Below are positions 1 through 60,019 of a stretch of DNA of 60,019 bases, one piece after another (the stretch's first letter is position 1; each line of letters begins with the position of its first letter). A program made the position numbers and the translations under genes. The notes beneath the pieces were generated by a model. It worked only from the letters and a program-made list of their open reading frames with translations, ran no database searches and was not told the origin of the DNA. The stretch comes from Lysobacterales bacterium (GTDB lineage Bacteria; Pseudomonadota; Gammaproteobacteria; Xanthomonadales; Marinicellaceae), in NCBI GenBank assembly GCA_026988115.1, contig JALSLV010000037.1:1-60019 (forward strand), read 5' to 3'.

Positions 1-134
1 AATGGTTTCAAATTAAGCCTAAAATCTTTAAACAAAATCCTAGCCAATTTAAACAAAGGTTGTTAAGATTAAAGTCTTCTAACAAGATGGGTTTACATCA
101 ACAACGTTGTGAAACCTGACAAATAACCATACTA

Positions 135-2306
135 ATGGAAATAAAAGTTAACTACCTCGACAACCTTCGCTTGCAAGCCTCATTTGATGACTTTAATGTC
201 ATTTCAGATCAGCCCATTCGATACAAAGGCGATGGGTCGGCACCCGGTCCATTTGATTATTTTTTGGCGTCATCTGCTATGTGTGCTGCTTATTTTGTGC
301 GTGTTTATTGCATTTCTCGCAATATCCCTACGGATAATATTCGTTTATCACAAGATAACATTATTGACCCTGAAAACCGTTACAAACAAACCTTTCAAAT
401 CCAGTTAGAATTACCAGCAGACTTATCAGATAAACATCGTCGTGGTATTTTACGCTCGATTGATCGTTGTACGGTTAAAAAAGTCATCCAAACAGGGATT
501 GAATTTAAGACAGAAATAGTTGAAGATTTGGGTCAAGACAACAGTACTTTATTTATCCCTCAAGGCAATAGCCAGACTTTTATCGAAGGCAAAGATTTAG
601 CTCTAGAACAAACTATTGCTAATATGTCGAAGATTATTGCCAATTTGGGTATGAAAATAGAAATTGCTTCGTGGCGAAATCTTGTGCCAAATGTTTGGTC
701 GCTGCATATTCGTGATGCCGCTTCTCCCATGTGTTTTACCAATGGCAAAGGAACGAGCAAAGAAAGTGCCTTATGCTCGGCATTGGGCGAATTTATCGAA
801 CGGCTAAACTGCAACTTTTTTTATAACGACTATTATTATGGAGAAGAAATTGCCACCAGTGAATTTGTGCATTACCCATCTGAAAAATGGTTCAAACCCA
901 ATACTAAGGACGACTTGCCAAGTGGAATTTTGGATGATTATTGTTTAAAAATCTACAATCCAGATGGCGAACTACGTGGTTCCCACCTGATTGACACCAA
1001 TTCGGGCAATAAAGAAAGGGGAATTTGTGCTCTTCCTTTTGTACGCCAATCCGATGGCACAACCGTGTATTTTCCATCCAATTTGATTGAAAATTTATTC
1101 CTCAGCAATGGCATGAGTGCAGGCAATAATATCGCTGAAGCACAAGTGCAATGCTTGTCGGAGATTTTTGAACGAGCGGTTAAAAAACAAATTATCGAAC
1201 AAGAAATCACCTTGCCTGATGTGCCGCAGAAGGTATTAGCACAATACCCAAGCATCGTGGCAGGCATAGCCGCATTGGAAGAGCAAGGCTTTCCAGTGGT
1301 GATAAAAGATGCCTCGCTCGGCGGGCAATTCCCCGTGATGTGTATCACCCTTATGAACCCAAAAACAGGTGGTGTTTTTGCTTCATTTGGTGCCCATCCC
1401 AGCTTTGAAGTGGCACTAGAACGCAGTTTGACCGAACTCTTACAAGGTCGCAGTTTTGAAGGTTTGAATGATGTGCCCAAGCCCACATTTAATTCTCTTG
1501 CGGTTAAAGAACCCGAAAACTTTGTGGAACATTTTATTGATTCCACTGGCATTATTTCATGGAAGTTTTTCAGTGCAAAAAGTGATTATGAATTTCATCA
1601 TTGGGATTTTTCTGGCACCAACCAACAAGAAAGCGAGGATTTATTGGCAATCTTGAAAAAATTAGGCAAAGAAGTTTATATCGCTGAGTATAACGACTTA
1701 GGAACGGCTGCTTGTCGAATTCTGGTACCCGACTATTCTGAAATTTATTTAGTCGAAGATTTGATATGGAACAACACCAACATGGCACTGGATTATCGCG
1801 AAGATATTTTAAACATTCACACCTTGAGTGATGAAGCCTTAAGCAACTTGGTCGAACGCCTAGAACAAAGCCAGCTTGATAATTACATGGACATTGCCAC
1901 CTTAATCGGAATTGTGTTTGACGAAAATACCATCTGGGGACAACTCACTATTTTAGAACTTAAAATCCTCAGCCACCTCGCCCTTAAGCAACGTGAACAA
2001 GCTCAAGATTTAGTCGAAGAATTTCTGCAATACAACGACAACACCGTCGAACGTAACTTATTTTACCAAGCGATTCATGCCGTTTTAGTCATTACATTAG
2101 ACAATAAATTAGAACTAAAAGATTACCTGCCCAATTTCAACCGCATGTTTGGTGCCGAAACCATGAAAAATGTGGTCGCTACAGTCAATGGCACCGTTCG
2201 CTTTTCAGGTCTGTGCAAAACCAGCATGAAACTTGAAGGCTTGGACAAACACCTCAAGCTGATAGAAAGTTATAAGAAATTGCAAAAAGCACGGAGTGAA
2301 ACCTAA
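135..2306 (+). CDS. OsmC domain / YcaO domain fusion protein
   Basis: This 723-residue protein has two parts. Residues 1-135 resemble the OsmC/Ohr fold. From about residue 150 to 570 it is a YcaO domain. Two YcaO signature stretches are visible: EFIER with Glu219, Glu222 and Arg223, and EIFER with Glu343 and Glu346. In the family such Glu/Arg residues bind ATP-Mg. The C-terminal 150 residues look helical and TPR-like, as in E. coli YcaO. YcaO enzymes use ATP to activate amide backbones, and E. coli YcaO has been linked to RimO-dependent methylthiolation of ribosomal protein S12. OsmC-YcaO fusions are a recognised architecture, but their substrate is not settled. There is no leader peptide or RiPP gene next to it, so a housekeeping role is more likely than natural-product synthesis. 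The start is the first ATG of the frame. Confidence 0.88.
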   Translation: MEIKVNYLDNLRLQASFDDFNVISDQPIRYKGDGSAPGPFDYFLASSAMCAAYFVRVYCISRNIPTDNIRLSQDNIIDPENRYKQTFQIQLELPADLSDKHRRGILRSIDRCTVKKVIQTGIEFKTEIVEDLGQDNSTLFIPQGNSQTFIEGKDLALEQTIANMSKIIANLGMKIEIASWRNLVPNVWSLHIRDAASPMCFTNGKGTSKESALCSALGEFIERLNCNFFYNDYYYGEEIATSEFVHYPSEKWFKPNTKDDLPSGILDDYCLKIYNPDGELRGSHLIDTNSGNKERGICALPFVRQSDGTTVYFPSNLIENLFLSNGMSAGNNIAEAQVQCLSEIFERAVKKQIIEQEITLPDVPQKVLAQYPSIVAGIAALEEQGFPVVIKDASLGGQFPVMCITLMNPKTGGVFASFGAHPSFEVALERSLTELLQGRSFEGLNDVPKPTFNSLAVKEPENFVEHFIDSTGIISWKFFSAKSDYEFHHWDFSGTNQQESEDLLAILKKLGKEVYIAEYNDLGTAACRILVPDYSEIYLVEDLIWNNTNMALDYREDILNIHTLSDEALSNLVERLEQSQLDNYMDIATLIGIVFDENTIWGQLTILELKILSHLALKQREQAQDLVEEFLQYNDNTVERNLFYQAIHAVLVITLDNKLELKDYLPNFNRMFGAETMKNVVATVNGTVRFSGLCKTSMKLEGLDKHLKLIESYKKLQKARSET

Positions 2307-2311
2307 AAGCA

Positions 2312-2338
2312 GTAACGCTAAGATCGCAAAGAAGGCAC
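2312..2338 (+). repeat. Half-copy of the GTAACGCAAAG-type repeat
   Basis: A 27-base stretch reading GTAACGCTAAGATCGCAAAG and onwards matches one arm of the inverted repeat at 36628-36723. It lies just after the stop of the OsmC-YcaO gene. No second arm is visible here, so this looks like a solo or decayed copy. Confidence 0.5.
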
Positions 2339-2386
2339 AAATCCACAAACGTTTTTCAATATTCCTATTTGATATGATGCTCTTTG

Positions 2387-2520
2387 CGTAGGGTGGGCTC
2401 ATCCCACTGATTTAGAATTGATTGATTATCGAAGTTACTAAAACACAATATCGTAAAGAAAGAGTGTTTTACAATTTACTTGGTCACTTAAACAATGATG
2501 GTGGGCAAGCCCACCCTACG
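2387..2520. repeat. REPIN/MITE-like palindromic element, copy A (134 bp)
   Basis: The element begins CGTAGGGTGGGC and ends GCCCACCCTACG, so it has inverted ends. Each end is itself a small hairpin (GTGGGCTCATCCCAC on the left, GGTGGGCAAGCCCACC on the right). Its interior (CTGATTTAGAATTGATTG) is clearly related to that of copy B at 3692-3825, which has the same length. It fills much of the 383-bp gap between the OsmC-YcaO gene and the desulfhydrase gene. The rest of that gap holds the half-repeat at 2312 and AT-rich DNA with no gene. Confidence 0.8.
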
Positions 2521-2689
2521 ACTAAGGTATTTTCTTAGAAATAAAACTATTATAATTTGCAATAAATATATCAATAGGATTAAATTCAATAGTGACACTC
2601 ACAAGAAAATAAACCACATGAAAAATCGTGAATTTGGCAACGTTAAAGCACAGTAAACAACAAACAATCTAAATTATGTAAGAATCCAT

Positions 2690-3670
2690 ATGATAAATAA
2701 AAAACACCAACTCGGCTTTTTTCCAACGCCTTTGCATAAATTAAGTAATTTATCGAAAAAATATCCAGATTATTCGATTTATATTAAAAGAGATGACCAA
2801 ACGGGTTTGGCTTCGGGTGGTAATAAAACCAGAAAACTGGAGTATCTTATACAGCAAGCATTGGATAATAAATGCGATGCAGTGGTGACTGCTGGTGCGC
2901 AGCAATCCAATCATTGTCGGCAAACGGCGGCGGCTTGTGCACAAGTGGGGCTTGAATGCCATATTATTGTCAAAGGTTGTGAGCCTGAAGTTTATCAAGG
3001 TAACTTGTTGTTGTCACAATTATTGGGTGCGAAAATTCATTTCACCAATGATTATGCCAAGGAAATTGATTTTGAGGCTTATATTTCACATTTTGATAAA
3101 GGTAAAAAGGTTTATATTGTTCCCATTGGTGGTTCTAATATTACGGGTGCTTTGGGTTATGTGGATGCTGTTGGTGAACTAAAACAGCAATTGCGTGAAC
3201 AAAATATCCAGCTTGATTATGTGTTTATTGCGTCAAGTTCGGGCGGTACTCAAGCAGGTATTATGTTGGGTATGCAGTTACATGACTTGGATTTTGAGTT
3301 AATTCCGATAAAAATAGATAAGGATAACGGCGAGCAATGCACACTAGCCCAAGATGTGTTGTCGATTGTGAAAGAAGGGCAAAAAATAGTGCAGCTAGAC
3401 AAGAAATTTACCTTGGCTGATATTCCAATAAATAGAAATTATAACCAAAAAGATTACGGCATCATGACGGATAATGAAATTTCAGCCATTAATGAATTGG
3501 CGTTAACCGAAGGTATTTTATTAGACCCTGTTTACACGGGCAGAGCTTTTTATGGTATGTTAGATTGTCTAAAAAATAATAAATTAAAGCCCAATTCAAA
3601 CGTGCTTTTTTGGCACACTGGCGGTTTGCCTGCTTTGTTTGATTATGCGAATGGCTTATGCAAAAAATAA
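2690..3670 (+). CDS. D-cysteine desulfhydrase family PLP-dependent enzyme
   Basis: The 326-residue protein belongs to the fold-type II PLP family of D-cysteine desulfhydrase (DcyD) and ACC deaminase. The predicted PLP lysine is Lys46 in SGGNKTRK. It is followed by a serine/asparagine-rich substrate loop (AGAQQSNHCRQ, about residues 68-78). A glycine-rich phosphate-binding loop (SSSGGTQAG) lies near residue 186, and the C-terminal HTGG motif is also typical. Length matches the family (325-340). Known members release ammonia, pyruvate and H2S from D-cysteine, or open ACC. I cannot tell from sequence which substrate applies. It is monocistronic in appearance, with palindromic repeats on both sides. 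Confidence 0.85.
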   Translation: MINKKHQLGFFPTPLHKLSNLSKKYPDYSIYIKRDDQTGLASGGNKTRKLEYLIQQALDNKCDAVVTAGAQQSNHCRQTAAACAQVGLECHIIVKGCEPEVYQGNLLLSQLLGAKIHFTNDYAKEIDFEAYISHFDKGKKVYIVPIGGSNITGALGYVDAVGELKQQLREQNIQLDYVFIASSSGGTQAGIMLGMQLHDLDFELIPIKIDKDNGEQCTLAQDVLSIVKEGQKIVQLDKKFTLADIPINRNYNQKDYGIMTDNEISAINELALTEGILLDPVYTGRAFYGMLDCLKNNKLKPNSNVLFWHTGGLPALFDYANGLCKK

Positions 3671-3691
3671 GTTTTTTTCCTGTAGTGGAGT

Positions 3692-3825
3692 CGTAGGGTG
3701 GGCTCAGCCCACCGATTTAGAACTGATTGCTTAGTAAAACTTCTAAGACACAATGCTTTAAAGAAATAGTTTTTCTCAATTAATGAGACTACTGAAACAC
3801 AGATGGTGGGCAAGCCCACCCTACG
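3692..3825. repeat. REPIN/MITE-like palindromic element, copy B (134 bp)
   Basis: This copy starts CGTAGGGTGGGC and ends GCCCACCCTACG, exactly as copy A does. Its interior is a diverged relative (CCGATTTAGAACTGATTG against CTGATTTAGAATTGATTG). It sits between the desulfhydrase gene and the 610-residue PLP enzyme. The hairpin ends could also stop transcription, but there is no T-run directly after them. Confidence 0.8.
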
Positions 3826-3943
3826 GCAATGAGTAATAAAAAACAATGAGTTAAAGGAAACTATTTTGTATTGCAACTATCATTGTTTATTTAAAGCCAA
3901 ACTAAAAACAGTTACAATATGTTTTTTAAAAGCAATTACCTTG

Positions 3944-5776
3944 ATGCACACTTTTCTCGACTCAATTAAAAAACTATTGAACAAACTACCACAAAGTTGG
4001 GTGGATTTAACCACCCATCGTTTGGATATTTACAACGAATCGAAAGCAAAATCTGAGTTTTTAGATGAATTAAAAAAACTCATTGCCAAAAGTGAATACA
4101 CAATTGATGACTTGGAACAATTACCAACAGCTTACGATTACATCCGTTTAGGGCATCAGTTGTCTAGCCTTTTGGAGTGGGTTTTGGCAGAAATAAATAA
4201 TGTTTCAAATGAACAAATCATTTCTTTTTCCTCCCGCACCATGCCATTGTTGTCCATTCTGCGTCAAAACAAGTTAAATAATAAAGCAACCACCATTTAT
4301 TACGATGGAAACAACCCTCCCCTTATTGATGAGCCACGATTGCAAGATATCTATGGTTACCATTATACATTGCAAAAAATAACCAACCCTAAGGACATTC
4401 CCCAACTTGAAGGCACTGTTGTTTTTGTTACCCAAAAGGATTTTGACAAACCGTTAGAATCATCAGGTTTTGCAGACATAACGCTTAACATTCACCCCAC
4501 ACTGGGCAGTGTTATGTTAATTCATCAAAACGAAATACAGTCAATTAGTGCCATACAACACGTCAGAAGGCGTGAAACCATAGCCATGACGCCACCAAAT
4601 GCATTGAATTTGCTCAAAGAAATTGTTCATGCCATTACACAAGTTACAACCTCAAATACAGAAGAAGACAAACAAATAATTTTCGGTTGCATTAAAGAAA
4701 ATACTGGCAGTGAATTACAACCGTTAATCGCATCAAGTGGTCTTTCTATTCAATACGCCATGTTGATGGGCTTGGTTGAAAATGCCATGACTCAACATCC
4801 AGATAAGGAGATTAAAATCATATTACCACCTAATTGTTACGGTGGCACCAATGACCAATCTCGCCGAATTGCTGATTTGATGGATAATGTCGAAATTGTT
4901 GATATGCATGTTGATGGTGGTCAAAATTTGGTTTCTAGCCTTGATGAAGCACTTGAATCAGTTGCAAATACCGATGGTGTGGCTTTGATTTTGGCTGAAA
5001 TTCCGACTAATCCCAGAGTCGAAGTACCAGACATGGATAAATTGGCCGAAGTGTTGACCAGAAAAAGATTAACTCAAGGCAATATACTGGCAATCGAGCC
5101 ATTTTTTATGGTCGATCAAACATTTTGCCCAAATGTACAACTATTACATCAAGCGAGTAAACTCAAAGATGTGCAAACCATTTCATTTGCCAGCGGCTCA
5201 AAATTTCCCAGTGGTGGTCGTTGCATCGGTGGTTATTGTGCCGCTAATTACGCAGCTAAAGATCTTCTGCCATTAATATCAAGTCATTTGGAATTATCAG
5301 ACAATCAAGCCAATGCGCACCAATTGCATACTTTGGCTGAAAATATGCCCTCCATGCCGAGCAGAATTGTTCAAGCTTATCTAAAAACGCGTGACTTAGT
5401 TAACAACATACAAAACCAATTGCCCGAAGCAAAAATATATTATGTGTCAGAGGCAATGGTAAAACGCGGTTTTATGCCGTCGGTTTTTTCATTGGATTTA
5501 CCCACAAACGGTGACAGTGAAAAGCAAAAACTATTAAATATTAAATTGATTGAATTTATGATTAACGCTCACCCTAAAATGTGTAAAAATTGCGTCAGTT
5601 ATGGTCAGTTAAAGGGAAGCTATTGGACTATTCCTGCAACATCAACACAAGGCACAACCAAAGAAGAAGACAAGGATTACATCGTCCGGGTAGCACTTGC
5701 TCCAGATGTTGATGTGGAATTATTATCGCAGTCGTTTGCACAATTTTGTAAGGTTAACAGCCAATTCTTGATATAA
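3944..5776 (+). CDS. Cys/Met-metabolism type PLP-dependent enzyme with long N-terminal domain
   Basis: The C-terminal part of this 610-residue protein (from about residue 230) resembles the cystathionine gamma-synthase / methionine gamma-lyase family (fold type I). It shows EIPTNPRVEVPD, matching the family E-x-P-x-NP signature. The likely PLP lysine is Lys420 in SGSKFPSGG, followed by the glycine-rich GGYC. About 230 N-terminal residues have no family I recognise. They make the protein much longer than the usual 380-430 residues. The start is uncertain. I chose the ATG at 3944. A TTG at 3866 with an AAGGA-like ribosome site would add 26 unconvincing residues. Substrate unknown; a thiol amino acid or homoserine ester is likely by family. 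Confidence 0.7.
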   Translation: MHTFLDSIKKLLNKLPQSWVDLTTHRLDIYNESKAKSEFLDELKKLIAKSEYTIDDLEQLPTAYDYIRLGHQLSSLLEWVLAEINNVSNEQIISFSSRTMPLLSILRQNKLNNKATTIYYDGNNPPLIDEPRLQDIYGYHYTLQKITNPKDIPQLEGTVVFVTQKDFDKPLESSGFADITLNIHPTLGSVMLIHQNEIQSISAIQHVRRRETIAMTPPNALNLLKEIVHAITQVTTSNTEEDKQIIFGCIKENTGSELQPLIASSGLSIQYAMLMGLVENAMTQHPDKEIKIILPPNCYGGTNDQSRRIADLMDNVEIVDMHVDGGQNLVSSLDEALESVANTDGVALILAEIPTNPRVEVPDMDKLAEVLTRKRLTQGNILAIEPFFMVDQTFCPNVQLLHQASKLKDVQTISFASGSKFPSGGRCIGGYCAANYAAKDLLPLISSHLELSDNQANAHQLHTLAENMPSMPSRIVQAYLKTRDLVNNIQNQLPEAKIYYVSEAMVKRGFMPSVFSLDLPTNGDSEKQKLLNIKLIEFMINAHPKMCKNCVSYGQLKGSYWTIPATSTQGTTKEEDKDYIVRVALAPDVDVELLSQSFAQFCKVNSQFLI

Positions 5777-5834
5777 GTTAATTATCTTTATATTTTACTC
5801 AGGTAGAATGTGCATTTTTTAAATTCAACATACT

Positions 5835-6605
5835 ATGGCATACATCACTGAAACTATTACTTATGTAAAACACTGGAATGAAAGACTTTTTAGTTTTCGC
5901 ACCACTCGCAAACCAACCTTTCGCTTTAAAAATGGTCATTTTGTTATGATTGGCATTGAGGTTGAAGGCAAGCCATTGATGCGAGCTTATTCTATCGTCA
6001 GCGCCAATTATGAAGAAGAGCTGGAATTTTTCAGTATCAAAGTGCCCGATGGTCCATTAACGTCGCGTTTGCAAAACATCAAGGTAGGCGATAAATTATT
6101 GCTATCAGAAAAATCGACAGGAACGTTGGTCACTGATTATACTTTTCCAGGCAAAAATCTTTGGTTGATCAGCACGGGAACTGGTCTTGCACCCTTTATG
6201 AGCATCATCAAAGACCCTGAGGTCTATGAACAATTTGACAAAGTTATTCTCACCCATGGAGTTCGATATTCTGCTTGTTTAGCCTACCATGACTTTATTA
6301 CCCAAGAACTACCCAGCAATGAATATATTGGTGATATGGTTAAAGAAAAACTACTGTATTACCCCACAGTGACTAGAGAGCCTTATAAAAACGAAGGACG
6401 CCTAACTGACTTATTAAAATCAGGAAAACTCGCCAAAGATTTGGGAATGCCTGAGGTAAATGTTGAAGACGATAGGTTTATGCTCTGTGGTAGCGAGGCG
6501 TTGATTAAAGATATGTGCAAAATACTCAACGAAAAAGGTTTTGTTGCTGCAAAAAAACGCACCCAAGGTCATTATGTGCTAGAAAATGCATTTGTTGCTA
6601 AATAA
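5835..6605 (+). CDS. fpr: ferredoxin--NADP+ reductase
   Basis: The 256-residue protein matches the bacterial ferredoxin/flavodoxin-NADP+ reductase family in length and layout. The FAD domain covers about residues 1-100 and carries RAYSIVSA, the usual R-x-Y-S flavin-binding motif. The NADP domain follows with STGTGLAPFMS, CGSEALIKDM and a C-terminal aromatic-poor tail. Fpr passes electrons between NADPH and ferredoxin or flavodoxin in the cytoplasm, supporting Fe-S repair and oxidative-stress defence. It lies 46 bp upstream of oxyR in the same direction, and katG follows. This context fits a redox-stress role. Confidence 0.9.
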   Translation: MAYITETITYVKHWNERLFSFRTTRKPTFRFKNGHFVMIGIEVEGKPLMRAYSIVSANYEEELEFFSIKVPDGPLTSRLQNIKVGDKLLLSEKSTGTLVTDYTFPGKNLWLISTGTGLAPFMSIIKDPEVYEQFDKVILTHGVRYSACLAYHDFITQELPSNEYIGDMVKEKLLYYPTVTREPYKNEGRLTDLLKSGKLAKDLGMPEVNVEDDRFMLCGSEALIKDMCKILNEKGFVAAKKRTQGHYVLENAFVAK

Positions 6606-6651
6606 TTCTAAACATGTTAATTTATCACTCCAACTTTATTAACCTAGACGA

Positions 6652-7545
6652 ATGATATCTTTTAAACAACTATCTTATGCTTTGGCCGCTGCTGAAACTT
6701 TACACTTCAAAAAAGCATCAGAAAAATGCAACATCAGTCAATCGGCATTAAGCACTGCGTTAAATGAACTAGAAAAACAACTTGGGTTGAAAATTTTTGA
6801 ACGCAATAATAAACAAGTTCTTATTACACCAGCAGGTAAAAAAATACTTCATCAAGCGCGCCAAATTTTACTGCAAGTAGACGAACTCAAACACTTTGTA
6901 GAAACCCATAAAAAACCCTTAAGTTTTCCTCTTTCTATAGGTATCATACCTACCATTGCCCCCTTTTTATTGCCTAAATTATTGCCAGTTTTGAAACAAG
7001 ATTATAGTAAGGCGCAATTAAATATTGAAGAAAATCAATCACAAGTACTTGTCGAAATGGTACGAAATGGTGAGCTGGATACCGCTATCATAGCCTTACC
7101 CTTCCCAACTACTGGTTTACTTACTTTAAAATTTTGGCAAGAGGATTTTTACTGGATAACCTTAAAAGGCAACAAATTCTCACAACAAAAACAAATCAAT
7201 AGCCAAGAGATAAAACAATGCAATCTGCTGTTACTCAAGGAGGGTCATTGCCTCAAAGACCACATAATTAGCGTTTGTAATATGTTAGAAAAAACACCAA
7301 AACAAGAGTTTTGTGCCACCAGTATTAACACATTAATTCAAATGGTCTCAGGTGATTTAGGCTCCACTTTAGTTCCTGAAATGGCAGTTGAACAACTAAC
7401 AGCACAACATAAATCCCTCTCAGTTATTCACCTCGATGAACCAGGTCCTCATCGAGAACTTGTTTTTATCTTTCGACCAAACTTCACCCGTACATCGAGC
7501 ATCCAAGCCCTTGTTGAAGTTTGTAAGAAAGCACTTACGCCTTAA
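6652..7545 (+). CDS. oxyR: hydrogen peroxide-sensing LysR-type regulator OxyR
   Basis: This is a 297-residue LysR-type regulator. It has an N-terminal winged HTH (KASEKCNISQSALSTALNELE, about residues 21-41) and a periplasmic-binding-like effector domain from about residue 90. The two redox cysteines of OxyR are present: Cys200 in GHCLKD and Cys209 in SVC. They are nine residues apart, as Cys199 and Cys208 are in E. coli, where they form the peroxide-induced disulfide. OxyR then activates peroxide-defence genes. Its position between fpr and katG, in the same orientation, strongly supports the assignment. Confidence 0.92.
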   Translation: MISFKQLSYALAAAETLHFKKASEKCNISQSALSTALNELEKQLGLKIFERNNKQVLITPAGKKILHQARQILLQVDELKHFVETHKKPLSFPLSIGIIPTIAPFLLPKLLPVLKQDYSKAQLNIEENQSQVLVEMVRNGELDTAIIALPFPTTGLLTLKFWQEDFYWITLKGNKFSQQKQINSQEIKQCNLLLLKEGHCLKDHIISVCNMLEKTPKQEFCATSINTLIQMVSGDLGSTLVPEMAVEQLTAQHKSLSVIHLDEPGPHRELVFIFRPNFTRTSSIQALVEVCKKALTP

Positions 7546-7562
7546 TGTTTTAGGCCATTTCT

Positions 7563-7638
7563 ATAGACTGTGTTCAAAAAAATAGATACTCATCTCCGAT
7601 TTTTCGTGATGTACTAACCAATAAGACTTCCCTATACT
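7563..7638 (+). promoter_or_regulatory. Possible katG promoter with OxyR-like half-sites
   Basis: A -10-like TATACT lies at 7633-7638, with no good -35 box, as is common at activator-dependent promoters. ATAG tetranucleotides occur at 7563 and 7582, reminiscent of the OxyR ATAG-n-T half-site. Their 19-bp spacing differs from the 22 bp of the known consensus, so this is only suggestive. Confidence 0.3.
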
Positions 7639-7655
7639 GGTTACAACTTGAGTGA

Positions 7656-9923
<2,268 letters not shown>

Positions 9924-9942
9924 AGCCCCAACTCAGTGTAAT

Positions 9943-9988
9943 AAAAATGCCACATTGTTCTTTATTAGGACAGTGTGGCATTTTTTCT
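9943..9988 (+). terminator. Rho-independent terminator after katG
   Basis: A strong hairpin pairs AAAAATGCCACA (9943-9954) with TGTGGCATTTTT (9974-9985) and continues into a T-rich tail. It lies 20 bp after the katG stop codon. Confidence 0.9.
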
Positions 9989-10049
9989 TTATAAGATATG
10001 ATAAAACCGATACTGTCATTAAATAATGGCATGTGATAAACTTTAAAAC

Positions 10050-10562
10050 ATGAAATCTAATAAATTATTAACATTCTCATTCATCTTTCTATTGCATAGC
10101 TTTTCTGCAAATGCCAATGAATCGCCACTTGAATTCACTGCACAAAATGGCTTTGGTGGTCTTAGCCAAGGTGATGGTTCATTAAAATTACTGTTTAAAA
10201 AGCCAGTTACCTTTCATGTAGAAAGCAATGGCTATGAGCAAAGAGATGGTACTTTTCGACTTGATCAAACAATAACCTTTGAAGGAAAAGAACCACAAAA
10301 AAGACATTGGATACTCAATACAGTTAGTCCAAATAACTACACAGGAACATTAAGCGATGCCAATGGAACGGTAAAAGGGCACACTGATGGCTCACGTCTA
10401 ACCTTAAAATACCGTATCAAAGGTCCTTTAGTTATGCACCAAACCCTAGAGCTAATACCTGATGGCAAAACCATTGATAATGTTGGTAAGATAACTGTGT
10501 TTGGAATTCCTATTGGTACACTGCGAGAGACAATAATTAAGAAAAAGCAGAATAAATTTTAG
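10050..10562 (+). CDS. DUF3833-like exported protein
   Basis: The 170-residue protein begins with a signal peptide (about residues 1-22, ending SANA). The mature part has the pattern of DUF3833 proteins: an FxLDQTITFEGKE segment, an RHW turn, an NNYTGTLSDANGTVKG repeat-like stretch, and a final KITVFGIPIGTLRETI. Members are usually lipoproteins of about 175 residues, but I see no lipobox cysteine here, so this one is probably soluble in the periplasm. Function is unknown. It sits after the katG terminator and is probably transcribed alone. Confidence 0.6.
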   Translation: MKSNKLLTFSFIFLLHSFSANANESPLEFTAQNGFGGLSQGDGSLKLLFKKPVTFHVESNGYEQRDGTFRLDQTITFEGKEPQKRHWILNTVSPNNYTGTLSDANGTVKGHTDGSRLTLKYRIKGPLVMHQTLELIPDGKTIDNVGKITVFGIPIGTLRETIIKKKQNKF

Positions 10563-10603
10563 CGCTCAATTACACTCTAAAACGCATTTTACACCCCAGA
10601 TTT

Positions 10604-10612
10604 TGGTATAAT
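10604..10612 (+). promoter_or_regulatory. Extended -10 promoter for the DUF4404 gene
   Basis: TGGTATAAT is a perfect extended -10 element (TGn plus TATAAT). It lies 29 bp before the DUF4404 start codon, with an AGAGGAAT ribosome site in between. Confidence 0.6.
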
Positions 10613-10640
10613 TATAACAACGTAATAGAGGAATTAGAAC

Positions 10641-10904
10641 ATGAGTATAGAAAAAGTCAAACAACTGCTTGAACAGTTACAAGTAGAATTAAAAAAGACC
10701 AATGAAAATATAGATACCCAAACTCAACAACAAATGAGTCAACTGGATAATAAAATCCAATCGATGTTAGCTAATCAAAATTTGCAACAACAAGACTTGT
10801 ACGATGGCATCATGCAATTGGAGTATGGCTTTTTAACCGAACACCCAATGGCAGCCAATCTTATGCGAGGTATTGTCGACTTATTAAGCAAAGCAGGTAT
10901 TTAA
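10641..10904 (+). CDS. DUF4404 family protein
   Basis: This 87-residue acidic, glutamine-rich protein is predicted to be mostly helical, with heptad-like spacing across residues 1-60. The C-terminal EHPMAANLMRGIVDLLSKAGI segment is characteristic of the DUF4404 family: an HP motif, then a short helix ending in G-I. The length is normal for the family. Function is unknown. It has its own extended -10 promoter and a good ribosome site (AGAGGA). It ends before a repeat and a bidirectional terminator, so it is a single-gene unit. Confidence 0.75.
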   Translation: MSIEKVKQLLEQLQVELKKTNENIDTQTQQQMSQLDNKIQSMLANQNLQQQDLYDGIMQLEYGFLTEHPMAANLMRGIVDLLSKAGI

Positions 10905-11008
10905 CTCCCGTAGCGACAAGGCACTGCCTTGTCGATGTTTGAGGTACCATTATTTATGCTAATCTGTGGATTTTAAATGTACAAGGCAATGCCTTGTGCC
11001 TACGGAGT
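10904..11008. repeat. Palindromic GTAG-headed repeat pair (ACAAGGC type)
   Basis: The element runs from ACTCCCGTAG to CTACGGAGT, which are inverted ends. Next to each end is a hairpin: GACAAGGCACTGCCTTGTC on the left and ACAAGGCAATGCCTTGT on the right. The layout (two GTAG-headed hairpins facing each other) is the same as in the GTAGGGTGGGC elements, but the sequence is different. Confidence 0.75.
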
Positions 11009-11044
11009 ATATTTTTGAAATTTATGTGTTATAATTTTTCAAAA

Positions 11045-11078
11045 AAAAAAGAGACGCTAATACGTCTCTTTTTATTTT
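11045..11078. terminator. Bidirectional terminator between DUF4404 gene and narI
   Basis: A GAGACG (11051-11056) / CGTCTC (11063-11068) hairpin is flanked by an A-run on the left and a T-run on the right. It can end transcripts from both sides: the DUF4404 gene rightward and the nar operon leftward. Confidence 0.85.
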
Positions 11079-11122
11079 TCTAGATTTCTGCCTTCGCCCG
11101 AATGACAGTTTTGTGTTAAACC

Positions 11123-11794
11123 TTAACCACGTTTACGCACGATTTGATAACCTTTTCTAAACAAGTATTTACCTGGAGCACTCCATACGTGTACTAGCCT
11201 TGTGAATGGAAAGACTAGGAACATGGTGAGTCCAAGGAAAATATGAAGTTTGAAAATTAATGGTTCGTGAATGATAAACGCAGCAGCCCCTGGTCTAAAA
11301 GTGACGATATGTTGTGCCCAATTGGCTAACGCTATCATTGATGAACCATCCAAATGTTGCGCAGATACGGGCAAAGTGAGTAAACCCAAACATAATTGCA
11401 CAAACAACAACAACAAAATAAAGATATCAGAAAACTTTGTTGTGGCTTTGATTCTGGGGTTGGTTAATCGCCTATGAATAAGGATAACCATACCGATAAA
11501 GCAGAGTGTTCCGAAGATTCCACCCGCTGTCATTGCCATCACTTGCTTACTTTCTGCACTAATAAAATGCTCATAAACACTATGCGGTGTCAACAACCCA
11601 ACCAAATGCCCAAAGAACAACAAAATGATACCCACATGAAATAAATTTGACCCTACGCGCATGCCTTTTGTACTGAGTAATTGGCTGGATGAGGCTTTCC
11701 ATGTGTATTGATCTCTATCGTATCGAAATAAGCTTCCAAGTAAAAACACTGTGGCAGCAATGTAAGGGTATATTCCAAATAAAAATTCGTTCAT
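11123..11794 (-). CDS. narI: respiratory nitrate reductase gamma subunit NarI
   Basis: NarI is the membrane cytochrome b subunit. It oxidises quinol and passes electrons to NarH. The 223-residue protein has about five hydrophobic helices, as expected. Histidines suited to haem b ligation occur in helix 2 (NLFHVGIILLFFGHLVG) and near the C-terminus (FKLHIFLG and RLVHVWS). Length matches E. coli NarI (225). It is the last gene of the nar operon, one base after narJ. A GGAG ribosome site lies 8 bp before its ATG. The bidirectional terminator at 11045 follows. Confidence 0.95.
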   Translation of the reverse strand: MNEFLFGIYPYIAATVFLLGSLFRYDRDQYTWKASSSQLLSTKGMRVGSNLFHVGIILLFFGHLVGLLTPHSVYEHFISAESKQVMAMTAGGIFGTLCFIGMVILIHRRLTNPRIKATTKFSDIFILLLLFVQLCLGLLTLPVSAQHLDGSSMIALANWAQHIVTFRPGAAAFIIHEPLIFKLHIFLGLTMFLVFPFTRLVHVWSAPGKYLFRKGYQIVRKRG

Positions 11795-11795
11795 T

Positions 11796-12491
11796 TTATT
11801 GCTCCTGAGTTGGCTGTGAATGTGGATTAGATGAGTGAATATTCATCGCTATTTTCTGATGCAAGTAATCCTTTGATTTGAATAAGTTCTTACCAAAAGC
11901 TTCTGGCTCAATCCAATCGGCATCAACATCGGTGAAGGTTTCTTCTTTTTCTGCTGCAACGATTTTTTTAATTTCTGTGCGATTGACTTTACCATCTGCT
12001 ACTTCAATTAAAGCGGCAAAGACATGCTTATAATCAAGTTCTTTTTTTGCAAGTCTTTCGCTAATTAGCATCAATACTTTTTGTGTTTCACCCAAAAAAT
12101 GGGCGGCTACTTTGATGTTTTGAGTGGATAAAAACTCTAAAAATACAGGCAAATAATCAGGTAAATCTGAAGTCCCTACGTCCAAACCATTGGCGTTATA
12201 CATCTCCAATAAATCAATCATGGCTTGTCCTCTATCGCGTGATTCGCCATGTATGTGCTCAAACAAATGCAAAGAGTGCGATGCGCCGCGATCAAATGTC
12301 GCGACATATCGTTCTTGCAATTCGATTAAATCAGAGGATTTAATGCGTTTAATTAACTCACTTAACCCTTTAAGTTTTTGCTTTGAGAGTAATTTTTCAT
12401 CGTACAAAACCTGTTCTAACTCATCGCTGTGTTCAATCCAATCAGCTTGTGGATAGGACAATAATACACTTAATACTTTAAATGTTTTCAT
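11796..12491 (-). CDS. narJ: nitrate reductase assembly chaperone NarJ
   Basis: NarJ is a cytoplasmic TorD-like chaperone that binds apo-NarG and allows molybdenum cofactor insertion and membrane attachment. It is not part of the final enzyme. The 231-residue protein is helical and contains FEHIHGESRDRGQAM, a strongly conserved NarJ segment, and a DYLPVFLEFLS stretch. I chose the second in-frame ATG (12491), because the AGGAG site sits nine bases before it and abuts the first ATG (12500). It overlaps the end of narH slightly if the upstream ATG is used. Confidence 0.93.
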   Translation of the reverse strand: MKTFKVLSVLLSYPQADWIEHSDELEQVLYDEKLLSKQKLKGLSELIKRIKSSDLIELQERYVATFDRGASHSLHLFEHIHGESRDRGQAMIDLLEMYNANGLDVGTSDLPDYLPVFLEFLSTQNIKVAAHFLGETQKVLMLISERLAKKELDYKHVFAALIEVADGKVNRTEIKKIVAAEKEETFTDVDADWIEPEAFGKNLFKSKDYLHQKIAMNIHSSNPHSQPTQEQ

Positions 12492-12492
12492 G

Positions 12493-14085
12493 TTATTCAT
12501 CTCCTAAATCATTGAGCACATTATCGCCTTGCCCTAATACATTACCATTCATGGTATTGTTGCGTTTTTTAGTATCAAAAATATTAAGTTTAATACTTTC
12601 ACCCCCTCCTCCATGGCAACCATTACCAAAACTAAAACCACACGAGCCTTTAACTTCTGAGGCTATTTCGTTATCAAAGGGTGTTTTTCCACCATATTCA
12701 GTGTGATTAGTTGGAATAACAAAGCGGTCTTCGTAATTGGCTAACGCGATGATGCGATACATGTCTTCCATCATAAATTCATTGGCGCCATTTTCTTCCA
12801 GCATTTCCAAATCGGTTACGCCTTCTACGGTTTTCTTACGCATAAATTCACGCAGGACTATCATGCGTTTGAGGGCTTCTTCTACGGGTTTTTCTTCACC
12901 CGCTGTTAGCATATTTGCCAAGTATTTAACAGGAATACGTAATTCGTCAAATTTAGGGAACATGCCATCGGATTGAATTTCTCCTTTTTGCATCGCTGTT
13001 TTAATTGGCGATAAAGGAGGCATATACCAAACCATTGGCAAGGTACGGTACTCTGGATGCAGCGGTAACGCTACTTTCCATTCCATCGCCATTTTGTAAA
13101 CTGGTGATTCTTTAGCGGCTTCTATCCAAGACAAAGGCACTCCGTCTTTTAAGGCTTGCTTTTGAACCTCTGGATCATTTGGATCGAGGAATAAGTCAAG
13201 TTGTGCTTGGTACAAATCTTGCTCGTTTTCAACACTGGCTGCTTCGAGTATTTTATCGGCATCATATAACATCACACCAAGGTAACGAATACGCCCTACA
13301 CATGTTTCAGAACAAACCGTTGGTTCTCCTGCTTCGATACGTGGGTAACAAAATGTGCATTTTTCGCTTTTGCCTGATTCCCAATTAAAGTAAATCTTTT
13401 TGTAGGGACAACCCGATACACACATACGCCAACCGCGGCATTTGTATTGGTCGATTAGAACAATGCCGTCTTCTTCGCGTTTGTAAATTGCTCCTGATGG
13501 GCATGTTGCCACACACGATGGGTTTAGACAATGTTCGCATAAACGCGGCAAATACATCATGAATGTTTCTTCAAACTTGCCGTAAATTTCTTTCTCAATG
13601 TCTTTGAAATTGTAGTCTTTTGAGCGTTTTGAAAATTCACCTCCTAGGATTTCTTCCCAGTTTGGTCCTTTTGTGACCTTTTCCATTACCTCACCCGTAA
13701 TTGCTGAGTGTGCTCTAGCAGTTGGTGGCGTTGGCAATTCTGGTGCATTTTGCAAATGTGCATAATCAAAGGTGAATGGCTCATAATAGTCATCAATTTC
13801 GGGCAAATCAGGGTTGGCAAATATTTTGCTTAATAATTTTAACTTGCCACCCATTTTGGGAATGAGTTTTCCACTTTTAGTGCGTTGCCAACCACCATTC
13901 CAGCGGGCTTGATTTTCCCAATCATCGGGAAAACCGATTCCTGGTTTGGATTCGACATTGTTAAACCAGGCGTATTCAACCCCTTCACGAGAAGTCCAAA
14001 CGTTCTTACACGTCACTGAACAGGTATGGCAACCAATGCATTTATCTAAGTTGAGGACTTTGCCTATTTGCGCTCTAATCTTCAT
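12493..14085 (-). CDS. narH: respiratory nitrate reductase beta subunit NarH
   Basis: NarH is the cytoplasmic-side electron-transfer subunit with one [3Fe-4S] and three [4Fe-4S] clusters. The 530-residue protein shows the four cysteine groups: CIGCHTCSVTC near residue 16, CEHCLNPSCVATCPSG near 184, CRGWRMCVSGCP near 217 (Trp replaces the second cysteine, the hallmark of the [3Fe-4S] site), and CTFCYPR plus a later CVGR. The ATG follows a strong AGGAGGT-like site and overlaps the narG stop by four bases, so the two are translationally coupled. Confidence 0.96.
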   Translation of the reverse strand: MKIRAQIGKVLNLDKCIGCHTCSVTCKNVWTSREGVEYAWFNNVESKPGIGFPDDWENQARWNGGWQRTKSGKLIPKMGGKLKLLSKIFANPDLPEIDDYYEPFTFDYAHLQNAPELPTPPTARAHSAITGEVMEKVTKGPNWEEILGGEFSKRSKDYNFKDIEKEIYGKFEETFMMYLPRLCEHCLNPSCVATCPSGAIYKREEDGIVLIDQYKCRGWRMCVSGCPYKKIYFNWESGKSEKCTFCYPRIEAGEPTVCSETCVGRIRYLGVMLYDADKILEAASVENEQDLYQAQLDLFLDPNDPEVQKQALKDGVPLSWIEAAKESPVYKMAMEWKVALPLHPEYRTLPMVWYMPPLSPIKTAMQKGEIQSDGMFPKFDELRIPVKYLANMLTAGEEKPVEEALKRMIVLREFMRKKTVEGVTDLEMLEENGANEFMMEDMYRIIALANYEDRFVIPTNHTEYGGKTPFDNEIASEVKGSCGFSFGNGCHGGGGESIKLNIFDTKKRNNTMNGNVLGQGDNVLNDLGDE

Positions 14086-17000
14086 GATGCACCTCCGATT
14101 CGTGTATTTTCTGGCTCTGATTCATTTTTCCAGTCTATTTTGTTCATTTTTCTGACCACAACAAACTCATCACGGTTTGAACCAACGGTTCCATAATAGT
14201 TAAATCCATAAGACAATTGTGCATAACCACCAACCATATGAGTTGGTTTTATCACAGCTCGTGTTACTGAGTTATGGATACCTCCACGGAAACCAGAGGT
14301 TTCAGTTGTGGGTGTATTGATAATTTTCTCTTGAGCATGGTACATCATGGTCATGCCCTCAGGTACGCGTTGTGAAACGACAGCACGAGCTGCAATTGTG
14401 CCATTGACGTTATACAATTCAAGCCAATCATTATCAACGACATCCATCTTCTGAGCATCAATTTCTGAAATCCAAACAATTGGACCACCACGTGAGAGGG
14501 TCAACATCAATAGATTTTCTGAATACGTTGAGTGAATTCCCCACTTTTGGTGTGGTGTAATAAAGTTAAGTGCAATTTCTTTATTACCGTTTGGTTTATG
14601 CCCTTTAATTGGCTCAACTGTCTTGGTATTAACAGGTGGCTTGTAGACACATAAACTTTCGCCAAAATCACGCAACCATTTGTGGTCTTGGTAAAAATGT
14701 TGCCTTCCTGTCAAGGTTCTCCACGGAATCAATTCATGCACATTGGTGTAACACGCATTATAACTGACGTGTTCATCCTCAAGTCCAGACCATGTTGGAG
14801 AAGATATAATCTTACGTGGTTGAGCTTGAATGTCATGGAAACGAATCTTTTCATCTTCTTTTGGCTTAGCTAAATGCGTGTGGTCACGTCCAGTAAATTT
14901 ACCTAGAGCCTCCCAGGCTTTAACTGCCACTTGACCATTAGTCTCTGGAGCCAATGACATAATCACTTCCGTTGCATTAATATCCGTCTCAATTTGAGGT
15001 TGATCCTTAGAAACCCCCTCCTCTCGCACTTTTCTATTTAAGCTACGAAGCATTTCTACTTCTTTATCCGTATTCCAAGAAATACCCTTGCCGCCATTAC
15101 CGAGTTTTTCTAGTAATGGACCAACAGAGGTAAATTTCTTGTACGTATTTGGGTAATCGCGTTCAACTTCAATCAAAGATGGCATGGTTTGACCGGGGAT
15201 TGGATCACAATCGCCGTTATACCATTCCTTGACTTCTGTTGCTTGTGCTAATTCGCCTGGAGTATCGTGTTGCATTGGCAGTGTTACGATGTCTTTTTCA
15301 ACACCTAAGTGCCCAACACAAACTTCTGAAAATTTCTTGGCTAATCCTTTAAAGATTGCCCAATCAGATTTTGATTCCCAAGCAGGATCAACCGCTTTAC
15401 TTAATGGATGAATAAATGGATGCATATCTGAGGTATTCAAATCATTCTTTTCATACCATGTTGCTGTTGGCAGAACAATATCAGAATACAAACAGGTTGT
15501 TGACATACGGAAGTCTAAAGTGACGACTAAATCAAGCTTACCTTCGACTGAATCTTCGTGCCATTTAACTTCTGTTGGTAAGTCTTTGCCTAATTTTCCA
15601 ATATCATCACCCATCACTGCATTTTGTGTACCTAGTAAATGCTTAAGCATATACTCATGCCCTTTACCTGATGAACCCAAAATATTAGAACGCCAGATAA
15701 ACATGTTACGTGGGAAGTTTTTAGGGTCATCTGGGTCTTGACAAGAAAACTCTAAATCTTTCGACTTTAATTGACTCACGACATAATCGGCAGATGACAT
15801 ACCCGCTTCTTTAGCACGTTTGGTTAATTCCAGTGGATTTTCCTTCAACTGAGGAGCCGATGGTAACCAACCCATTTTTTCAGAGCGGACATTGCAATCA
15901 ATTAGTGAATATTGACTCCAATCTTTTTTATCAGCTAAGGGTGAAATTAATTCATCGACTTCTAATTTTTCATAACGCCATTGATTGGCATGATTGTAAA
16001 AAAATGATGTGCCATTCATGTGGCGAGGTGGTCTGTGCCAATCGGTGGCAAATGCCAAAGGAAGCCAGCCTGTTTGCGGACGTAGTTTTTCTTGTCCAAC
16101 ATAATGCGCCCAACCACCGCCTGATTTACCAACACAACCACACATCATTAACATGTTCATAATGCCACGGTAGTTCATATCCATGTGATACCAGTGATTC
16201 ATTGCTGCTCCGATAATAACCATGGAACGTCCACGTGTTTTGTCAGCATTTTCGGCAAATTCTTTAGCAATTCTAATAACTGTATTGGCATCAACTCCAG
16301 TGATTTGCTCTTGCCAACCCGGTGTGTAGGGTTGATCATCTTTATAATCTTTAGCACAATTTTCATCACCAAAACCTCTATCAACGCCATAATTTGCCAT
16401 CATTAAGTCAAAAACTGTTGCAACGTATTTGCTGCCATCTTTGGTTTCTATTTTCTTAACTGGTATTTTATGTTTTATAACGTCTTCATGATTTGTGTGT
16501 TGAAAAATTTCTTGATCATGTTGTTTGTTGGCAAAATAAGGAAATGACACTTCAACCACTTTATCGTGGTTATCAATCAATGTTTTTACAGGCCAGATTT
16601 CTGAGCCATTAGTGTTGTCTTTAGTTTCTAAATTCCATTTACCAAGCTCACCTTCTTTTCGGTCTTCCCAGCGAGAACCAATGGTTCCATTTGGTACAAC
16701 AAGGTTATTGGTGTTTTCATCAATTAAGACTGATTTCCATTCTGCTTTATCTTGAGAAGCCAAATCTTTAATGTCACTTGCACGTAACGTGCGTGTAGCA
16801 ACTAATCCGGTCTCGTGTTCATCCAAACAAATCAAGAAAGGCATATCTGTGTATGTGCGGCAATAATCATCAAAGTATTGGCTGACATTATCACGGTGAT
16901 GTTCAGTTAAAATAACATGTCCCATTGCCATAGCCAATGCTGCATCAGTTCCTTGTCGTGCTGGTAACCATTCATCAGTTAATTTTGCTACTTCTGAATA

Positions 17001-17855
17001 ATCTGGTGTGACAGAAACTGTTTTTGTGCCTTTGTAACGCGTTTCGGTAAAAAAGTGAGCATCAGGTGTACGTGTTTGAGGAACATTAGAACCCCAAGCA
17101 ATAATATAAGAAGAATTATACCAATCCGCACTTTCAGGAACATCAGTTTGCTCGCCCCATGTTTGTGGAGATGATGGTGGTAAATCACAATACCAATCAT
17201 AAAAACTTAAACACGTTGCTCCTATTAAAGACAAATAACGAGACCCTGCCGCATAAGAAACCATACTCATGGCTGGAATTGGGGAAAATCCAACGACTCT
17301 ATCTGGGCCATATTCTTTAATGGTATGAACATTTGATGCAGTAATAATTTCATTAACTTCATCCCAATCAGCGCGAACAAAACCACCAAGACCACGAATC
17401 TGCTTGTAAGAATTCGTGTCTTCTTTATTATCCATGATAGATTTCCAAGCCACAACGGGATCAGAATGTTTGGCTTTTGCCGCACGCCATAAGCGCATCA
17501 AGCGACCACGAATCATTGGGTATTTTAGACGCGTCGCCGAATACAAATACCATGAATAACTCGCGCCACGTGGACAACCTCGGGGCTCATGATTAGGCAA
17601 ATCATCACGCGTACGTGGATAATTGGTTTGCTGCGTTTCCCACGTAACCAATCCCCGTTTAACGTAGATTTTCCAGGAGCACGAACCCGTGCAATTCACA
17701 CCGTGAGTTGAACGCACTATTTTATCATGCGACCAACGATTTCGATAAGCCCGTTCCCAACCGCGGTCTTCATCGGTTGTAATACCATGACCCTCTGCAA
17801 ACGTTTCTGGACTTTTCTTAGTTAAATAAGTTAGCCTGTCTAAAAATTGACTCAT
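14082..17855 (-). CDS. narG: respiratory nitrate reductase alpha subunit NarG
   Basis: NarG is the catalytic subunit. It reduces nitrate to nitrite at a bis-MGD molybdenum centre on the cytoplasmic face. The 1257-residue length is typical (E. coli 1247). The N-terminal [4Fe-4S] (FS0) ligands are His51, Cys55, Cys59 and Cys94, one residue off the E. coli numbering. The aspartate in SFYDWYCDLP is the expected molybdenum ligand. There is no twin-arginine signal, as is normal for membrane-bound cytoplasmic Nar. The moeA and mobA genes needed for its cofactor lie about 4.8 kb away in the divergent operon. Confidence 0.97.
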   Translation of the reverse strand: MSQFLDRLTYLTKKSPETFAEGHGITTDEDRGWERAYRNRWSHDKIVRSTHGVNCTGSCSWKIYVKRGLVTWETQQTNYPRTRDDLPNHEPRGCPRGASYSWYLYSATRLKYPMIRGRLMRLWRAAKAKHSDPVVAWKSIMDNKEDTNSYKQIRGLGGFVRADWDEVNEIITASNVHTIKEYGPDRVVGFSPIPAMSMVSYAAGSRYLSLIGATCLSFYDWYCDLPPSSPQTWGEQTDVPESADWYNSSYIIAWGSNVPQTRTPDAHFFTETRYKGTKTVSVTPDYSEVAKLTDEWLPARQGTDAALAMAMGHVILTEHHRDNVSQYFDDYCRTYTDMPFLICLDEHETGLVATRTLRASDIKDLASQDKAEWKSVLIDENTNNLVVPNGTIGSRWEDRKEGELGKWNLETKDNTNGSEIWPVKTLIDNHDKVVEVSFPYFANKQHDQEIFQHTNHEDVIKHKIPVKKIETKDGSKYVATVFDLMMANYGVDRGFGDENCAKDYKDDQPYTPGWQEQITGVDANTVIRIAKEFAENADKTRGRSMVIIGAAMNHWYHMDMNYRGIMNMLMMCGCVGKSGGGWAHYVGQEKLRPQTGWLPLAFATDWHRPPRHMNGTSFFYNHANQWRYEKLEVDELISPLADKKDWSQYSLIDCNVRSEKMGWLPSAPQLKENPLELTKRAKEAGMSSADYVVSQLKSKDLEFSCQDPDDPKNFPRNMFIWRSNILGSSGKGHEYMLKHLLGTQNAVMGDDIGKLGKDLPTEVKWHEDSVEGKLDLVVTLDFRMSTTCLYSDIVLPTATWYEKNDLNTSDMHPFIHPLSKAVDPAWESKSDWAIFKGLAKKFSEVCVGHLGVEKDIVTLPMQHDTPGELAQATEVKEWYNGDCDPIPGQTMPSLIEVERDYPNTYKKFTSVGPLLEKLGNGGKGISWNTDKEVEMLRSLNRKVREEGVSKDQPQIETDINATEVIMSLAPETNGQVAVKAWEALGKFTGRDHTHLAKPKEDEKIRFHDIQAQPRKIISSPTWSGLEDEHVSYNACYTNVHELIPWRTLTGRQHFYQDHKWLRDFGESLCVYKPPVNTKTVEPIKGHKPNGNKEIALNFITPHQKWGIHSTYSENLLMLTLSRGGPIVWISEIDAQKMDVVDNDWLELYNVNGTIAARAVVSQRVPEGMTMMYHAQEKIINTPTTETSGFRGGIHNSVTRAVIKPTHMVGGYAQLSYGFNYYGTVGSNRDEFVVVRKMNKIDWKNESEPENTRIGGAS

Positions 17856-17880
17856 TGTTATAAACCTCTAAAGTTTTATT

Positions 17881-17950
17881 GTAAGGTGGGTTTACCCACC
17901 ATTTTATATCAACATAATTGAATAATTATTGGTGGGTAAACCCACCTTAC
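17881..17950. repeat. GTAAGGTGGG palindromic element between narK2 and narG
   Basis: A 70-bp element with inverted ends: GTAAGGTGGGTTTACCCACC at the left and GGTGGGTAAACCCACCTTAC at the right. It belongs with the elements at 2387, 3692 and 34734. It fills most of the gap between narK2 and narG, within what should be one transcript, and could affect mRNA processing there. Confidence 0.8.
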
Positions 17951-17961
17951 GGTATTTTTAT

Positions 17962-19557
17962 CTATGGATTGTGGAACTCAGCCCCTTTTCTCATGTAAAA
18001 CCACCAGTTCAACACCAAACAAACAGCATAGAATATAGCAAAACCATATAAAGCATATTGTGGAGTAGTGGCTTTAATTTGTTCGCCCAAAATCTTAGGA
18101 ATTAAGAATGCGCCATAAGCTGCTATGGCTGAAGTCCAACCTAATACGGGTCCTGCTTGTTCTTTATCAAATATAGTCGCTATGGTTTTAAAAGTAGAGC
18201 CATTACCGATACCAGTAGCGGTAAACAATACCAAAAATAGAATTAGAAAGGGAACAAAATAATCTTGTGGTGTCGCACTGGCATAAGCAAGTTGCATGTA
18301 ATAAGCCACACCAAGAGCTGAACCAATCATGACAATTGAAACCCATTGAGTCACACGAGCACCACCGACTTTGTCAGCAATCATACCACCTACAGGTCGA
18401 ATTAATGCCCCGATAAACGGTCCAGTCCATGCATACATCAAGGCACTTGGTCCATCAGGATTAGCAATATTATGCGTCATAACACCATCAACAATAACGT
18501 GTTTAAACCCAAAGATAACTTTAATAGCCAAACCAAATCCGGCTGCATAACCAATAAAAGAACCAAAAGTCATGGTATAAATAATCGTCATGACCCAGGT
18601 GTGTTTATTTTTAAATATTTGGTATTGGCGGGTTAAATTTTGACCTATAGCACCAGGAATGAGTTTTAATAAAACAACAGTCATGATAATAACAATAGGT
18701 AAGACAATAAATTTATCCAAGTGTTGAACAAGCAACAACCACAAGCCAAATGTAGCAGTCAATAAACCAATAGCTAGCATAAATAAGATTTTGGCAAATG
18801 CCACAAATGGCGAACCAACATTGGGTGAAACATGCTCATCAGCAATATTGTTCATGCCAAACCAGGTAGCAAAAGCCAACGGCACCAACCAAAGCATCCA
18901 CACAAAACCCGCATTTTGAATCCAGGTTTGTGTTCCTGCAGGGATTTTACCAATTAAGGTTCCTGATGTACTTTGTAATGCGAGCGAATCTCCACCCATA
19001 GAACCGAATAAAGCAATCGTCATCACCAATGGTACCAAAATTTGCATGGTTGTAACGCCAAAATTACCAAGACCTGCATTCATACCTAATGAATAACCTT
19101 GAACTTTTTTAGGGTAAAAATAGGAAATATTACTCATGGATGAGGCAAAATTACCGCCACCGATACCCGATAACAATGCCCATAATTGAAACTGCCATAA
19201 AGGTGTTTCAGGATTTTGCAAGGCAAAACCCGCACCCAATGCCGGAATCATCAATAAAGCGGTTGTTAGAAATATTGTATTTCTACCTCCAGCTATGCGT
19301 ATAAAGAATGTTGAAGGAATTCTTAATGTTGCTCCGGATAAACCTGCAATTGCCATCAAAGTGAATAATTCTGATTTTTCAAAGGCAAAACCCAAGTTCA
19401 TCATTTGTACGGTGATAATTCCCCAGTATAACCATACGGCAAAACCCACTAATAAAGCAGGAATAGAAATCCACAGATTTCTAGTGGCAATTTTTTTGCC
19501 ATAGGAATTCCATTGCTGCTCGTCTTCTGGATTCCAGTTTGTTAAGTCTTTAGCCAT
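17962..19557 (-). CDS. narK: nitrate/nitrite transporter, NarK2 type (MFS, NNP family)
   Basis: A membrane protein of 531 residues with about 12-14 hydrophobic helices. It is an NNP-family MFS transporter of the longer NarK2 kind, usually a nitrate/nitrite antiporter. Family signatures are visible: the GIGGGNFASSMSNISYFYP segment, a repeat of the nitrate signature, around residue 150, and GNGSTFKTIATIF in the second half. I chose the ATG at 19557, behind AGAGGAG. The upstream in-frame ATG at 19593 lies inside a hairpin. Paired with narK1, it supplies nitrate to the cytoplasmic NarG site and exports nitrite. Confidence 0.9.
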   Translation of the reverse strand: MAKDLTNWNPEDEQQWNSYGKKIATRNLWISIPALLVGFAVWLYWGIITVQMMNLGFAFEKSELFTLMAIAGLSGATLRIPSTFFIRIAGGRNTIFLTTALLMIPALGAGFALQNPETPLWQFQLWALLSGIGGGNFASSMSNISYFYPKKVQGYSLGMNAGLGNFGVTTMQILVPLVMTIALFGSMGGDSLALQSTSGTLIGKIPAGTQTWIQNAGFVWMLWLVPLAFATWFGMNNIADEHVSPNVGSPFVAFAKILFMLAIGLLTATFGLWLLLVQHLDKFIVLPIVIIMTVVLLKLIPGAIGQNLTRQYQIFKNKHTWVMTIIYTMTFGSFIGYAAGFGLAIKVIFGFKHVIVDGVMTHNIANPDGPSALMYAWTGPFIGALIRPVGGMIADKVGGARVTQWVSIVMIGSALGVAYYMQLAYASATPQDYFVPFLILFLVLFTATGIGNGSTFKTIATIFDKEQAGPVLGWTSAIAAYGAFLIPKILGEQIKATTPQYALYGFAIFYAVCLVLNWWFYMRKGAEFHNP

Positions 19558-19587
19558 AATATATATGCTCCTCTTAAATAATGATAA

Positions 19588-19615
19588 AGCCATCGCCTCT
19601 GGTGAGGCAATGGCT
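19588..19615 (-). terminator. Hairpin between narK1 and narK2
   Basis: AGCCATCGCCTC pairs with GAGGCAATGGCT across a four-base loop, with one mismatch. Read in the direction of transcription it is followed by a T-rich stretch. It may be a partial terminator, or an mRNA-stabilising hairpin that sets the narK1 to narK2 ratio. Confidence 0.5.
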
Positions 19616-19622
19616 GATTTTT

Positions 19623-20924
19623 TTAATTAATTTGATCTAGTTCTGGTAGATGCTGTGCATTGCGTAATTCTGGGTGCGCTCTTCTCTCTGCTCGTCTAAT
19701 GGCAAAGTGCATCCAAATCAATGAAACTGCAATAATCACTGACAACAACATAAAGCAACTAGTCCATACACCTATGTGGTCATTCATAATGCCAAAGGTA
19801 ATGGGTAAGATGAAACCACCTAAACCACCAATCAATCCAACAATACCACCCACAGAACCAACGTTCTCAGGAAAGTAATGAGGAATATGCTTGTACACTG
19901 CGGCTTTACCTAATGACATAAAGAAACCTAAAATTATTGTCATGGTGACGAACAACCATAATGGAATAGTAATATTAAAAGCTATAGGTCCTTCAATGCC
20001 CTTTACCACGTAATCTGTTGATGGGTAAGACATGATAATTGTGCAAATCAAAGTCACTGTAAATGTCCAATACATGATTGTGCGTGCACCAAACTTATCA
20101 GATAACCAACCACCGAGTGCTCTAAATATAGCTCCAGGCAAGGCATAAGCTGCTGCCAACATACCAGCCGTAGCTAATGGCAGATGATAAGCTCCAACAT
20201 AGTAACGTGGTAACCATAAGGCTAATGCCACATAACCACCGAAAACAAAGAAATAATACAAAGCAAAACGCCAGACAATCAAATGTTTAAGTGGCTTAAT
20301 TTGTTCCATAAATGGTCGTGCCTTACCTCTTTCTCCAGTATGGGCTGGATCTGTTTTACTGAATAAAAAGAATAAAACAGCGGTAATGGCTAACACAGAT
20401 GCGTAAACCAACACAACTTTTCGCCATTCTCCACCCATTGCAACAAGCAATATAGGTGCCCCAAAGTTAGTTACCGCAGCACCAACATTACCAGCTCCAA
20501 ATATACCAAGAGCGGTGCCTTGTTTATGGTCAGGATACCAAGAAGAAACATAGGCAATACCAACAGCAAAAGAACCACCAGCCAAACCAAGACCTAATGC
20601 ACCAACTAAGTACATTCCATAACTGTGGGCATAGGTTAAAAAGAAAGCAGCTAATGCTGATGTCAACATTTGTAGTGTATAAACAATACGACCACCGTAT
20701 TGATCCGTCCATATACCTAAAAATATTCGACTCAATGAACCCGTTAGAATTGGTGTAGCGACCAAAAGACCAAATTGAGTATCACTTAATCCCAATTCTC
20801 CTTTAATTTTGATACCAATAATGGAAAAGATTGTCCACACAGCAAAACAAACAGTAAATGCCAATGTGCTTAATGTCAGCGCCTTAGTTTGTTCACTCTT
20901 GGGCACATTTTCTAAATTTTTCAT
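19623..20924 (-). CDS. narK: nitrate transporter, NarK1 type (MFS, NNP family)
   Basis: The 433-residue protein is a 12-helix MFS transporter of the NarK1 class, usually nitrate/proton symporters. Visible signatures are GLAGGSFAVGIAYVSSWYP in the first half and GGIVGLIGGLGGFILPI in the second, plus the ALGIFGAGNVGAA loop. It is the first gene of the leftward nar transcript. An AGAGG site precedes the ATG. Upstream are an FNR/DNR-type box and a matching -10. The narK1-narK2-narGHJI order is also seen in pseudomonads. Confidence 0.92.
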   Translation of the reverse strand: MKNLENVPKSEQTKALTLSTLAFTVCFAVWTIFSIIGIKIKGELGLSDTQFGLLVATPILTGSLSRIFLGIWTDQYGGRIVYTLQMLTSALAAFFLTYAHSYGMYLVGALGLGLAGGSFAVGIAYVSSWYPDHKQGTALGIFGAGNVGAAVTNFGAPILLVAMGGEWRKVVLVYASVLAITAVLFFLFSKTDPAHTGERGKARPFMEQIKPLKHLIVWRFALYYFFVFGGYVALALWLPRYYVGAYHLPLATAGMLAAAYALPGAIFRALGGWLSDKFGARTIMYWTFTVTLICTIIMSYPSTDYVVKGIEGPIAFNITIPLWLFVTMTIILGFFMSLGKAAVYKHIPHYFPENVGSVGGIVGLIGGLGGFILPITFGIMNDHIGVWTSCFMLLSVIIAVSLIWMHFAIRRAERRAHPELRNAQHLPELDQIN

Positions 20925-20965
20925 GATTACCTCTGCAAAATATACAAATAGAAATTTATGAGAGT

Positions 20966-21008
20966 ATTTTAGGAATTGCTTAATGAAGTCACTTGATTGA
21001 AATCAAGT
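20966..21008 (-). promoter_or_regulatory. FNR/DNR-type box and -10 element of the narK1K2GHJI operon
   Basis: TTGATTGAAATCAA at 20993-21006 is a perfect match to TTGAT-N4-ATCAA, and the symmetry extends to ACTTGAT...ATCAAGT. On the minus strand, TAAAAT (20971-20966) lies about 30 bp downstream of the box centre. That spacing puts the box near -41.5, as in class II FNR-activated promoters. The box sits between the nar operon and the divergent NIT-CRP regulator gene, so either that protein or a separate FNR could bind it. Confidence 0.85.
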
Positions 21009-21099
21009 ATTGACATTTATTGATTAAATTTCATCTCATTACAACAAATAGTGTTGGTTATCGGTAAAATAGCATTAATCAAATAATTTCTAATAATTA

Positions 21100-22608
21100 A
21101 TGAATCAACTTCTAACACTATTATGTCAATCCATTCATGCGTTTCAAAAAGAACGCGGCAGTCTCTGTTTGTATTTGTCTACAAAAGACGAATACAGCCT
21201 TGAAAAATTACAACAAATCATTAAGACCAACGACTTGTTGATTGAAGAGATACTGCAATTTGCTCAGCATGAGGGTAAAAAATTTAATGCAGACCAACGA
21301 AAAAGTTACGATAAACTTCAACATATCTATACAAACTTTAGCAACAAAGCTCAGTTCAGACAAAACACCCAACAAAAAGAAATCGATATCCTACAAGCCT
21401 CTTCACTCTACACATACAGCCTTATCGTTCACTTAGGTTATGTGTTAATTGAACTCGCCTTATTTGATAAACGCAACATCCCTGCAGAAATATCAGCACT
21501 CTCAAACTACATCAACTGGAAAGAACGTATTGGTCGAGAACGTGCTTTAGGCATAGTTGGCTTTGCTTTCAATGAATTTGACTCAGAACAATTTCGCCGT
21601 GATTTTAAAATATTAATCAGTGAACAGAGCATTAATAAACGTTCATTTTTAGCCCTTGCAAGTGAGCGCCAAAGAAAGGCTTTTGAGGGTTGCTTTATCA
21701 TCAATACGGACATTGAAGAAGTTCACAAAAAAATGGAGGCCGATGAAGTTCCTCAGGTAAATGCCAAAAACTGGTATGACATGCTAACTGAAAAAATGGA
21801 GATGATGCATGTCATTGAACTGGCCCTAATCAAGCAATTAAATAATCAACCAAGCAATGAATCACCCATACAGTGCTCTATTCCACAACAGGATCAATCG
21901 GTTATTTTAGACTTTCCTTTTTTTAGAAATTTATCTCAATCAACCGTTAACGAATTATTTAGACTCAGTAACATTAAAAGCTATAAAAAAGGCAGCTTAC
22001 TGTTTTTAGAGGGGGAACCAGCCTCTCGAATTTATGTTATTTTGTGTGGTTGGGTCAAAATCTACAAAAGCACAGCTGATGGCAATGAAACTGTTGAACA
22101 AATGCTTTCCACGGGTAACTTGGTTATCGAATCATCCATTTTTACTAATGATAAATACTACAGCAGTGCACAAATTAGTAATGAAGCCAAATTGATGTCT
22201 TTTCCCTCTTCAATTTATCGAAATTTATTAAACAAAGACCTTGCATTAGCCTTAAATTCATTAAAATATTTATCGCAAACTTCCAGAAGTTATTTAAGTC
22301 AAATTGATAACAACCGTTTAAAATCTTCCAAGGAAAGAGTTGGGTGGTTTTTACTCAAGCAATTTATTGAACAAAAAAACCCCAATACAATTTTATTACC
22401 TTATGAAAAAACCATTATTGCTTCCTTATTGGACATGAAACCAGAAACTTTTTCTCGCTCCTTAAAATCCTTTAAAAACAGGGGGTTGTCTTCAGAAAAA
22501 CACCAAATTCAAATTAAAGACATAAAAATGCTATGCCATTATTGTGACGAAAATTTATCAACTCATTGCCAATTTAAAAACAACCATTCAGAATGCCGGT
22601 TCAAATAA
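21100..22608 (+). CDS. NIT-domain / CRP-FNR family fusion transcriptional regulator
   Basis: The 502-residue protein has no membrane segment. Residues 5-245 resemble the NIT (nitrate- and nitrite-sensing) domain: FQKERGSLCLYL near residue 15 and WKERIGRERALGIVGF near 141 are the paired ERG/ERA signatures. Residues 270-385 are a CRP/FNR-type beta-roll (GSLLFLEGEPASRIYVILCGWVKIY). Residues 400-475 are a CRP-type HTH (LDMKPETFSRSLKSFKNRG). A cysteine-rich tail follows with Cys479, Cys482, Cys490 and Cys499. The FNR N-terminal Fe-S cysteines are absent. It is divergent from narK1 across the FNR-type box and one base upstream of moeA. I infer a nitrate-responsive activator of nar and cofactor genes. 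The domain calls rest on motifs only. Confidence 0.8.
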   Translation: MNQLLTLLCQSIHAFQKERGSLCLYLSTKDEYSLEKLQQIIKTNDLLIEEILQFAQHEGKKFNADQRKSYDKLQHIYTNFSNKAQFRQNTQQKEIDILQASSLYTYSLIVHLGYVLIELALFDKRNIPAEISALSNYINWKERIGRERALGIVGFAFNEFDSEQFRRDFKILISEQSINKRSFLALASERQRKAFEGCFIINTDIEEVHKKMEADEVPQVNAKNWYDMLTEKMEMMHVIELALIKQLNNQPSNESPIQCSIPQQDQSVILDFPFFRNLSQSTVNELFRLSNIKSYKKGSLLFLEGEPASRIYVILCGWVKIYKSTADGNETVEQMLSTGNLVIESSIFTNDKYYSSAQISNEAKLMSFPSSIYRNLLNKDLALALNSLKYLSQTSRSYLSQIDNNRLKSSKERVGWFLLKQFIEQKNPNTILLPYEKTIIASLLDMKPETFSRSLKSFKNRGLSSEKHQIQIKDIKMLCHYCDENLSTHCQFKNNHSECRFK

Positions 22609-22609
22609 C

Positions 22610-23884
22610 ATGCAAAAGAAAAAACTCTTACCCTACCCTAAGGCGCTTGAGTTAATCGAACAAGTCGCTACTAGCCACCGCATTAATTCATGCCAACAGT
22701 GCGAGTTGGAAAATGCGCTTAATCGTTTAGTAGCCGAAGACATCTTATCACCAATAAATGTGCCCAGTTTTAATAATTCAGCCATGGATGGTTTTGCCAT
22801 CCAAACAAAAATTGTCAATGATGCCATTAAAAAATTCGGCAACATCACTCTTAACGTATCAGGAAGCATCCAAGCAGGCGATTGCCAAGAGATTAATCCG
22901 GATACCGAGCATTTGGCTTGGGAAATTATGACTGGTGCTCCTGTTCCTGATTTATTTGATGGCGTTATTCAGATTGAAAAGGTAGAAATCAACCAAAGTA
23001 AGGGCAACAAAACCATTACTTTGTCAGAATTAGTGCAAAAAGGCAGAAATATTCGAAAACGAGGAACAGACTATAAAATTAACGACTCTGTAGTCAAAAA
23101 ACACACCCTTATTCAATCGCAACATATTATGGCACTTGCCACTGTTGGTATTAAGTGCATTAAAGTTGTTGAAAAAATAAAAGTGGCTATTTTATCCACA
23201 GGCAATGAACTGGCTAAAAAGTCTTCATCTTCATTAACTTCTGGAAAAATATTTAATTCTAATCAACCTTTCTTAAAATCTTATTCGCAAAGCCTTAATT
23301 GTGACCCTGTTTTTGTTGGGCGTTGTCATGACAATATAAATGCCTTTAATAAACTGATTGATGATGCATTGGCAAAAGAGGTTAAGGTAATTTTTTCCAC
23401 TGGGGCTGTCTCAATGGGAAAATATGATTTTATTCCTCAAGCATTACTTGCCCGTGGTGCCGAGATTCATTTTCATAAAGCTAAGATTCGCCCTGGAAAA
23501 CCAATTTTATTTGCAGAACTTCCCAATGGTGTCATTTATTTTGGCTTACCAGGAAATCCCATTGCAGCAGCAGCTGGTATGCGATTTTTTGTCTCACCAT
23601 TTATACGCACCCTGTTAAAGCTTCCATCAGAAAAAATCCTCAAAGCGCAAGTTAGTGCAGATATGAGTAAAAAGAAAGGTTTTCGCACTTTTGCTAAAGC
23701 ACTGGCTCACATTGATCAGAAAGGTCAATTATGTGTAACAATGTTATCCGATCAAGGCTCATACCAATCGTGTTCGTTTGCTCAGTCTAATTGTTGGTTG
23801 ATACTACCAGAGGAAAGTGAAAACATAAAAAAAGGGGAACTGATAAATATTGCACCAATGGTGCCCAATCAAATGGTGTTGTAA
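22610..23884 (+). CDS. moeA: molybdopterin molybdenumtransferase MoeA
   Basis: MoeA inserts molybdate into adenylylated molybdopterin, the last step before nucleotide attachment. The 424-residue protein carries family motifs in order: NNSAMDGFAI near residue 57, STGNELAK near 198, STGAVSMGKYDF near 263, RPGKPILFAE near 300 and LPGNPIAAAAG near 317. I chose the ATG at 22610, directly after the stop of the NIT-CRP gene; an upstream start at 22544 would overlap that gene. Close coupling to the nitrate regulator suggests that cofactor maturation is matched to NarG synthesis. Confidence 0.93.
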   Translation: MQKKKLLPYPKALELIEQVATSHRINSCQQCELENALNRLVAEDILSPINVPSFNNSAMDGFAIQTKIVNDAIKKFGNITLNVSGSIQAGDCQEINPDTEHLAWEIMTGAPVPDLFDGVIQIEKVEINQSKGNKTITLSELVQKGRNIRKRGTDYKINDSVVKKHTLIQSQHIMALATVGIKCIKVVEKIKVAILSTGNELAKKSSSSLTSGKIFNSNQPFLKSYSQSLNCDPVFVGRCHDNINAFNKLIDDALAKEVKVIFSTGAVSMGKYDFIPQALLARGAEIHFHKAKIRPGKPILFAELPNGVIYFGLPGNPIAAAAGMRFFVSPFIRTLLKLPSEKILKAQVSADMSKKKGFRTFAKALAHIDQKGQLCVTMLSDQGSYQSCSFAQSNCWLILPEESENIKKGELINIAPMVPNQMVL

Positions 23885-24420
23885 TGAATTCTATTGCAGG
23901 GGTGGTTTTAGCTGGAGGACTTTCTTCTCGAATGGGTACGGACAAATCACAATTAACGATAAAGAATCAAACACTGCTAGAAAGAACTAAAAAGCTAGTT
24001 ATTGATGCTGGTATTGAATCCGTTTTTGTTAGTGGCCGTTATGGAATCGAAGACACAATGAGTGGATTTGGACCATTGGGAGGGATAGCAACTTGCCTGC
24101 AACAACTAACAGGGTATACTCACATTCTTTTCATTCCTGTGGATATGCCTCTACTCAAAGCTAAAATAATAAAAACGATTATTCAGAAAATGAGCCTTGA
24201 CTTAAGCCACTTAGAGAAGCATAAATTTCCGTTTATTATAAAAAACACAAAAGAAATACGTCGGCTTGTTGCTACACAAATTTCAAATGAGCAATTATCG
24301 CTTCACCAATTGTTTAAACAACTGCAAGTCAAAAAAATTGAACATTGCTTTAGACAGGAATATTTCCTCAACACCAATTCACCAAAACAATGGCAAGAAG
24401 CTATGAGACAACTTCAATGA
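23884..24420 (+). CDS. mobA: molybdenum cofactor guanylyltransferase MobA
   Basis: MobA joins GMP to Mo-molybdopterin to make the MGD cofactor, which NarG requires as bis-MGD. The 178-residue protein shows the nucleotidyltransferase signature LAGGLSSRMGTDKSQL at residues 9-24 and VDMPLL near residue 83. It is slightly short for the family (about 190-200). Its ATG overlaps the moeA stop (TAATG), so the two are translationally coupled. Its 3' end overlaps the convergent phosphatase gene by 20 bp. Confidence 0.9.
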   Translation: MNSIAGVVLAGGLSSRMGTDKSQLTIKNQTLLERTKKLVIDAGIESVFVSGRYGIEDTMSGFGPLGGIATCLQQLTGYTHILFIPVDMPLLKAKIIKTIIQKMSLDLSHLEKHKFPFIIKNTKEIRRLVATQISNEQLSLHQLFKQLQVKKIEHCFRQEYFLNTNSPKQWQEAMRQLQ

Positions 24421-25108
24421 CAACGACTGTGATATTATCAGAACCACCCGATTTGAGTGCGGCAATGGTTAATTGATCAGCAATTTCTTGGGGATGAACG
24501 TTTTTTGCTAATATTGCTTCAATTTTATTGTCTTCAACTTCTTCAGATAACCCATCACTGCACAAAAGGAACTTATCTCCAATAGCCACCTCTCCTTGCT
24601 TTAGAGACACTTTTATTTCAGAATTATCAGTAACCCCTAATGCTTGAGTCACGACGTTTCTATGCGGATGCGTACGGGCTTGTTCTAGCGTAATTAAATT
24701 TTGGTCAACGAGTTCTTGAACATAAGAATGATCAGTAGAAATTGCTGTTAGTTGGTTGTTTGAACACTTGTAAATTCGGCTGTCTCCAACCCAAGCGGCA
24801 TAATATTTATTGTTTTTTATTTGCAACAGCACAATAGTAGTTCCCATAGGTAAATCACCACCCCGCTCATACGAACTGTCAATAATCGACTGATTGGCTT
24901 TTAAAATACTGTCTTTTAGGGACCCATTATTATTCAAAAAATACAACACAGAATCCCGTGCCATGGCACTAGCTAGCTCTCCATGGTCATGCCCTCCCAT
25001 GCCATCAGCGACTAACCATATATTTAAATCATGACTGACTCCATAAGTATCTTCGTTGTGATCTCGCTTGATTCCTGTATGGGTAACATGTCCGATTTTA
25101 AAATTCAT
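24401..25108 (-). CDS. PP2C-type serine/threonine protein phosphatase
   Basis: The 235-residue protein is a minimal bacterial PP2C (Stp/PrpC type), a metal-dependent phosphatase that removes phosphate from Ser/Thr. Metal-binding motifs are visible: HNEDTYG near residue 17, ADGMGGHDHGE near 34, AWVGDSR near 102, LCSDGLSEEV near 183 and GGSDNITVVV at the C-terminus. There is no membrane segment. Its partner kinase is not adjacent. The large Ser/Thr kinase at 55901 is one candidate in this window, but nothing in the sequence links them. Confidence 0.9.
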   Translation of the reverse strand: MNFKIGHVTHTGIKRDHNEDTYGVSHDLNIWLVADGMGGHDHGELASAMARDSVLYFLNNNGSLKDSILKANQSIIDSSYERGGDLPMGTTIVLLQIKNNKYYAAWVGDSRIYKCSNNQLTAISTDHSYVQELVDQNLITLEQARTHPHRNVVTQALGVTDNSEIKVSLKQGEVAIGDKFLLCSDGLSEEVEDNKIEAILAKNVHPQEIADQLTIAALKSGGSDNITVVVIEVVS

Positions 25109-25190
25109 AGTGATTTAAATAGTTAGTCTTTCTTAGCATTCTATCATTAAAAATTAGCAATTTGAAAATTTAATTCCAATATTACCCAAA

Positions 25191-26531
25191 TTACTGTTGT
25201 TCTTTCCATTGCAATAAATTTTTATAAACCTGTATATTTTCAACATATTTAACTGCCGTTTCACCATCAACGTTGGATATTTGATTTAATTTTTTTAAAA
25301 AGGGTTTGACTTCACTCCATGAATCAGGATTTCCTCCTGACTTTTGAGCTAGAATACGCGCTTTTTCTAGGTTTCCAAAGCCGATATTATACGATGCCAA
25401 GGCAAATTTTATCCGATCAGACTCCTTGATTCTCTTGGGTATTTTAGCTAATGTTTTAATAAAGTGTTTGGCACCTCCTTCTAATGATTGCAGCGGGTCA
25501 AGCCTATTGGTAACACCTTGTTCTTTCGCCACTGCTTTGGTTAACATCATTATTCCTTTTACATGCGTTGGGGAGACTGCTTTGGCATTCCAATGAGACT
25601 CTTGATAACTTATAGCACCCAATAAAATTGGACTAATATCGTATTTGCTGGCAACGGCATAGATATTTTTTTTAACTTTATTCCACCGTCTTTTGTAGTT
25701 TTTTAAGAACTGAACCGTATCAGCAGGCTTAGAACGAGGCAATGATTCTTTAATTATGGATTTATATTCTTCAACTTTTCCATCATTTTTATAACGACGA
25801 ATAAAGGCATCTAACTCACGCTTAACCGAATAATCTGTTGTTGATGGCAGTAAAAATATTATTTCTTTAGTTTCTGTTAATTGAATTCCACTGCGCAGTG
25901 CTGGAACATAAGACCGATAAACCGCTAAAATGTTAGAGTCAACAAGGGTGAAGTCAATGCCTCCATTAACAACACTGAGCAATAACTCATATAAGCTTTT
26001 ATTTTCCACGTATTTTATCACTGCATGGTATTGTTTTATTAAATTCTCAGCCGTATCAATATAGGAAGAGTGTGCCAAAACCTCTCCTGATAATGCAGAT
26101 AGTTTATCTAAGGATTTAATTTTTTCCTTTTTCAAGGAACTCACTAGTTTTATTGAAGTACTGTCGTAACTTGTTGTGGCTAAAAATTGAGTCAATCTCT
26201 TTTTTGTTGCAATAAGGTTTGCCCCAGCAACATCCACAACTTGAGTGGACAACAAAGCAAATAATTCTTTATTAGAATGGCTTACAGTCACTTTTAAGTC
26301 GATTTCATTTTTATCACAAAATTGCTTTAAAATATCGTATTCCAATCCAATTATGCCATCCAAACTCTGGTAATAAGTTAATGGGCTAGGCCTTGTCACC
26401 CACGACAAATAACCTCTGGATTGAATCTTTTGCCAGTTATTAAGCCTGTTTGGTGGACTGTATAAAAACAAAAACAAACAAATCATCAAAAGAGTATAAA
26501 AAATAATCTTATTATTAAAAAATTCGTTCAA
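25191..26531 (-). CDS. mltF: membrane-bound lytic murein transglycosylase F
   Basis: MltF cleaves peptidoglycan glycan strands to 1,6-anhydro-muropeptides at the outer membrane or periplasm. The 446-residue protein has an N-terminal hydrophobic segment (about residues 9-24). A solute-binding-protein-like domain (SBP_bac_3, about 40-270) follows. The C-terminal SLT domain (about 290-430) contains the catalytic glutamate in AISYQESHWN, plus GIMMLTKAVA and LASYNIGFG. The order SBP then SLT is specific to MltF. The start is a TTG at 26531; the next ATG would cut the membrane segment short. Confidence 0.87.
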   Translation of the reverse strand: MNEFFNNKIIFYTLLMICLFLFLYSPPNRLNNWQKIQSRGYLSWVTRPSPLTYYQSLDGIIGLEYDILKQFCDKNEIDLKVTVSHSNKELFALLSTQVVDVAGANLIATKKRLTQFLATTSYDSTSIKLVSSLKKEKIKSLDKLSALSGEVLAHSSYIDTAENLIKQYHAVIKYVENKSLYELLLSVVNGGIDFTLVDSNILAVYRSYVPALRSGIQLTETKEIIFLLPSTTDYSVKRELDAFIRRYKNDGKVEEYKSIIKESLPRSKPADTVQFLKNYKRRWNKVKKNIYAVASKYDISPILLGAISYQESHWNAKAVSPTHVKGIMMLTKAVAKEQGVTNRLDPLQSLEGGAKHFIKTLAKIPKRIKESDRIKFALASYNIGFGNLEKARILAQKSGGNPDSWSEVKPFLKKLNQISNVDGETAVKYVENIQVYKNLLQWKEQQ

Positions 26532-26641
26532 GTGATATTAAGCCATCTAATTTAAAATAACAGTCTAACGTGATAAGCTTTAAAATTGAAATCATTTACT
26601 TAATTTAAACAGATAAACTAATGCAAGCAATGTAAATTTTG

Positions 26642-26647
26642 TATAAT
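26642..26647 (+). promoter_or_regulatory. -10 element of the DUF6524-DUF6165 unit
   Basis: A perfect TATAAT at 26642-26647 lies 28 bp before the chosen ATG at 26675. The -35 region is weak. The position implies that transcription begins near 26654, so the in-frame TTG there cannot be the start codon. Confidence 0.5.
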
Positions 26648-26674
26648 TGAATTTTGTCATTAGGAAAACATTAC

Positions 26675-27079
26675 ATGAAAGCAGGTGGCTTTATATTGCG
26701 GTGGTTATTTGCCGTTTTGATTGTTTTAATTACGTATAACCCAACCCATTACTCATTATTTCACTGGTTAATCCCCTTTGAGAATGTTCAATTACCATTA
26801 AAAATATTGGCATCACTGATTATGCTGGTGGTTTACATTATCTTTATTCGAGCCACATTTCGCTCAATTGGCGTATTGGGCATACTTCTTGCCACTGCCG
26901 TTAGTGCGACAATTGTATGGTTGTTTATTGATCAGGGGTGGATGAGTCTTGAAAATAAAACCGCCATAACATGGATTGCCCTTATCGTTGTTGGAACAAT
27001 TTTAGGCATAGGTATATCCTGGTCACATATCCGCAGAAAGTTGACCGGTCAATTAGATACAGATGATTTAGAGGATTAA
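26675..27079 (+). CDS. DUF6524 family membrane protein
   Basis: This small inner-membrane protein of 134 residues has four hydrophobic helices, roughly at residues 6-24, 39-60, 64-84 and 95-115. The start GGFILRWLFA and the overall size fit the DUF6524 family. A charged, acidic tail ends in DTDDLED. Function is unknown. I chose the ATG at 26675, with an AGGA site 10 bases upstream and a good -10 at 26642. It is followed after two bases by the DUF6165 gene, so the two are co-transcribed. Confidence 0.6.
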   Translation: MKAGGFILRWLFAVLIVLITYNPTHYSLFHWLIPFENVQLPLKILASLIMLVVYIIFIRATFRSIGVLGILLATAVSATIVWLFIDQGWMSLENKTAITWIALIVVGTILGIGISWSHIRRKLTGQLDTDDLED

Positions 27080-27081
27080 AC

Positions 27082-27474
27082 ATGAGCTTAATTAACACCC
27101 CAGTTTCTTTTGGTGAAATCTTAGATAAAATCACCATTTTAGAAATCAAACAACAACACATTACTGATGCCGAAAAACTTAAGAATGTGCGTCATGAATT
27201 AAATTTATTAACCGACACATGGAATAAGAAAGTCACCCAAACCAGTGAAATATCTCGGCTAAAAGAACAACTCAAACAAGTCAATCAAAGCTTATGGAAT
27301 ATTGAAGACAATATTCGCATTAAAGAATCCAAAAAAGAATTTGATGACGAATTTATTCAAATTGCACGCAGTGTTTATTATGAAAACGATAAACGTGCCG
27401 AGGTAAAAAAACAAGTTAACCTCCTACTAGGCTCAGAACTTGTAGAAGAAAAATCTTACCAAAACTATAGCTAA
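27082..27474 (+). CDS. DUF6165 family protein
   Basis: The 130-residue soluble protein starts with [18 protein letters not shown], which is the signature opening of DUF6165 proteins. The rest is predicted helical, with coiled-coil-like heptads ([26 protein letters not shown]). Relatives often lie in carbohydrate or glycosyltransferase loci, but nothing of that kind is nearby. Function is unknown. It overlaps the convergent trhO gene by four bases. Confidence 0.65.
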
Positions 27475-28457
27475 CTTTGATTACGGGCTTTTTCTTTTGC
27501 TTTGATTTTTAGATTGTGGCGTTTTTTTATAATCTCTTTAACGTCACCACCAATATGCTCTTCGCCACGTTGCTTTGCGAGTAAAATTTGTTTTTCTCTT
27601 TCCGCAAACCGCTGTTTTTGTTCGGCTGTCACGCAATCAAAGCAATGGGGACAACTCACACCCTCTTGGTATTTATCACTTTGCATTTCTTCTTGAGTAA
27701 TTGGATAACGACAAGCAAAACATTGCTGATACTGCCCTTTTTCCAAGTCATGATTAACAGCAACACGATTATCAAAAACAAAACACTCACCCTCCCACAT
27801 CGTCTCTTCCTTGGGCACTTCTTCTAAATACTTCAAAACACCCCCTTGTAAGTGAAAGACGTCTTCAAAGCCTTGCTCCATTAAATATGCTGTGGATTTT
27901 TCACATCGAATTCCACCAGTGCAAAACATGGCGACCTTTTTGTGTTTTTTAGGGTCTAAATTTTCTTTCACGTATTCAGGAAATTCTCGGAAAGTATTGG
28001 TGTTTGGATTAACCGCATTTTTAAAACTACCAATTTGGTATTCGTAATCGTTTCGCGTGTCGATGAGAAGGGTATCAGGATCACTAATCAATTCATTCCA
28101 ATCCTGTGGTTTGACATAACGACCAACCTTACTTTTTGGATCAATGCCTTCGACACCCATGGTGACAATTTCTTTTTTAAGTTTGACTTTGCTGCGATAA
28201 AAAGGCATGGAATCAGTAAAGGATTCTTTGCTGTCAAACGCTTTTAATCGTTCATCTTGCCGCAACCAATTAAGTACCTTATCAGTGCTATTTCTATTGC
28301 CTGCAATGGTTCCATTAATGCCTTCGCTAGCAAGTAGCAACGTTCCACGAACATTGTTTTCCAGCATAACATTCAATAAAGGTAGACGTAAATCTTGATA
28401 GTTTTCAAGACGCACAAAGTGGTATAACGCCGTAACGACGATTGTGTTTGTTTTCAT
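27471..28457 (-). CDS. trhO: oxygen-dependent tRNA uridine(34) hydroxylase TrhO (YceA)
   Basis: TrhO is a rhodanese-related enzyme that hydroxylates uridine 34 of some tRNAs using O2, leading to 5-hydroxyuridine derivatives at the wobble base. The 328-residue protein has an N-terminal acylphosphatase-like domain with [11 protein letters not shown] near residue 44. A rhodanese domain follows, with [10 protein letters not shown] and the catalytic-loop cysteine in [11 protein letters not shown] near residue 180. A C-terminal zinc-binding-like region carries CFACR and CPHCFDC. All are typical of TrhO/YceA. A GGAG site precedes the ATG. Confidence 0.93.
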
Positions 28458-28753
28458 TAATATTCTCCGCTTGCCAGAACGTAAATCTGGTGCTTTTTAA
28501 TAATTATTGCGGCATCATATCAATTAATATGTAAATGTTCGAGTTTAGCCCGAATATTTCATAGGATAAGCCAAAAACAAGGCTTTTATCTTTAAATAAC
28601 AACACTTTATCTCAACACTGTTTCGGTTACACTTTGTACAAGTGGCTTTAAAAAAAAACTAGCTTCATATTTCGCATAAACATCACTAAAACCTATGAAT
28701 ATAGTGATATTTATGCAACCTATTTCGCTATTTTTCCTTTAAATTCCATTCTC
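28458..28753. other. Intergenic region, no gene seen
   Basis: Nearly 300 bp of AT-rich DNA between trhO and the end of the hybrid kinase gene. It includes a small CCAGA/TCTGG hairpin in the trhO leader. I see no ORF, clear terminator or known repeat in the rest. Confidence 0.5.
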
Positions 28754-31700
28754 CTATGAAATATTTGGGCTAGCTATTTTTTTATATGAATTAACCAATT
28801 TTATCAATTCATCAGACTTGATTGGCTTAAGAAATATTTCATGAATTCCAATTTCTTCACAGATTTGCATGACCTCATCGGTAATATCTCCTGTTAATAA
28901 CACAATATTGGTAGCAGGAAATTCTGACAAGATGCGTCGTGACATATCTATCCCATTCATTTCAGGCATCGAGTTATCAGTTAGCACCAAATCATATTTC
29001 TGGGGATTTTTAAAAAACAAATCGATGCCTTCCAAACCATTTTTACCGACATCGTAATTGATATTATTTTCATCAAGTATCAGTGTAATTAACTCAACCA
29101 AAGAAGCGGAGTCATCAAGTAGTAAGATTTTTTTAGAACTCTTAGGTGGCATTAAGCGGGGTTGAGATTCTTCTGAAGAATTTCTTTGCTTTTGCTCTAC
29201 TAATGGAATTACCAGTTTAAAACACATTCCCTCATTTTCATTTGCATAGACTTGAATATGACCACTCATTTTGTGTATGTTTGTGTTAACCACATGCAAT
29301 CCGATTCCTGTACTGTTCGTATTGGCACTAAAAAACGGTTTGAAAATATGGGGTAAAAGGTCTTTTTCAATGCCTTTTCCCGTATCAGCAATGATTAACT
29401 CCAAATAATTTCCCTGAATAGTTTGTTGGCACGAGGTGCATAAATCACTGTTTTTGTTATCTACTACGGCAGTGGTAATTGTAATTTCGCCGTAATCACC
29501 ACAGGCATTTCGAGCATTAATTATTAAATTCAAGATGATCTGATTAAACTGACTCAAATCTGCTTTTATAAAGGCTTTTTCTGTAGAAAAATTCATCGTG
29601 AACTGAATTGTATTTGGAATGCCTATTTTTATTAAAGATAAGATATCCGTCAAAGCATCATACACACAGAAAGTATGGCTTTTATCTGAATCTTTTCGTG
29701 TAAAATTAAGTAACTGTCCGATAACTTCTTTACAATTTTCAGCGGTTAACAATATGTTATTGAGCCATTTAAGGTTTTCATTTTGTTGAGAACCCCTTTG
29801 CTCTAAATCTTTTTTTATGACTTCAGTGCCAATAAATATGACTGATAACATATTGTTAAAATCGTGTGCAATACCACTGGTTAGCTGTCCCACGATTTCC
29901 ATTTTTTGAGCTTCTTGAAGTTGCTTTTCCTTATCTAAAGTTAACACCATTTGTTGCTCTAACTCTTTACTTTTCCTCTCTATTTCAGTATTTAAAATCT
30001 CACGACTGTGTTGTTCTCTTTGCAGCTCTCTTTTTTGAATTAGTTTCAAGGACTCTGTTTTTTGGGCAACAAGTTTTGATAATTTGTTCCTTTCTTTTCT
30101 ATGCCTTAAATCTCTAAAATAATCATTAAGATAATAAAGAAGAATCAGTGCAATCCCCACTAATGCGATAAACCACGGTTTTTGATAAAAATAAGGCATT
30201 ATACTAAAATGAATAGAATTTTCTGCACCTTCACTCCAGCCACTGACTGAGTTTTTGACTTGCGCTTTAAATTCATACGCATTTGGCTTTAGGTTGGCAT
30301 AAATAACCGCTTTTTTATTTTCCGAGTTGGTATAATTCCATTGTAAGTCAACTCCGATCAACCTATAACGGTAATCCAGAGGCAACAATTCATTTAAAGA
30401 TTCTCTTCCAAATGTAAAATTATAAGAGTTTTTACTTGGAGCAAATTTCATGTTAGTTGACGTATGCTCTATTGATTCGTCATCAATTTTTAAATCAATG
30501 TTAATTGATTTTGGCGGTTGCACGGGCGTTTTGTTTTTCTTTTTTAAAGATAACACACCACTTTTACAGGTGAAAAAAATCTGAGACTCAAAATTTTTAA
30601 CTAGTGCTCCATGACCACTGTTGCATTCATTCTTATTTAAGCCTGGAGTTGGCAAAATTTCAAATGCTAAGGAATCTTTTTGGGAATAATCGAATAACCA
30701 TTTTTCTCTTATTCGTAAAATCCCATTTTCCCCTAATAAGACCAAATCATTATCGGAGGTAATTTCTATGCTGTAAAATGAAAATTGTTTTAAGATTTTA
30801 TTAAGTTTATACCTTTTTACTTGTTTATCATTGGTTTTAACGAGTTGATTGTCTTCACTGCTATAATACCAAATGGAATCTGACTTATTATCATAAGCGA
30901 TAACAAAGTTTAAGTTTTGTAAATTATTAGTTATTTCATTTTGAAAAAAACGACCATTCTGGTAAATATAAACATTTTGTTCTGTTATCATTAGAATTTT
31001 CTTTTCTTTTAACAGGAGCACTGTGCTAATAATTTCATCATTAGGAAGACTTAGTCGTTTAAAGGGAGTTTTGTCTAGCAAGTTTTTATAAAACAACCCT
31101 TTCTCGGTGCCAACCCATAAATTGTTATCCGTATCTTTTTGTAAAAATTTATAAAATAATGCCCCTATTTCTGAAATAATTTTCGGGTTTCTGCCTGCTG
31201 CCTCAAACAACACTAAATCAGATTTATAGGCAACCCAAACCTGATCATTGAGCCCTTCTTCAATATCGTATAAAGCATTTTTTTTTAATTCTGGCAACAG
31301 TGTCGTGATTTCTTGGTTGTTATGAATTATTGAAAGACCATTAAAGCCCCCAAACCATTTATCGTGATTTTTAGTCTCGATGTAACTGTCAGGATTGACT
31401 TTTGTTTGCAGCAATTCAAAGGGAGTTTGCTTAAGCCTAAAGAGTCCTTCTCCCCAAGTAGCAAACCAAATGTTTCCATACTTATCCTCAACTATGCCTC
31501 GTATTCGCAATCTCATGTTATTGGAAAGGTTGATTTTTTTAAGTGTTTTATTAGCATAAAGGACAAGCCCTTTGTTTGTACCAAACCATAAACGACCAAT
31601 GGAGTCTTCGAAAATTACTCTTGCAATAACAGAAATAGGATGAGAATCCATTACGTGGTTTTTGGTGTTAAATCTAAATACACCTTTGTTGGTATTAATT

Positions 31701-31966
31701 AACAATATTCCATCACTGGTCAAAAACATTGACACCACAATTAACTCAGAATTACCTAATAAAATTTTATTAACTGTCTTTGCGGTATTATCTAATACAT
31801 AAATAACACCCTGAGAACCAATAAAAATATCGGCAGAATCAGAAGGGATATAAATTGATGACACCTTAATATCAGTAACTTGTTGTGCTTTTTGATGGTT
31901 GTTTGAAATTTTGTAAAGCCTGAAATCGCTAGCAAACCAAACTGAATCATCCCCTAGATACTGCAA
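28754..31966 (-). CDS. hybrid two-component sensor kinase, main part (frameshifted from its N-terminus)
   Basis: This 1070-codon frame encodes most of a hybrid sensor kinase. The order is: beta-propeller repeats (Reg_prop type, to about residue 480), a Y_Y_Y domain (about 505-590), one membrane helix (about 598-617), a coiled coil, and a HisKA domain with phospho-accepting His701 in GIAHDFNN. A HATPase follows (N box LILNLIINARNA, G boxes DTGKGIE and TGIGLHV), then a C-terminal receiver with Asp997 in LTDNSMPEMNG. The propeller would lie in the periplasm. There is no output HTH. The frame has only a TTG near its beginning and no signal peptide. Both are supplied by the overlapping fragment at 31947-32357, so the gene seems broken by a single-base frameshift. 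Confidence 0.85.
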   Translation of the reverse strand: MQYLGDDSVWFASDFRLYKISNNHQKAQQVTDIKVSSIYIPSDSADIFIGSQGVIYVLDNTAKTVNKILLGNSELIVVSMFLTSDGILLINTNKGVFRFNTKNHVMDSHPISVIARVIFEDSIGRLWFGTNKGLVLYANKTLKKINLSNNMRLRIRGIVEDKYGNIWFATWGEGLFRLKQTPFELLQTKVNPDSYIETKNHDKWFGGFNGLSIIHNNQEITTLLPELKKNALYDIEEGLNDQVWVAYKSDLVLFEAAGRNPKIISEIGALFYKFLQKDTDNNLWVGTEKGLFYKNLLDKTPFKRLSLPNDEIISTVLLLKEKKILMITEQNVYIYQNGRFFQNEITNNLQNLNFVIAYDNKSDSIWYYSSEDNQLVKTNDKQVKRYKLNKILKQFSFYSIEITSDNDLVLLGENGILRIREKWLFDYSQKDSLAFEILPTPGLNKNECNSGHGALVKNFESQIFFTCKSGVLSLKKKNKTPVQPPKSINIDLKIDDESIEHTSTNMKFAPSKNSYNFTFGRESLNELLPLDYRYRLIGVDLQWNYTNSENKKAVIYANLKPNAYEFKAQVKNSVSGWSEGAENSIHFSIMPYFYQKPWFIALVGIALILLYYLNDYFRDLRHRKERNKLSKLVAQKTESLKLIQKRELQREQHSREILNTEIERKSKELEQQMVLTLDKEKQLQEAQKMEIVGQLTSGIAHDFNNMLSVIFIGTEVIKKDLEQRGSQQNENLKWLNNILLTAENCKEVIGQLLNFTRKDSDKSHTFCVYDALTDILSLIKIGIPNTIQFTMNFSTEKAFIKADLSQFNQIILNLIINARNACGDYGEITITTAVVDNKNSDLCTSCQQTIQGNYLELIIADTGKGIEKDLLPHIFKPFFSANTNSTGIGLHVVNTNIHKMSGHIQVYANENEGMCFKLVIPLVEQKQRNSSEESQPRLMPPKSSKKILLLDDSASLVELITLILDENNINYDVGKNGLEGIDLFFKNPQKYDLVLTDNSMPEMNGIDMSRRILSEFPATNIVLLTGDITDEVMQICEEIGIHEIFLKPIKSDELIKLVNSYKKIASPNIS

Positions 31967-32357
31967 AATTTCTGTAAATATTGTAATTTAAAGAATGCTC
32001 AAACTTAGTTACTTTATCGTTTTCAAGCTTAAAAACACCAAAAGCGTTAGCAGCCCACATGTTTTCTTGACGCATGTATAACTTTGCAAAAGAGACATTA
32101 TTAGGAGTGGAGTCAAAAGAATAATATTTTGTGAAATCGGTTCCGTCAAATGATTTTATACCATCACCGGTTGCAAGAATTAAATGACCGCTCTTTATGT
32201 CATATATAACATCACCAATAACCGTTTTACCAAAGGCGTTATTAACATGCCATTGACTAATGTGAAAATATTCCGTTTCAAGATTTGCGTAATCAAATGC
32301 ATTAGCATGAATACTAAAGAATAATATCCAAAAGCACCTGTATATGAAACTTTTCAT
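31947..32357 (-). pseudogene. N-terminal fragment of the hybrid sensor kinase
   Basis: This 136-codon frame starts with a signal peptide (about residues 1-20, ending HANA) and then has propeller-like strands (ILATGDGIKSFDGTDF, MWAANAFGVFKLENDKV). It runs straight into the frame of the downstream kinase and overlaps it by 20 bp. The fragment ends in low-quality sequence (YNIYRNFAVSRG). In the other frame the same DNA reads ITIFTEILQYLGDDSVWFAS, a natural propeller continuation. A one-base insertion near 31966-31990, close to an A3T4 run, would explain it. A sequencing error cannot be excluded. Confidence 0.7.
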
Positions 32358-32402
32358 CTCAAAAATCTATTTAAATTCATAACTATATTATACATGGAAA
32401 CA

Positions 32403-33008
32403 TTATGGTAGATCAGACCAAAAGGTGCTTTTTTTCATGATTTGTTGAAATAATGCAGATTGCAAATGCTGTTGCAACCATTTTTTAAGTGCATGAAAGG
32501 ATAAAGAATCAAACCACGTTTTATTTACAAAAGCAAACTGCCTAATAAAAGGAAAAATAGCACTATCAGCAAGAGAAATTGTGTTGGCATACAAATTGTC
32601 TTTTGACCCAAGTTGTTTATTAAGCACAGATAAAAACCACATGCATTCATCACGGTAATATTTTTCTGACATTTCATGTCGATCAGAATATTTATACCTA
32701 TCAAGCTGCGGTTTAAATTTTTCATCGCATAATTTTATTAAATCAAATTGATTATCAGCATGCAACCAACCATCACTGTCTTGTTGTTGTAATGCCCAAA
32801 GCATAATATCCAAACTTTCATCAATAACTTTATTTGGCAAAACCAATACAGGAACAGTGCCTTTAGGAGAGTAAGTCAACAGTGACTTTGGCTTATCCTT
32901 GAGCAAAATATCGCGCAATTCAAAATCTATTTGGGCATAAGTTAATGCCATACGAGCACGCATTGCATAAGGGCAACGCCGAAAAGAATACAAGATAGGT
33001 TTGTGCAT
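32403..33008 (-). CDS. glutathione S-transferase-like protein
   Basis: The 201-residue protein has an N-terminal thioredoxin-fold GST domain. It opens with LYSFRRCPYAMRARMAL, a C-P-Y-A motif like that of glutaredoxin-2-type and omega-like GSTs, and has the TVPVL cis-proline loop with DESLDIM near residue 65. The C-terminal helical domain contains SLADSAIFPFIRQ, matching the usual GST hydrophobic-core motif. It is likely cytoplasmic and acts in glutathione-dependent thiol chemistry; the substrate is unknown. It is divergent from the sigma factor gene next door and shares its upstream region. Confidence 0.8.
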   Translation of the reverse strand: MHKPILYSFRRCPYAMRARMALTYAQIDFELRDILLKDKPKSLLTYSPKGTVPVLVLPNKVIDESLDIMLWALQQQDSDGWLHADNQFDLIKLCDEKFKPQLDRYKYSDRHEMSEKYYRDECMWFLSVLNKQLGSKDNLYANTISLADSAIFPFIRQFAFVNKTWFDSLSFHALKKWLQQHLQSALFQQIMKKSTFWSDLP

Positions 33009-33086
33009 AAAACTTCAATTATTCAAAAACATGTTACAATTTTAACTATTTTCAACCAAATAAAAACAACTAGCGTCTGTATAGGC

Positions 33087-33602
33087 ATGATTAATAAAGT
33101 TTACATTGAATACCTTTTACTTAAAGATGACAAAAAATCCTTTGCAGAGATAATTAGCATTATCCATCCAAAGCTTTTATCCTTTGCAACAAATATCTTA
33201 AAGGATAAATCAATCGCCCAAGATGCAGTGCAAGAGTCATTAATCAATATCATCAAAGGTGTAGCTAAACTTAAAGATCATAAAAAGTTTCACGCATGGA
33301 TATACCAAGTCACACGCAATAAGTGCTTGGATATTATCCGTAAAAATAGTAAATATAAAAAAGACTGTGAAATAGATGCTATTGCCGAACCACCAAGCAA
33401 AGCCACTAATCACGACGAACAACACGACATGATGCGGATGATTAACCAATTGCCGCCAAAACAAAAAAACATTATTCAACTTTTTTATTACGATGGTTTT
33501 AGCGTGCAAGAGATTGCAGAAATTTTAACCACACCTGCAGGCACTATCAAGTCACTTTTATTTGATGCCCGCAACAACTTAAAACAACTTTTTGGAGAAT
33601 AA
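33087..33602 (+). CDS. ECF-type RNA polymerase sigma factor
   Basis: The 171-residue protein has only sigma regions 2 and 4, as ECF factors do. Region 2 contains AQDAVQESLINIIKGVAKL followed by HAWIYQVTRNKCLDIIRK (core binding and -10 recognition). Region 4 is an HTH with VQEIAEILTTPAGTIKSLLFDARNNL (-35 recognition). I chose the ATG at 33087; the frame is open back to 33003, but those residues do not look like sigma sequence. The DUF6768 membrane protein gene starts one base after its stop and is probably the partner that controls it. Confidence 0.85.
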   Translation: MINKVYIEYLLLKDDKKSFAEIISIIHPKLLSFATNILKDKSIAQDAVQESLINIIKGVAKLKDHKKFHAWIYQVTRNKCLDIIRKNSKYKKDCEIDAIAEPPSKATNHDEQHDMMRMINQLPPKQKNIIQLFYYDGFSVQEIAEILTTPAGTIKSLLFDARNNLKQLFGE

Positions 33603-33603
33603 A

Positions 33604-33993
33604 ATGACATCTATAGACGATAAAATAAAACAAGCATTGAATGAGGAATTTAATGATATTGTCGATAACAATGAAAAACTCAATTCAAGTTATTATAAAC
33701 AGTTCATTGCTGGCTTTAAAGGTAAAAACAAACGCATTTATAAACTGGGGTATTTGATAGTAATAATTTTATACATAGCCTGTGCTTTCAGTGTTTATAA
33801 ATTTGCTCTTTACCCAACTGACGAGATTAAGCCACTTTTAAGGTGGACAATCACAAGCCTTTTCTTTGGCATAGCTGCTTTGATTGGAGAATCGTGGTTT
33901 TATAATGAGTTAGGACGGGATAAAGTCATGAGGGAGATTAAATTAGTCGAATTACAATTAGCGCAAGTGCTTAAGAATCAAGAAAAAACATGA
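33604..33993 (+). CDS. DUF6768 family membrane protein, sigma-factor partner
   Basis: The 129-residue protein starts with TSIDDKIKQAL, a short acidic helical region, then has two hydrophobic helices (about residues 46-67 and 80-99) and a charged C-terminal helix. The size and opening fit DUF6768. Genes of this family commonly follow ECF sigma genes, as here. I infer an anti-sigma-like role, but no known anti-sigma zinc motif is visible. The ATG at 33604 follows a GGAG site; a TTG at 33592 would overlap the sigma gene. Confidence 0.6.
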   Translation: MTSIDDKIKQALNEEFNDIVDNNEKLNSSYYKQFIAGFKGKNKRIYKLGYLIVIILYIACAFSVYKFALYPTDEIKPLLRWTITSLFFGIAALIGESWFYNELGRDKVMREIKLVELQLAQVLKNQEKT

Positions 33994-34029
33994 TACACTA
34001 TTGATTAATATACAGCTTACTATTTGAGT

Positions 34030-34653
34030 TTAATTGGGTTTAACCGCAATCCCTCGAATAGTTGGACGCACAAAGGCTGGGGCTTTACGCATACTGGCCT
34101 TTGTTATTTGTTTTATTGTGAAACCTCTTTCGAGCATGTATTTTTCGGTTTCGCGGTTGGTGTGGCAATTGCCAGAAATACGTTTCCAAATGGGATTGAT
34201 GCGATTTTGCCATTTGAGCCTATTGGGGTTATTTTCTGCTGCCACATGTTCCATAAACAAAAAAAGACCACCGGGTTTTAACACGCGATAAACTTGTTTA
34301 AGTGCATCATGAGGAGAAGTTACCGAACAACAAACCAAAGTTGAAACCACACAATCAACGCTATTATCAGCCAAATCAATATCTTCCATCCCAAAAGTTT
34401 TAATTTGAGTGTTTTTTAAGGATGAATTTTCTAACTTTTCTAGCAAGCGTTTACGCATAAATTCATCGGGTTCAGAAATAATCAACTCCTGCACTTGTTG
34501 CGGATAAAAATTTATATTCGCCCCTGTTCCTGCTCCAACTTCCAGAACTTTACCATAAGCATTAGCCAACAACTTTTTGCGCCAATCCTGTAAACAAGCT
34601 GTTTCAGTCTTGGCAATCATTGGGTCGTAAATAAAAGCGAAAAATCGTGACAT
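34030..34653 (-). CDS. class I SAM-dependent methyltransferase
   Basis: The 207-residue protein has the SAM-binding motif VLEVGAGTGANINFY near residue 40 (motif I), an acidic residue ending strand 2 (ISEPDEF), and DNSVDCVVSTLVCCSV plus LKPGGLFLFMEHV as later motifs. It resembles the UbiE/METTL7-like group of small soluble methyltransferases. The substrate cannot be read from sequence. I chose the ATG at 34653, with GGAAAT upstream. It converges on the DUF6768 gene. Confidence 0.8.
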   Translation of the reverse strand: MSRFFAFIYDPMIAKTETACLQDWRKKLLANAYGKVLEVGAGTGANINFYPQQVQELIISEPDEFMRKRLLEKLENSSLKNTQIKTFGMEDIDLADNSVDCVVSTLVCCSVTSPHDALKQVYRVLKPGGLFLFMEHVAAENNPNRLKWQNRINPIWKRISGNCHTNRETEKYMLERGFTIKQITKASMRKAPAFVRPTIRGIAVKPN

Positions 34654-34733
34654 AGTTATTTCCAAATGTAAGATGAATCATTAATGGATAGTATAAAGTA
34701 TAAAGTATAATTAATCATTAAGCATCAATTATT

Positions 34734-34816
34734 GTAAGGTGGGCTTGCCCAACCTATTTAAAACTGATTGAAAATCGAAGTATCTGAAACAATTTTGGTG
34801 GGAAAATCTACCTTAC
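34734..34816. repeat. GTAAGGTGGGC palindromic element (83 bp)
   Basis: The element has inverted ends GTAAGGTGGGCTTGCCC and a mutated GGTGGGAAAATCTACCTTAC. The interior (ATTTAAAACTGATTG then AATCGAAGTATCTGAAAC) matches that of copies A and B, so it is a shorter derivative of the same family. It lies between the methyltransferase and a membrane-protein gene. Confidence 0.75.
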
Positions 34817-34819
34817 GAA

Positions 34820-35332
34820 TTAGTCTTTATTTTTATTCAAATCTAGCAATTTGACAATTTTTCTAACTCCAAATATTAAAAATAAAGCGAGTAATAATTC
34901 AGCAATTGTTGCGGCAGTATCACCTTTTTGCTCTAAAGAGACTATAACCTCAATTGATGAATTATCAAAATAAACAACCCACAAGTAAGCCCAATAAAAC
35001 ATATCGACCAATGCATCTAGTAAAAAATACAAACCCAATACTATAATCAATGTAGTTAAAAGATATTCATAAGACTCTGATGTCAAATCTAAAGTTTTAC
35101 TCTTTTGATAAGGAATTATGCCTTTCGCAACAGTCATAGGAAACAATAACAAAAACAGCGACAAACTCAATGTTAAAATTGGATACACGAAATAATAAAT
35201 AGATATATTTTGCCCGTTTTGATTAGATACAGATACAATTAAATCAGAAACATTAATTAAAACGTTAACAGCAAGAAAAATAGAAAATACCCTGACTATT
35301 ATTGCTAATATGTGGATGTCTTTCATTATCAT
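34820..35332 (-). CDS. Hypothetical four-helix membrane protein
   Basis: The 170-residue protein has four hydrophobic helices (about residues 5-30, 44-66, 86-115 and 138-155) and a short charged tail ending NKNKD. The layout is somewhat like DUF2975 proteins but I do not see enough to assign it. The gene begins with ATGATAATG, so two starts are possible. It is flanked by palindromic repeats on both sides and appears to stand alone. Confidence 0.6.
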   Translation of the reverse strand: MIMKDIHILAIIVRVFSIFLAVNVLINVSDLIVSVSNQNGQNISIYYFVYPILTLSLSLFLLLFPMTVAKGIIPYQKSKTLDLTSESYEYLLTTLIIVLGLYFLLDALVDMFYWAYLWVVYFDNSSIEVIVSLEQKGDTAATIAELLLALFLIFGVRKIVKLLDLNKNKD

Positions 35333-35471
35333 ATGCTCTTTTCTAGGTTCAAATAGATTAGCAGGTTTAGTTCAATCAGTCAAACAGTTTATTTCAAAAC
35401 TCAATGAGCAACCTGTCAAAATTGTTAGGTAAAACAAAACCCATAACTTAATTCCTTTCTTCGAGAAAATC

Positions 35472-35527
35472 GTAAGCGTCAACCAAAGCACACTCTATAA
35501 CAATAACGCTGTTTAGTTGACGCTTAC
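35472..35527. repeat. GTAAGCGTCAAC inverted repeat hairpin
   Basis: A perfect 12-bp inverted repeat, GTAAGCGTCAAC at 35472-35483 and GTTGACGCTTAC at 35516-35527, encloses about 32 bp. It lies 25 bp beyond the paaE stop, so it may help end or stabilise the paa transcript. It shares the GTAA head with other palindromes in the window. Confidence 0.7.
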
Positions 35528-35551
35528 AGAAAATCACATAAAGAGAATGAT

Positions 35552-36604
35552 TTAACCATCATAATCAATTACAATTTTCTTGGTTATGGGTAAAGATTGA
35601 CAAGTTAGGATATAACCTTTTTCTAGTTCCCAGTCTTCTAGTGCATAATTATTGAGCATTTCAACTTCGCCTTCGACTAATTTACAGCGGCAAGTGGCAC
35701 AAACCCCTGCTTTGCAAGAATATGGCATTTTGATTTTTGAATCGAGTGCCGCATCGAGTAAGGTTTTGTCTTCGCCTTGTTTGATTTCGTACCGTGCGGT
35801 CACGCCGTCTATGGTGACCATCACACCTGAATCGAGTGTGGCAGTTTTTTTCTTTTCACTCATGACTTGTCCTTCGGATAAGAACTGTTCGCTGTGAATG
35901 ATGGTTTTTTCCACACCATTTTCGGTTAAAACCGTTTTCACTTCATCTATCATGCCGCCTGGCCCACATAAATAATAGCCTGCAATATCAAGTTGTTGCA
36001 ATTCTTTTTTAAAGATTGTTATAACTTTATCTGTGTTAATTCGACCCGAATATAAGTCAACATCAATCGGTTCTTGCGATAAAAAATAACTGATTGATAA
36101 ACGCTCTGGGAATTGGTCTTTTAAATCAGCCAGCTGACTTTTGAGCAAGGTGCTTTGCACTGTTGAGTTGCCGTAATAGAGATTGATATGGCTGTTTGAG
36201 TGCTGCAAAACTTCATAAATCATACCCAAAACTGGCGTAATACCGCTACCTGCGGCAAACATGGCGTAGTTTTTGTCATCTTGTGGCACCATGACAAAAT
36301 GACCTGTTGGTGCCATAACTTCAAGCGTATCTCCAACCTTGTATTCACTTTGAGCCGCTTGTGAAAACAAGCCGTCATCCACTTTTTTTATCAAAACTTT
36401 GATGTCATCGGAGTTGCTGGGATTAAAGATGGAATAACTGCGTCGGATTTCTTCTCCATTGACGTCTTTTTTGAATGTCAGGTGCTGTCCCGCTTGCCAG
36501 ATAAAAGTGGGCTGGTAATACACAGGAATATCCAAAGTCCAAATGACGGCATCATTGGTTTCTTGTTGGATGTTTTTTATTTTTACTTTATGAAATTCAT
36601 ACAT
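35552..36604 (-). CDS. paaE: phenylacetyl-CoA epoxidase reductase subunit PaaE
   Basis: PaaE passes electrons from NADPH to the di-iron epoxidase PaaA. The 350-residue protein has a ferredoxin-reductase half with RRSYSIFNPS (FAD) and AAGSGITPVLGM (NADP) motifs. A C-terminal plant-type [2Fe-2S] domain follows with CKAGVCATCRC and a later LTCQS. Length matches PaaE (about 355). The frame is open upstream to 36745, but those 47 codons are the translated repeat at 36628-36723, so I start at the ATG at 36604. It is the last gene of the paa operon. Confidence 0.93.
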   Translation of the reverse strand: MYEFHKVKIKNIQQETNDAVIWTLDIPVYYQPTFIWQAGQHLTFKKDVNGEEIRRSYSIFNPSNSDDIKVLIKKVDDGLFSQAAQSEYKVGDTLEVMAPTGHFVMVPQDDKNYAMFAAGSGITPVLGMIYEVLQHSNSHINLYYGNSTVQSTLLKSQLADLKDQFPERLSISYFLSQEPIDVDLYSGRINTDKVITIFKKELQQLDIAGYYLCGPGGMIDEVKTVLTENGVEKTIIHSEQFLSEGQVMSEKKKTATLDSGVMVTIDGVTARYEIKQGEDKTLLDAALDSKIKMPYSCKAGVCATCRCKLVEGEVEMLNNYALEDWELEKGYILTCQSLPITKKIVIDYDG

Positions 36605-36627
36605 AATATTTTCATTGTATAAAAAGC

Positions 36628-36723
36628 GTAACGCAAAGTTCGCAATTTTTCGCAAAGGTCGCAAAGAAAAAAATAGAAATAATCTTTGCGAACTTTGCGC
36701 CTTCTCGGCGATCTTTGCGTTAC
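36628..36723. repeat. GTAACGCAAAG inverted repeat between paaD and paaE
   Basis: The 96-bp element begins GTAACGCAAAGTTCGC and ends GCGATCTTTGCGTTAC, with internal repeats of CGCAAAG on both strands. It fills the gap between paaD and paaE inside the operon. A single arm of the same family is at 2312-2338. Confidence 0.75.
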
Positions 36724-36735
36724 ATCTTTGGTTTT

Positions 36736-37197
36736 CTAATGGCATTTGAAATAATCAAATGGCTCTAAACAATCTTTGCATCGGTACAACGCTTTGCAAG
36801 CTGTTGAGCCAAATTGACTCAGCAGTTCTACATTTTTACTTTCGCATTGCGGGCACATGATTGTGCCCTTTCGCGATGGTGGCATAATGCCGTATTTTAA
36901 TAAGGCCTGCTTGCCTTTTTCACTTATCCAATCAGTTGTCCATGCAGGGGATAATTGCGTTATTACTGTTACTTTGGTGGGCAAACCCACCTTACGTCCT
37001 TGCTTTGACAAGACCTTAATGATGTCTTGTTGCATTACTTCCATCGCTGGGCAGCCTGAATAAGTTGGGGTAATGGTGACTATTATTTCATCATCATTTA
37101 CTGCAATATTTCTTATAACACCCAAATCCTCCAATGACAAAACCGGAATTTCTGGGTCGGATACTTGGGCGAGTATTTTTTTTATTTTTTCTATCAT
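36736..37197 (-). CDS. paaD: phenylacetyl-CoA epoxidase assembly protein PaaD
   Basis: PaaD is an MIP18/DUF59-like protein needed to mature the epoxidase, probably in Fe-S or di-iron assembly. The 153-residue protein has DPEIPVLSLEDLGVI near residue 15, YSGCPAMEVM near 47, LSPAWTTDWIS near 84, and a C-terminal zinc-ribbon-like part with CPQCES and CKDCLEPF. All fit PaaD. Seven residues between (RKVGLPT) are encoded by a REP-like palindrome at 36976-36996, inserted in frame. I chose the ATG at 37197; an in-frame ATG at 37224 lies inside a repeat. Confidence 0.9.
   Translation of the reverse strand: MIEKIKKILAQVSDPEIPVLSLEDLGVIRNIAVNDDEIIVTITPTYSGCPAMEVMQQDIIKVLSKQGRKVGLPTKVTVITQLSPAWTTDWISEKGKQALLKYGIMPPSRKGTIMCPQCESKNVELLSQFGSTACKALYRCKDCLEPFDYFKCH
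36976..36996. repeat. Single GTAAGGTGGG palindrome inside paaD
   Basis: GGTGGGCAAACCCACC followed by TTACG matches one end of the 70-134 bp elements elsewhere in the window. It lies inside the paaD coding sequence and keeps the frame, adding RKVGLPT. Confidence 0.8.
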
Positions 37198-37207
37198 TTT
37201 AGTTTTT

Positions 37208-37252
37208 GTAGCACGGAGGTTCACTGAGAATACACAGAGTTACACGGAGATA
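37208..37252. repeat. Left copy of the GTAGCACGGAGG repeat
   Basis: This roughly 45-bp sequence (GTAGCACGGAGGTTCACTG through ACACGGAGAT) occurs again in inverted orientation at 37711-37757. The two copies flank the small membrane-protein gene at 37264. Confidence 0.7.
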
Positions 37253-37263
37253 TTATTTGCTTC

Positions 37264-37674
37264 TTATGAACTTTCATTATTAAACCAAGTTTTATCCCAA
37301 ATGTAATAAACTTGCAAACTAATTACAATCCATAATAAACCAATTCTAATAACAAGTCCTTTAATCGAAGTTATACCTTTATTATGAAGTAAAAAATCTA
37401 TTGGTATTTTTAAAAAGTACATCAGCACAACAATTATTAAAAATAAAAAAATAAAAATTACAAACCAAAGCATTAATTTATCTAGAGGAAGTTGTTTATA
37501 CGATTTTGGAAACTTTATATGTCCTTTAGCTAAATAAATACAAAGTAATAATGGAGGCAATAAAAATACCCCTGTAAATTTATATCCTTTTAATTCAGAA
37601 TAAAATTTTATAGCTAAAATACTACAAAATACTAAAAAGGCAATAAACCACTTTAAATAACCTTCCTTATGCAT
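37264..37674 (-). CDS. Hypothetical membrane protein inside the paa operon
   Basis: The 136-residue protein has four hydrophobic segments (about residues 7-24, 32-48, 66-88 and 106-124) and is rich in Lys, Ile and Phe. I recognise no family. It lies between paaC and paaD, where no gene is normally found, and is flanked by inverted copies of a 45-bp repeat. It looks very AT-rich next to its paa neighbours. Insertion into the operon is a reasonable inference. It has no visible link to phenylacetate metabolism. Confidence 0.6.
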   Translation of the reverse strand: MHKEGYLKWFIAFLVFCSILAIKFYSELKGYKFTGVFLLPPLLLCIYLAKGHIKFPKSYKQLPLDKLMLWFVIFIFLFLIIVVLMYFLKIPIDFLLHNKGITSIKGLVIRIGLLWIVISLQVYYIWDKTWFNNESS

Positions 37675-37710
37675 AAATACTCATTATTGTTTAATATACT
37701 TTAACATATC

Positions 37711-37757
37711 ATAATCTCCGTGTAGCTCTGTGCCTCCTCTGTGAATCTCTGTGTTAC
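37711..37757. repeat. Right copy of the GTAGCACGGAGG repeat (inverted)
   Basis: The sequence ATCTCCGTGTAGCTCTGTG through CTCTGTGTTAC is the diverged inverted counterpart of 37208-37252. Read on the minus strand it begins GTAACACAGAG, so it also has a GTAA head. Confidence 0.7.
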
Positions 37758-37776
37758 TTATTTTCAAAAGATACTT

Positions 37777-38526
37777 CTACCACTCACAACCTGGATAAGC
37801 CCGTTGTAAAAACTGCATTTCGCACAGCATCTTGCCAAGGTATTCGCTGTGGTGCCCTATTCTACCACCTGTGGCTTTCCAGCCAGTTTGTGGTATTTCC
37901 AAGGGAGTTGTTGCCATCAAGGTTTTGACTTCTGTATCCCATTTTTTGTGTAATTCTTTCGGGTTTGCGGCTATGCCTTGTACAACCAACTGACTTAACT
38001 CCTTGGTTTCTTCAAATAATTCGTGGTGATAATGCCAGAGTTTATTCAATGATGTCTGCAAACGGTTGAAACTTTCAGTTGATCCATGTGCCATGCGTTT
38101 AATCCACAATTGGCTTCTTTCCAAATGGTAAGTGACTTCCTTTAATGATTTTGCAGCGATTCCTGCTAGTTGTTGGTTACTACTATTGGATAGAGCTGAA
38201 TACAAATGTACATGATAAACGTCCATAAAATATTGGCGTAGCATGGTTTGTGAATAATCGCCATTGGGTTGTTCGACCAATAAGACGTTTTTAAATTGGT
38301 GCTGATCACGCATAAAGGCTAAATCATCGGCTGATTGCGTATCGTTTTTGAGTTTTGCGGCATATTCCAGTAGCATTTTGGCTTGACCGATAATATCAAG
38401 TGAAGTATTAGTCAATGCCAAGTCTTCTTCCAAAAAAGGCCCAACACCACACCATTCGGACAAACGTTGCCCCAAAATGAGGGTGTTATCGCCTAAGTTT
38501 AATACGTAATTATACACGGCTGACAT
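37777..38526 (-). CDS. paaC: phenylacetyl-CoA epoxidase structural subunit PaaC
   Basis: PaaC is the non-catalytic ferritin-fold partner of PaaA in the epoxidase core. The 249-residue protein matches the family in length and has typical segments: LGDNTLILGQRLSEWCG near residue 11, EEDLALTNTSLDIIGQA near 33, and the C-terminal GRIGHHSEYLGKML. The stop of paaB overlaps its ATG, suggesting coupled translation. Downstream is a repeat and the unrelated membrane gene, then paaD. Confidence 0.94.
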   Translation of the reverse strand: MSAVYNYVLNLGDNTLILGQRLSEWCGVGPFLEEDLALTNTSLDIIGQAKMLLEYAAKLKNDTQSADDLAFMRDQHQFKNVLLVEQPNGDYSQTMLRQYFMDVYHVHLYSALSNSSNQQLAGIAAKSLKEVTYHLERSQLWIKRMAHGSTESFNRLQTSLNKLWHYHHELFEETKELSQLVVQGIAANPKELHKKWDTEVKTLMATTPLEIPQTGWKATGGRIGHHSEYLGKMLCEMQFLQRAYPGCEW

Positions 38527-38798
38527 CAGATGTTTTTCACCTCTTTGTCAAATGGGTAAAAACTGGGGTGGCGGTAAATTTTATCCTCAGCGGGTTCAAA
38601 ATAAGCGGCTTTGTCTGCTGGATTGGAGGAAATAATTTGGCTTGAATCCACCACCCAAATACTTTCGCCCTCTTCTCTTCGGGTGTATAAATCACGAGCA
38701 TTTTGCATTGCCATTTGGGCATCACTTGCATGAACTGAACCGACATGCTTGTGACTCAAGCCTGCTTTTGCACGGATAAAAACTTCGTATAATTTCAT
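38526..38798 (-). CDS. paaB: phenylacetyl-CoA epoxidase subunit PaaB
   Basis: PaaB is a small subunit that bridges PaaAC heterodimers in the epoxidase. The 90-residue protein matches the family in length (about 95) and sequence: YEVFIRAKAGLSHKHVGSVHA at the start, ARDLYTRREEGESIWVV near residue 34, and KIYRHPSFY near the end. It overlaps paaA and paaC by one base each, so the three are translated as a tight unit. Confidence 0.94.
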   Translation of the reverse strand: MKLYEVFIRAKAGLSHKHVGSVHASDAQMAMQNARDLYTRREEGESIWVVDSSQIISSNPADKAAYFEPAEDKIYRHPSFYPFDKEVKNI

Positions 38799-39775
38799 TA
38801 GGCTACCTCTTTATTGTTTTGTTGTTTTTCTGCATAAGCGGCGGCGGCTTCTCGCACCCATGCCCCATCATCATAGGCTTTATTACGGGCATCCATGCGT
38901 TGTTGGTTGCATGGACCGTTGCCTTTTATAACGTCGAATAATTCATCCCAAATGATTTCACTGAAATCATAATGACCTGTTTTTTTGTTATATTTCAAAT
39001 TCTTATCAGGAATAGTTAAACCTAAGTATTCGGCTTGTGGAACGGTGGCATCAATAAATTTTTGCCTTAAATCATCATTGCTGAAGCGTTTTATCTTCCA
39101 CTTCATGGATTGGTTGGAATGGGTCGAGTCTTTATCGCTGGGCCCAAACATCATTAACGAAGGCCACCACGTGCGATTGAGGGCATCTTGAGCCATGGCT
39201 TTTTGTTCGGGCGTGCCGTTTGCCATTTTTATCATGATGTCATAGCCTTGACGTTGGTGAAAACTTTCTTCTTTGCATATCCGCACCATGGCACGAGAGT
39301 AAGGCCCATAAGAGGTTCGGCACAGTGCCACTTGATTCATAATGGCGGCTCCATCGACCAACCAGCCAACCGCTCCAGCATCTGCCCAATTAAGTGTTGG
39401 GTAATTAAAAATACTGGAATATTTGGCTTTGCCAGAGAGTAAATCTTGGTACATTTGATGCCGTGATTCGCCTAATGTTTCGGCTGCTGAATAGAGATAC
39501 AAGCCGTGGCCTGCTTCGTCTTGAATTTTTGCCAATAATATCAACTTGCGTTTTAGGGTTGGTGCACGGGTGACCCAATTGGCTTCGGGTAATTGTCCAA
39601 CTATTTCTGAATGAGCGTGTTGGGATATTTGGCGAATAAGCGTTTTACGGTAAGCTTGTGGCATCCAATCACGTGGTTCGATTTTTTCCTCGGCATCAAT
39701 GCGTTTTTGGAAGGCTTCTAATAGTTCTGGCGACTCATCACCAGCTTTTGAATCTCTTAGACCTTGTGAATACAT
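38798..39775 (-). CDS. paaA: phenylacetyl-CoA epoxidase catalytic subunit PaaA
   Basis: PaaA is the di-iron subunit that epoxidises the aromatic ring of phenylacetyl-CoA with O2. The 325-residue protein carries carboxylate/histidine iron-ligand motifs of the ferritin-like fold: [17 protein letters not shown] near residue 107 and [14 protein letters not shown] near 172. Length matches (about 310-330). It is the first gene of the operon, with a promoter at 39804-39832. No paaK, paaG, paaZ or paaJ lies in the window, so the rest of the phenylacetate pathway, if present, is elsewhere. Confidence 0.95.
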
Positions 39776-39803
39776 GGTTTTCTCGGTTTGTTTTTATGCT
39801 TTT

Positions 39804-39832
39804 ATTATAATTTCTTAGCTTGTACGAAGCAA
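39804..39832 (-). promoter_or_regulatory. Predicted paaABCDE promoter
   Basis: On the minus strand a -35-like TTGCTT (39832-39827) is followed after 17 bp by a perfect TATAAT (39809-39804). The paaA ATG is 28 bp downstream. Confidence 0.55.
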
Positions 39833-39865
39833 TAAATTTATTGATTCAGTTTGTACTCTGTTTTG

Positions 39866-41413
39866 CTACCTGACAAATATTTTAGTTGGCAGTTGATTTG
39901 AGTTAATCGGTATTTGACAATTTTCTCCACCAGTAATTCGAGTTAAAGGGATTTCTCCAGATACATTTTCATCTAGTGAATTAAACTGAAAAGTACCTCT
40001 GTTACACTCATCAAAATACAGTTCTGCCTGCCCCCACTCAATCATTTGTGGTGGTTGTGAAATAACAAAGGTTCCACCTGTTGTCGTTGTTATAGTTAAT
40101 AACGCTTTATTATCAACTACCTCACCCTGCATTACGAACCAACGTTGTGTATTATTGCTTTTCTCATAGGTATACCAAAACCCCAATACAGCATCTTGTT
40201 GAGGTAAATATTCAAATGTAAACCCTTGACCCGAATTTTCTGGCCAATACCATGCGCCATCAATATTTTTATTAATTTCAAGATGGCTTTCTGAATCTAA
40301 AACAACAGCAGGAAGCAATTGATTCCGCAACAGTGTACCAATTCCTGCACCAGAATATGTAAAATCTCTTGCAGTCGAAACCACAACCATATCAATCTCA
40401 GGAAAAACAAAGATAAATTGTCTTCCAAAACCATCGGCATAGTAGGAATTAAAAGAACGATTGTTGTTGTCTTTAAAAACTGTAGTCCACCATTGGTATC
40501 CATATCCCGTATTGCTACTACCAAAGAAGTCTGAATCTGTCACACCATTACTGTAAGGAAAGATAGATTTATCAACCCATGACTCAGATAATAGTCGAGT
40601 GCTTTGCCAAACACCTTTATTTAAGTAAAGTTGACCAATTTTTGCTAAATCTAACGGTTTCATCCATAAACCAAACCCAAGAGGTGCAAGGTTTTGTGGG
40701 AAATCACTTATTCCAGAGCCTTGGCTGCCATTCGCAGAAACAATTTCCCAATGAGTGTCTGTCAAATCTATATCCAAGGGTTGGAATAGATGTTCATTTA
40801 TAAACTCTTGAGGTGATTGCGAAGTTAAAGTTTTGAGTACAACACTCATTAAAGAAGAGGCACCTGTACTGTAGGCAAATTTATTATCAGGTTGATCCGA
40901 AACCAACCATTCTAAAACCGTTCGGTACCAATCTGATGTCGCCAACATAATAGTTAAGGGATTAGTAGAAGTCTCATAGGGAATACTTAATTCATCCCAA
41001 TCTAATCCATGCCTTTGACTCAACAAATCATGTAGGGAAATATTCTGCTTGTTCACCAGATCATTAATGTTTTGATAGAGAGGCATATAATCCATCATCG
41101 AATCATTTAATTCAAATGAACTCCCCTGATGTTGAGCAATACCAATCAATAATGAACCAATACTTTTTGTAATCGAATACACTGGTGCTTTTCCACCTTG
41201 GTCATTGAAATACTCTTGAGTGATGAGATTGCCATTCTTAATAATCACTAAAGAACGAATATCACCATAGTCACCAGTTCTAATCATCTCAATGGCTTGG
41301 TTTATTCCACTAGAATCAACTCCTTCAGCTTCTGGTGTCGATTGTGGCCATTCAAATGCACAAGCATTAGGAACACAAAACAATAGCATTAAAAATAATT
41401 TATAGTCGTTCAT
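39866..41413 (-). CDS. Exported beta-lactamase-family serine hydrolase with C-terminal beta domain
   Basis: The 515-residue protein starts with a signal peptide (about residues 1-19, ending ACAF). The catalytic domain (about 30-370) is of the class C beta-lactamase / esterase type. The nucleophile motif SxxK is Ser80-Ile-Thr-Lys83. The second motif reads YST (in FAYSTGAS) where Y-x-N is usual. The C-terminal 130 residues form a separate domain with GAWYWPENSGQGFTFEY, WYTYE and GGTFVI, seen in other exported proteins of this type of bacterium. Likely an esterase, peptidase or amidase in the periplasm; the substrate is unknown. Confidence 0.82.
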   Translation of the reverse strand: MNDYKLFLMLLFCVPNACAFEWPQSTPEAEGVDSSGINQAIEMIRTGDYGDIRSLVIIKNGNLITQEYFNDQGGKAPVYSITKSIGSLLIGIAQHQGSSFELNDSMMDYMPLYQNINDLVNKQNISLHDLLSQRHGLDWDELSIPYETSTNPLTIMLATSDWYRTVLEWLVSDQPDNKFAYSTGASSLMSVVLKTLTSQSPQEFINEHLFQPLDIDLTDTHWEIVSANGSQGSGISDFPQNLAPLGFGLWMKPLDLAKIGQLYLNKGVWQSTRLLSESWVDKSIFPYSNGVTDSDFFGSSNTGYGYQWWTTVFKDNNNRSFNSYYADGFGRQFIFVFPEIDMVVVSTARDFTYSGAGIGTLLRNQLLPAVVLDSESHLEINKNIDGAWYWPENSGQGFTFEYLPQQDAVLGFWYTYEKSNNTQRWFVMQGEVVDNKALLTITTTTGGTFVISQPPQMIEWGQAELYFDECNRGTFQFNSLDENVSGEIPLTRITGGENCQIPINSNQLPTKIFVR

Positions 41414-41606
41414 ATTTCTGACAATAGGTGACTTCTAGAATGAATTTAGATTACCTTATGATATCACTTTCTCAGCCAACATAGTGTATTTGATTATTGT
41501 TTTTTTTCTTTTCTAAACACTTACCTCAATCAAATAAGCAAATATTCTAGTGTTTTACCTATTGCAAAGTTTTAGAGACTGATTTAAAAGTATTGAAGTC
41601 CTATAC

Positions 41607-41635
41607 TTCACAAAAGCAGCTTTTATCTTTATACT
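41607..41635 (+). promoter_or_regulatory. Promoter of the YjdF-like gene
   Basis: TTCACA (41607-41612) and TATACT (41630-41635) are separated by 17 bp, each one mismatch from the sigma-70 consensus. Transcription should start near 41642, which excludes the ATG at 41639 and favours 41666. Confidence 0.6.
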
Positions 41636-41665
41636 TTAATGACAATCATCTCTAATCAATTTAAT

Positions 41666-42262
41666 ATGAATAAAACAATTTGGCTCATCTTATTTTTTTC
41701 CGCACTCATTTGGTCAGGAGTGAATCCCAAAGATCAATTCACTTGGTTTTTAGAAGTTTTCCCAGCCATTATTGGCTTTTTAATAATGTCTTTGACTTAT
41801 AAATCTTTTCCTTTGACGCCTTTGTTGTATGGATTAATTTTGTTTCATTCCATTGTCTTGATGATTGGTGGGCATTACACTTATGCCGACGTGCCTTTGT
41901 TTGACTGGCTAAAAGATGCCTTTGATTTAAGCCGCAATAACTACGATAAGCTTGGGCACTTTACCCAAGGTTTTGTCCCTGCCATTATTGCTAGAGAACT
42001 GTTTATTAGAAAAAACATCGTTAACGGAATCTGGTGGAGGCGGTATTTGGTCGTTAGTGTTTGTTTAGCCTTTAGTGCATTTTACGAATTAATCGAATGG
42101 CTAGTCGCTATTTTATCAGGCGAAGATGCCGTTGCCTTTCTAGGAACACAAGGTTACATCTGGGACACACAATCAGATATGGGATGGGCATTGATTGGGT
42201 CGATTATTGCGTTGTTGCTATCAAGTAAGTGGCACGATAGGCAGATTAAACAATTAACCTAA
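41666..42262 (+). CDS. DUF2238 (YjdF-like) inner membrane protein
   Basis: The 198-residue protein has about six hydrophobic helices. Characteristic DUF2238/YjdF segments are present: YTYADVPLFDWLKDAFDLSRNNYDKLGHFTQG split across residues 73-106, an FYELIEWL helix, and GTQGYIWDTQSDMGWALIGS near the end. E. coli YjdF is of similar size (209). Function is unknown. I start at 41666 because the promoter evidence places the transcript start after the earlier ATG. It converges on fabG. Confidence 0.8.
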   Translation: MNKTIWLILFFSALIWSGVNPKDQFTWFLEVFPAIIGFLIMSLTYKSFPLTPLLYGLILFHSIVLMIGGHYTYADVPLFDWLKDAFDLSRNNYDKLGHFTQGFVPAIIARELFIRKNIVNGIWWRRYLVVSVCLAFSAFYELIEWLVAILSGEDAVAFLGTQGYIWDTQSDMGWALIGSIIALLLSSKWHDRQIKQLT

Positions 42263-42290
42263 ATTGCTTTCTTGAACCAAAATATTTAAA

Positions 42291-43031
42291 TTAACTCATC
42301 AACATTCCACCGTTAACGTGTAAAGTTTCACCCGTGATGTATTGACCCATATCCGATGCTAAAAACAACACGGCATTGGCGATGTCTTGGGCTTGCCCTA
42401 ATTTTCCAAGTGGTATGGTTTTTTCCATGGCTTGTTTGTTTTCTTCACTCATTTCTTTGGTCATGTCGGTTTGAATAAATCCAGGGGCAATGACATTAAC
42501 TGTGACGTTACGTGAGCCAATTTCTTTTGCCAGTGATTTACTGAATCCTATTAAGCCAGCTTTGGCAGCAGCGTATACACTTTGTCCGGGATTACCCATT
42601 GATCCGATGACTGAGCCAATGGTGATGATGCGACCGTTTCGGGCTTTCATCATGGGACGCATACAGGCTTTACTCATGCGGTAAACTGATTTTAAGTTGG
42701 TATCCATAAGCCAATCCCACTCGTCTTCTTTTAAACGCATTAAGAGGTTGTCTTTTGAAACACCTGCGTTATTGACCAAAATGGTTGGGAGTTTTTTATC
42801 AGCTTTTAGGTCTGCCATTAGTGTTGCTATTGACTCAGCATCACTGACATCTAAAACTTTACCTAATCCATTTTCACCAAGCGTTGAGGTAATAGCATCG
42901 GCTCCCCCTTGTGAGGTGGCTGTTCCAATAACAAATGCACCTGCTTCGATTAATGTTTTGGCAATCGCAGCTCCAATTCCACGAGAAGCACCTGTAACTA
43001 AGGCGACTTGGTTATTTAAGTCGATTTTCAT
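42291..43031 (-). CDS. fabG: 3-oxoacyl-[acyl-carrier-protein] reductase FabG
   Basis: FabG reduces beta-ketoacyl-ACP with NADPH in fatty-acid elongation. The 246-residue short-chain dehydrogenase has the nucleotide motif GASRGIGAAIA near residue 14, NNAG near 86, the catalytic Ser in GSVIGSMG, and Tyr/Lys in YAAAKAG near 151-155. The conserved end QYITGETLHVNGGM is typical of FabG. Its ATG overlaps the fabD stop. It ends the operon here: acpP and fabF, which usually follow, are not present. Confidence 0.96.
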   Translation of the reverse strand: MKIDLNNQVALVTGASRGIGAAIAKTLIEAGAFVIGTATSQGGADAITSTLGENGLGKVLDVSDAESIATLMADLKADKKLPTILVNNAGVSKDNLLMRLKEDEWDWLMDTNLKSVYRMSKACMRPMMKARNGRIITIGSVIGSMGNPGQSVYAAAKAGLIGFSKSLAKEIGSRNVTVNVIAPGFIQTDMTKEMSEENKQAMEKTIPLGKLGQAQDIANAVLFLASDMGQYITGETLHVNGGMLMS

Positions 43032-43969
43032 GTTTTTTCTCCTGTATCTTTGCTCATGCTCAAGGCTTTTTCAAAACCTTTGGTGTTGTTTATTGAATGG
43101 ATAGTCCAACTGCGGTTAAAGCGTTTAGCAAGTCCTGATAGGACTTTATTAGGTCCGTATTCAACAATGGTTTCGATGTTGTTATCGAGTAAAAATTGAT
43201 TGGTTTGAGTCCACATCACTGATTTATACAATTGTTCCACTAACAGTGTTTTAATTTTTTCTGGCGATATGTGAGGCTTAGCATCGACATTGTGTATCAC
43301 TGGCGTCATGGGCGTTTTCATGTCAATTGTGACTAAATCTTCGGCCAATTTCTCAGCTGCAGGTCGCATAAGTTCACAATGAGAAGGCACACTCACGGGC
43401 AAAGGCATAACACGTTTAGCCCCGGCTTCTTTTGCTAGTTCTCCCGCTTTTTCAACGGCTTCTTTACTGCCTGAAATGACTACTTGCCCTGGCGAATTAA
43501 AGTTGGCTGCGGTGACATTGTCGTCACTGCAAACTTCAATGACTTGCTCATCAGTTAAACCCAAAATGGCTGCCATTGCTCCAGTTCCTGCTGGTACTGC
43601 TTGTTGCATGTATTGTCCGCGTTTATGGGTCAGCAAAACAGCATCTTCAAAGCTTAATGACTCGGCACAGACCAAGGCTGAATATTCGCCTAAAGAATGA
43701 CCTGCCATGTAAGTTGGACGGATTTTCGATTTTTCTTTCCACAATTCCCAGATGGCAACTGAAGTTGTCAATAAAGCAGGTTGGGTGTATTGGGTTTGAT
43801 TGAGTTGGTTGTGTGGATCGGATGTTACCATTTCCATTAAATCAAGCTCTAACACATCACTTGCGCGGGCAAATTGATGTTGAATTTGTGGGTAAGTCTC
43901 GAATAAGTCAGCAATCATGCCAACCGCTTGTGAGCCTTGTCCTGGAAAAACGAATGCGAGATTTTTCAT
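43028..43969 (-). CDS. fabD: malonyl-CoA:ACP transacylase FabD
   Basis: FabD transfers malonyl groups from CoA to acyl carrier protein. The 313-residue protein shows FVFPGQGSQAVGM at residues 7-19 and the active-site serine in AGHSLGEYSAL near residue 92. Arg117 falls in the HKRGQYMQ segment, and the second catalytic His is in VPSHCELM near residue 200. Length matches E. coli FabD (309). It lies between fabH and fabG. Confidence 0.96.
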   Translation of the reverse strand: MKNLAFVFPGQGSQAVGMIADLFETYPQIQHQFARASDVLELDLMEMVTSDPHNQLNQTQYTQPALLTTSVAIWELWKEKSKIRPTYMAGHSLGEYSALVCAESLSFEDAVLLTHKRGQYMQQAVPAGTGAMAAILGLTDEQVIEVCSDDNVTAANFNSPGQVVISGSKEAVEKAGELAKEAGAKRVMPLPVSVPSHCELMRPAAEKLAEDLVTIDMKTPMTPVIHNVDAKPHISPEKIKTLLVEQLYKSVMWTQTNQFLLDNNIETIVEYGPNKVLSGLAKRFNRSWTIHSINNTKGFEKALSMSKDTGEKT

Positions 43970-44002
43970 CTTATCACCTTTTATCTTTTATTATATGGCA
44001 AT

Positions 44003-44023
44003 GGCGGGCAAGCCCACCTTACG
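44003..44023. repeat. Single GTAAGGTGGGC palindrome between fabH and fabD
   Basis: GGCGGGCAAGCCCACCTTACG matches one end of the larger elements, with one changed base in the stem. It lies in the 57-bp gap between fabH and fabD, within the fab transcript. Confidence 0.7.
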
Positions 44024-44026
44024 GGT

Positions 44027-44998
44027 TTATAGTTTTAAAAGAGCAGAACCCCAAGTAAAGCCACCACCGAAAGCTTCAAGCAGCACGGTTTGTCCTTTTT
44101 TGATTTTCCCAGAACGAATGCCATAATCCAATGCCATAGGAACAGACGCCGCAGAGGTATTGCCCGTTTGGTCAACTGTGACAATGACTTGATCCATATC
44201 CATTTTAAGCTTTTTTGCTGTTGCGGTAATAATACGCAGATTTGCTTGATGAGGAACGAGCCAATCTACATCGGATTTTTCCATATTGTTGTGCTCCAAA
44301 GTCTCATCAACAATTGAACCCAGTGTTTTTACCGCCACCTTAAAGACAGCATTGCCTTTCATCATAATGGCTATTGGCCCAGTTTTTGAATCATCCATTC
44401 CGCGTGAAGGGCCCTTGTTGGTTGTTAATAAATCAGCATGGTCACCATTGGCATGAATGTGCGTGGATAAAATACCTTGCTCATCACTTGCTTCTAATAC
44501 AGCAGCACCTGCACCATCTCCAAATAGAACCGCCGTTGTGCGATCCTCCCAATTAATAATACGAGTTAAGGTCTCTGCTCCAACAACTAATATTCGTTTG
44601 TGAGTGCCTGATTTTATGTATTTATCGGCGACACTTAAAGCATAAACAAAACTACTGCAAGCCGCATTAACATCAAAAGCAGCAATACCAGGAACACCTA
44701 ATTTACTTTGCAATAAGCACGCTGTGCTTGGAAAAATCAAATCCGGTGTTGTTGTGCCAACAAGTATCATATCCAAATCTGTGGCTTCAATTCCTGCTGC
44801 TTCAAGTGCCTTAATTGATGCATTATAAGCTAAATCCGAAGTGTATTGCCCTTCTGCTGCAACATGCCTTTGCTTGATTCCTGTACGCTCTTGTATCCAT
44901 TGATCATTGGTGTCGACAATTTTTTCTAAGTCTTTATTGGTTAATATTTTTTCTGGCAAATACCGACCAGTGCCTATGATTTTTGAATAAATTGTCAT
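44027..44998 (-). CDS. fabH: 3-oxoacyl-[acyl-carrier-protein] synthase III FabH
   Basis: FabH starts fatty-acid synthesis by condensing acetyl-CoA with malonyl-ACP. The 323-residue protein has the catalytic cysteine in NAACSSFVYAL near residue 113, the histidine in VPHQANLRI near 250 and the asparagine in GNTSAASVPMAL near 280, in the expected order. Its start is one base from the plsX stop, so the genes are co-transcribed. Confidence 0.96.
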   Translation of the reverse strand: MTIYSKIIGTGRYLPEKILTNKDLEKIVDTNDQWIQERTGIKQRHVAAEGQYTSDLAYNASIKALEAAGIEATDLDMILVGTTTPDLIFPSTACLLQSKLGVPGIAAFDVNAACSSFVYALSVADKYIKSGTHKRILVVGAETLTRIINWEDRTTAVLFGDGAGAAVLEASDEQGILSTHIHANGDHADLLTTNKGPSRGMDDSKTGPIAIMMKGNAVFKVAVKTLGSIVDETLEHNNMEKSDVDWLVPHQANLRIITATAKKLKMDMDQVIVTVDQTGNTSAASVPMALDYGIRSGKIKKGQTVLLEAFGGGFTWGSALLKL

Positions 44999-45994
44999 TT
45001 AAGATTTCTCCAGTAATTCTGTCATTTTAGAAATTATGGGTTGTTGTGCCGTTTTAAATGCTTGGTGCAATGCCGCATCAAATGCCATGGCATTACAAGC
45101 GCCGTGACTTTTTACAATCACACCTTCTAAACCCAATAAAAGCGCTCCATTATACTTATCTGGCTCAACAATTCGCATACCTTTTTTAATTTTTTGCCAT
45201 AATGAGCTTTTTGCAGGGTCATCGCTTTCATTTTTAATATAAGATGCCATCGCTTCACAAGACTTTAAGGTGATATTACCAACAAAACCATTGCAGCAAA
45301 TAACATCAGCATAACCATTAAATAAATGTGTTCCCTCGCAATAGCCTTTGTAGTTTAAATCTGATTCTTTTAACATGACATCGGCTTGTTTTACTGCATC
45401 GACTCCTTTGTTACTTTCCAGTCCAATGTTTAATAATGTAACTTCGGGGGACTCAATAGCATTAACGGCACTTTGCCAGGCGCTACCAAGGCGTGCAAAA
45501 TTATACAAATCATCCGCACTGGCTTGGATTGTTGCACCCACATCTAATAATAAAGAACGCCGCGAGCGACTGGGCAGTAAAGTTGCCAAAACTACTTTTT
45601 CAATATCATACAAAGGATTAAGCCAATGTTTTGCTAAGGCAACCATTGCTCCTGTGTTTCCTGCTGTTACGCAAGCATCCGATAGGTTTTTTGCAACATC
45701 TTTTATCGCTAGAGACAAGCTTGAATCACGCTTTTGACGCAAAGCACTAAATGGGGATTCTGCCATTGAAACAGAACGTCCACAAGCAATAAACTCTATG
45801 CGTTTTTTATCTAGCGCGGCGATACGGTGTTCAATTGTGTTAAGATAACTTTGGGAAACAAAGACCCGAAAAGCGATGTCTTCTTGCGTTTTCACTATTC
45901 GCACCAATGTTTCAAAGCGCGTATCGGGGTAATCATCGCCCCCCATTAAATCAACAGAAATAACGGTTAATTTTTTTTGTTTAGTTTTATCCAT
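44999..45994 (-). CDS. plsX: phosphate acyltransferase PlsX
   Basis: PlsX converts acyl-ACP to acyl-phosphate, which feeds phospholipid synthesis through PlsY. The 331-residue protein has the family opening VDLMGGDDYPD, then TAGNTGAMVALA near residue 115, NIGLESNKG near 195 and CCNGFVGNITLKSCEA near 235, and ends with KSHGACNAMAFDAAL. The length is normal. A rho-independent terminator separates it from rpmF, so it may have its own promoter. Confidence 0.94.
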   Translation of the reverse strand: MDKTKQKKLTVISVDLMGGDDYPDTRFETLVRIVKTQEDIAFRVFVSQSYLNTIEHRIAALDKKRIEFIACGRSVSMAESPFSALRQKRDSSLSLAIKDVAKNLSDACVTAGNTGAMVALAKHWLNPLYDIEKVVLATLLPSRSRRSLLLDVGATIQASADDLYNFARLGSAWQSAVNAIESPEVTLLNIGLESNKGVDAVKQADVMLKESDLNYKGYCEGTHLFNGYADVICCNGFVGNITLKSCEAMASYIKNESDDPAKSSLWQKIKKGMRIVEPDKYNGALLLGLEGVIVKSHGACNAMAFDAALHQAFKTAQQPIISKMTELLEKS

Positions 45995-46052
45995 AGTTTA
46001 ACAATTATAACGTCAAAGACAATCAGACACAAAATCGAACAGTAAATTCCAT

Positions 46053-46092
46053 AAAAAAACGGAGTATAGCAATCTAAACTCCGTTCTAAATT
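46053..46092 (-). terminator. Terminator after rpmF
   Basis: AACGGAGT (46059-46066) pairs with ACTCCGTT (46078-46085). On the minus strand the hairpin is followed by a run of seven T residues. An AT-rich run on the other side may also allow rightward termination. Confidence 0.8.
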
Positions 46093-46125
46093 TTTTATTT
46101 CTAAACTAATACAGCTTAGGACAAT

Positions 46126-46323
46126 TTAATCTTCGTCTTCGATAAAGTCATCAGCCATATCGATAACTTTTTGACCCTTATAATAGCCTTCGGCTGTTAC
46201 GTGGTGACGAATATGAACTTCACCACTTTCTGGGTCGGTTGATAATGTGCGTGCTTTTAAACTATCATGAGAACGTCTCATGCCAATTCTCGATGGTGTT
46301 TTGCGGCTTTTTTGTACTGCCAT
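46126..46323 (-). CDS. rpmF: 50S ribosomal protein L32
   Basis: This 65-residue protein begins [20 protein letters not shown], the standard bacterial L32 opening, and continues with [17 protein letters not shown]. It lacks the zinc-type cysteine pairs seen in some L32 forms, as is usual in proteobacteria. It follows yceD by 25 bp, the common yceD-rpmF-plsX order. A terminator follows it. Confidence 0.97.
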
Positions 46324-46348
46324 GGTATATTCTCCAGTAAATCTACAA

Positions 46349-46840
46349 TTATTTTAAATTTTTTAATACATCAAATGGGTTGGGCTTTTGCTGTGTTTTG
46401 AAAACTGCCTTTTGTTCAACTTCTTTAGTGAAGTTTTCATCAAAGGGAGCATCGGGTACAGCCAAAATCAACTCATCTTCTATTATTTCTAATGGTTTAA
46501 CAAAACCATTCTCTACCCACGAGGCTTCCATGTTATCGCCAATGAATTCTTCATAAGCCAAATCATCAATAAACCCAATAGTAGAATCAATCTCTACATG
46601 AAACAAAAACTCTTTGCCCGTTACTGAACAAATCAAAGGCAAATCCGCCTTTACATTAACCCGTGCTTTGCCTAATAAACGCGCGGCTCTATCGAATTGA
46701 ATCGAAAAATCAGCTTTGCCATCAAAACCCGACAAAACATCAAGTAACCGTGACATTTTCTGAATTTCCACACTTCCTTGGTAGCTTCTTTGTCCATGAA
46801 CTGCCTTATCCAAGGCAATTTTTTCTGGTAGTTGTTTCAT
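46349..46840 (-). CDS. yceD: YceD (DUF177) family protein
   Basis: The 163-residue protein is of the DUF177/YceD family, which lies upstream of rpmF in most proteobacteria. In some organisms it is implicated in 23S rRNA handling, but its role is not firm. Visible are the [18 protein letters not shown] beta segment (about residue 61-78) and an acidic DDLAYEEF stretch, both usual in the family. It is the first gene of the yceD-rpmF unit and is divergent from the amidase gene. Confidence 0.88.
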
Positions 46841-46986
46841 AGCCGGCGGATTTTACTTGGTTTATTAAGGGTTTGCAAATAATAATTCACTAGATTTTAT
46901 TAAATACACAGTAAAGTTATAAAAAGCTTACCTAAATAGCTAATTTTGGTAAAATAAGTCACATCAACCTCAAACTAGACTCGCAA

Positions 46987-47553
46987 ATGAACGACTTAAC
47001 AAAACTCTTACCCTATAATGATAAATTAGAAAAACGAATTCTATCATCTATCGAAATGATTGTTATCCATTGCACAGAACTCCCCGACATTTCATCAGCT
47101 CGAGTTTATGGTGAAAAAATCCATTACGATTCTGGTACTGGCAATAGTGGTCATTATTATGTATCAAAACAGGGGGAAATAGAACAATGGGTGGAAAATA
47201 ATCGCATTGCGCACCATGTCCATGGTCACAACCCAAATTCTATTGGCATAGAACTGGACAATCTGGGTCGTTTTCCTAACTGGCATAAAACCAACGCACA
47301 AATTATGTACGATCCCTATCCTCAAGTTCAAATAGATGCCCTAGTCGATTTGCTTAATCAATTAAAAAAGGACATACCTTCATTGAAGTATATTACGGGT
47401 CATGAAGATCTAGATACACGGTTAATTAAATCTGAAAACAATCCTGAAATCTATATTCGCCGTAAAATGGATCCAGGCAAAATGTTTCCATGGGCAGAAA
47501 TTATGCAAAAAATCACACTAATCAACACAGGCTCTTTGAGTAGGCAATCATGA
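46987..47553 (+). CDS. N-acetylmuramoyl-L-alanine amidase (AmpD-like, Amidase_2)
   Basis: This 188-residue protein belongs to the zinc-dependent Amidase_2 family, which cleaves the bond between MurNAc and the stem peptide. The first zinc ligand is His28 in VIHCTE, followed by GHYYVSKQGEIEQWV, the tripartite fold core. ITGHEDLD near residue 139 and KMDPGKMFPW near 163 supply the later ligands and catalytic Lys. There is no signal peptide, so it may act in the cytoplasm on recycled muropeptides, as AmpD does. It overlaps tesB by four bases. Confidence 0.85.
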   Translation: MNDLTKLLPYNDKLEKRILSSIEMIVIHCTELPDISSARVYGEKIHYDSGTGNSGHYYVSKQGEIEQWVENNRIAHHVHGHNPNSIGIELDNLGRFPNWHKTNAQIMYDPYPQVQIDALVDLLNQLKKDIPSLKYITGHEDLDTRLIKSENNPEIYIRRKMDPGKMFPWAEIMQKITLINTGSLSRQS

Positions 47554-48434
47554 ATCAAATCGAAAACTTATTACAGTATTTTAATCTCGAAAAACTAGAA
47601 GAAAACTTCTATCGAGCCCAATCACTTGACATAGGTACTGGTCGAATATTTGGCGGACAAGTTTTAGCCCAAGCATTAGCAGCGGCTTATCGCACAGTTG
47701 AAGGTAAACAAGCCCATTCCTTCCATGCTTATTTTTTGCGTGAAGGCGATGTCAAAAAACCCGTTGTTTTCCAAGTCGACCGAGCCAGAGATGGGCGTAG
47801 TTTTAGTAATCGCAGAGTGGTTGTTATTCAACATGGTCGTCCAATACTCAACTTAGCAGCATCTTTTCAAATACCCGAAGAAGGCTACGAGCATCAAGTT
47901 GATGCGCCTGTTTTACCCAAACCAGATGAATTGGATGAAAAACCCTTTTTAACTAATAAACAAATGCAATCGCTGACCCCAAGAATGCGCCGATTAATGA
48001 CAACACAAGGACCATTTGAATTCCGTTTTGCCGATGATATTGATCCCTTTGATTTAGGCAAAAACGAACCCATAAGACAAATATGGTTTAAAGCACGTGA
48101 TAAGGTACCTGATCACCAACCATTACATCGTCAATTATTAGCCTTCGTTTCAGACTTTCACCTAGTTGCCACCTCGACTTTTCCACACCCTGTGTCATAC
48201 CTTGACCCAACCCTACAAATTGCCAGTCTTGATCATGCCATGTGGTTTCACCATGACATCAATGTCAATGATTGGCTGTTGTACGATTGTTTTAGCCCAG
48301 TTGCTAGCCAAGCGCGTGGATTTGCTCAAGGACGCATTTTCACCCTAGATGGAAAACTGGTTGCCAACACAGCACAGCAAGGCTTAATCCGCCAACGCAA
48401 AAAAGCACGAGATGGCTATAAAAAGCAAAATTAA
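47550..48434 (+). CDS. tesB: acyl-CoA thioesterase II TesB
   Basis: TesB hydrolyses medium- and long-chain acyl-CoA to fatty acid and CoA. The 294-residue double-hotdog protein matches the family in length (about 286) and sequence: GRIFGGQVLAQALAAA near residue 27, HSFHAYFLREGD near 57, ASLDHAMWFHHD near 226, and GRIFTLDGKLVANTAQQGLIR at the end. The Asp in SLDHAMW is the expected catalytic acid. It shares an overlap with the upstream amidase and converges on the flavoprotein gene, overlapping it by four bases. Confidence 0.94.
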   Translation: MNQIENLLQYFNLEKLEENFYRAQSLDIGTGRIFGGQVLAQALAAAYRTVEGKQAHSFHAYFLREGDVKKPVVFQVDRARDGRSFSNRRVVVIQHGRPILNLAASFQIPEEGYEHQVDAPVLPKPDELDEKPFLTNKQMQSLTPRMRRLMTTQGPFEFRFADDIDPFDLGKNEPIRQIWFKARDKVPDHQPLHRQLLAFVSDFHLVATSTFPHPVSYLDPTLQIASLDHAMWFHHDINVNDWLLYDCFSPVASQARGFAQGRIFTLDGKLVANTAQQGLIRQRKKARDGYKKQN

Positions 48435-49606
48435 GCAAACTGCCCTGCTGCAAAACCAGAGGACCACGCCCATTGGAAATTGTAACCGCCCAAATGTGCA
48501 CTAACATCCAACACTTCACCAACAAAATATAAGCCTTTGACTTTTTTGGATTCAAATGTCTTTGAAGACACTTCATCGGTATCAATACCGCCACGAGTGA
48601 CTTCTGCTGTGCGATAACCTTCTGTTCCATTTGGTTTGAATTGCCAACTTGTTAACTGTTTAGCAATTTGTTCCTTGCTTTGCTTCGAAACTTCAGCCAA
48701 CGCTTTAAAAGCGAGTCTTTCAAACCACAATTCACATAAAGTATTGGCTAATTTTTTGCTAAAGATTTCATTCAAAACGGTATTAAGTTGCTTTTTTGAA
48801 TTGGTATTTAATAATTCAACGACATTACAATCAGGCATTAAATCAATTGTTATAGTGTCGCCTTGATTCCAATAACTGGAAATTTGTAAAATAGCAGGTC
48901 CGCTCAATCCGCGGTGAGTAAATAAAATATTTTCGCGAAAGGACTGCCCATTGCAAGTGACAATTGCATCAACTGAAGTGCCAGAAAGAGCTGAGAAATC
49001 CACTTTCATTCTATCATTTAAAGTAAAAGGCACCAGTGCGGCTTGAGTCGCTAGAACCTCAAGCCCAAATTGTTTAGCAAGCTCATAACCAAACCCCGTT
49101 GCTCCCATTTTAGGAATGGATAAACCACCTGTAGCAATGACCAATGACTCGCATGAAAAGTCTCCTTGATTGGTTTTGACTTTAAAGCCTTGTTCTGTTT
49201 TAGTGATTTTTTCAACCCCGCAATGGTCTCGAATAGTGGCCTTTGCTTGGTTACATTCATCTAATAACATATTCAATATATCTTTAGACTTATTGTCACA
49301 AAACAATTGCCCTAGCTTTTTTTCATGGTAAGCAATTCCGTGTTTTTCGACTAATGCAATAAAATCCCATTGCGTATAACGACTCAATGCAGATTTGCAA
49401 AAATGAGGGTTTTGTGAGATATAATTCTCAGGTTGAATATCGTAATTGGTAAAATTACAACGCCCACCTCCTGACATCAGAATTTTCTTACCCACTTTAT
49501 TAGAATGATCAAGGACTAGCACTTTACGTCCGCGATTTCCCACACTGAGCGCACTCATCAAACCAGCAGCTCCAGCACCGATAACAATGACATCAATTTT
49601 ATCCAT
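48431..49606 (-). CDS. NAD(P)/FAD-dependent oxidoreductase, YhiN/HI0933 family
   Basis: The 391-residue flavoprotein has an N-terminal Rossmann motif (VIGAGAAGLMSALSVGNRG, residues 7-25) and the family hallmark KILMSGGGRCNFTN near residue 41. It also has IATGGLSIPKMGATGFGYELA in the middle and FVGEVLDVSAHLGGYNFQWAWSSG at the end. All fit the YhiN (HI0933-like) family, whose reaction is not established. It starts immediately after the methyltransferase gene and is probably co-transcribed with it and the globin. Confidence 0.9.
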   Translation of the reverse strand: MDKIDVIVIGAGAAGLMSALSVGNRGRKVLVLDHSNKVGKKILMSGGGRCNFTNYDIQPENYISQNPHFCKSALSRYTQWDFIALVEKHGIAYHEKKLGQLFCDNKSKDILNMLLDECNQAKATIRDHCGVEKITKTEQGFKVKTNQGDFSCESLVIATGGLSIPKMGATGFGYELAKQFGLEVLATQAALVPFTLNDRMKVDFSALSGTSVDAIVTCNGQSFRENILFTHRGLSGPAILQISSYWNQGDTITIDLMPDCNVVELLNTNSKKQLNTVLNEIFSKKLANTLCELWFERLAFKALAEVSKQSKEQIAKQLTSWQFKPNGTEGYRTAEVTRGGIDTDEVSSKTFESKKVKGLYFVGEVLDVSAHLGGYNFQWAWSSGFAAGQFA

Positions 49607-50311
49607 TTACTTAGTTAACAAATCAACACGAATTGGTGTATAAAAGTGTGCTCCAGTATCAGTCATGTGTGCCATGAATTTTTGTTTAACTTCAGCCATT
49701 AGTTCATCGTTTAATTGGTGATTGCTGTGCGTGACATTGATGATTAATTGTTCAAAATCACTAAATTCAGGATAGTTACGCGGTGTTTTAAAGAAAATTT
49801 GCTTCACCAGTTTTAAATCACCTGCTTTTACGCACTTTCTAATCGAATCAAAAGCCGCAACTCTAACCTCTTGCTCATCATGAAATAAACGCAGTATGTC
49901 ATTAAAATCACCTGCAAAAATTGGCTCCGAAATATATACCAAGCCTTCAGGCTTTAACACTCGGGAAATTTCTTTCATGGCATCATCCATATATTCCATC
50001 GGCACATGATGCAAGGATTTAAATAAAAGAATAATATCAAAACTGTTGTCTTCAAAGGGTAAATTTTGAGAACCTGCAAAAACAAAATCCACATTGGGCA
50101 AATCATTAATTAGCAAATTTTTCTCATGTTGAATTTTATCCACTTCTGTAGCGGTGACATGTCTGTTCTTGCCACCTTGCGCAATAATGCGTGTGAGCTT
50201 TGCCTTACCACAGCCTAATTCAAGTATGTTTTTGTTATCAAACGATAATTCTTGGTTAAGAATTTCACGTTCTTTACAGGTTTTATTTATCGGTGATTGT
50301 GCTATTTTCAT
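49607..50311 (-). CDS. class I SAM-dependent methyltransferase
   Basis: The 234-residue protein carries methyltransferase motifs: ILELGCGKAKLTRII near residue 29 (motif I), ATEVDKIQHEKN (strand 2), NSFDIILLFKSLHHVP and LKPEGLVYISEP as motif II-III. The target is unknown. It lies between the globin and flavoprotein genes, all in the same direction with gaps of 0-6 bp, so they form an operon. That context suggests a redox or nitrogen-oxide setting, but this is only inferred. Confidence 0.8.
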   Translation of the reverse strand: MKIAQSPINKTCKEREILNQELSFDNKNILELGCGKAKLTRIIAQGGKNRHVTATEVDKIQHEKNLLINDLPNVDFVFAGSQNLPFEDNSFDIILLFKSLHHVPMEYMDDAMKEISRVLKPEGLVYISEPIFAGDFNDILRLFHDEQEVRVAAFDSIRKCVKAGDLKLVKQIFFKTPRNYPEFSDFEQLIINVTHSNHQLNDELMAEVKQKFMAHMTDTGAHFYTPIRVDLLTK

Positions 50312-50317
50312 GTTCTT

Positions 50318-50728
50318 TTAACCTTGACTGGCTTGTGAAACTTGCATAATTCGATTGGCTGGGCGTGATAACTGAACAAGTAAATATTCTTTAAAATCTT
50401 CATCGTAATCTTGGTATTTTAACGCTTGTTGCATACAAAATAACCATGCATCGCGTTCTTCTTCGTTAATAACCAAGTGTTTATGAACCATAGGTATAGA
50501 GATTCCACCATATTTTTCACCGTATTTACGTGGGCCACCAAGCCATCCCATCAAAAATAATGCCAATTTATCCTTAATCACATCCAGTGAGTCTTTATGC
50601 ATGGAACGAATGTGTTGACCTTTTGCTTGTGTTTCCATTTCGTGGTAAAAATCATCCACTAATTTTCTAATGCCTTTTTCTTCACCTGCAGCTTTGTAAG
50701 ATGCATCTAATCTACCGTAATTATTCAT
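50318..50728 (-). CDS. group II truncated haemoglobin
   Basis: The 136-residue globin is of the truncated 2-on-2 type, group II. The segment [18 protein letters not shown] is the group II signature around the E helix, and the proximal histidine lies in [10 protein letters not shown] near residue 79. [12 protein letters not shown] completes the family pattern, with its tryptophan at the usual G8 position. Such proteins bind O2 or NO and are often linked to NO detoxification. It is the first gene of a three-gene leftward unit and is divergent from rsxA. Confidence 0.88.
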
Positions 50729-50812
50729 TTATATTCTCAATATTTGACTAATGTTATACTATTGGTTTCAATAGCCGTTAAAATATGCGGTCAATTTATT
50801 AAATATCAATTT

Positions 50813-51391
50813 ATGAGTGGATTATTTTTCATCTTTATTAGTGCGGTGTTCATCAATAACTTCGTTTTGGTGAAATTTTTAGGTCTTTGTCCTTTTATGG
50901 GCGTATCGAGCAAATACCAATCGGCTCTAGGTATGGGTTTGGCAACGACCTTTGTCTTAACGCTTTCATCCATCTTAAGTTATTTTATTCACACGTATTT
51001 ATTGGTACCTTTGGGGCTGGAATACCTCAAAACATTGAGTTTTATTCTGGTTATTGCTGTCACTGTACAAGTCACTGAACTGATATTGCATAAAACTTCT
51101 CCTCTACTCTATCAAGTTTTGGGGATTTTCTTGCCCTTGATTACCACCAATTGTGCTGTTTTGGGTGTGGCTTTGCTTAATATTCAAGAACAAAATAATT
51201 TAATTGAATCTGCCGTATTTGGCTTTGGTGCATCGGTTGGCTTTACCTTGGTGTTGGTTTTATTTTCTGCTATTCGTGAACGCATCGAAATGTCAGATAT
51301 TCCCGAATCATTCAAAGGTACGCCTATTGCCTTAGTGACCGCAGGCATTATGTCTATTGCTTTTATGGGTTTTGGTGGAATGGTACGCTAA
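50813..51391 (+). CDS. rsxA: electron transport complex subunit RsxA
   Basis: RsxA is one of the two homologous inner-membrane subunits of the Rsx/Rnf ion-translocating complex. The 192-residue protein has six hydrophobic helices and motifs such as [20 protein letters not shown] and [14 protein letters not shown], which hold the conserved cysteines of the membrane [2Fe-2S] site. I start at the ATG at 50813, giving the same length as E. coli RsxA (193). The frame is open from 50744, but those 23 codons are not family-like. Confidence 0.94.
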
Positions 51392-51964
51392 ATGAATCCT
51401 TTTGTTAGTTTAATTATTATCTCACTTGTCTCATTAGTCTTTGGACTGGTTGTCATGTGGGTATCGAGAAAATTTAAAGTCGAAGGCAATCCAATAGTCG
51501 AACAAATTAATGCCATATTACCACAAACCCAATGCGGACAATGCACTTATCCAGGATGCAAGCCTTATGCTGAGGCCATCGCCAATGGCGAGGCAGCAAT
51601 CAACCAATGCCCTCCAGGGGGAGAAGAAGGCGTTAAAAAATTAGCCGAACTATTAGACGTTGAGGTCTTAGAGCTAAATCCAGATAATGGCGAAGTTAAA
51701 GCCATTGATACAGTGGTTGAAATCGTTGAGAAAGATTGCATTGGTTGCACTAAATGCATCCAAGTCTGTCCTGTTGATGCCATCGTTGGTGCAGCTAAAC
51801 ACATGCACACTGTTATTATTGATGCCTGTACAGGCTGTGATTTGTGTATTCCTGCCTGTCCTGTTGATTGCATTATTACCATTGAAGCTCCACTGCCCAA
51901 ATTTATTCAACGCATTGAAAAACCAGCACTCTATGAGACAATTGAAAAGGCTAAGCAATGGTAA
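51392..51964 (+). CDS. rsxB: electron transport complex subunit RsxB
   Basis: RsxB is the peripheral Fe-S subunit. The 190-residue protein has an N-terminal membrane helix (residues 5-25) and a four-cysteine domain [14 protein letters not shown] near residue 49 with a later CPPGG. Two [4Fe-4S] ferredoxin motifs follow: [12 protein letters not shown] near residue 116 and [12 protein letters not shown] near 146. The gene abuts rsxA and overlaps rsxC by seven bases. Confidence 0.95.
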
Positions 51965-53544
51965 ATTCTGTCAATTCGCAACAACTGTATAAGTTACAAG
52001 GTGGCATTAAATTACCGCACCATAAGAATGATTCCTTGCAAAATGGTTTGTCCCGTTTACCCATTGCAGATAAAGTTTATATGTCACTGCGTATTAACCG
52101 AGGCAATATTGCCAAGCCTTTAGTAAAAGTAGGCGACAAGGTTTTAAAAGGACAAATTATAGCTAAACCCGATACCATTAAGGGTTCGTATATTCACGCC
52201 TCGACTTCAGGCGAAGTTACTGCCATAAAACAACGGGCCACAGCGAGCCCAGAAGCGGACATTTCCACGGTAGTTGAAATCACTTCGGATGGTAAAGAAC
52301 AATGGGTTTTGTTAAGTCAAACACCCATTAACCAAGCTTACATTGATTCAATTAGCACTGAGGACATCATTGATTGTATTCACAATGGAGGTCTTGTTGG
52401 ACTCGGTGGTGCTGGATTCCCGACCCATCTAAAATACAGTTCTCAAAACACCATCCACACACTTATTGTCAATGGTGCTGAATGTGAGCCGTATATTACC
52501 TGCGATGAGCAATTGATGTTGGATTATCCTGATGATTTAATCAATGGCATTTTGCTCATGATGAAAGCCTCTGGGGCGAGTCAAGCCATTTTTGCTCTTG
52601 AAGACCAAGTCGGCAACATCAAATCCAACATAGATAAACGAGTCAAAGACCGAAACATTCAAAACATTAGTGTGGTAAAAGTTCCGACCATCTATCCTGC
52701 TGGTGGTGAAAAACAATTGATTAAAGTCTTAACAGGCCTTGAAGTTCCTTCTGGTGGTTTACCCTTAAACCTTGGCATTATTGTGCAAAATGTCGGCACT
52801 ATTAAAGCCTTAAGTGACTTTATAGCCCAAGGGCGTCCTTTGGTTGAACGTATCGTCACTATTGCAGGAGACTGCATTGGCACAGCACAAAATTTTATCA
52901 CTGCTATTGGCACACCGATGAGCCATTTACTGCAACACGCTGACTTTGACAAAGACAAAACGCATCGCCTCATTATAGGTGGCCCAATGATGGGTTATTC
53001 CATGCCAGATTGTTCCATTGGCATAGACAAAACCACCAATTGTATTTTGGCACTAAGTGAAAAAATTACCCAACATTACGGTGATACTTTACCCTGTATT
53101 CGCTGTGGAGAATGCGTCAATGTCTGTCCTGCCTATCTTTTACCACAACAACTGCATTGGTATATAAAAGGAGAAAACCTCGAAAAAGCACGAGAACATC
53201 ATTTGTATGACTGCATCGAATGCGGCGCTTGTGCTTGGGTTTGTCCCAGTCAAATTAAACTGGTTGATTATTATCGTTACGCAAAATCAGAGTTAAAATA
53301 TTTAGACTACAAACGAGAAAAATCAGATAAAGCCCAGATTCGACACGAGCAACGTGAAACCCGTTTGGAACGTTTAAAAACCGAAAGAGCCGCCAAACGC
53401 AAGCGTACAAGAAGGAGAACAAGCAACCCCGATAAAATTAAACAAGATTTAAATGCAACCATGGAACGAATTCAAAAAGCCAAAGCGGAAAAAATCGCAC
53501 AACAAAAAACCAAAAAACAGGAGACAGACAACAATGCAGAATAA
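51958..53544 (+). CDS. rsxC: electron transport complex subunit RsxC
   Basis: RsxC is the NADH- and FMN-binding subunit that feeds electrons into the complex. The 528-residue protein has [16 protein letters not shown] near residue 140 and [13 protein letters not shown] near 173, which are nucleotide-binding hallmarks. It also has two [4Fe-4S] motifs, [12 protein letters not shown] near 379 and [12 protein letters not shown] near 418. The C-terminal 80 residues are Lys/Arg-rich and shorter than the long repetitive tail of E. coli RsxC (740 residues in total). Confidence 0.94.
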
Positions 53545-54577
53545 GGTCTTCAACACCGAAAGTGCACCACATATCCCGAACAAAAACAGCGTTGCCAAAG
53601 TTATGCTAACCGTTTGGCTTGCTCTGGTTCCTGCTATGCTTGCACATGTACTCTTTTTTGGCACAGGCATTATTATTCAATTAACACTGAGCATTATTTT
53701 CGCACTGTTTTTTGAAATAACTTCACTAAAATTATTAGGAAAGCCAATTAAATTATTTCTTAAAGATTATTCTGCTTTTGTTACAGGGCTATTGTTTGCT
53801 TTATGTATATCACCCGTAGCTCCGTGGTGGATAAGCTTTATTGGCATGTTTTTTGCCATTGTGGTGGCAAAACATTTATTTGGCGGACTCGGACAAAATA
53901 TATTTAATCCAGCGATGTTAGGCTTTGCTGTGGTTTTGATTTCCTTCCCACAAGCCATGAGCATCTGGTTACCTCCGCATTCTATTAGCCCTTATGCCAT
54001 GAGTTTTGTGGAAAATTTGCATGCCATATTTTTAGGGCAGTTCCCTACCGCAATTGAATTTGACACTTTAACCCAAGCCACACCCTTGGATTTAATCAAA
54101 ACAGGCATTTCGCAAGACAAAATGATGAGCGAAATCACAACAGGTGTTGTCTTTGGTGATTTTGGTGGCTTAGGTTGGGAATGGGTCGCCAATATGTATT
54201 TTATTGGAGGAGTTTTCCTCATCTATAAAAAAATCATTACTTGGCGAGTACCAACTGCGGTTATTTTAACAACAATTGCTTTTTCATTGCCCTTCTATTT
54301 ATTTGATGCAGATAATTTTATTGGTCCACTGCAACACCTCTTTTCTGGCGGGCTGATGCTTGGTGCCTTTTTTATTGCCACCGACCCTACCTCAGGTTGC
54401 TCCTCACACAAAGGTCAACTAATCTTTGGTGCAGGAGTGGCTATTATGACTTTATTGATTCGAGAATTTGGTAACTTCCCAGACGGCGTAGCATTTGGAG
54501 TGTTAATTATGAACATGTCCGCACCATTAATTGACCGTTTGACTATTCCTAAAGCATTTGGGCAAGAAAATAAATGA
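53534..54577 (+). CDS. rsxD: electron transport complex subunit RsxD
   Basis: RsxD is a membrane subunit with covalently bound FMN. The 347-residue protein has about nine hydrophobic helices and the segments HLFGGLGQNIFNPAMLGFA near residue 114 and TQATPLDLI near 182, where the family attaches FMN to a threonine in an (S/T)xAT motif. DPTSGCSSHKGQ lies near the C-terminus. I start at 53534 behind AGGAG; the frame is open to 53453 but that stretch overlaps the end of rsxC. Confidence 0.93.
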   Translation: MQNKVFNTESAPHIPNKNSVAKVMLTVWLALVPAMLAHVLFFGTGIIIQLTLSIIFALFFEITSLKLLGKPIKLFLKDYSAFVTGLLFALCISPVAPWWISFIGMFFAIVVAKHLFGGLGQNIFNPAMLGFAVVLISFPQAMSIWLPPHSISPYAMSFVENLHAIFLGQFPTAIEFDTLTQATPLDLIKTGISQDKMMSEITTGVVFGDFGGLGWEWVANMYFIGGVFLIYKKIITWRVPTAVILTTIAFSLPFYLFDADNFIGPLQHLFSGGLMLGAFFIATDPTSGCSSHKGQLIFGAGVAIMTLLIREFGNFPDGVAFGVLIMNMSAPLIDRLTIPKAFGQENK

Positions 54578-55194
54578 GTCCTTTTATTAAAATCCCTCTT
54601 GTTTTAGCCTTGGTGACATTTTTCACCAGTGGTCTCTTGGTTTTTAGTGAAAAAGCAACACACGACAAAATAGCTCAGCAAAAGAAAATGTTGTTATTAG
54701 AAAGCTTAAAAGAGTTAATTCCTGATGAGCTACACGACAATGATTTAACCCAAGACAGCTTATTAATCAATCACCCTGAACAACTTGGGCACCGTAAAGA
54801 ACAAGCTTTGTATGTTGGCAAATTAAACGGTAAAACAAACGTTATTGCAGTGCCAGTCACGGCGCGAAATGGTTATTCTGGCGATATTGATTTAATGGTA
54901 GGAATTAAAAACAACGGCGAAATAACCGCTGTCAAAATTTTAGAACAACACGAAACACCAGGACTTGGTGATTTAATCCAAGCCAACAAAAGCGATTGGC
55001 TTAAAAAATTTCCAAGTCTATCACTAAACAAAGTTGGCATAAAGAACTGGAAAGTCAAACGCGATGGTGGGCAGTTTGACCAAATTACTGGCGCAACCAT
55101 AACGCCACGTGCGGTTGTCGAAGCGATTAAGCATGCCTTAGAATTTCAACACGAGTTTTTAACAACCACACATAAAGAGGACACAATCAAATGA
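54574..55194 (+). CDS. rsxG: electron transport complex subunit RsxG
   Basis: RsxG is anchored by one N-terminal helix (about residues 6-24), with the rest in the periplasm. The 206-residue protein carries the FMN-threonine motif in DQITGATITPRAV near residue 171, and HETPGLGD near 128, both standard for RnfG/RsxG. It overlaps rsxD and rsxE by four bases each, so translation is coupled. Confidence 0.94.
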   Translation: MSPFIKIPLVLALVTFFTSGLLVFSEKATHDKIAQQKKMLLLESLKELIPDELHDNDLTQDSLLINHPEQLGHRKEQALYVGKLNGKTNVIAVPVTARNGYSGDIDLMVGIKNNGEITAVKILEQHETPGLGDLIQANKSDWLKKFPSLSLNKVGIKNWKVKRDGGQFDQITGATITPRAVVEAIKHALEFQHEFLTTTHKEDTIK

Positions 55195-55808
55195 GTGGAT
55201 TTATACGCAAAAGACTAATTGATGATAACGCAGCACTGGTGCAATTATTGGGATTATGCCCTTTATTGGCAGTTTCCAATTCGGTGGTGAACGCACTTGG
55301 GCTTGCCATTGCCACTGTCTTTACCCTTGTGTTAACCAATGCTTTGGTATCTGCTATCAAGCCAATTATTAGCAAAGAAATACGCATTTCTCTGTTTGTG
55401 CTTATTATCGCTAGTGTGGTAACGGCATTAGAAATGTTTATGAATGCTTATTTCCATGAATTGTATTTGATTTTGGGTATTTTCATTCCGCTTATTGTCA
55501 CCAACTGCATCATCATGGCACGCGCCGAAAGTTTTGCATCCAAAAACACTATCTGGCTTGCCATAAAAGATGGATTTTTTACTGGTTTAGGTTTTGCCTT
55601 GGTTCTCGTTGTTATCGGAGCCATCCGCGAAATCCTTGGTAATGGCAGCTTATTCAATCAGGCCCAACTCCTTTTTGGTGACTTTGGCAAAGTGTTACAC
55701 TGGCAAATTTTTGAAGACTACCACGGTTTTTTGATTGCGATATTACCACCAGGTGCTTTTTTTGTATTGGCTATTCTGATTGCAATTAAGAATAAAGTTT
55801 CTAAGTAG
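55191..55808 (+). CDS. rsxE: electron transport complex subunit RsxE
   Basis: RsxE is the membrane partner of RsxA, with six helices. The 205-residue protein has LLGLCPLLAVSNSVVNALG near residue 17 and PLIVTNCIIMARAESFA near 102, the paired cysteine-containing segments. It is the last rsx gene; E. coli nth, often next, is absent. In E. coli the complex helps to re-reduce SoxR; in other bacteria it couples NADH and ferredoxin to ion flow. No soxR is present here, so the role is not settled. Confidence 0.94.
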   Translation: MSGFIRKRLIDDNAALVQLLGLCPLLAVSNSVVNALGLAIATVFTLVLTNALVSAIKPIISKEIRISLFVLIIASVVTALEMFMNAYFHELYLILGIFIPLIVTNCIIMARAESFASKNTIWLAIKDGFFTGLGFALVLVVIGAIREILGNGSLFNQAQLLFGDFGKVLHWQIFEDYHGFLIAILPPGAFFVLAILIAIKNKVSK

Positions 55809-55900
55809 TTTTGTTATTTCTGCAACTGAAATATATCTGAAATTCATAATTAAATAATATTTTTCAAGTAGCTAAAAATAATTGGTTTTCCACAATAAAT

Positions 55901-58900
55901 TTATTTAAGAATTTTTAGTAATGGATTCAACTTGTTTGCCTTTTCGAAGAGTTCATTAGCTTCTTGTTGCTTCTGATGAGAAAATACATTTGTGTCTATA
56001 CCTAATTTTATTAATTTTGCTTTTGAATACAATGCAAAAGAGAAGTTTGGGTTTATTATTAATGCATTATCAGATTGAATGATACCAAGATTCAGTGCTT
56101 TCTTTATTTTCTCTTGAGAGTATGCATTTTCTGCTATTAAATAATATAGTTCTGATAATTGGGTATGAGTAGAATCTGAATTTGGGTTAATGCCATTAGC
56201 TTGTTTAAGTAATTCAAGGGGAGAATCGAAATTTAAATGGTTGCCTTTATTGTTTCTATTAATCATAAGTTGTTGATTAATTAATAACTGGGCTTTTGAA
56301 GTTAAATAAGTATCATTATTAGGTGTTTTTTCAATACAGTTATTGATTAACTTGATTGCATGATTAAATTCATTTAATGAACTTTTTCCATGTTTGAGAT
56401 TATAGCTAATAATCTCATTATAAGTCTCCACCAAGACGTTATCTATTATCAAGTCCTCGTCAGTTACTTTTTTAATTTTAGTGAAACTATCTTTGATAAA
56501 AGCTAATACTTCTGATGGATTCTCACCTTTTAAATTTAGGTACTGGGCTTTTGTTAAATAAGCATTAGCTATTATAGAGTTTCGATAGACAACTGAATTA
56601 TTCAGTGTCACCACTGAAGAAGCAGATTTTATTGATTTTTCATTAAGCCTTAATATTTCTTGTATGCTATCATTTGGATTTGTTCCCAAATTAAATTCAT
56701 ACCATAACTTCATTAGGTGAATATACATGATGTTTGAATAATTAATATCAAGCTTTTTGTTGGCCGAAGAAATTGATTTTAAGCTATATTCTATGGCTTT
56801 ATCAAAGTCACTTAAAGGATTGCCTCCAATATTGTTTTTGTACAAACCTTTGTAAGTAAATGAAACTGCCATCATGAAATATTTACGGAATTTTTGATCG
56901 ATTTTATTGCTATATTTAATTGATTTATTCAAATATTCTAATGGGTTTTTTCCTTTTTTAATTAATGAGAATCCATATCTGTTATACGCCACAGCTAGAT
57001 TATTTATCGCTTTATTATTGTCATTAATATCAACCGCAAATTCACAGTTTTTCACTGCTTCTTGAAAAAATGTAGAGGCATTATCGTTATAAACATCTAC
57101 AGCTTTTTGTAATTGTGCTGAACTCATATCGCAAATTCTTAAATATGCAGTAACAAAACTTCTTCCCCTTATACTAGACTCATAATATACTTTTTTTGCT
57201 TTTTGCAAATATTCATTACCTAATTCCATATTACCTTTTCTAAGGTGATTCATACCAATTTTTGCGATTATTTCACCATGAATTTGAAATGCTTCAAATT
57301 CCCAATTTTTATTTTCAGTAATATGCTTAAGAATATTTATTGCCTTCTGATTGTCCTTTTTATACCACATCATTAATGCATTTGTTATAGAATACTCCTC
57401 AAATTCTTCACCCATAAAATTAATGTATTTCTCTGCACTCTTAATATATAGTTTATCAATTTCACTAAAATATTCTTCATCCTTATATGCATTGTCATTC
57501 ACAAAATTTTTGGCTGCTAAAAAATAAAGCATCAGGTTGTTTAATGCCAGTTCTCTTGCTAATTTAACAGTTTTAATACCAGATTTCCATGCACTTTCTA
57601 ATAGCGGCAATGCATCTTTATACTCTCTATTACTCCAGTAAACTCTCCCTTGAAGTAATTTTTTTTCGTTAATAGTTAAAAAGTCAGAAGACTCAATTTT
57701 TAACAATATGTCATCTTTTACATCTAATAATTTTTGGACATCTTTTTTGATATTATGTAATGGTAAAGTATAAATATTTTTCCATGTAGAAATAATTTCT
57801 GATGCATCCTTATTAATACTACTTATAAATAAAGTTTTATTCTGTTGACGATTAAAATCATACCATTGATACGCGAGTATTAAAATTAAGCTTATGACTA
57901 AGAATACAATAATGGAATTTCTTAATTTGCGTTTTTTTATTTTTGGCTCTTGTTTTATCTTTAACAATGACTGCTTTAACTCATGAGCACTAAGTCTTTT
58001 ATTTGAGTTTATATGAGTTAGTGATGAAATAAGGTTTTGATATTTTTTTGGAATATGATCAATATTAACTTTTTCTGCATTAATAACTTGTTGTTTTAAA
58101 TCATCAGTATTTGCTAAATCATAAACTGTCGCGCCTGTTAAGATTTCTTGCATTATTATCCCAAAAGAATAAATATCACTCGCCTTAGTGACCTCTTTTC
58201 CTTGGGCTTGTTCTGGACTCATGTACAATAAGGTTCCCATCAAAGTGCCCATCTTTGTTATGGGCTTTTCATTGCCTGTTGATTTGGATTCTTCTGAATG
58301 AATGCCGGGATTATCCATCACTGTTGATTTTGCAATGCCAAAGTCTAATATTTTGATTTCCTTATCGGCTGTGTACATGATGTTATCTGGCTTTAAATCA
58401 CGGTGAATGATATTTTTTTTATGCGCCACTTCAAGTGCGGAGGCAATTTGAATAAAGACGTTTAGTTTTTCTTGATCCGATAAATGAATATCATTTAATG
58501 TGGTACCATCAACCAATTCAAGCACCAACATATCACCATCTTCGTAGTCAATATAATCGTAAATTTGGCAAATAGACGGGTGATTGATTAGTGATAAAAT
58601 TTGCGCTTCTTGTTTAAATCTATTTTGAGTTGCTTTGTTTTTGATGTATTCCGAACGAATAGTTTTGATGGCTACATTGCGTTTGAGTTTTTCATCATAG
58701 GCCATGTAAACAGATCCCATACCACCTTTGGCAATAAGCTTGATGATAATAAACTGATTAATCTTATCCCCTGCTTTTAAATCTTTTATCTGATGAGTGG
58801 ATAAGGGTTGAGCTCCGTGAGAGGTTTTTAATATAAACTGAGTTAATTCCGTATCGTCATTTAATAACAGAGCGATTTTTTGTTTGAGTTCACTCTCTTC

Positions 58901-58984
58901 TATTTGATCTAAAAAAGCCGTGCGTTCATGCGTTTCTAAAAATAAGGCTTTTTTAAGAAGCTCATTTATTTCGGTTTTAGACAT
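55901..58984 (-). CDS. Membrane-anchored Ser/Thr protein kinase with TPR-like C-terminal region
   Basis: This protein of 1027 residues has a short N-terminal helical region, then a Hanks-type kinase domain at about 73-345. Visible motifs: IAKGGMGSVY (glycine loop), VAIKTI (ATP lysine), IHRDLKPDN with catalytic Asp196, LDFGIAKS and SPEQAQG. One membrane helix follows (about 357-376). The remaining 650 residues are helical, TPR-like repeats with many short K/N-rich units. They would face the periplasm if the kinase is cytoplasmic. It is 75 bp downstream of an ECF sigma gene in the same direction. That pairing is common in some gammaproteobacteria and suggests the kinase acts on, or with, the sigma factor. 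Confidence 0.87.
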   Translation of the reverse strand: MSKTEINELLKKALFLETHERTAFLDQIEESELKQKIALLLNDDTELTQFILKTSHGAQPLSTHQIKDLKAGDKINQFIIIKLIAKGGMGSVYMAYDEKLKRNVAIKTIRSEYIKNKATQNRFKQEAQILSLINHPSICQIYDYIDYEDGDMLVLELVDGTTLNDIHLSDQEKLNVFIQIASALEVAHKKNIIHRDLKPDNIMYTADKEIKILDFGIAKSTVMDNPGIHSEESKSTGNEKPITKMGTLMGTLLYMSPEQAQGKEVTKASDIYSFGIIMQEILTGATVYDLANTDDLKQQVINAEKVNIDHIPKKYQNLISSLTHINSNKRLSAHELKQSLLKIKQEPKIKKRKLRNSIIVFLVISLILILAYQWYDFNRQQNKTLFISSINKDASEIISTWKNIYTLPLHNIKKDVQKLLDVKDDILLKIESSDFLTINEKKLLQGRVYWSNREYKDALPLLESAWKSGIKTVKLARELALNNLMLYFLAAKNFVNDNAYKDEEYFSEIDKLYIKSAEKYINFMGEEFEEYSITNALMMWYKKDNQKAINILKHITENKNWEFEAFQIHGEIIAKIGMNHLRKGNMELGNEYLQKAKKVYYESSIRGRSFVTAYLRICDMSSAQLQKAVDVYNDNASTFFQEAVKNCEFAVDINDNNKAINNLAVAYNRYGFSLIKKGKNPLEYLNKSIKYSNKIDQKFRKYFMMAVSFTYKGLYKNNIGGNPLSDFDKAIEYSLKSISSANKKLDINYSNIMYIHLMKLWYEFNLGTNPNDSIQEILRLNEKSIKSASSVVTLNNSVVYRNSIIANAYLTKAQYLNLKGENPSEVLAFIKDSFTKIKKVTDEDLIIDNVLVETYNEIISYNLKHGKSSLNEFNHAIKLINNCIEKTPNNDTYLTSKAQLLINQQLMINRNNKGNHLNFDSPLELLKQANGINPNSDSTHTQLSELYYLIAENAYSQEKIKKALNLGIIQSDNALIINPNFSFALYSKAKLIKLGIDTNVFSHQKQQEANELFEKANKLNPLLKILK

Positions 58985-59059
58985 AGGTGAATTATTTTTC
59001 TTATTCTATGCCTATATCATGATTGAATACAGGAATTTTGTCAATTATTTTTTCTGCAT

Positions 59060-59632
59060 CTATCTAATGATTGATTGTTCTGCAAATTCAATTGCCAGCC
59101 ACTTCTTTGAACGTTTCCAATACCTCCTAACCGACCTGACATTGACATTCAAAGCCTCAGCAGTTTCTTGCTCTGAATAGCCTGCAAAATATTTGCATTC
59201 TACCGTGATGGCGAGTTTTTCATCTATAGCTCGTAATTTTTCTATGCCTTCATGAACATAAAATATTTCTTTAGTGTTGTCATTAATGGGTAATTTGCTA
59301 TCAGATAAGGTGGTTGCACAAAAATTTGCTCCCCGCTTAAGACTGCCATCGTTTCTTAATTGGTCAATAATCAAAAAACGCATGGCATTGGCAGCAATGG
59401 CTAAAAAATGCCTGCGTCCATTAGCGTTAATGGACAAAGATTTAGAAAGTTTTAGGTACACTTCATGAACCAACTCTTGTGCGGATATGTCCCTTTTTCC
59501 TAATTTGTTAATCTGTGATTGTGCCACCTTACACAGCTCTTTGTACAATGCATCAACAATAAAACCCAACTCTTGTGCATCACCCTCTGAATAGGCTATG
59601 ATATGTTGAGTAATATTTTCTATGGATGGCAT
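59060..59632 (-). CDS. ECF-type sigma factor (TIGR02999-like)
   Basis: The 190-residue sigma factor has AQELVHEVYLKLSKS near residue 47 (region 2) and HFLAIAANAMRFLIIDQLR near 70 (region 2, -10 recognition). An HTH with SEQETAEALNVNVRSVRRYWKRSKKWL lies near the end (region 4). This pattern fits the TIGR02999 subgroup of ECF factors, whose genes often precede Ser/Thr kinase genes, as here. I chose the ATG at 59632; a TTG at 59638 is also in frame. No anti-sigma gene is visible nearby. Confidence 0.87.
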   Translation of the reverse strand: MPSIENITQHIIAYSEGDAQELGFIVDALYKELCKVAQSQINKLGKRDISAQELVHEVYLKLSKSLSINANGRRHFLAIAANAMRFLIIDQLRNDGSLKRGANFCATTLSDSKLPINDNTKEIFYVHEGIEKLRAIDEKLAITVECKYFAGYSEQETAEALNVNVRSVRRYWKRSKKWLAIEFAEQSIIR

Positions 59633-59704
59633 TGACAATAGTTTGTATTAATTTAAGTATGATTATACAAATATTCCAACCTTTTACAACTTTTCTTTAC
59701 TTCC

Positions 59705-59984
59705 TATTAACCCCGCGACATAATACCGCACTACAGTCTAAGCCGTGTGTTCTTGGCAAGGCATCAGCATGCAGTCCTAGTCATTCTAAAGCAAATGCTG
59801 ATAACGCAGTCCAAGAGCGGATAGGCTCAGACCATTCATAACAAAATCAACAAGTTGGGACTACAAGAAACCCCCATTTCTGCATCAAATTATTTTGAGA
59901 TAGACGACCAACCCTACAATAATTTTCTTTGATATGAGAATTTCTTGTAGTCCTGAATTACGGTATTATATCGCGGGGTTGATA
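59705..59984. mobile_element. Non-autonomous element with 20-bp terminal inverted repeats (about 280 bp)
   Basis: The ends AACCCCGCGACATAATACCG (59709-59728) and CGGTATTATATCGCGGGGTT (59961-59980) are inverted, matching at 19 of 20 positions. The match continues imperfectly three bases outward. A second, inner inverted pair, GGACTACAAGAAA (59858-59870) and TTTCTTGTAGTCC (59941-59953), is nested inside. A further TCAGCAT/ATGCTGA pair lies near 59764-59802. No convincing ORF is inside, and no target duplication is clear. It occupies nearly all of the gene-free right end. MITE-like is my best label; a structured RNA is an alternative. Confidence 0.6.
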
Positions 59985-60019
59985 TGTTTTGACCTGTCAA
60001 GTTTAAATACATAATTTCA

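Follow-up and report, generated by a model that had tools for sequence, protein, structure and literature searches.

NarR, reportedly the subject of a study by Wood et al. in 2001, is among the described regulators with which the locus treated here has to be compared. In extracts of PMC8139620 and PMC3541799 it is presented as an FNR-like regulator responsive to nitrate/nitrite and as an activator, in alphaproteobacteria it is reported in place of NarXL (PMC8139620, extract), and in Sphingopyxis a NarR-like ftrB is placed divergent from narU (PMC7713065, extract). The NIT domain is described for NasR in an extract of PMC8199190, and E175 and R176 of that protein are predicted to lie in the nitrate pocket (PMC7496416, extract). 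According to an extract of PMC6381276 the purified NIT domain of PA4520 bound neither nitrate nor nitrite, so that a NIT domain alone is no guarantee of nitrate sensing, and NIT subfamilies with other ligands are proposed there; a nitrate-responsive NIT domain of another protein has been used in a Tar hybrid (PMC5936718, extract). In Bacillus subtilis Fnr the cluster cysteines are located at the C terminus, and the extract of that paper (PMC3520743) does not mention a NIT domain. Among the open-licence papers surveyed, with subscription journals largely outside, none was seen to describe a CRP-family protein that carries a NIT domain, extracts of PMC8014003, PMC8199190, PMC7496416, PMC6381276, PMC5936718, PMC4618731, PMC6956133, PMC11526790 and PMC1274295 included.

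The window, i.e. the whole stretch of 60,019 nucleotides that was analysed, contains on its forward strand a 502-aa open reading frame (21100..22608) whose product, here called NIT-CRP, carries such a fusion. A Pfam search (hmmscan) of the whole protein places a NIT domain (PF08376) at residues 12-247 (21133..21840, forward strand), matched over positions 3-238 of the 239 in the profile (E 6.3e-25; 89.4 bits, the cut-off being 24.9), followed by the CRP/FNR beta-roll (cNMP_binding, residues 293-380, 21976..22239, E 2.6e-16) and a Crp-type helix-turn-helix (HTH_Crp_2, residues 412-480, 22333..22539, E 1.1e-10), all three exceeding their Pfam cut-offs. A sequence-only reading of this DNA had claimed a NIT domain joined to a CRP/FNR core and had proposed the PF08376 search; the nearly full-length match bears out the claim, and the paired signatures that the reading had pointed to are indeed present (ERG at residues 18-20, ERA at 147-149). 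The combination of beta-roll and Crp-type helix-turn-helix places the protein in the CRP/FNR superfamily, and an eight-row family alignment compared to the PDB likewise gave CRP/FNR-type proteins, including DNR, as top matches. The top NCBIfam model is FtrB (123 bits, below its cut-off of 211). FNR proper was considered and rejected, as no N-terminal CxxC..C motif was seen by eye before the beta-roll in the eight family rows; the FNR model scores 31.6 bits against a cut-off of 228. In the SSAQ stretch after E344, where the phosphate-binding Arg of the cNMP pocket would be expected in a cAMP-responsive CRP, no Arg was seen by eye. The NIT domain is the sole PF08376 match in its own genome, and from its start at the N terminus alone the protein is taken to be probably soluble. 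An AlphaFold2 model built from four rows, the regulator and three near-identical relatives, reached a pLDDT of 34.4 and a pTM of 0.27 and is not usable for reading the fold.

The NIT-CRP family is real and conserved, and its members are CRP/FNR regulators in which the core is joined to a NIT input and to a cysteine tail. Conservation was assessed in 50 distinct full-length proteins, the window's own regulator included, of which nine come from its family and 41 from outside its class (G1280, G1315, G1319, G1332 and G1343 were left out of this set); the number of copies, together with the low dN/dS given below, rules out a chance fusion or misassembly. Full-length copies occur in 9/33 genomes of the window's family, and fragments in G002 and in G008, the latter at a contig end. 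Among 398 genomes of the order none was found outside the family, among 368 other genomes of the class none at E <= 1e-40, and in a sample of the phylum two of 397 other genomes, both outside the class, carried one, only the best three or four first-look candidates per genome being scored in these large searches. In the orders of these two carriers the protein was found in 6/150 genomes and, as a single match spanning both domains, in 36/147, with three further genomes of the latter order (G1274, G1278 and G1280) matched partly or in two pieces. A NIT domain alone was found in 78/369 class genomes, some of which were examined for the CRP part. A contig scan for the window regulator gave four close loci. 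The copies in L002, L003 and L004 are 89-96% identical, their record titles conflict (Alcanivoracaceae versus Lysobacterales MAGs), and their public placement is poor. A tblastn search of plasmids matched 465 records, each over less than 80% of the query, and an Acidithiobacillus plasmid CRP was matched through residue 500, yet lacks the cysteine tail.

The setting of the gene is that of respiratory nitrate reduction. Divergent from the regulator, on the reverse strand, are two NarK-family transporter genes assigned by Pfam, narK1 (19623..20924) and narK2 (17962..19593), which match TIGR00886 at 222.5 and 271 bits, both below its curated cut-off of 311.7. These are followed by the Pfam-assigned genes for the alpha (narG, 14082..17855) and beta (narH, 12493..14085) subunits of the respiratory nitrate reductase, for a member of the delta subunit family (narJ, 11796..12500) and for the gamma subunit (narI, 11123..11794), all in the same orientation; the position divergent from narK1K2GHJI noted in the sequence-only reading therefore stands. 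Downstream on the forward strand, likewise by Pfam, moeA (22610..23884) and a gene for a mobA-like NTP transferase (23884..24420) follow. The coupling to moeA-mobA also proved correct: the moeA ATG sits one base past the regulator stop codon, so that regulator and moeA are probably cotranscribed, and an alternative in-frame GTG at 22544 would even make the two genes overlap. Elsewhere the window encodes a hybrid two-component protein (28754-31966, reverse strand) that combines Reg_prop and Y_Y_Y with HATPase and receiver domains, a YcaO protein whose N-terminal domain is OsmC-like (135-2306, forward strand) and a 636-codon open reading frame (3866-5776, forward strand) for which Pfam gave nothing at E <= 1e-8.

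The survey of nar association that had been called for shows this linkage in most copies. Of the 50 distinct copies, 44 have a narK-like gene facing away from them at a distance of at most 1.5 kb, although the one in L162 and L163 shares just 25% identity with narK1 and is followed by narK2 and narG, and narG is present in 25/28 longer stretches holding a full NIT-CRP, the window included. In the DNA examined, six copies are without a divergent narK (L120, L128, the second copy in L149, L156, L158 and L159), the upstream DNA examined being short for L120 (654 bases) and L128 (796 bases). In L149 (G1312) two NIT-CRP genes stand in tandem beside narK (about 8058-9599 and 11152-12678), the second without a narK of its own. 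In L159 (G1274) a NarR-type CRP sits between NIT-CRP and narK at the same nar locus, which implies that the two regulators can coexist.

Between narK1 and the regulator gene lies an FNR-type palindrome (TTGATTGAAATCAA, 20993..21006), centred 75 nt before the narK1 start, which the sequence-only reading, sound in its architecture, signatures and neighbours, had overlooked together with the C-terminal cysteine tail. In facing away from narK across an FNR-type box, NIT-CRP shows the arrangement of NarR in Paracoccus. A TAAAAT hexamer resembling a -10 element (20966..20971, reverse strand, toward narK1) starts 29 nt from the box centre. Among 50 intergenic regions (44 from NIT-CRP, three from tail-only and three from NarR-type loci; L144 gave none), TTGAT-N4-ATCAA occurs exactly in 16 and with at most one mismatch in 35, against 0.02 and 1.04 expected in first-order resampled sequences; NIT-CRP loci account for 10 of the former and 29 of the latter. 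TTGAY-N4-RTCAA is the element conserved in all three alignment groups, which hold 34 of the 44 NIT-CRP intergenics, and it is found exactly in 43/44 against 1.0 expected, this expectation being its rate over larger loci with the intergenics themselves included. The ten intergenics outside the alignments that gave this element had been covered by the stricter TTGAT-N4-ATCAA scan, and nine of them carry the wider form (L174 does not). All these counts come from related sequences and do not represent independent events. Every one of the 43 box-bearing intergenics has a site whose centre is 59-111 nt ahead of the narK start. No second element as strongly conserved across the three groups was found in the 34 aligned intergenics, and a generic promoter scan of 20900-21150 gave one further site, not above shuffles.

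Over the 34 intergenics the match to TATAAT peaks for hexamers that start 29-30 nt away from the centre of the box (mean 3.56/6, at least four matches in 16/34), as would be expected of a class II site at -41.5; the match is modest, the offset was ranked against other offsets alone, and the runner-up offset, 28-29, has a mean of 3.38 with four or more matches in 18/34. The spacing of the box thus fits a class II narK promoter. The same region bears on another reading, in which NIT-CRP does not activate nar but acts as a local autoregulator or as a repressor, either of moeA-mobA or, when nitrate is absent, of nar. The direction of regulation is unreadable from sequence and moeA begins one base behind the regulator gene, which would allow for such a role, but the spacing between box and best -10-like hexamer toward narK, examined in 34 of the 44 intergenics, is that of a class II activator site and NarR at a similar locus is described as an activator (extracts of PMC3541799 and PMC8139620), which leaves this reading very improbable. 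A point against activation by NIT-CRP is that FNR on its own might use a box of this type.

What the sensor domain responds to can be approached through NasR. A profile of nine family NIT regions matched NasR (PDB 4akk) over the whole NIT domain (E 1.8e-22), the single PDB sequence found at E <= 0.01, with R19 aligned to chain residue 77 and E147-R148 to residues 202-203. As E175 and R176 of NasR sit at chain residues 202-203, the numbering offset is 27, and we infer that R19 is the counterpart of NasR R50. Both pocket arginines of NasR are hence aligned in NIT-CRP and retained in almost all copies (R19 in 49/50 with one gap, R148 in 49/50 with one F), with E147 present in just 44/50. The NIT part has a dN/dS of 0.06 to 0.11 in six pairs among four close relatives, by which measure it is under purifying selection. 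The NIT domain might nevertheless be a cytosolic sensor of another anion or metabolite, to which the protein would tune nar; the behaviour of the PA4520 domain and the subfamilies suggested from it (PMC6381276, extract) allow for this, as does the divergence of the domain, which in six outside-class rows is 26-33% identical to the window protein. Such a ligand is considered unlikely in view of the linkage to nar in 44/50 copies and of the two conserved NasR pocket arginines, which point to nitrate or nitrite. On the same two grounds, nitrate control of nar through NIT-CRP is supported.

On the DNA-binding side, the stretch E449-T-F-S452-R453, which we take to be the FNR-type recognition motif, has E449, T450, S452 and R453 each in 50/50 copies; a helix of the type E-T-x-S-R reads TTGAT. 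It is followed by the cysteine tail, C479-x2-C482-D483-x6-C490-x8-C499 (22534..22596, forward strand), a putative metal or Fe-S site. C482, D483, C490 and C499 are found in 50/50 copies and C479 in 49/50, with one unread residue that is also the lone miss of the tail regular expression (49/50 matched). Across the family the pattern is CxxCD-x6-C-x(7-8)-C, the last spacing being x7 except in the window's own protein and the three relatives closest to it, where it is x8. The four cysteines are probable ligands of an Fe-S cluster or of zinc, which may stabilise the protein or give it a second, redox/oxygen input. The tail is also present in 5/49 NIT-less CRP rows, gathered by similarity, three of the five at nar loci, and is consequently not tied to NIT alone.

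Invariance of the tail, its persistence without NIT at nar loci and the C-terminal cluster cysteines of B. subtilis Fnr (PMC3520743, extract) could mean that the tail is the working sensor, its Fe-S cluster being oxygen-labile like that of Bacillus FNR, that the NIT domain is mainly structural or a minor modulator, and that nar is controlled by anoxia. Yet the NIT domain is under purifying selection with its pocket arginines kept, and a canonical FNR is already present in the own genome, so that this reading appears quite improbable. This FNR has the CxxC..C motif and scores 200.5 bits, under the model cut-off of 228, and because of it nar probably receives input from more than NIT-CRP. In two of nine NIT-CRP genomes tested (G1117 and G1140) the FNR model NF008365 gave no match at E <= 1e-10, and an oxygen input via the tail would be more pressing there. 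Sensors of the NarX/NarQ type were sought with PF13675 (PilJ), with E. coli as a positive control. None was found in the own genome by this model, the sole matching frame, with two weak matches (32.3 bits for the whole protein against a cut-off of 26.6), being a chemoreceptor with an MCPsignal domain, as is the frame in G010. PF13675 matched in 9/9 genomes of the window's family tested, the strongest frame being that of G007, and in 0/11 outside-class genomes at E <= 0.001. The own genome further holds a DNR-like CRP adjoining an open reading frame read by eye as a cytochrome cd1 nitrite reductase.

The history of the family was examined in a tree of 99 CRP cores, which was rooted at its midpoint and has long branches at L097 and L168-L170, both of which limit its reading. 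NIT-CRP and tail-only proteins share a single clade (86/95, short of the star given by the tree program), and the NarR-type CRPs, four rows identified by position of which two Paracoccus records annotate no gene there, form a separate clade (100/100). That NIT-CRP is NarR under another name was therefore rejected, the NarR-type proteins having a clade of their own and neither NIT nor tail. The nine copies of the window's family form one clade (100/100) nested in outside-class copies (97/84), which, together with the absence of the protein elsewhere in the class, suggests that the nar cluster was acquired horizontally together with its regulator. In L168, L169 and L170 a NIT-less, tail-bearing CRP with an exact FNR box occupies the narK-divergent slot. 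In L161 (G1292) a NIT-less copy is nested within the NIT-CRPs at a non-nar locus with the gene order of L156 (G1304), reflecting either natural loss of the NIT domain or a gap in the assembly. These cases imply that NIT is dispensable in some lineages. A 216-codon neighbour in L156 is a carbonic anhydrase, the gene order around it matching that of L161.

Taken together, NIT-CRP is read as a one-component cytosolic, nitrate- (or nitrite-) responsive activator of the CRP/FNR family acting on the divergent narK1K2GHJI operon and perhaps also on its own moeA-mobA operon, a reading given a probability of roughly three in four, and it is most likely, judging from sequence and gene context, the nar nitrate switch in these bacteria. 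Nitrate would enter the cell via NarK and bind in the NIT helical bundle, flanked by R19 and R148, and this may alter the contact between the NIT domain and the CRP core in the manner in which NIT controls ANTAR in NasR. The dimer would then bind TTGAY-N4-RTCAA, a box possibly shared with the FNR of the genome, through the E-T-F-S-R helix and recruit RNA polymerase, while Fe-S or zinc in the tail may provide stability or a second, redox input. More tentatively, and with odds somewhat short of even, NIT-CRP may be a coincidence detector in which NIT reads nitrate and the CxxCD-C-C tail carries an Fe-S cluster labile to oxygen or NO, the dimer firing narK only with nitrate present and oxygen absent; the family would then be a widespread unnamed class moving with nar clusters between the classes of one phylum, and a single dimer would do the work split elsewhere between NarXL (or NarR) and FNR. 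The cysteine tail makes such a two-signal design directly testable.

If the activator reading is confirmed, NIT-CRP would add a further route, beside NarXL/NarQP and NarR, by which nitrate is coupled to the respiratory nitrate reductase, and would give the NIT domain an output by direct DNA binding that was not met in the open-licence literature, as far as its extracts go. How NarR senses nitrate is left unexplained in the extracts cited here, and NIT-CRP offers a purifiable, mutable protein for that question as well as a compact candidate part for nitrate biosensors.

Compared to NarX/NarL and NarQ/NarP, NIT-CRP would perform the same task, the nitrate-dependent control of nar, but as one component instead of a two-component system with a membrane sensor. 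With NasR of Klebsiella oxytoca it shares a NIT input in a one-component regulator and the aligned pocket arginines; the output of NasR, however, is an RNA-binding ANTAR antiterminator in place of a CRP/FNR DNA-binding core, and NasR controls the nasFEDCBA operon (PMC7496416, extract), whereas NIT-CRP is linked to respiratory nar. The Fnr proteins of Bacillus subtilis and B. cereus likewise carry a cysteine-rich extension after the helix-turn-helix, which in Bacillus binds a [4Fe-4S] cluster, but their spacing, C(x4)C(x2)C(x3)C, or C-x2-C-x4-C for three ligands (PMC3520743, extract), is not matched by the CxxCD-x6-C-x(7-8)-C tail of NIT-CRP. The Paracoccus proteins, taken as NarR by organism and position as the gene is unannotated in those records, resemble NIT-CRP in that their CRP/FNR core is encoded divergently from narK and an FNR-type box separates the two genes, but differ from it in their length of about 235-255 codons and in lacking both NIT and cysteine tail. 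The set of FNR, DNR and NIT-CRP in the own genome parallels FnrP, NNR and NarR of Paracoccus, and by this analogy NIT-CRP would occupy the slot of NarR, but with an explicit sensor domain.
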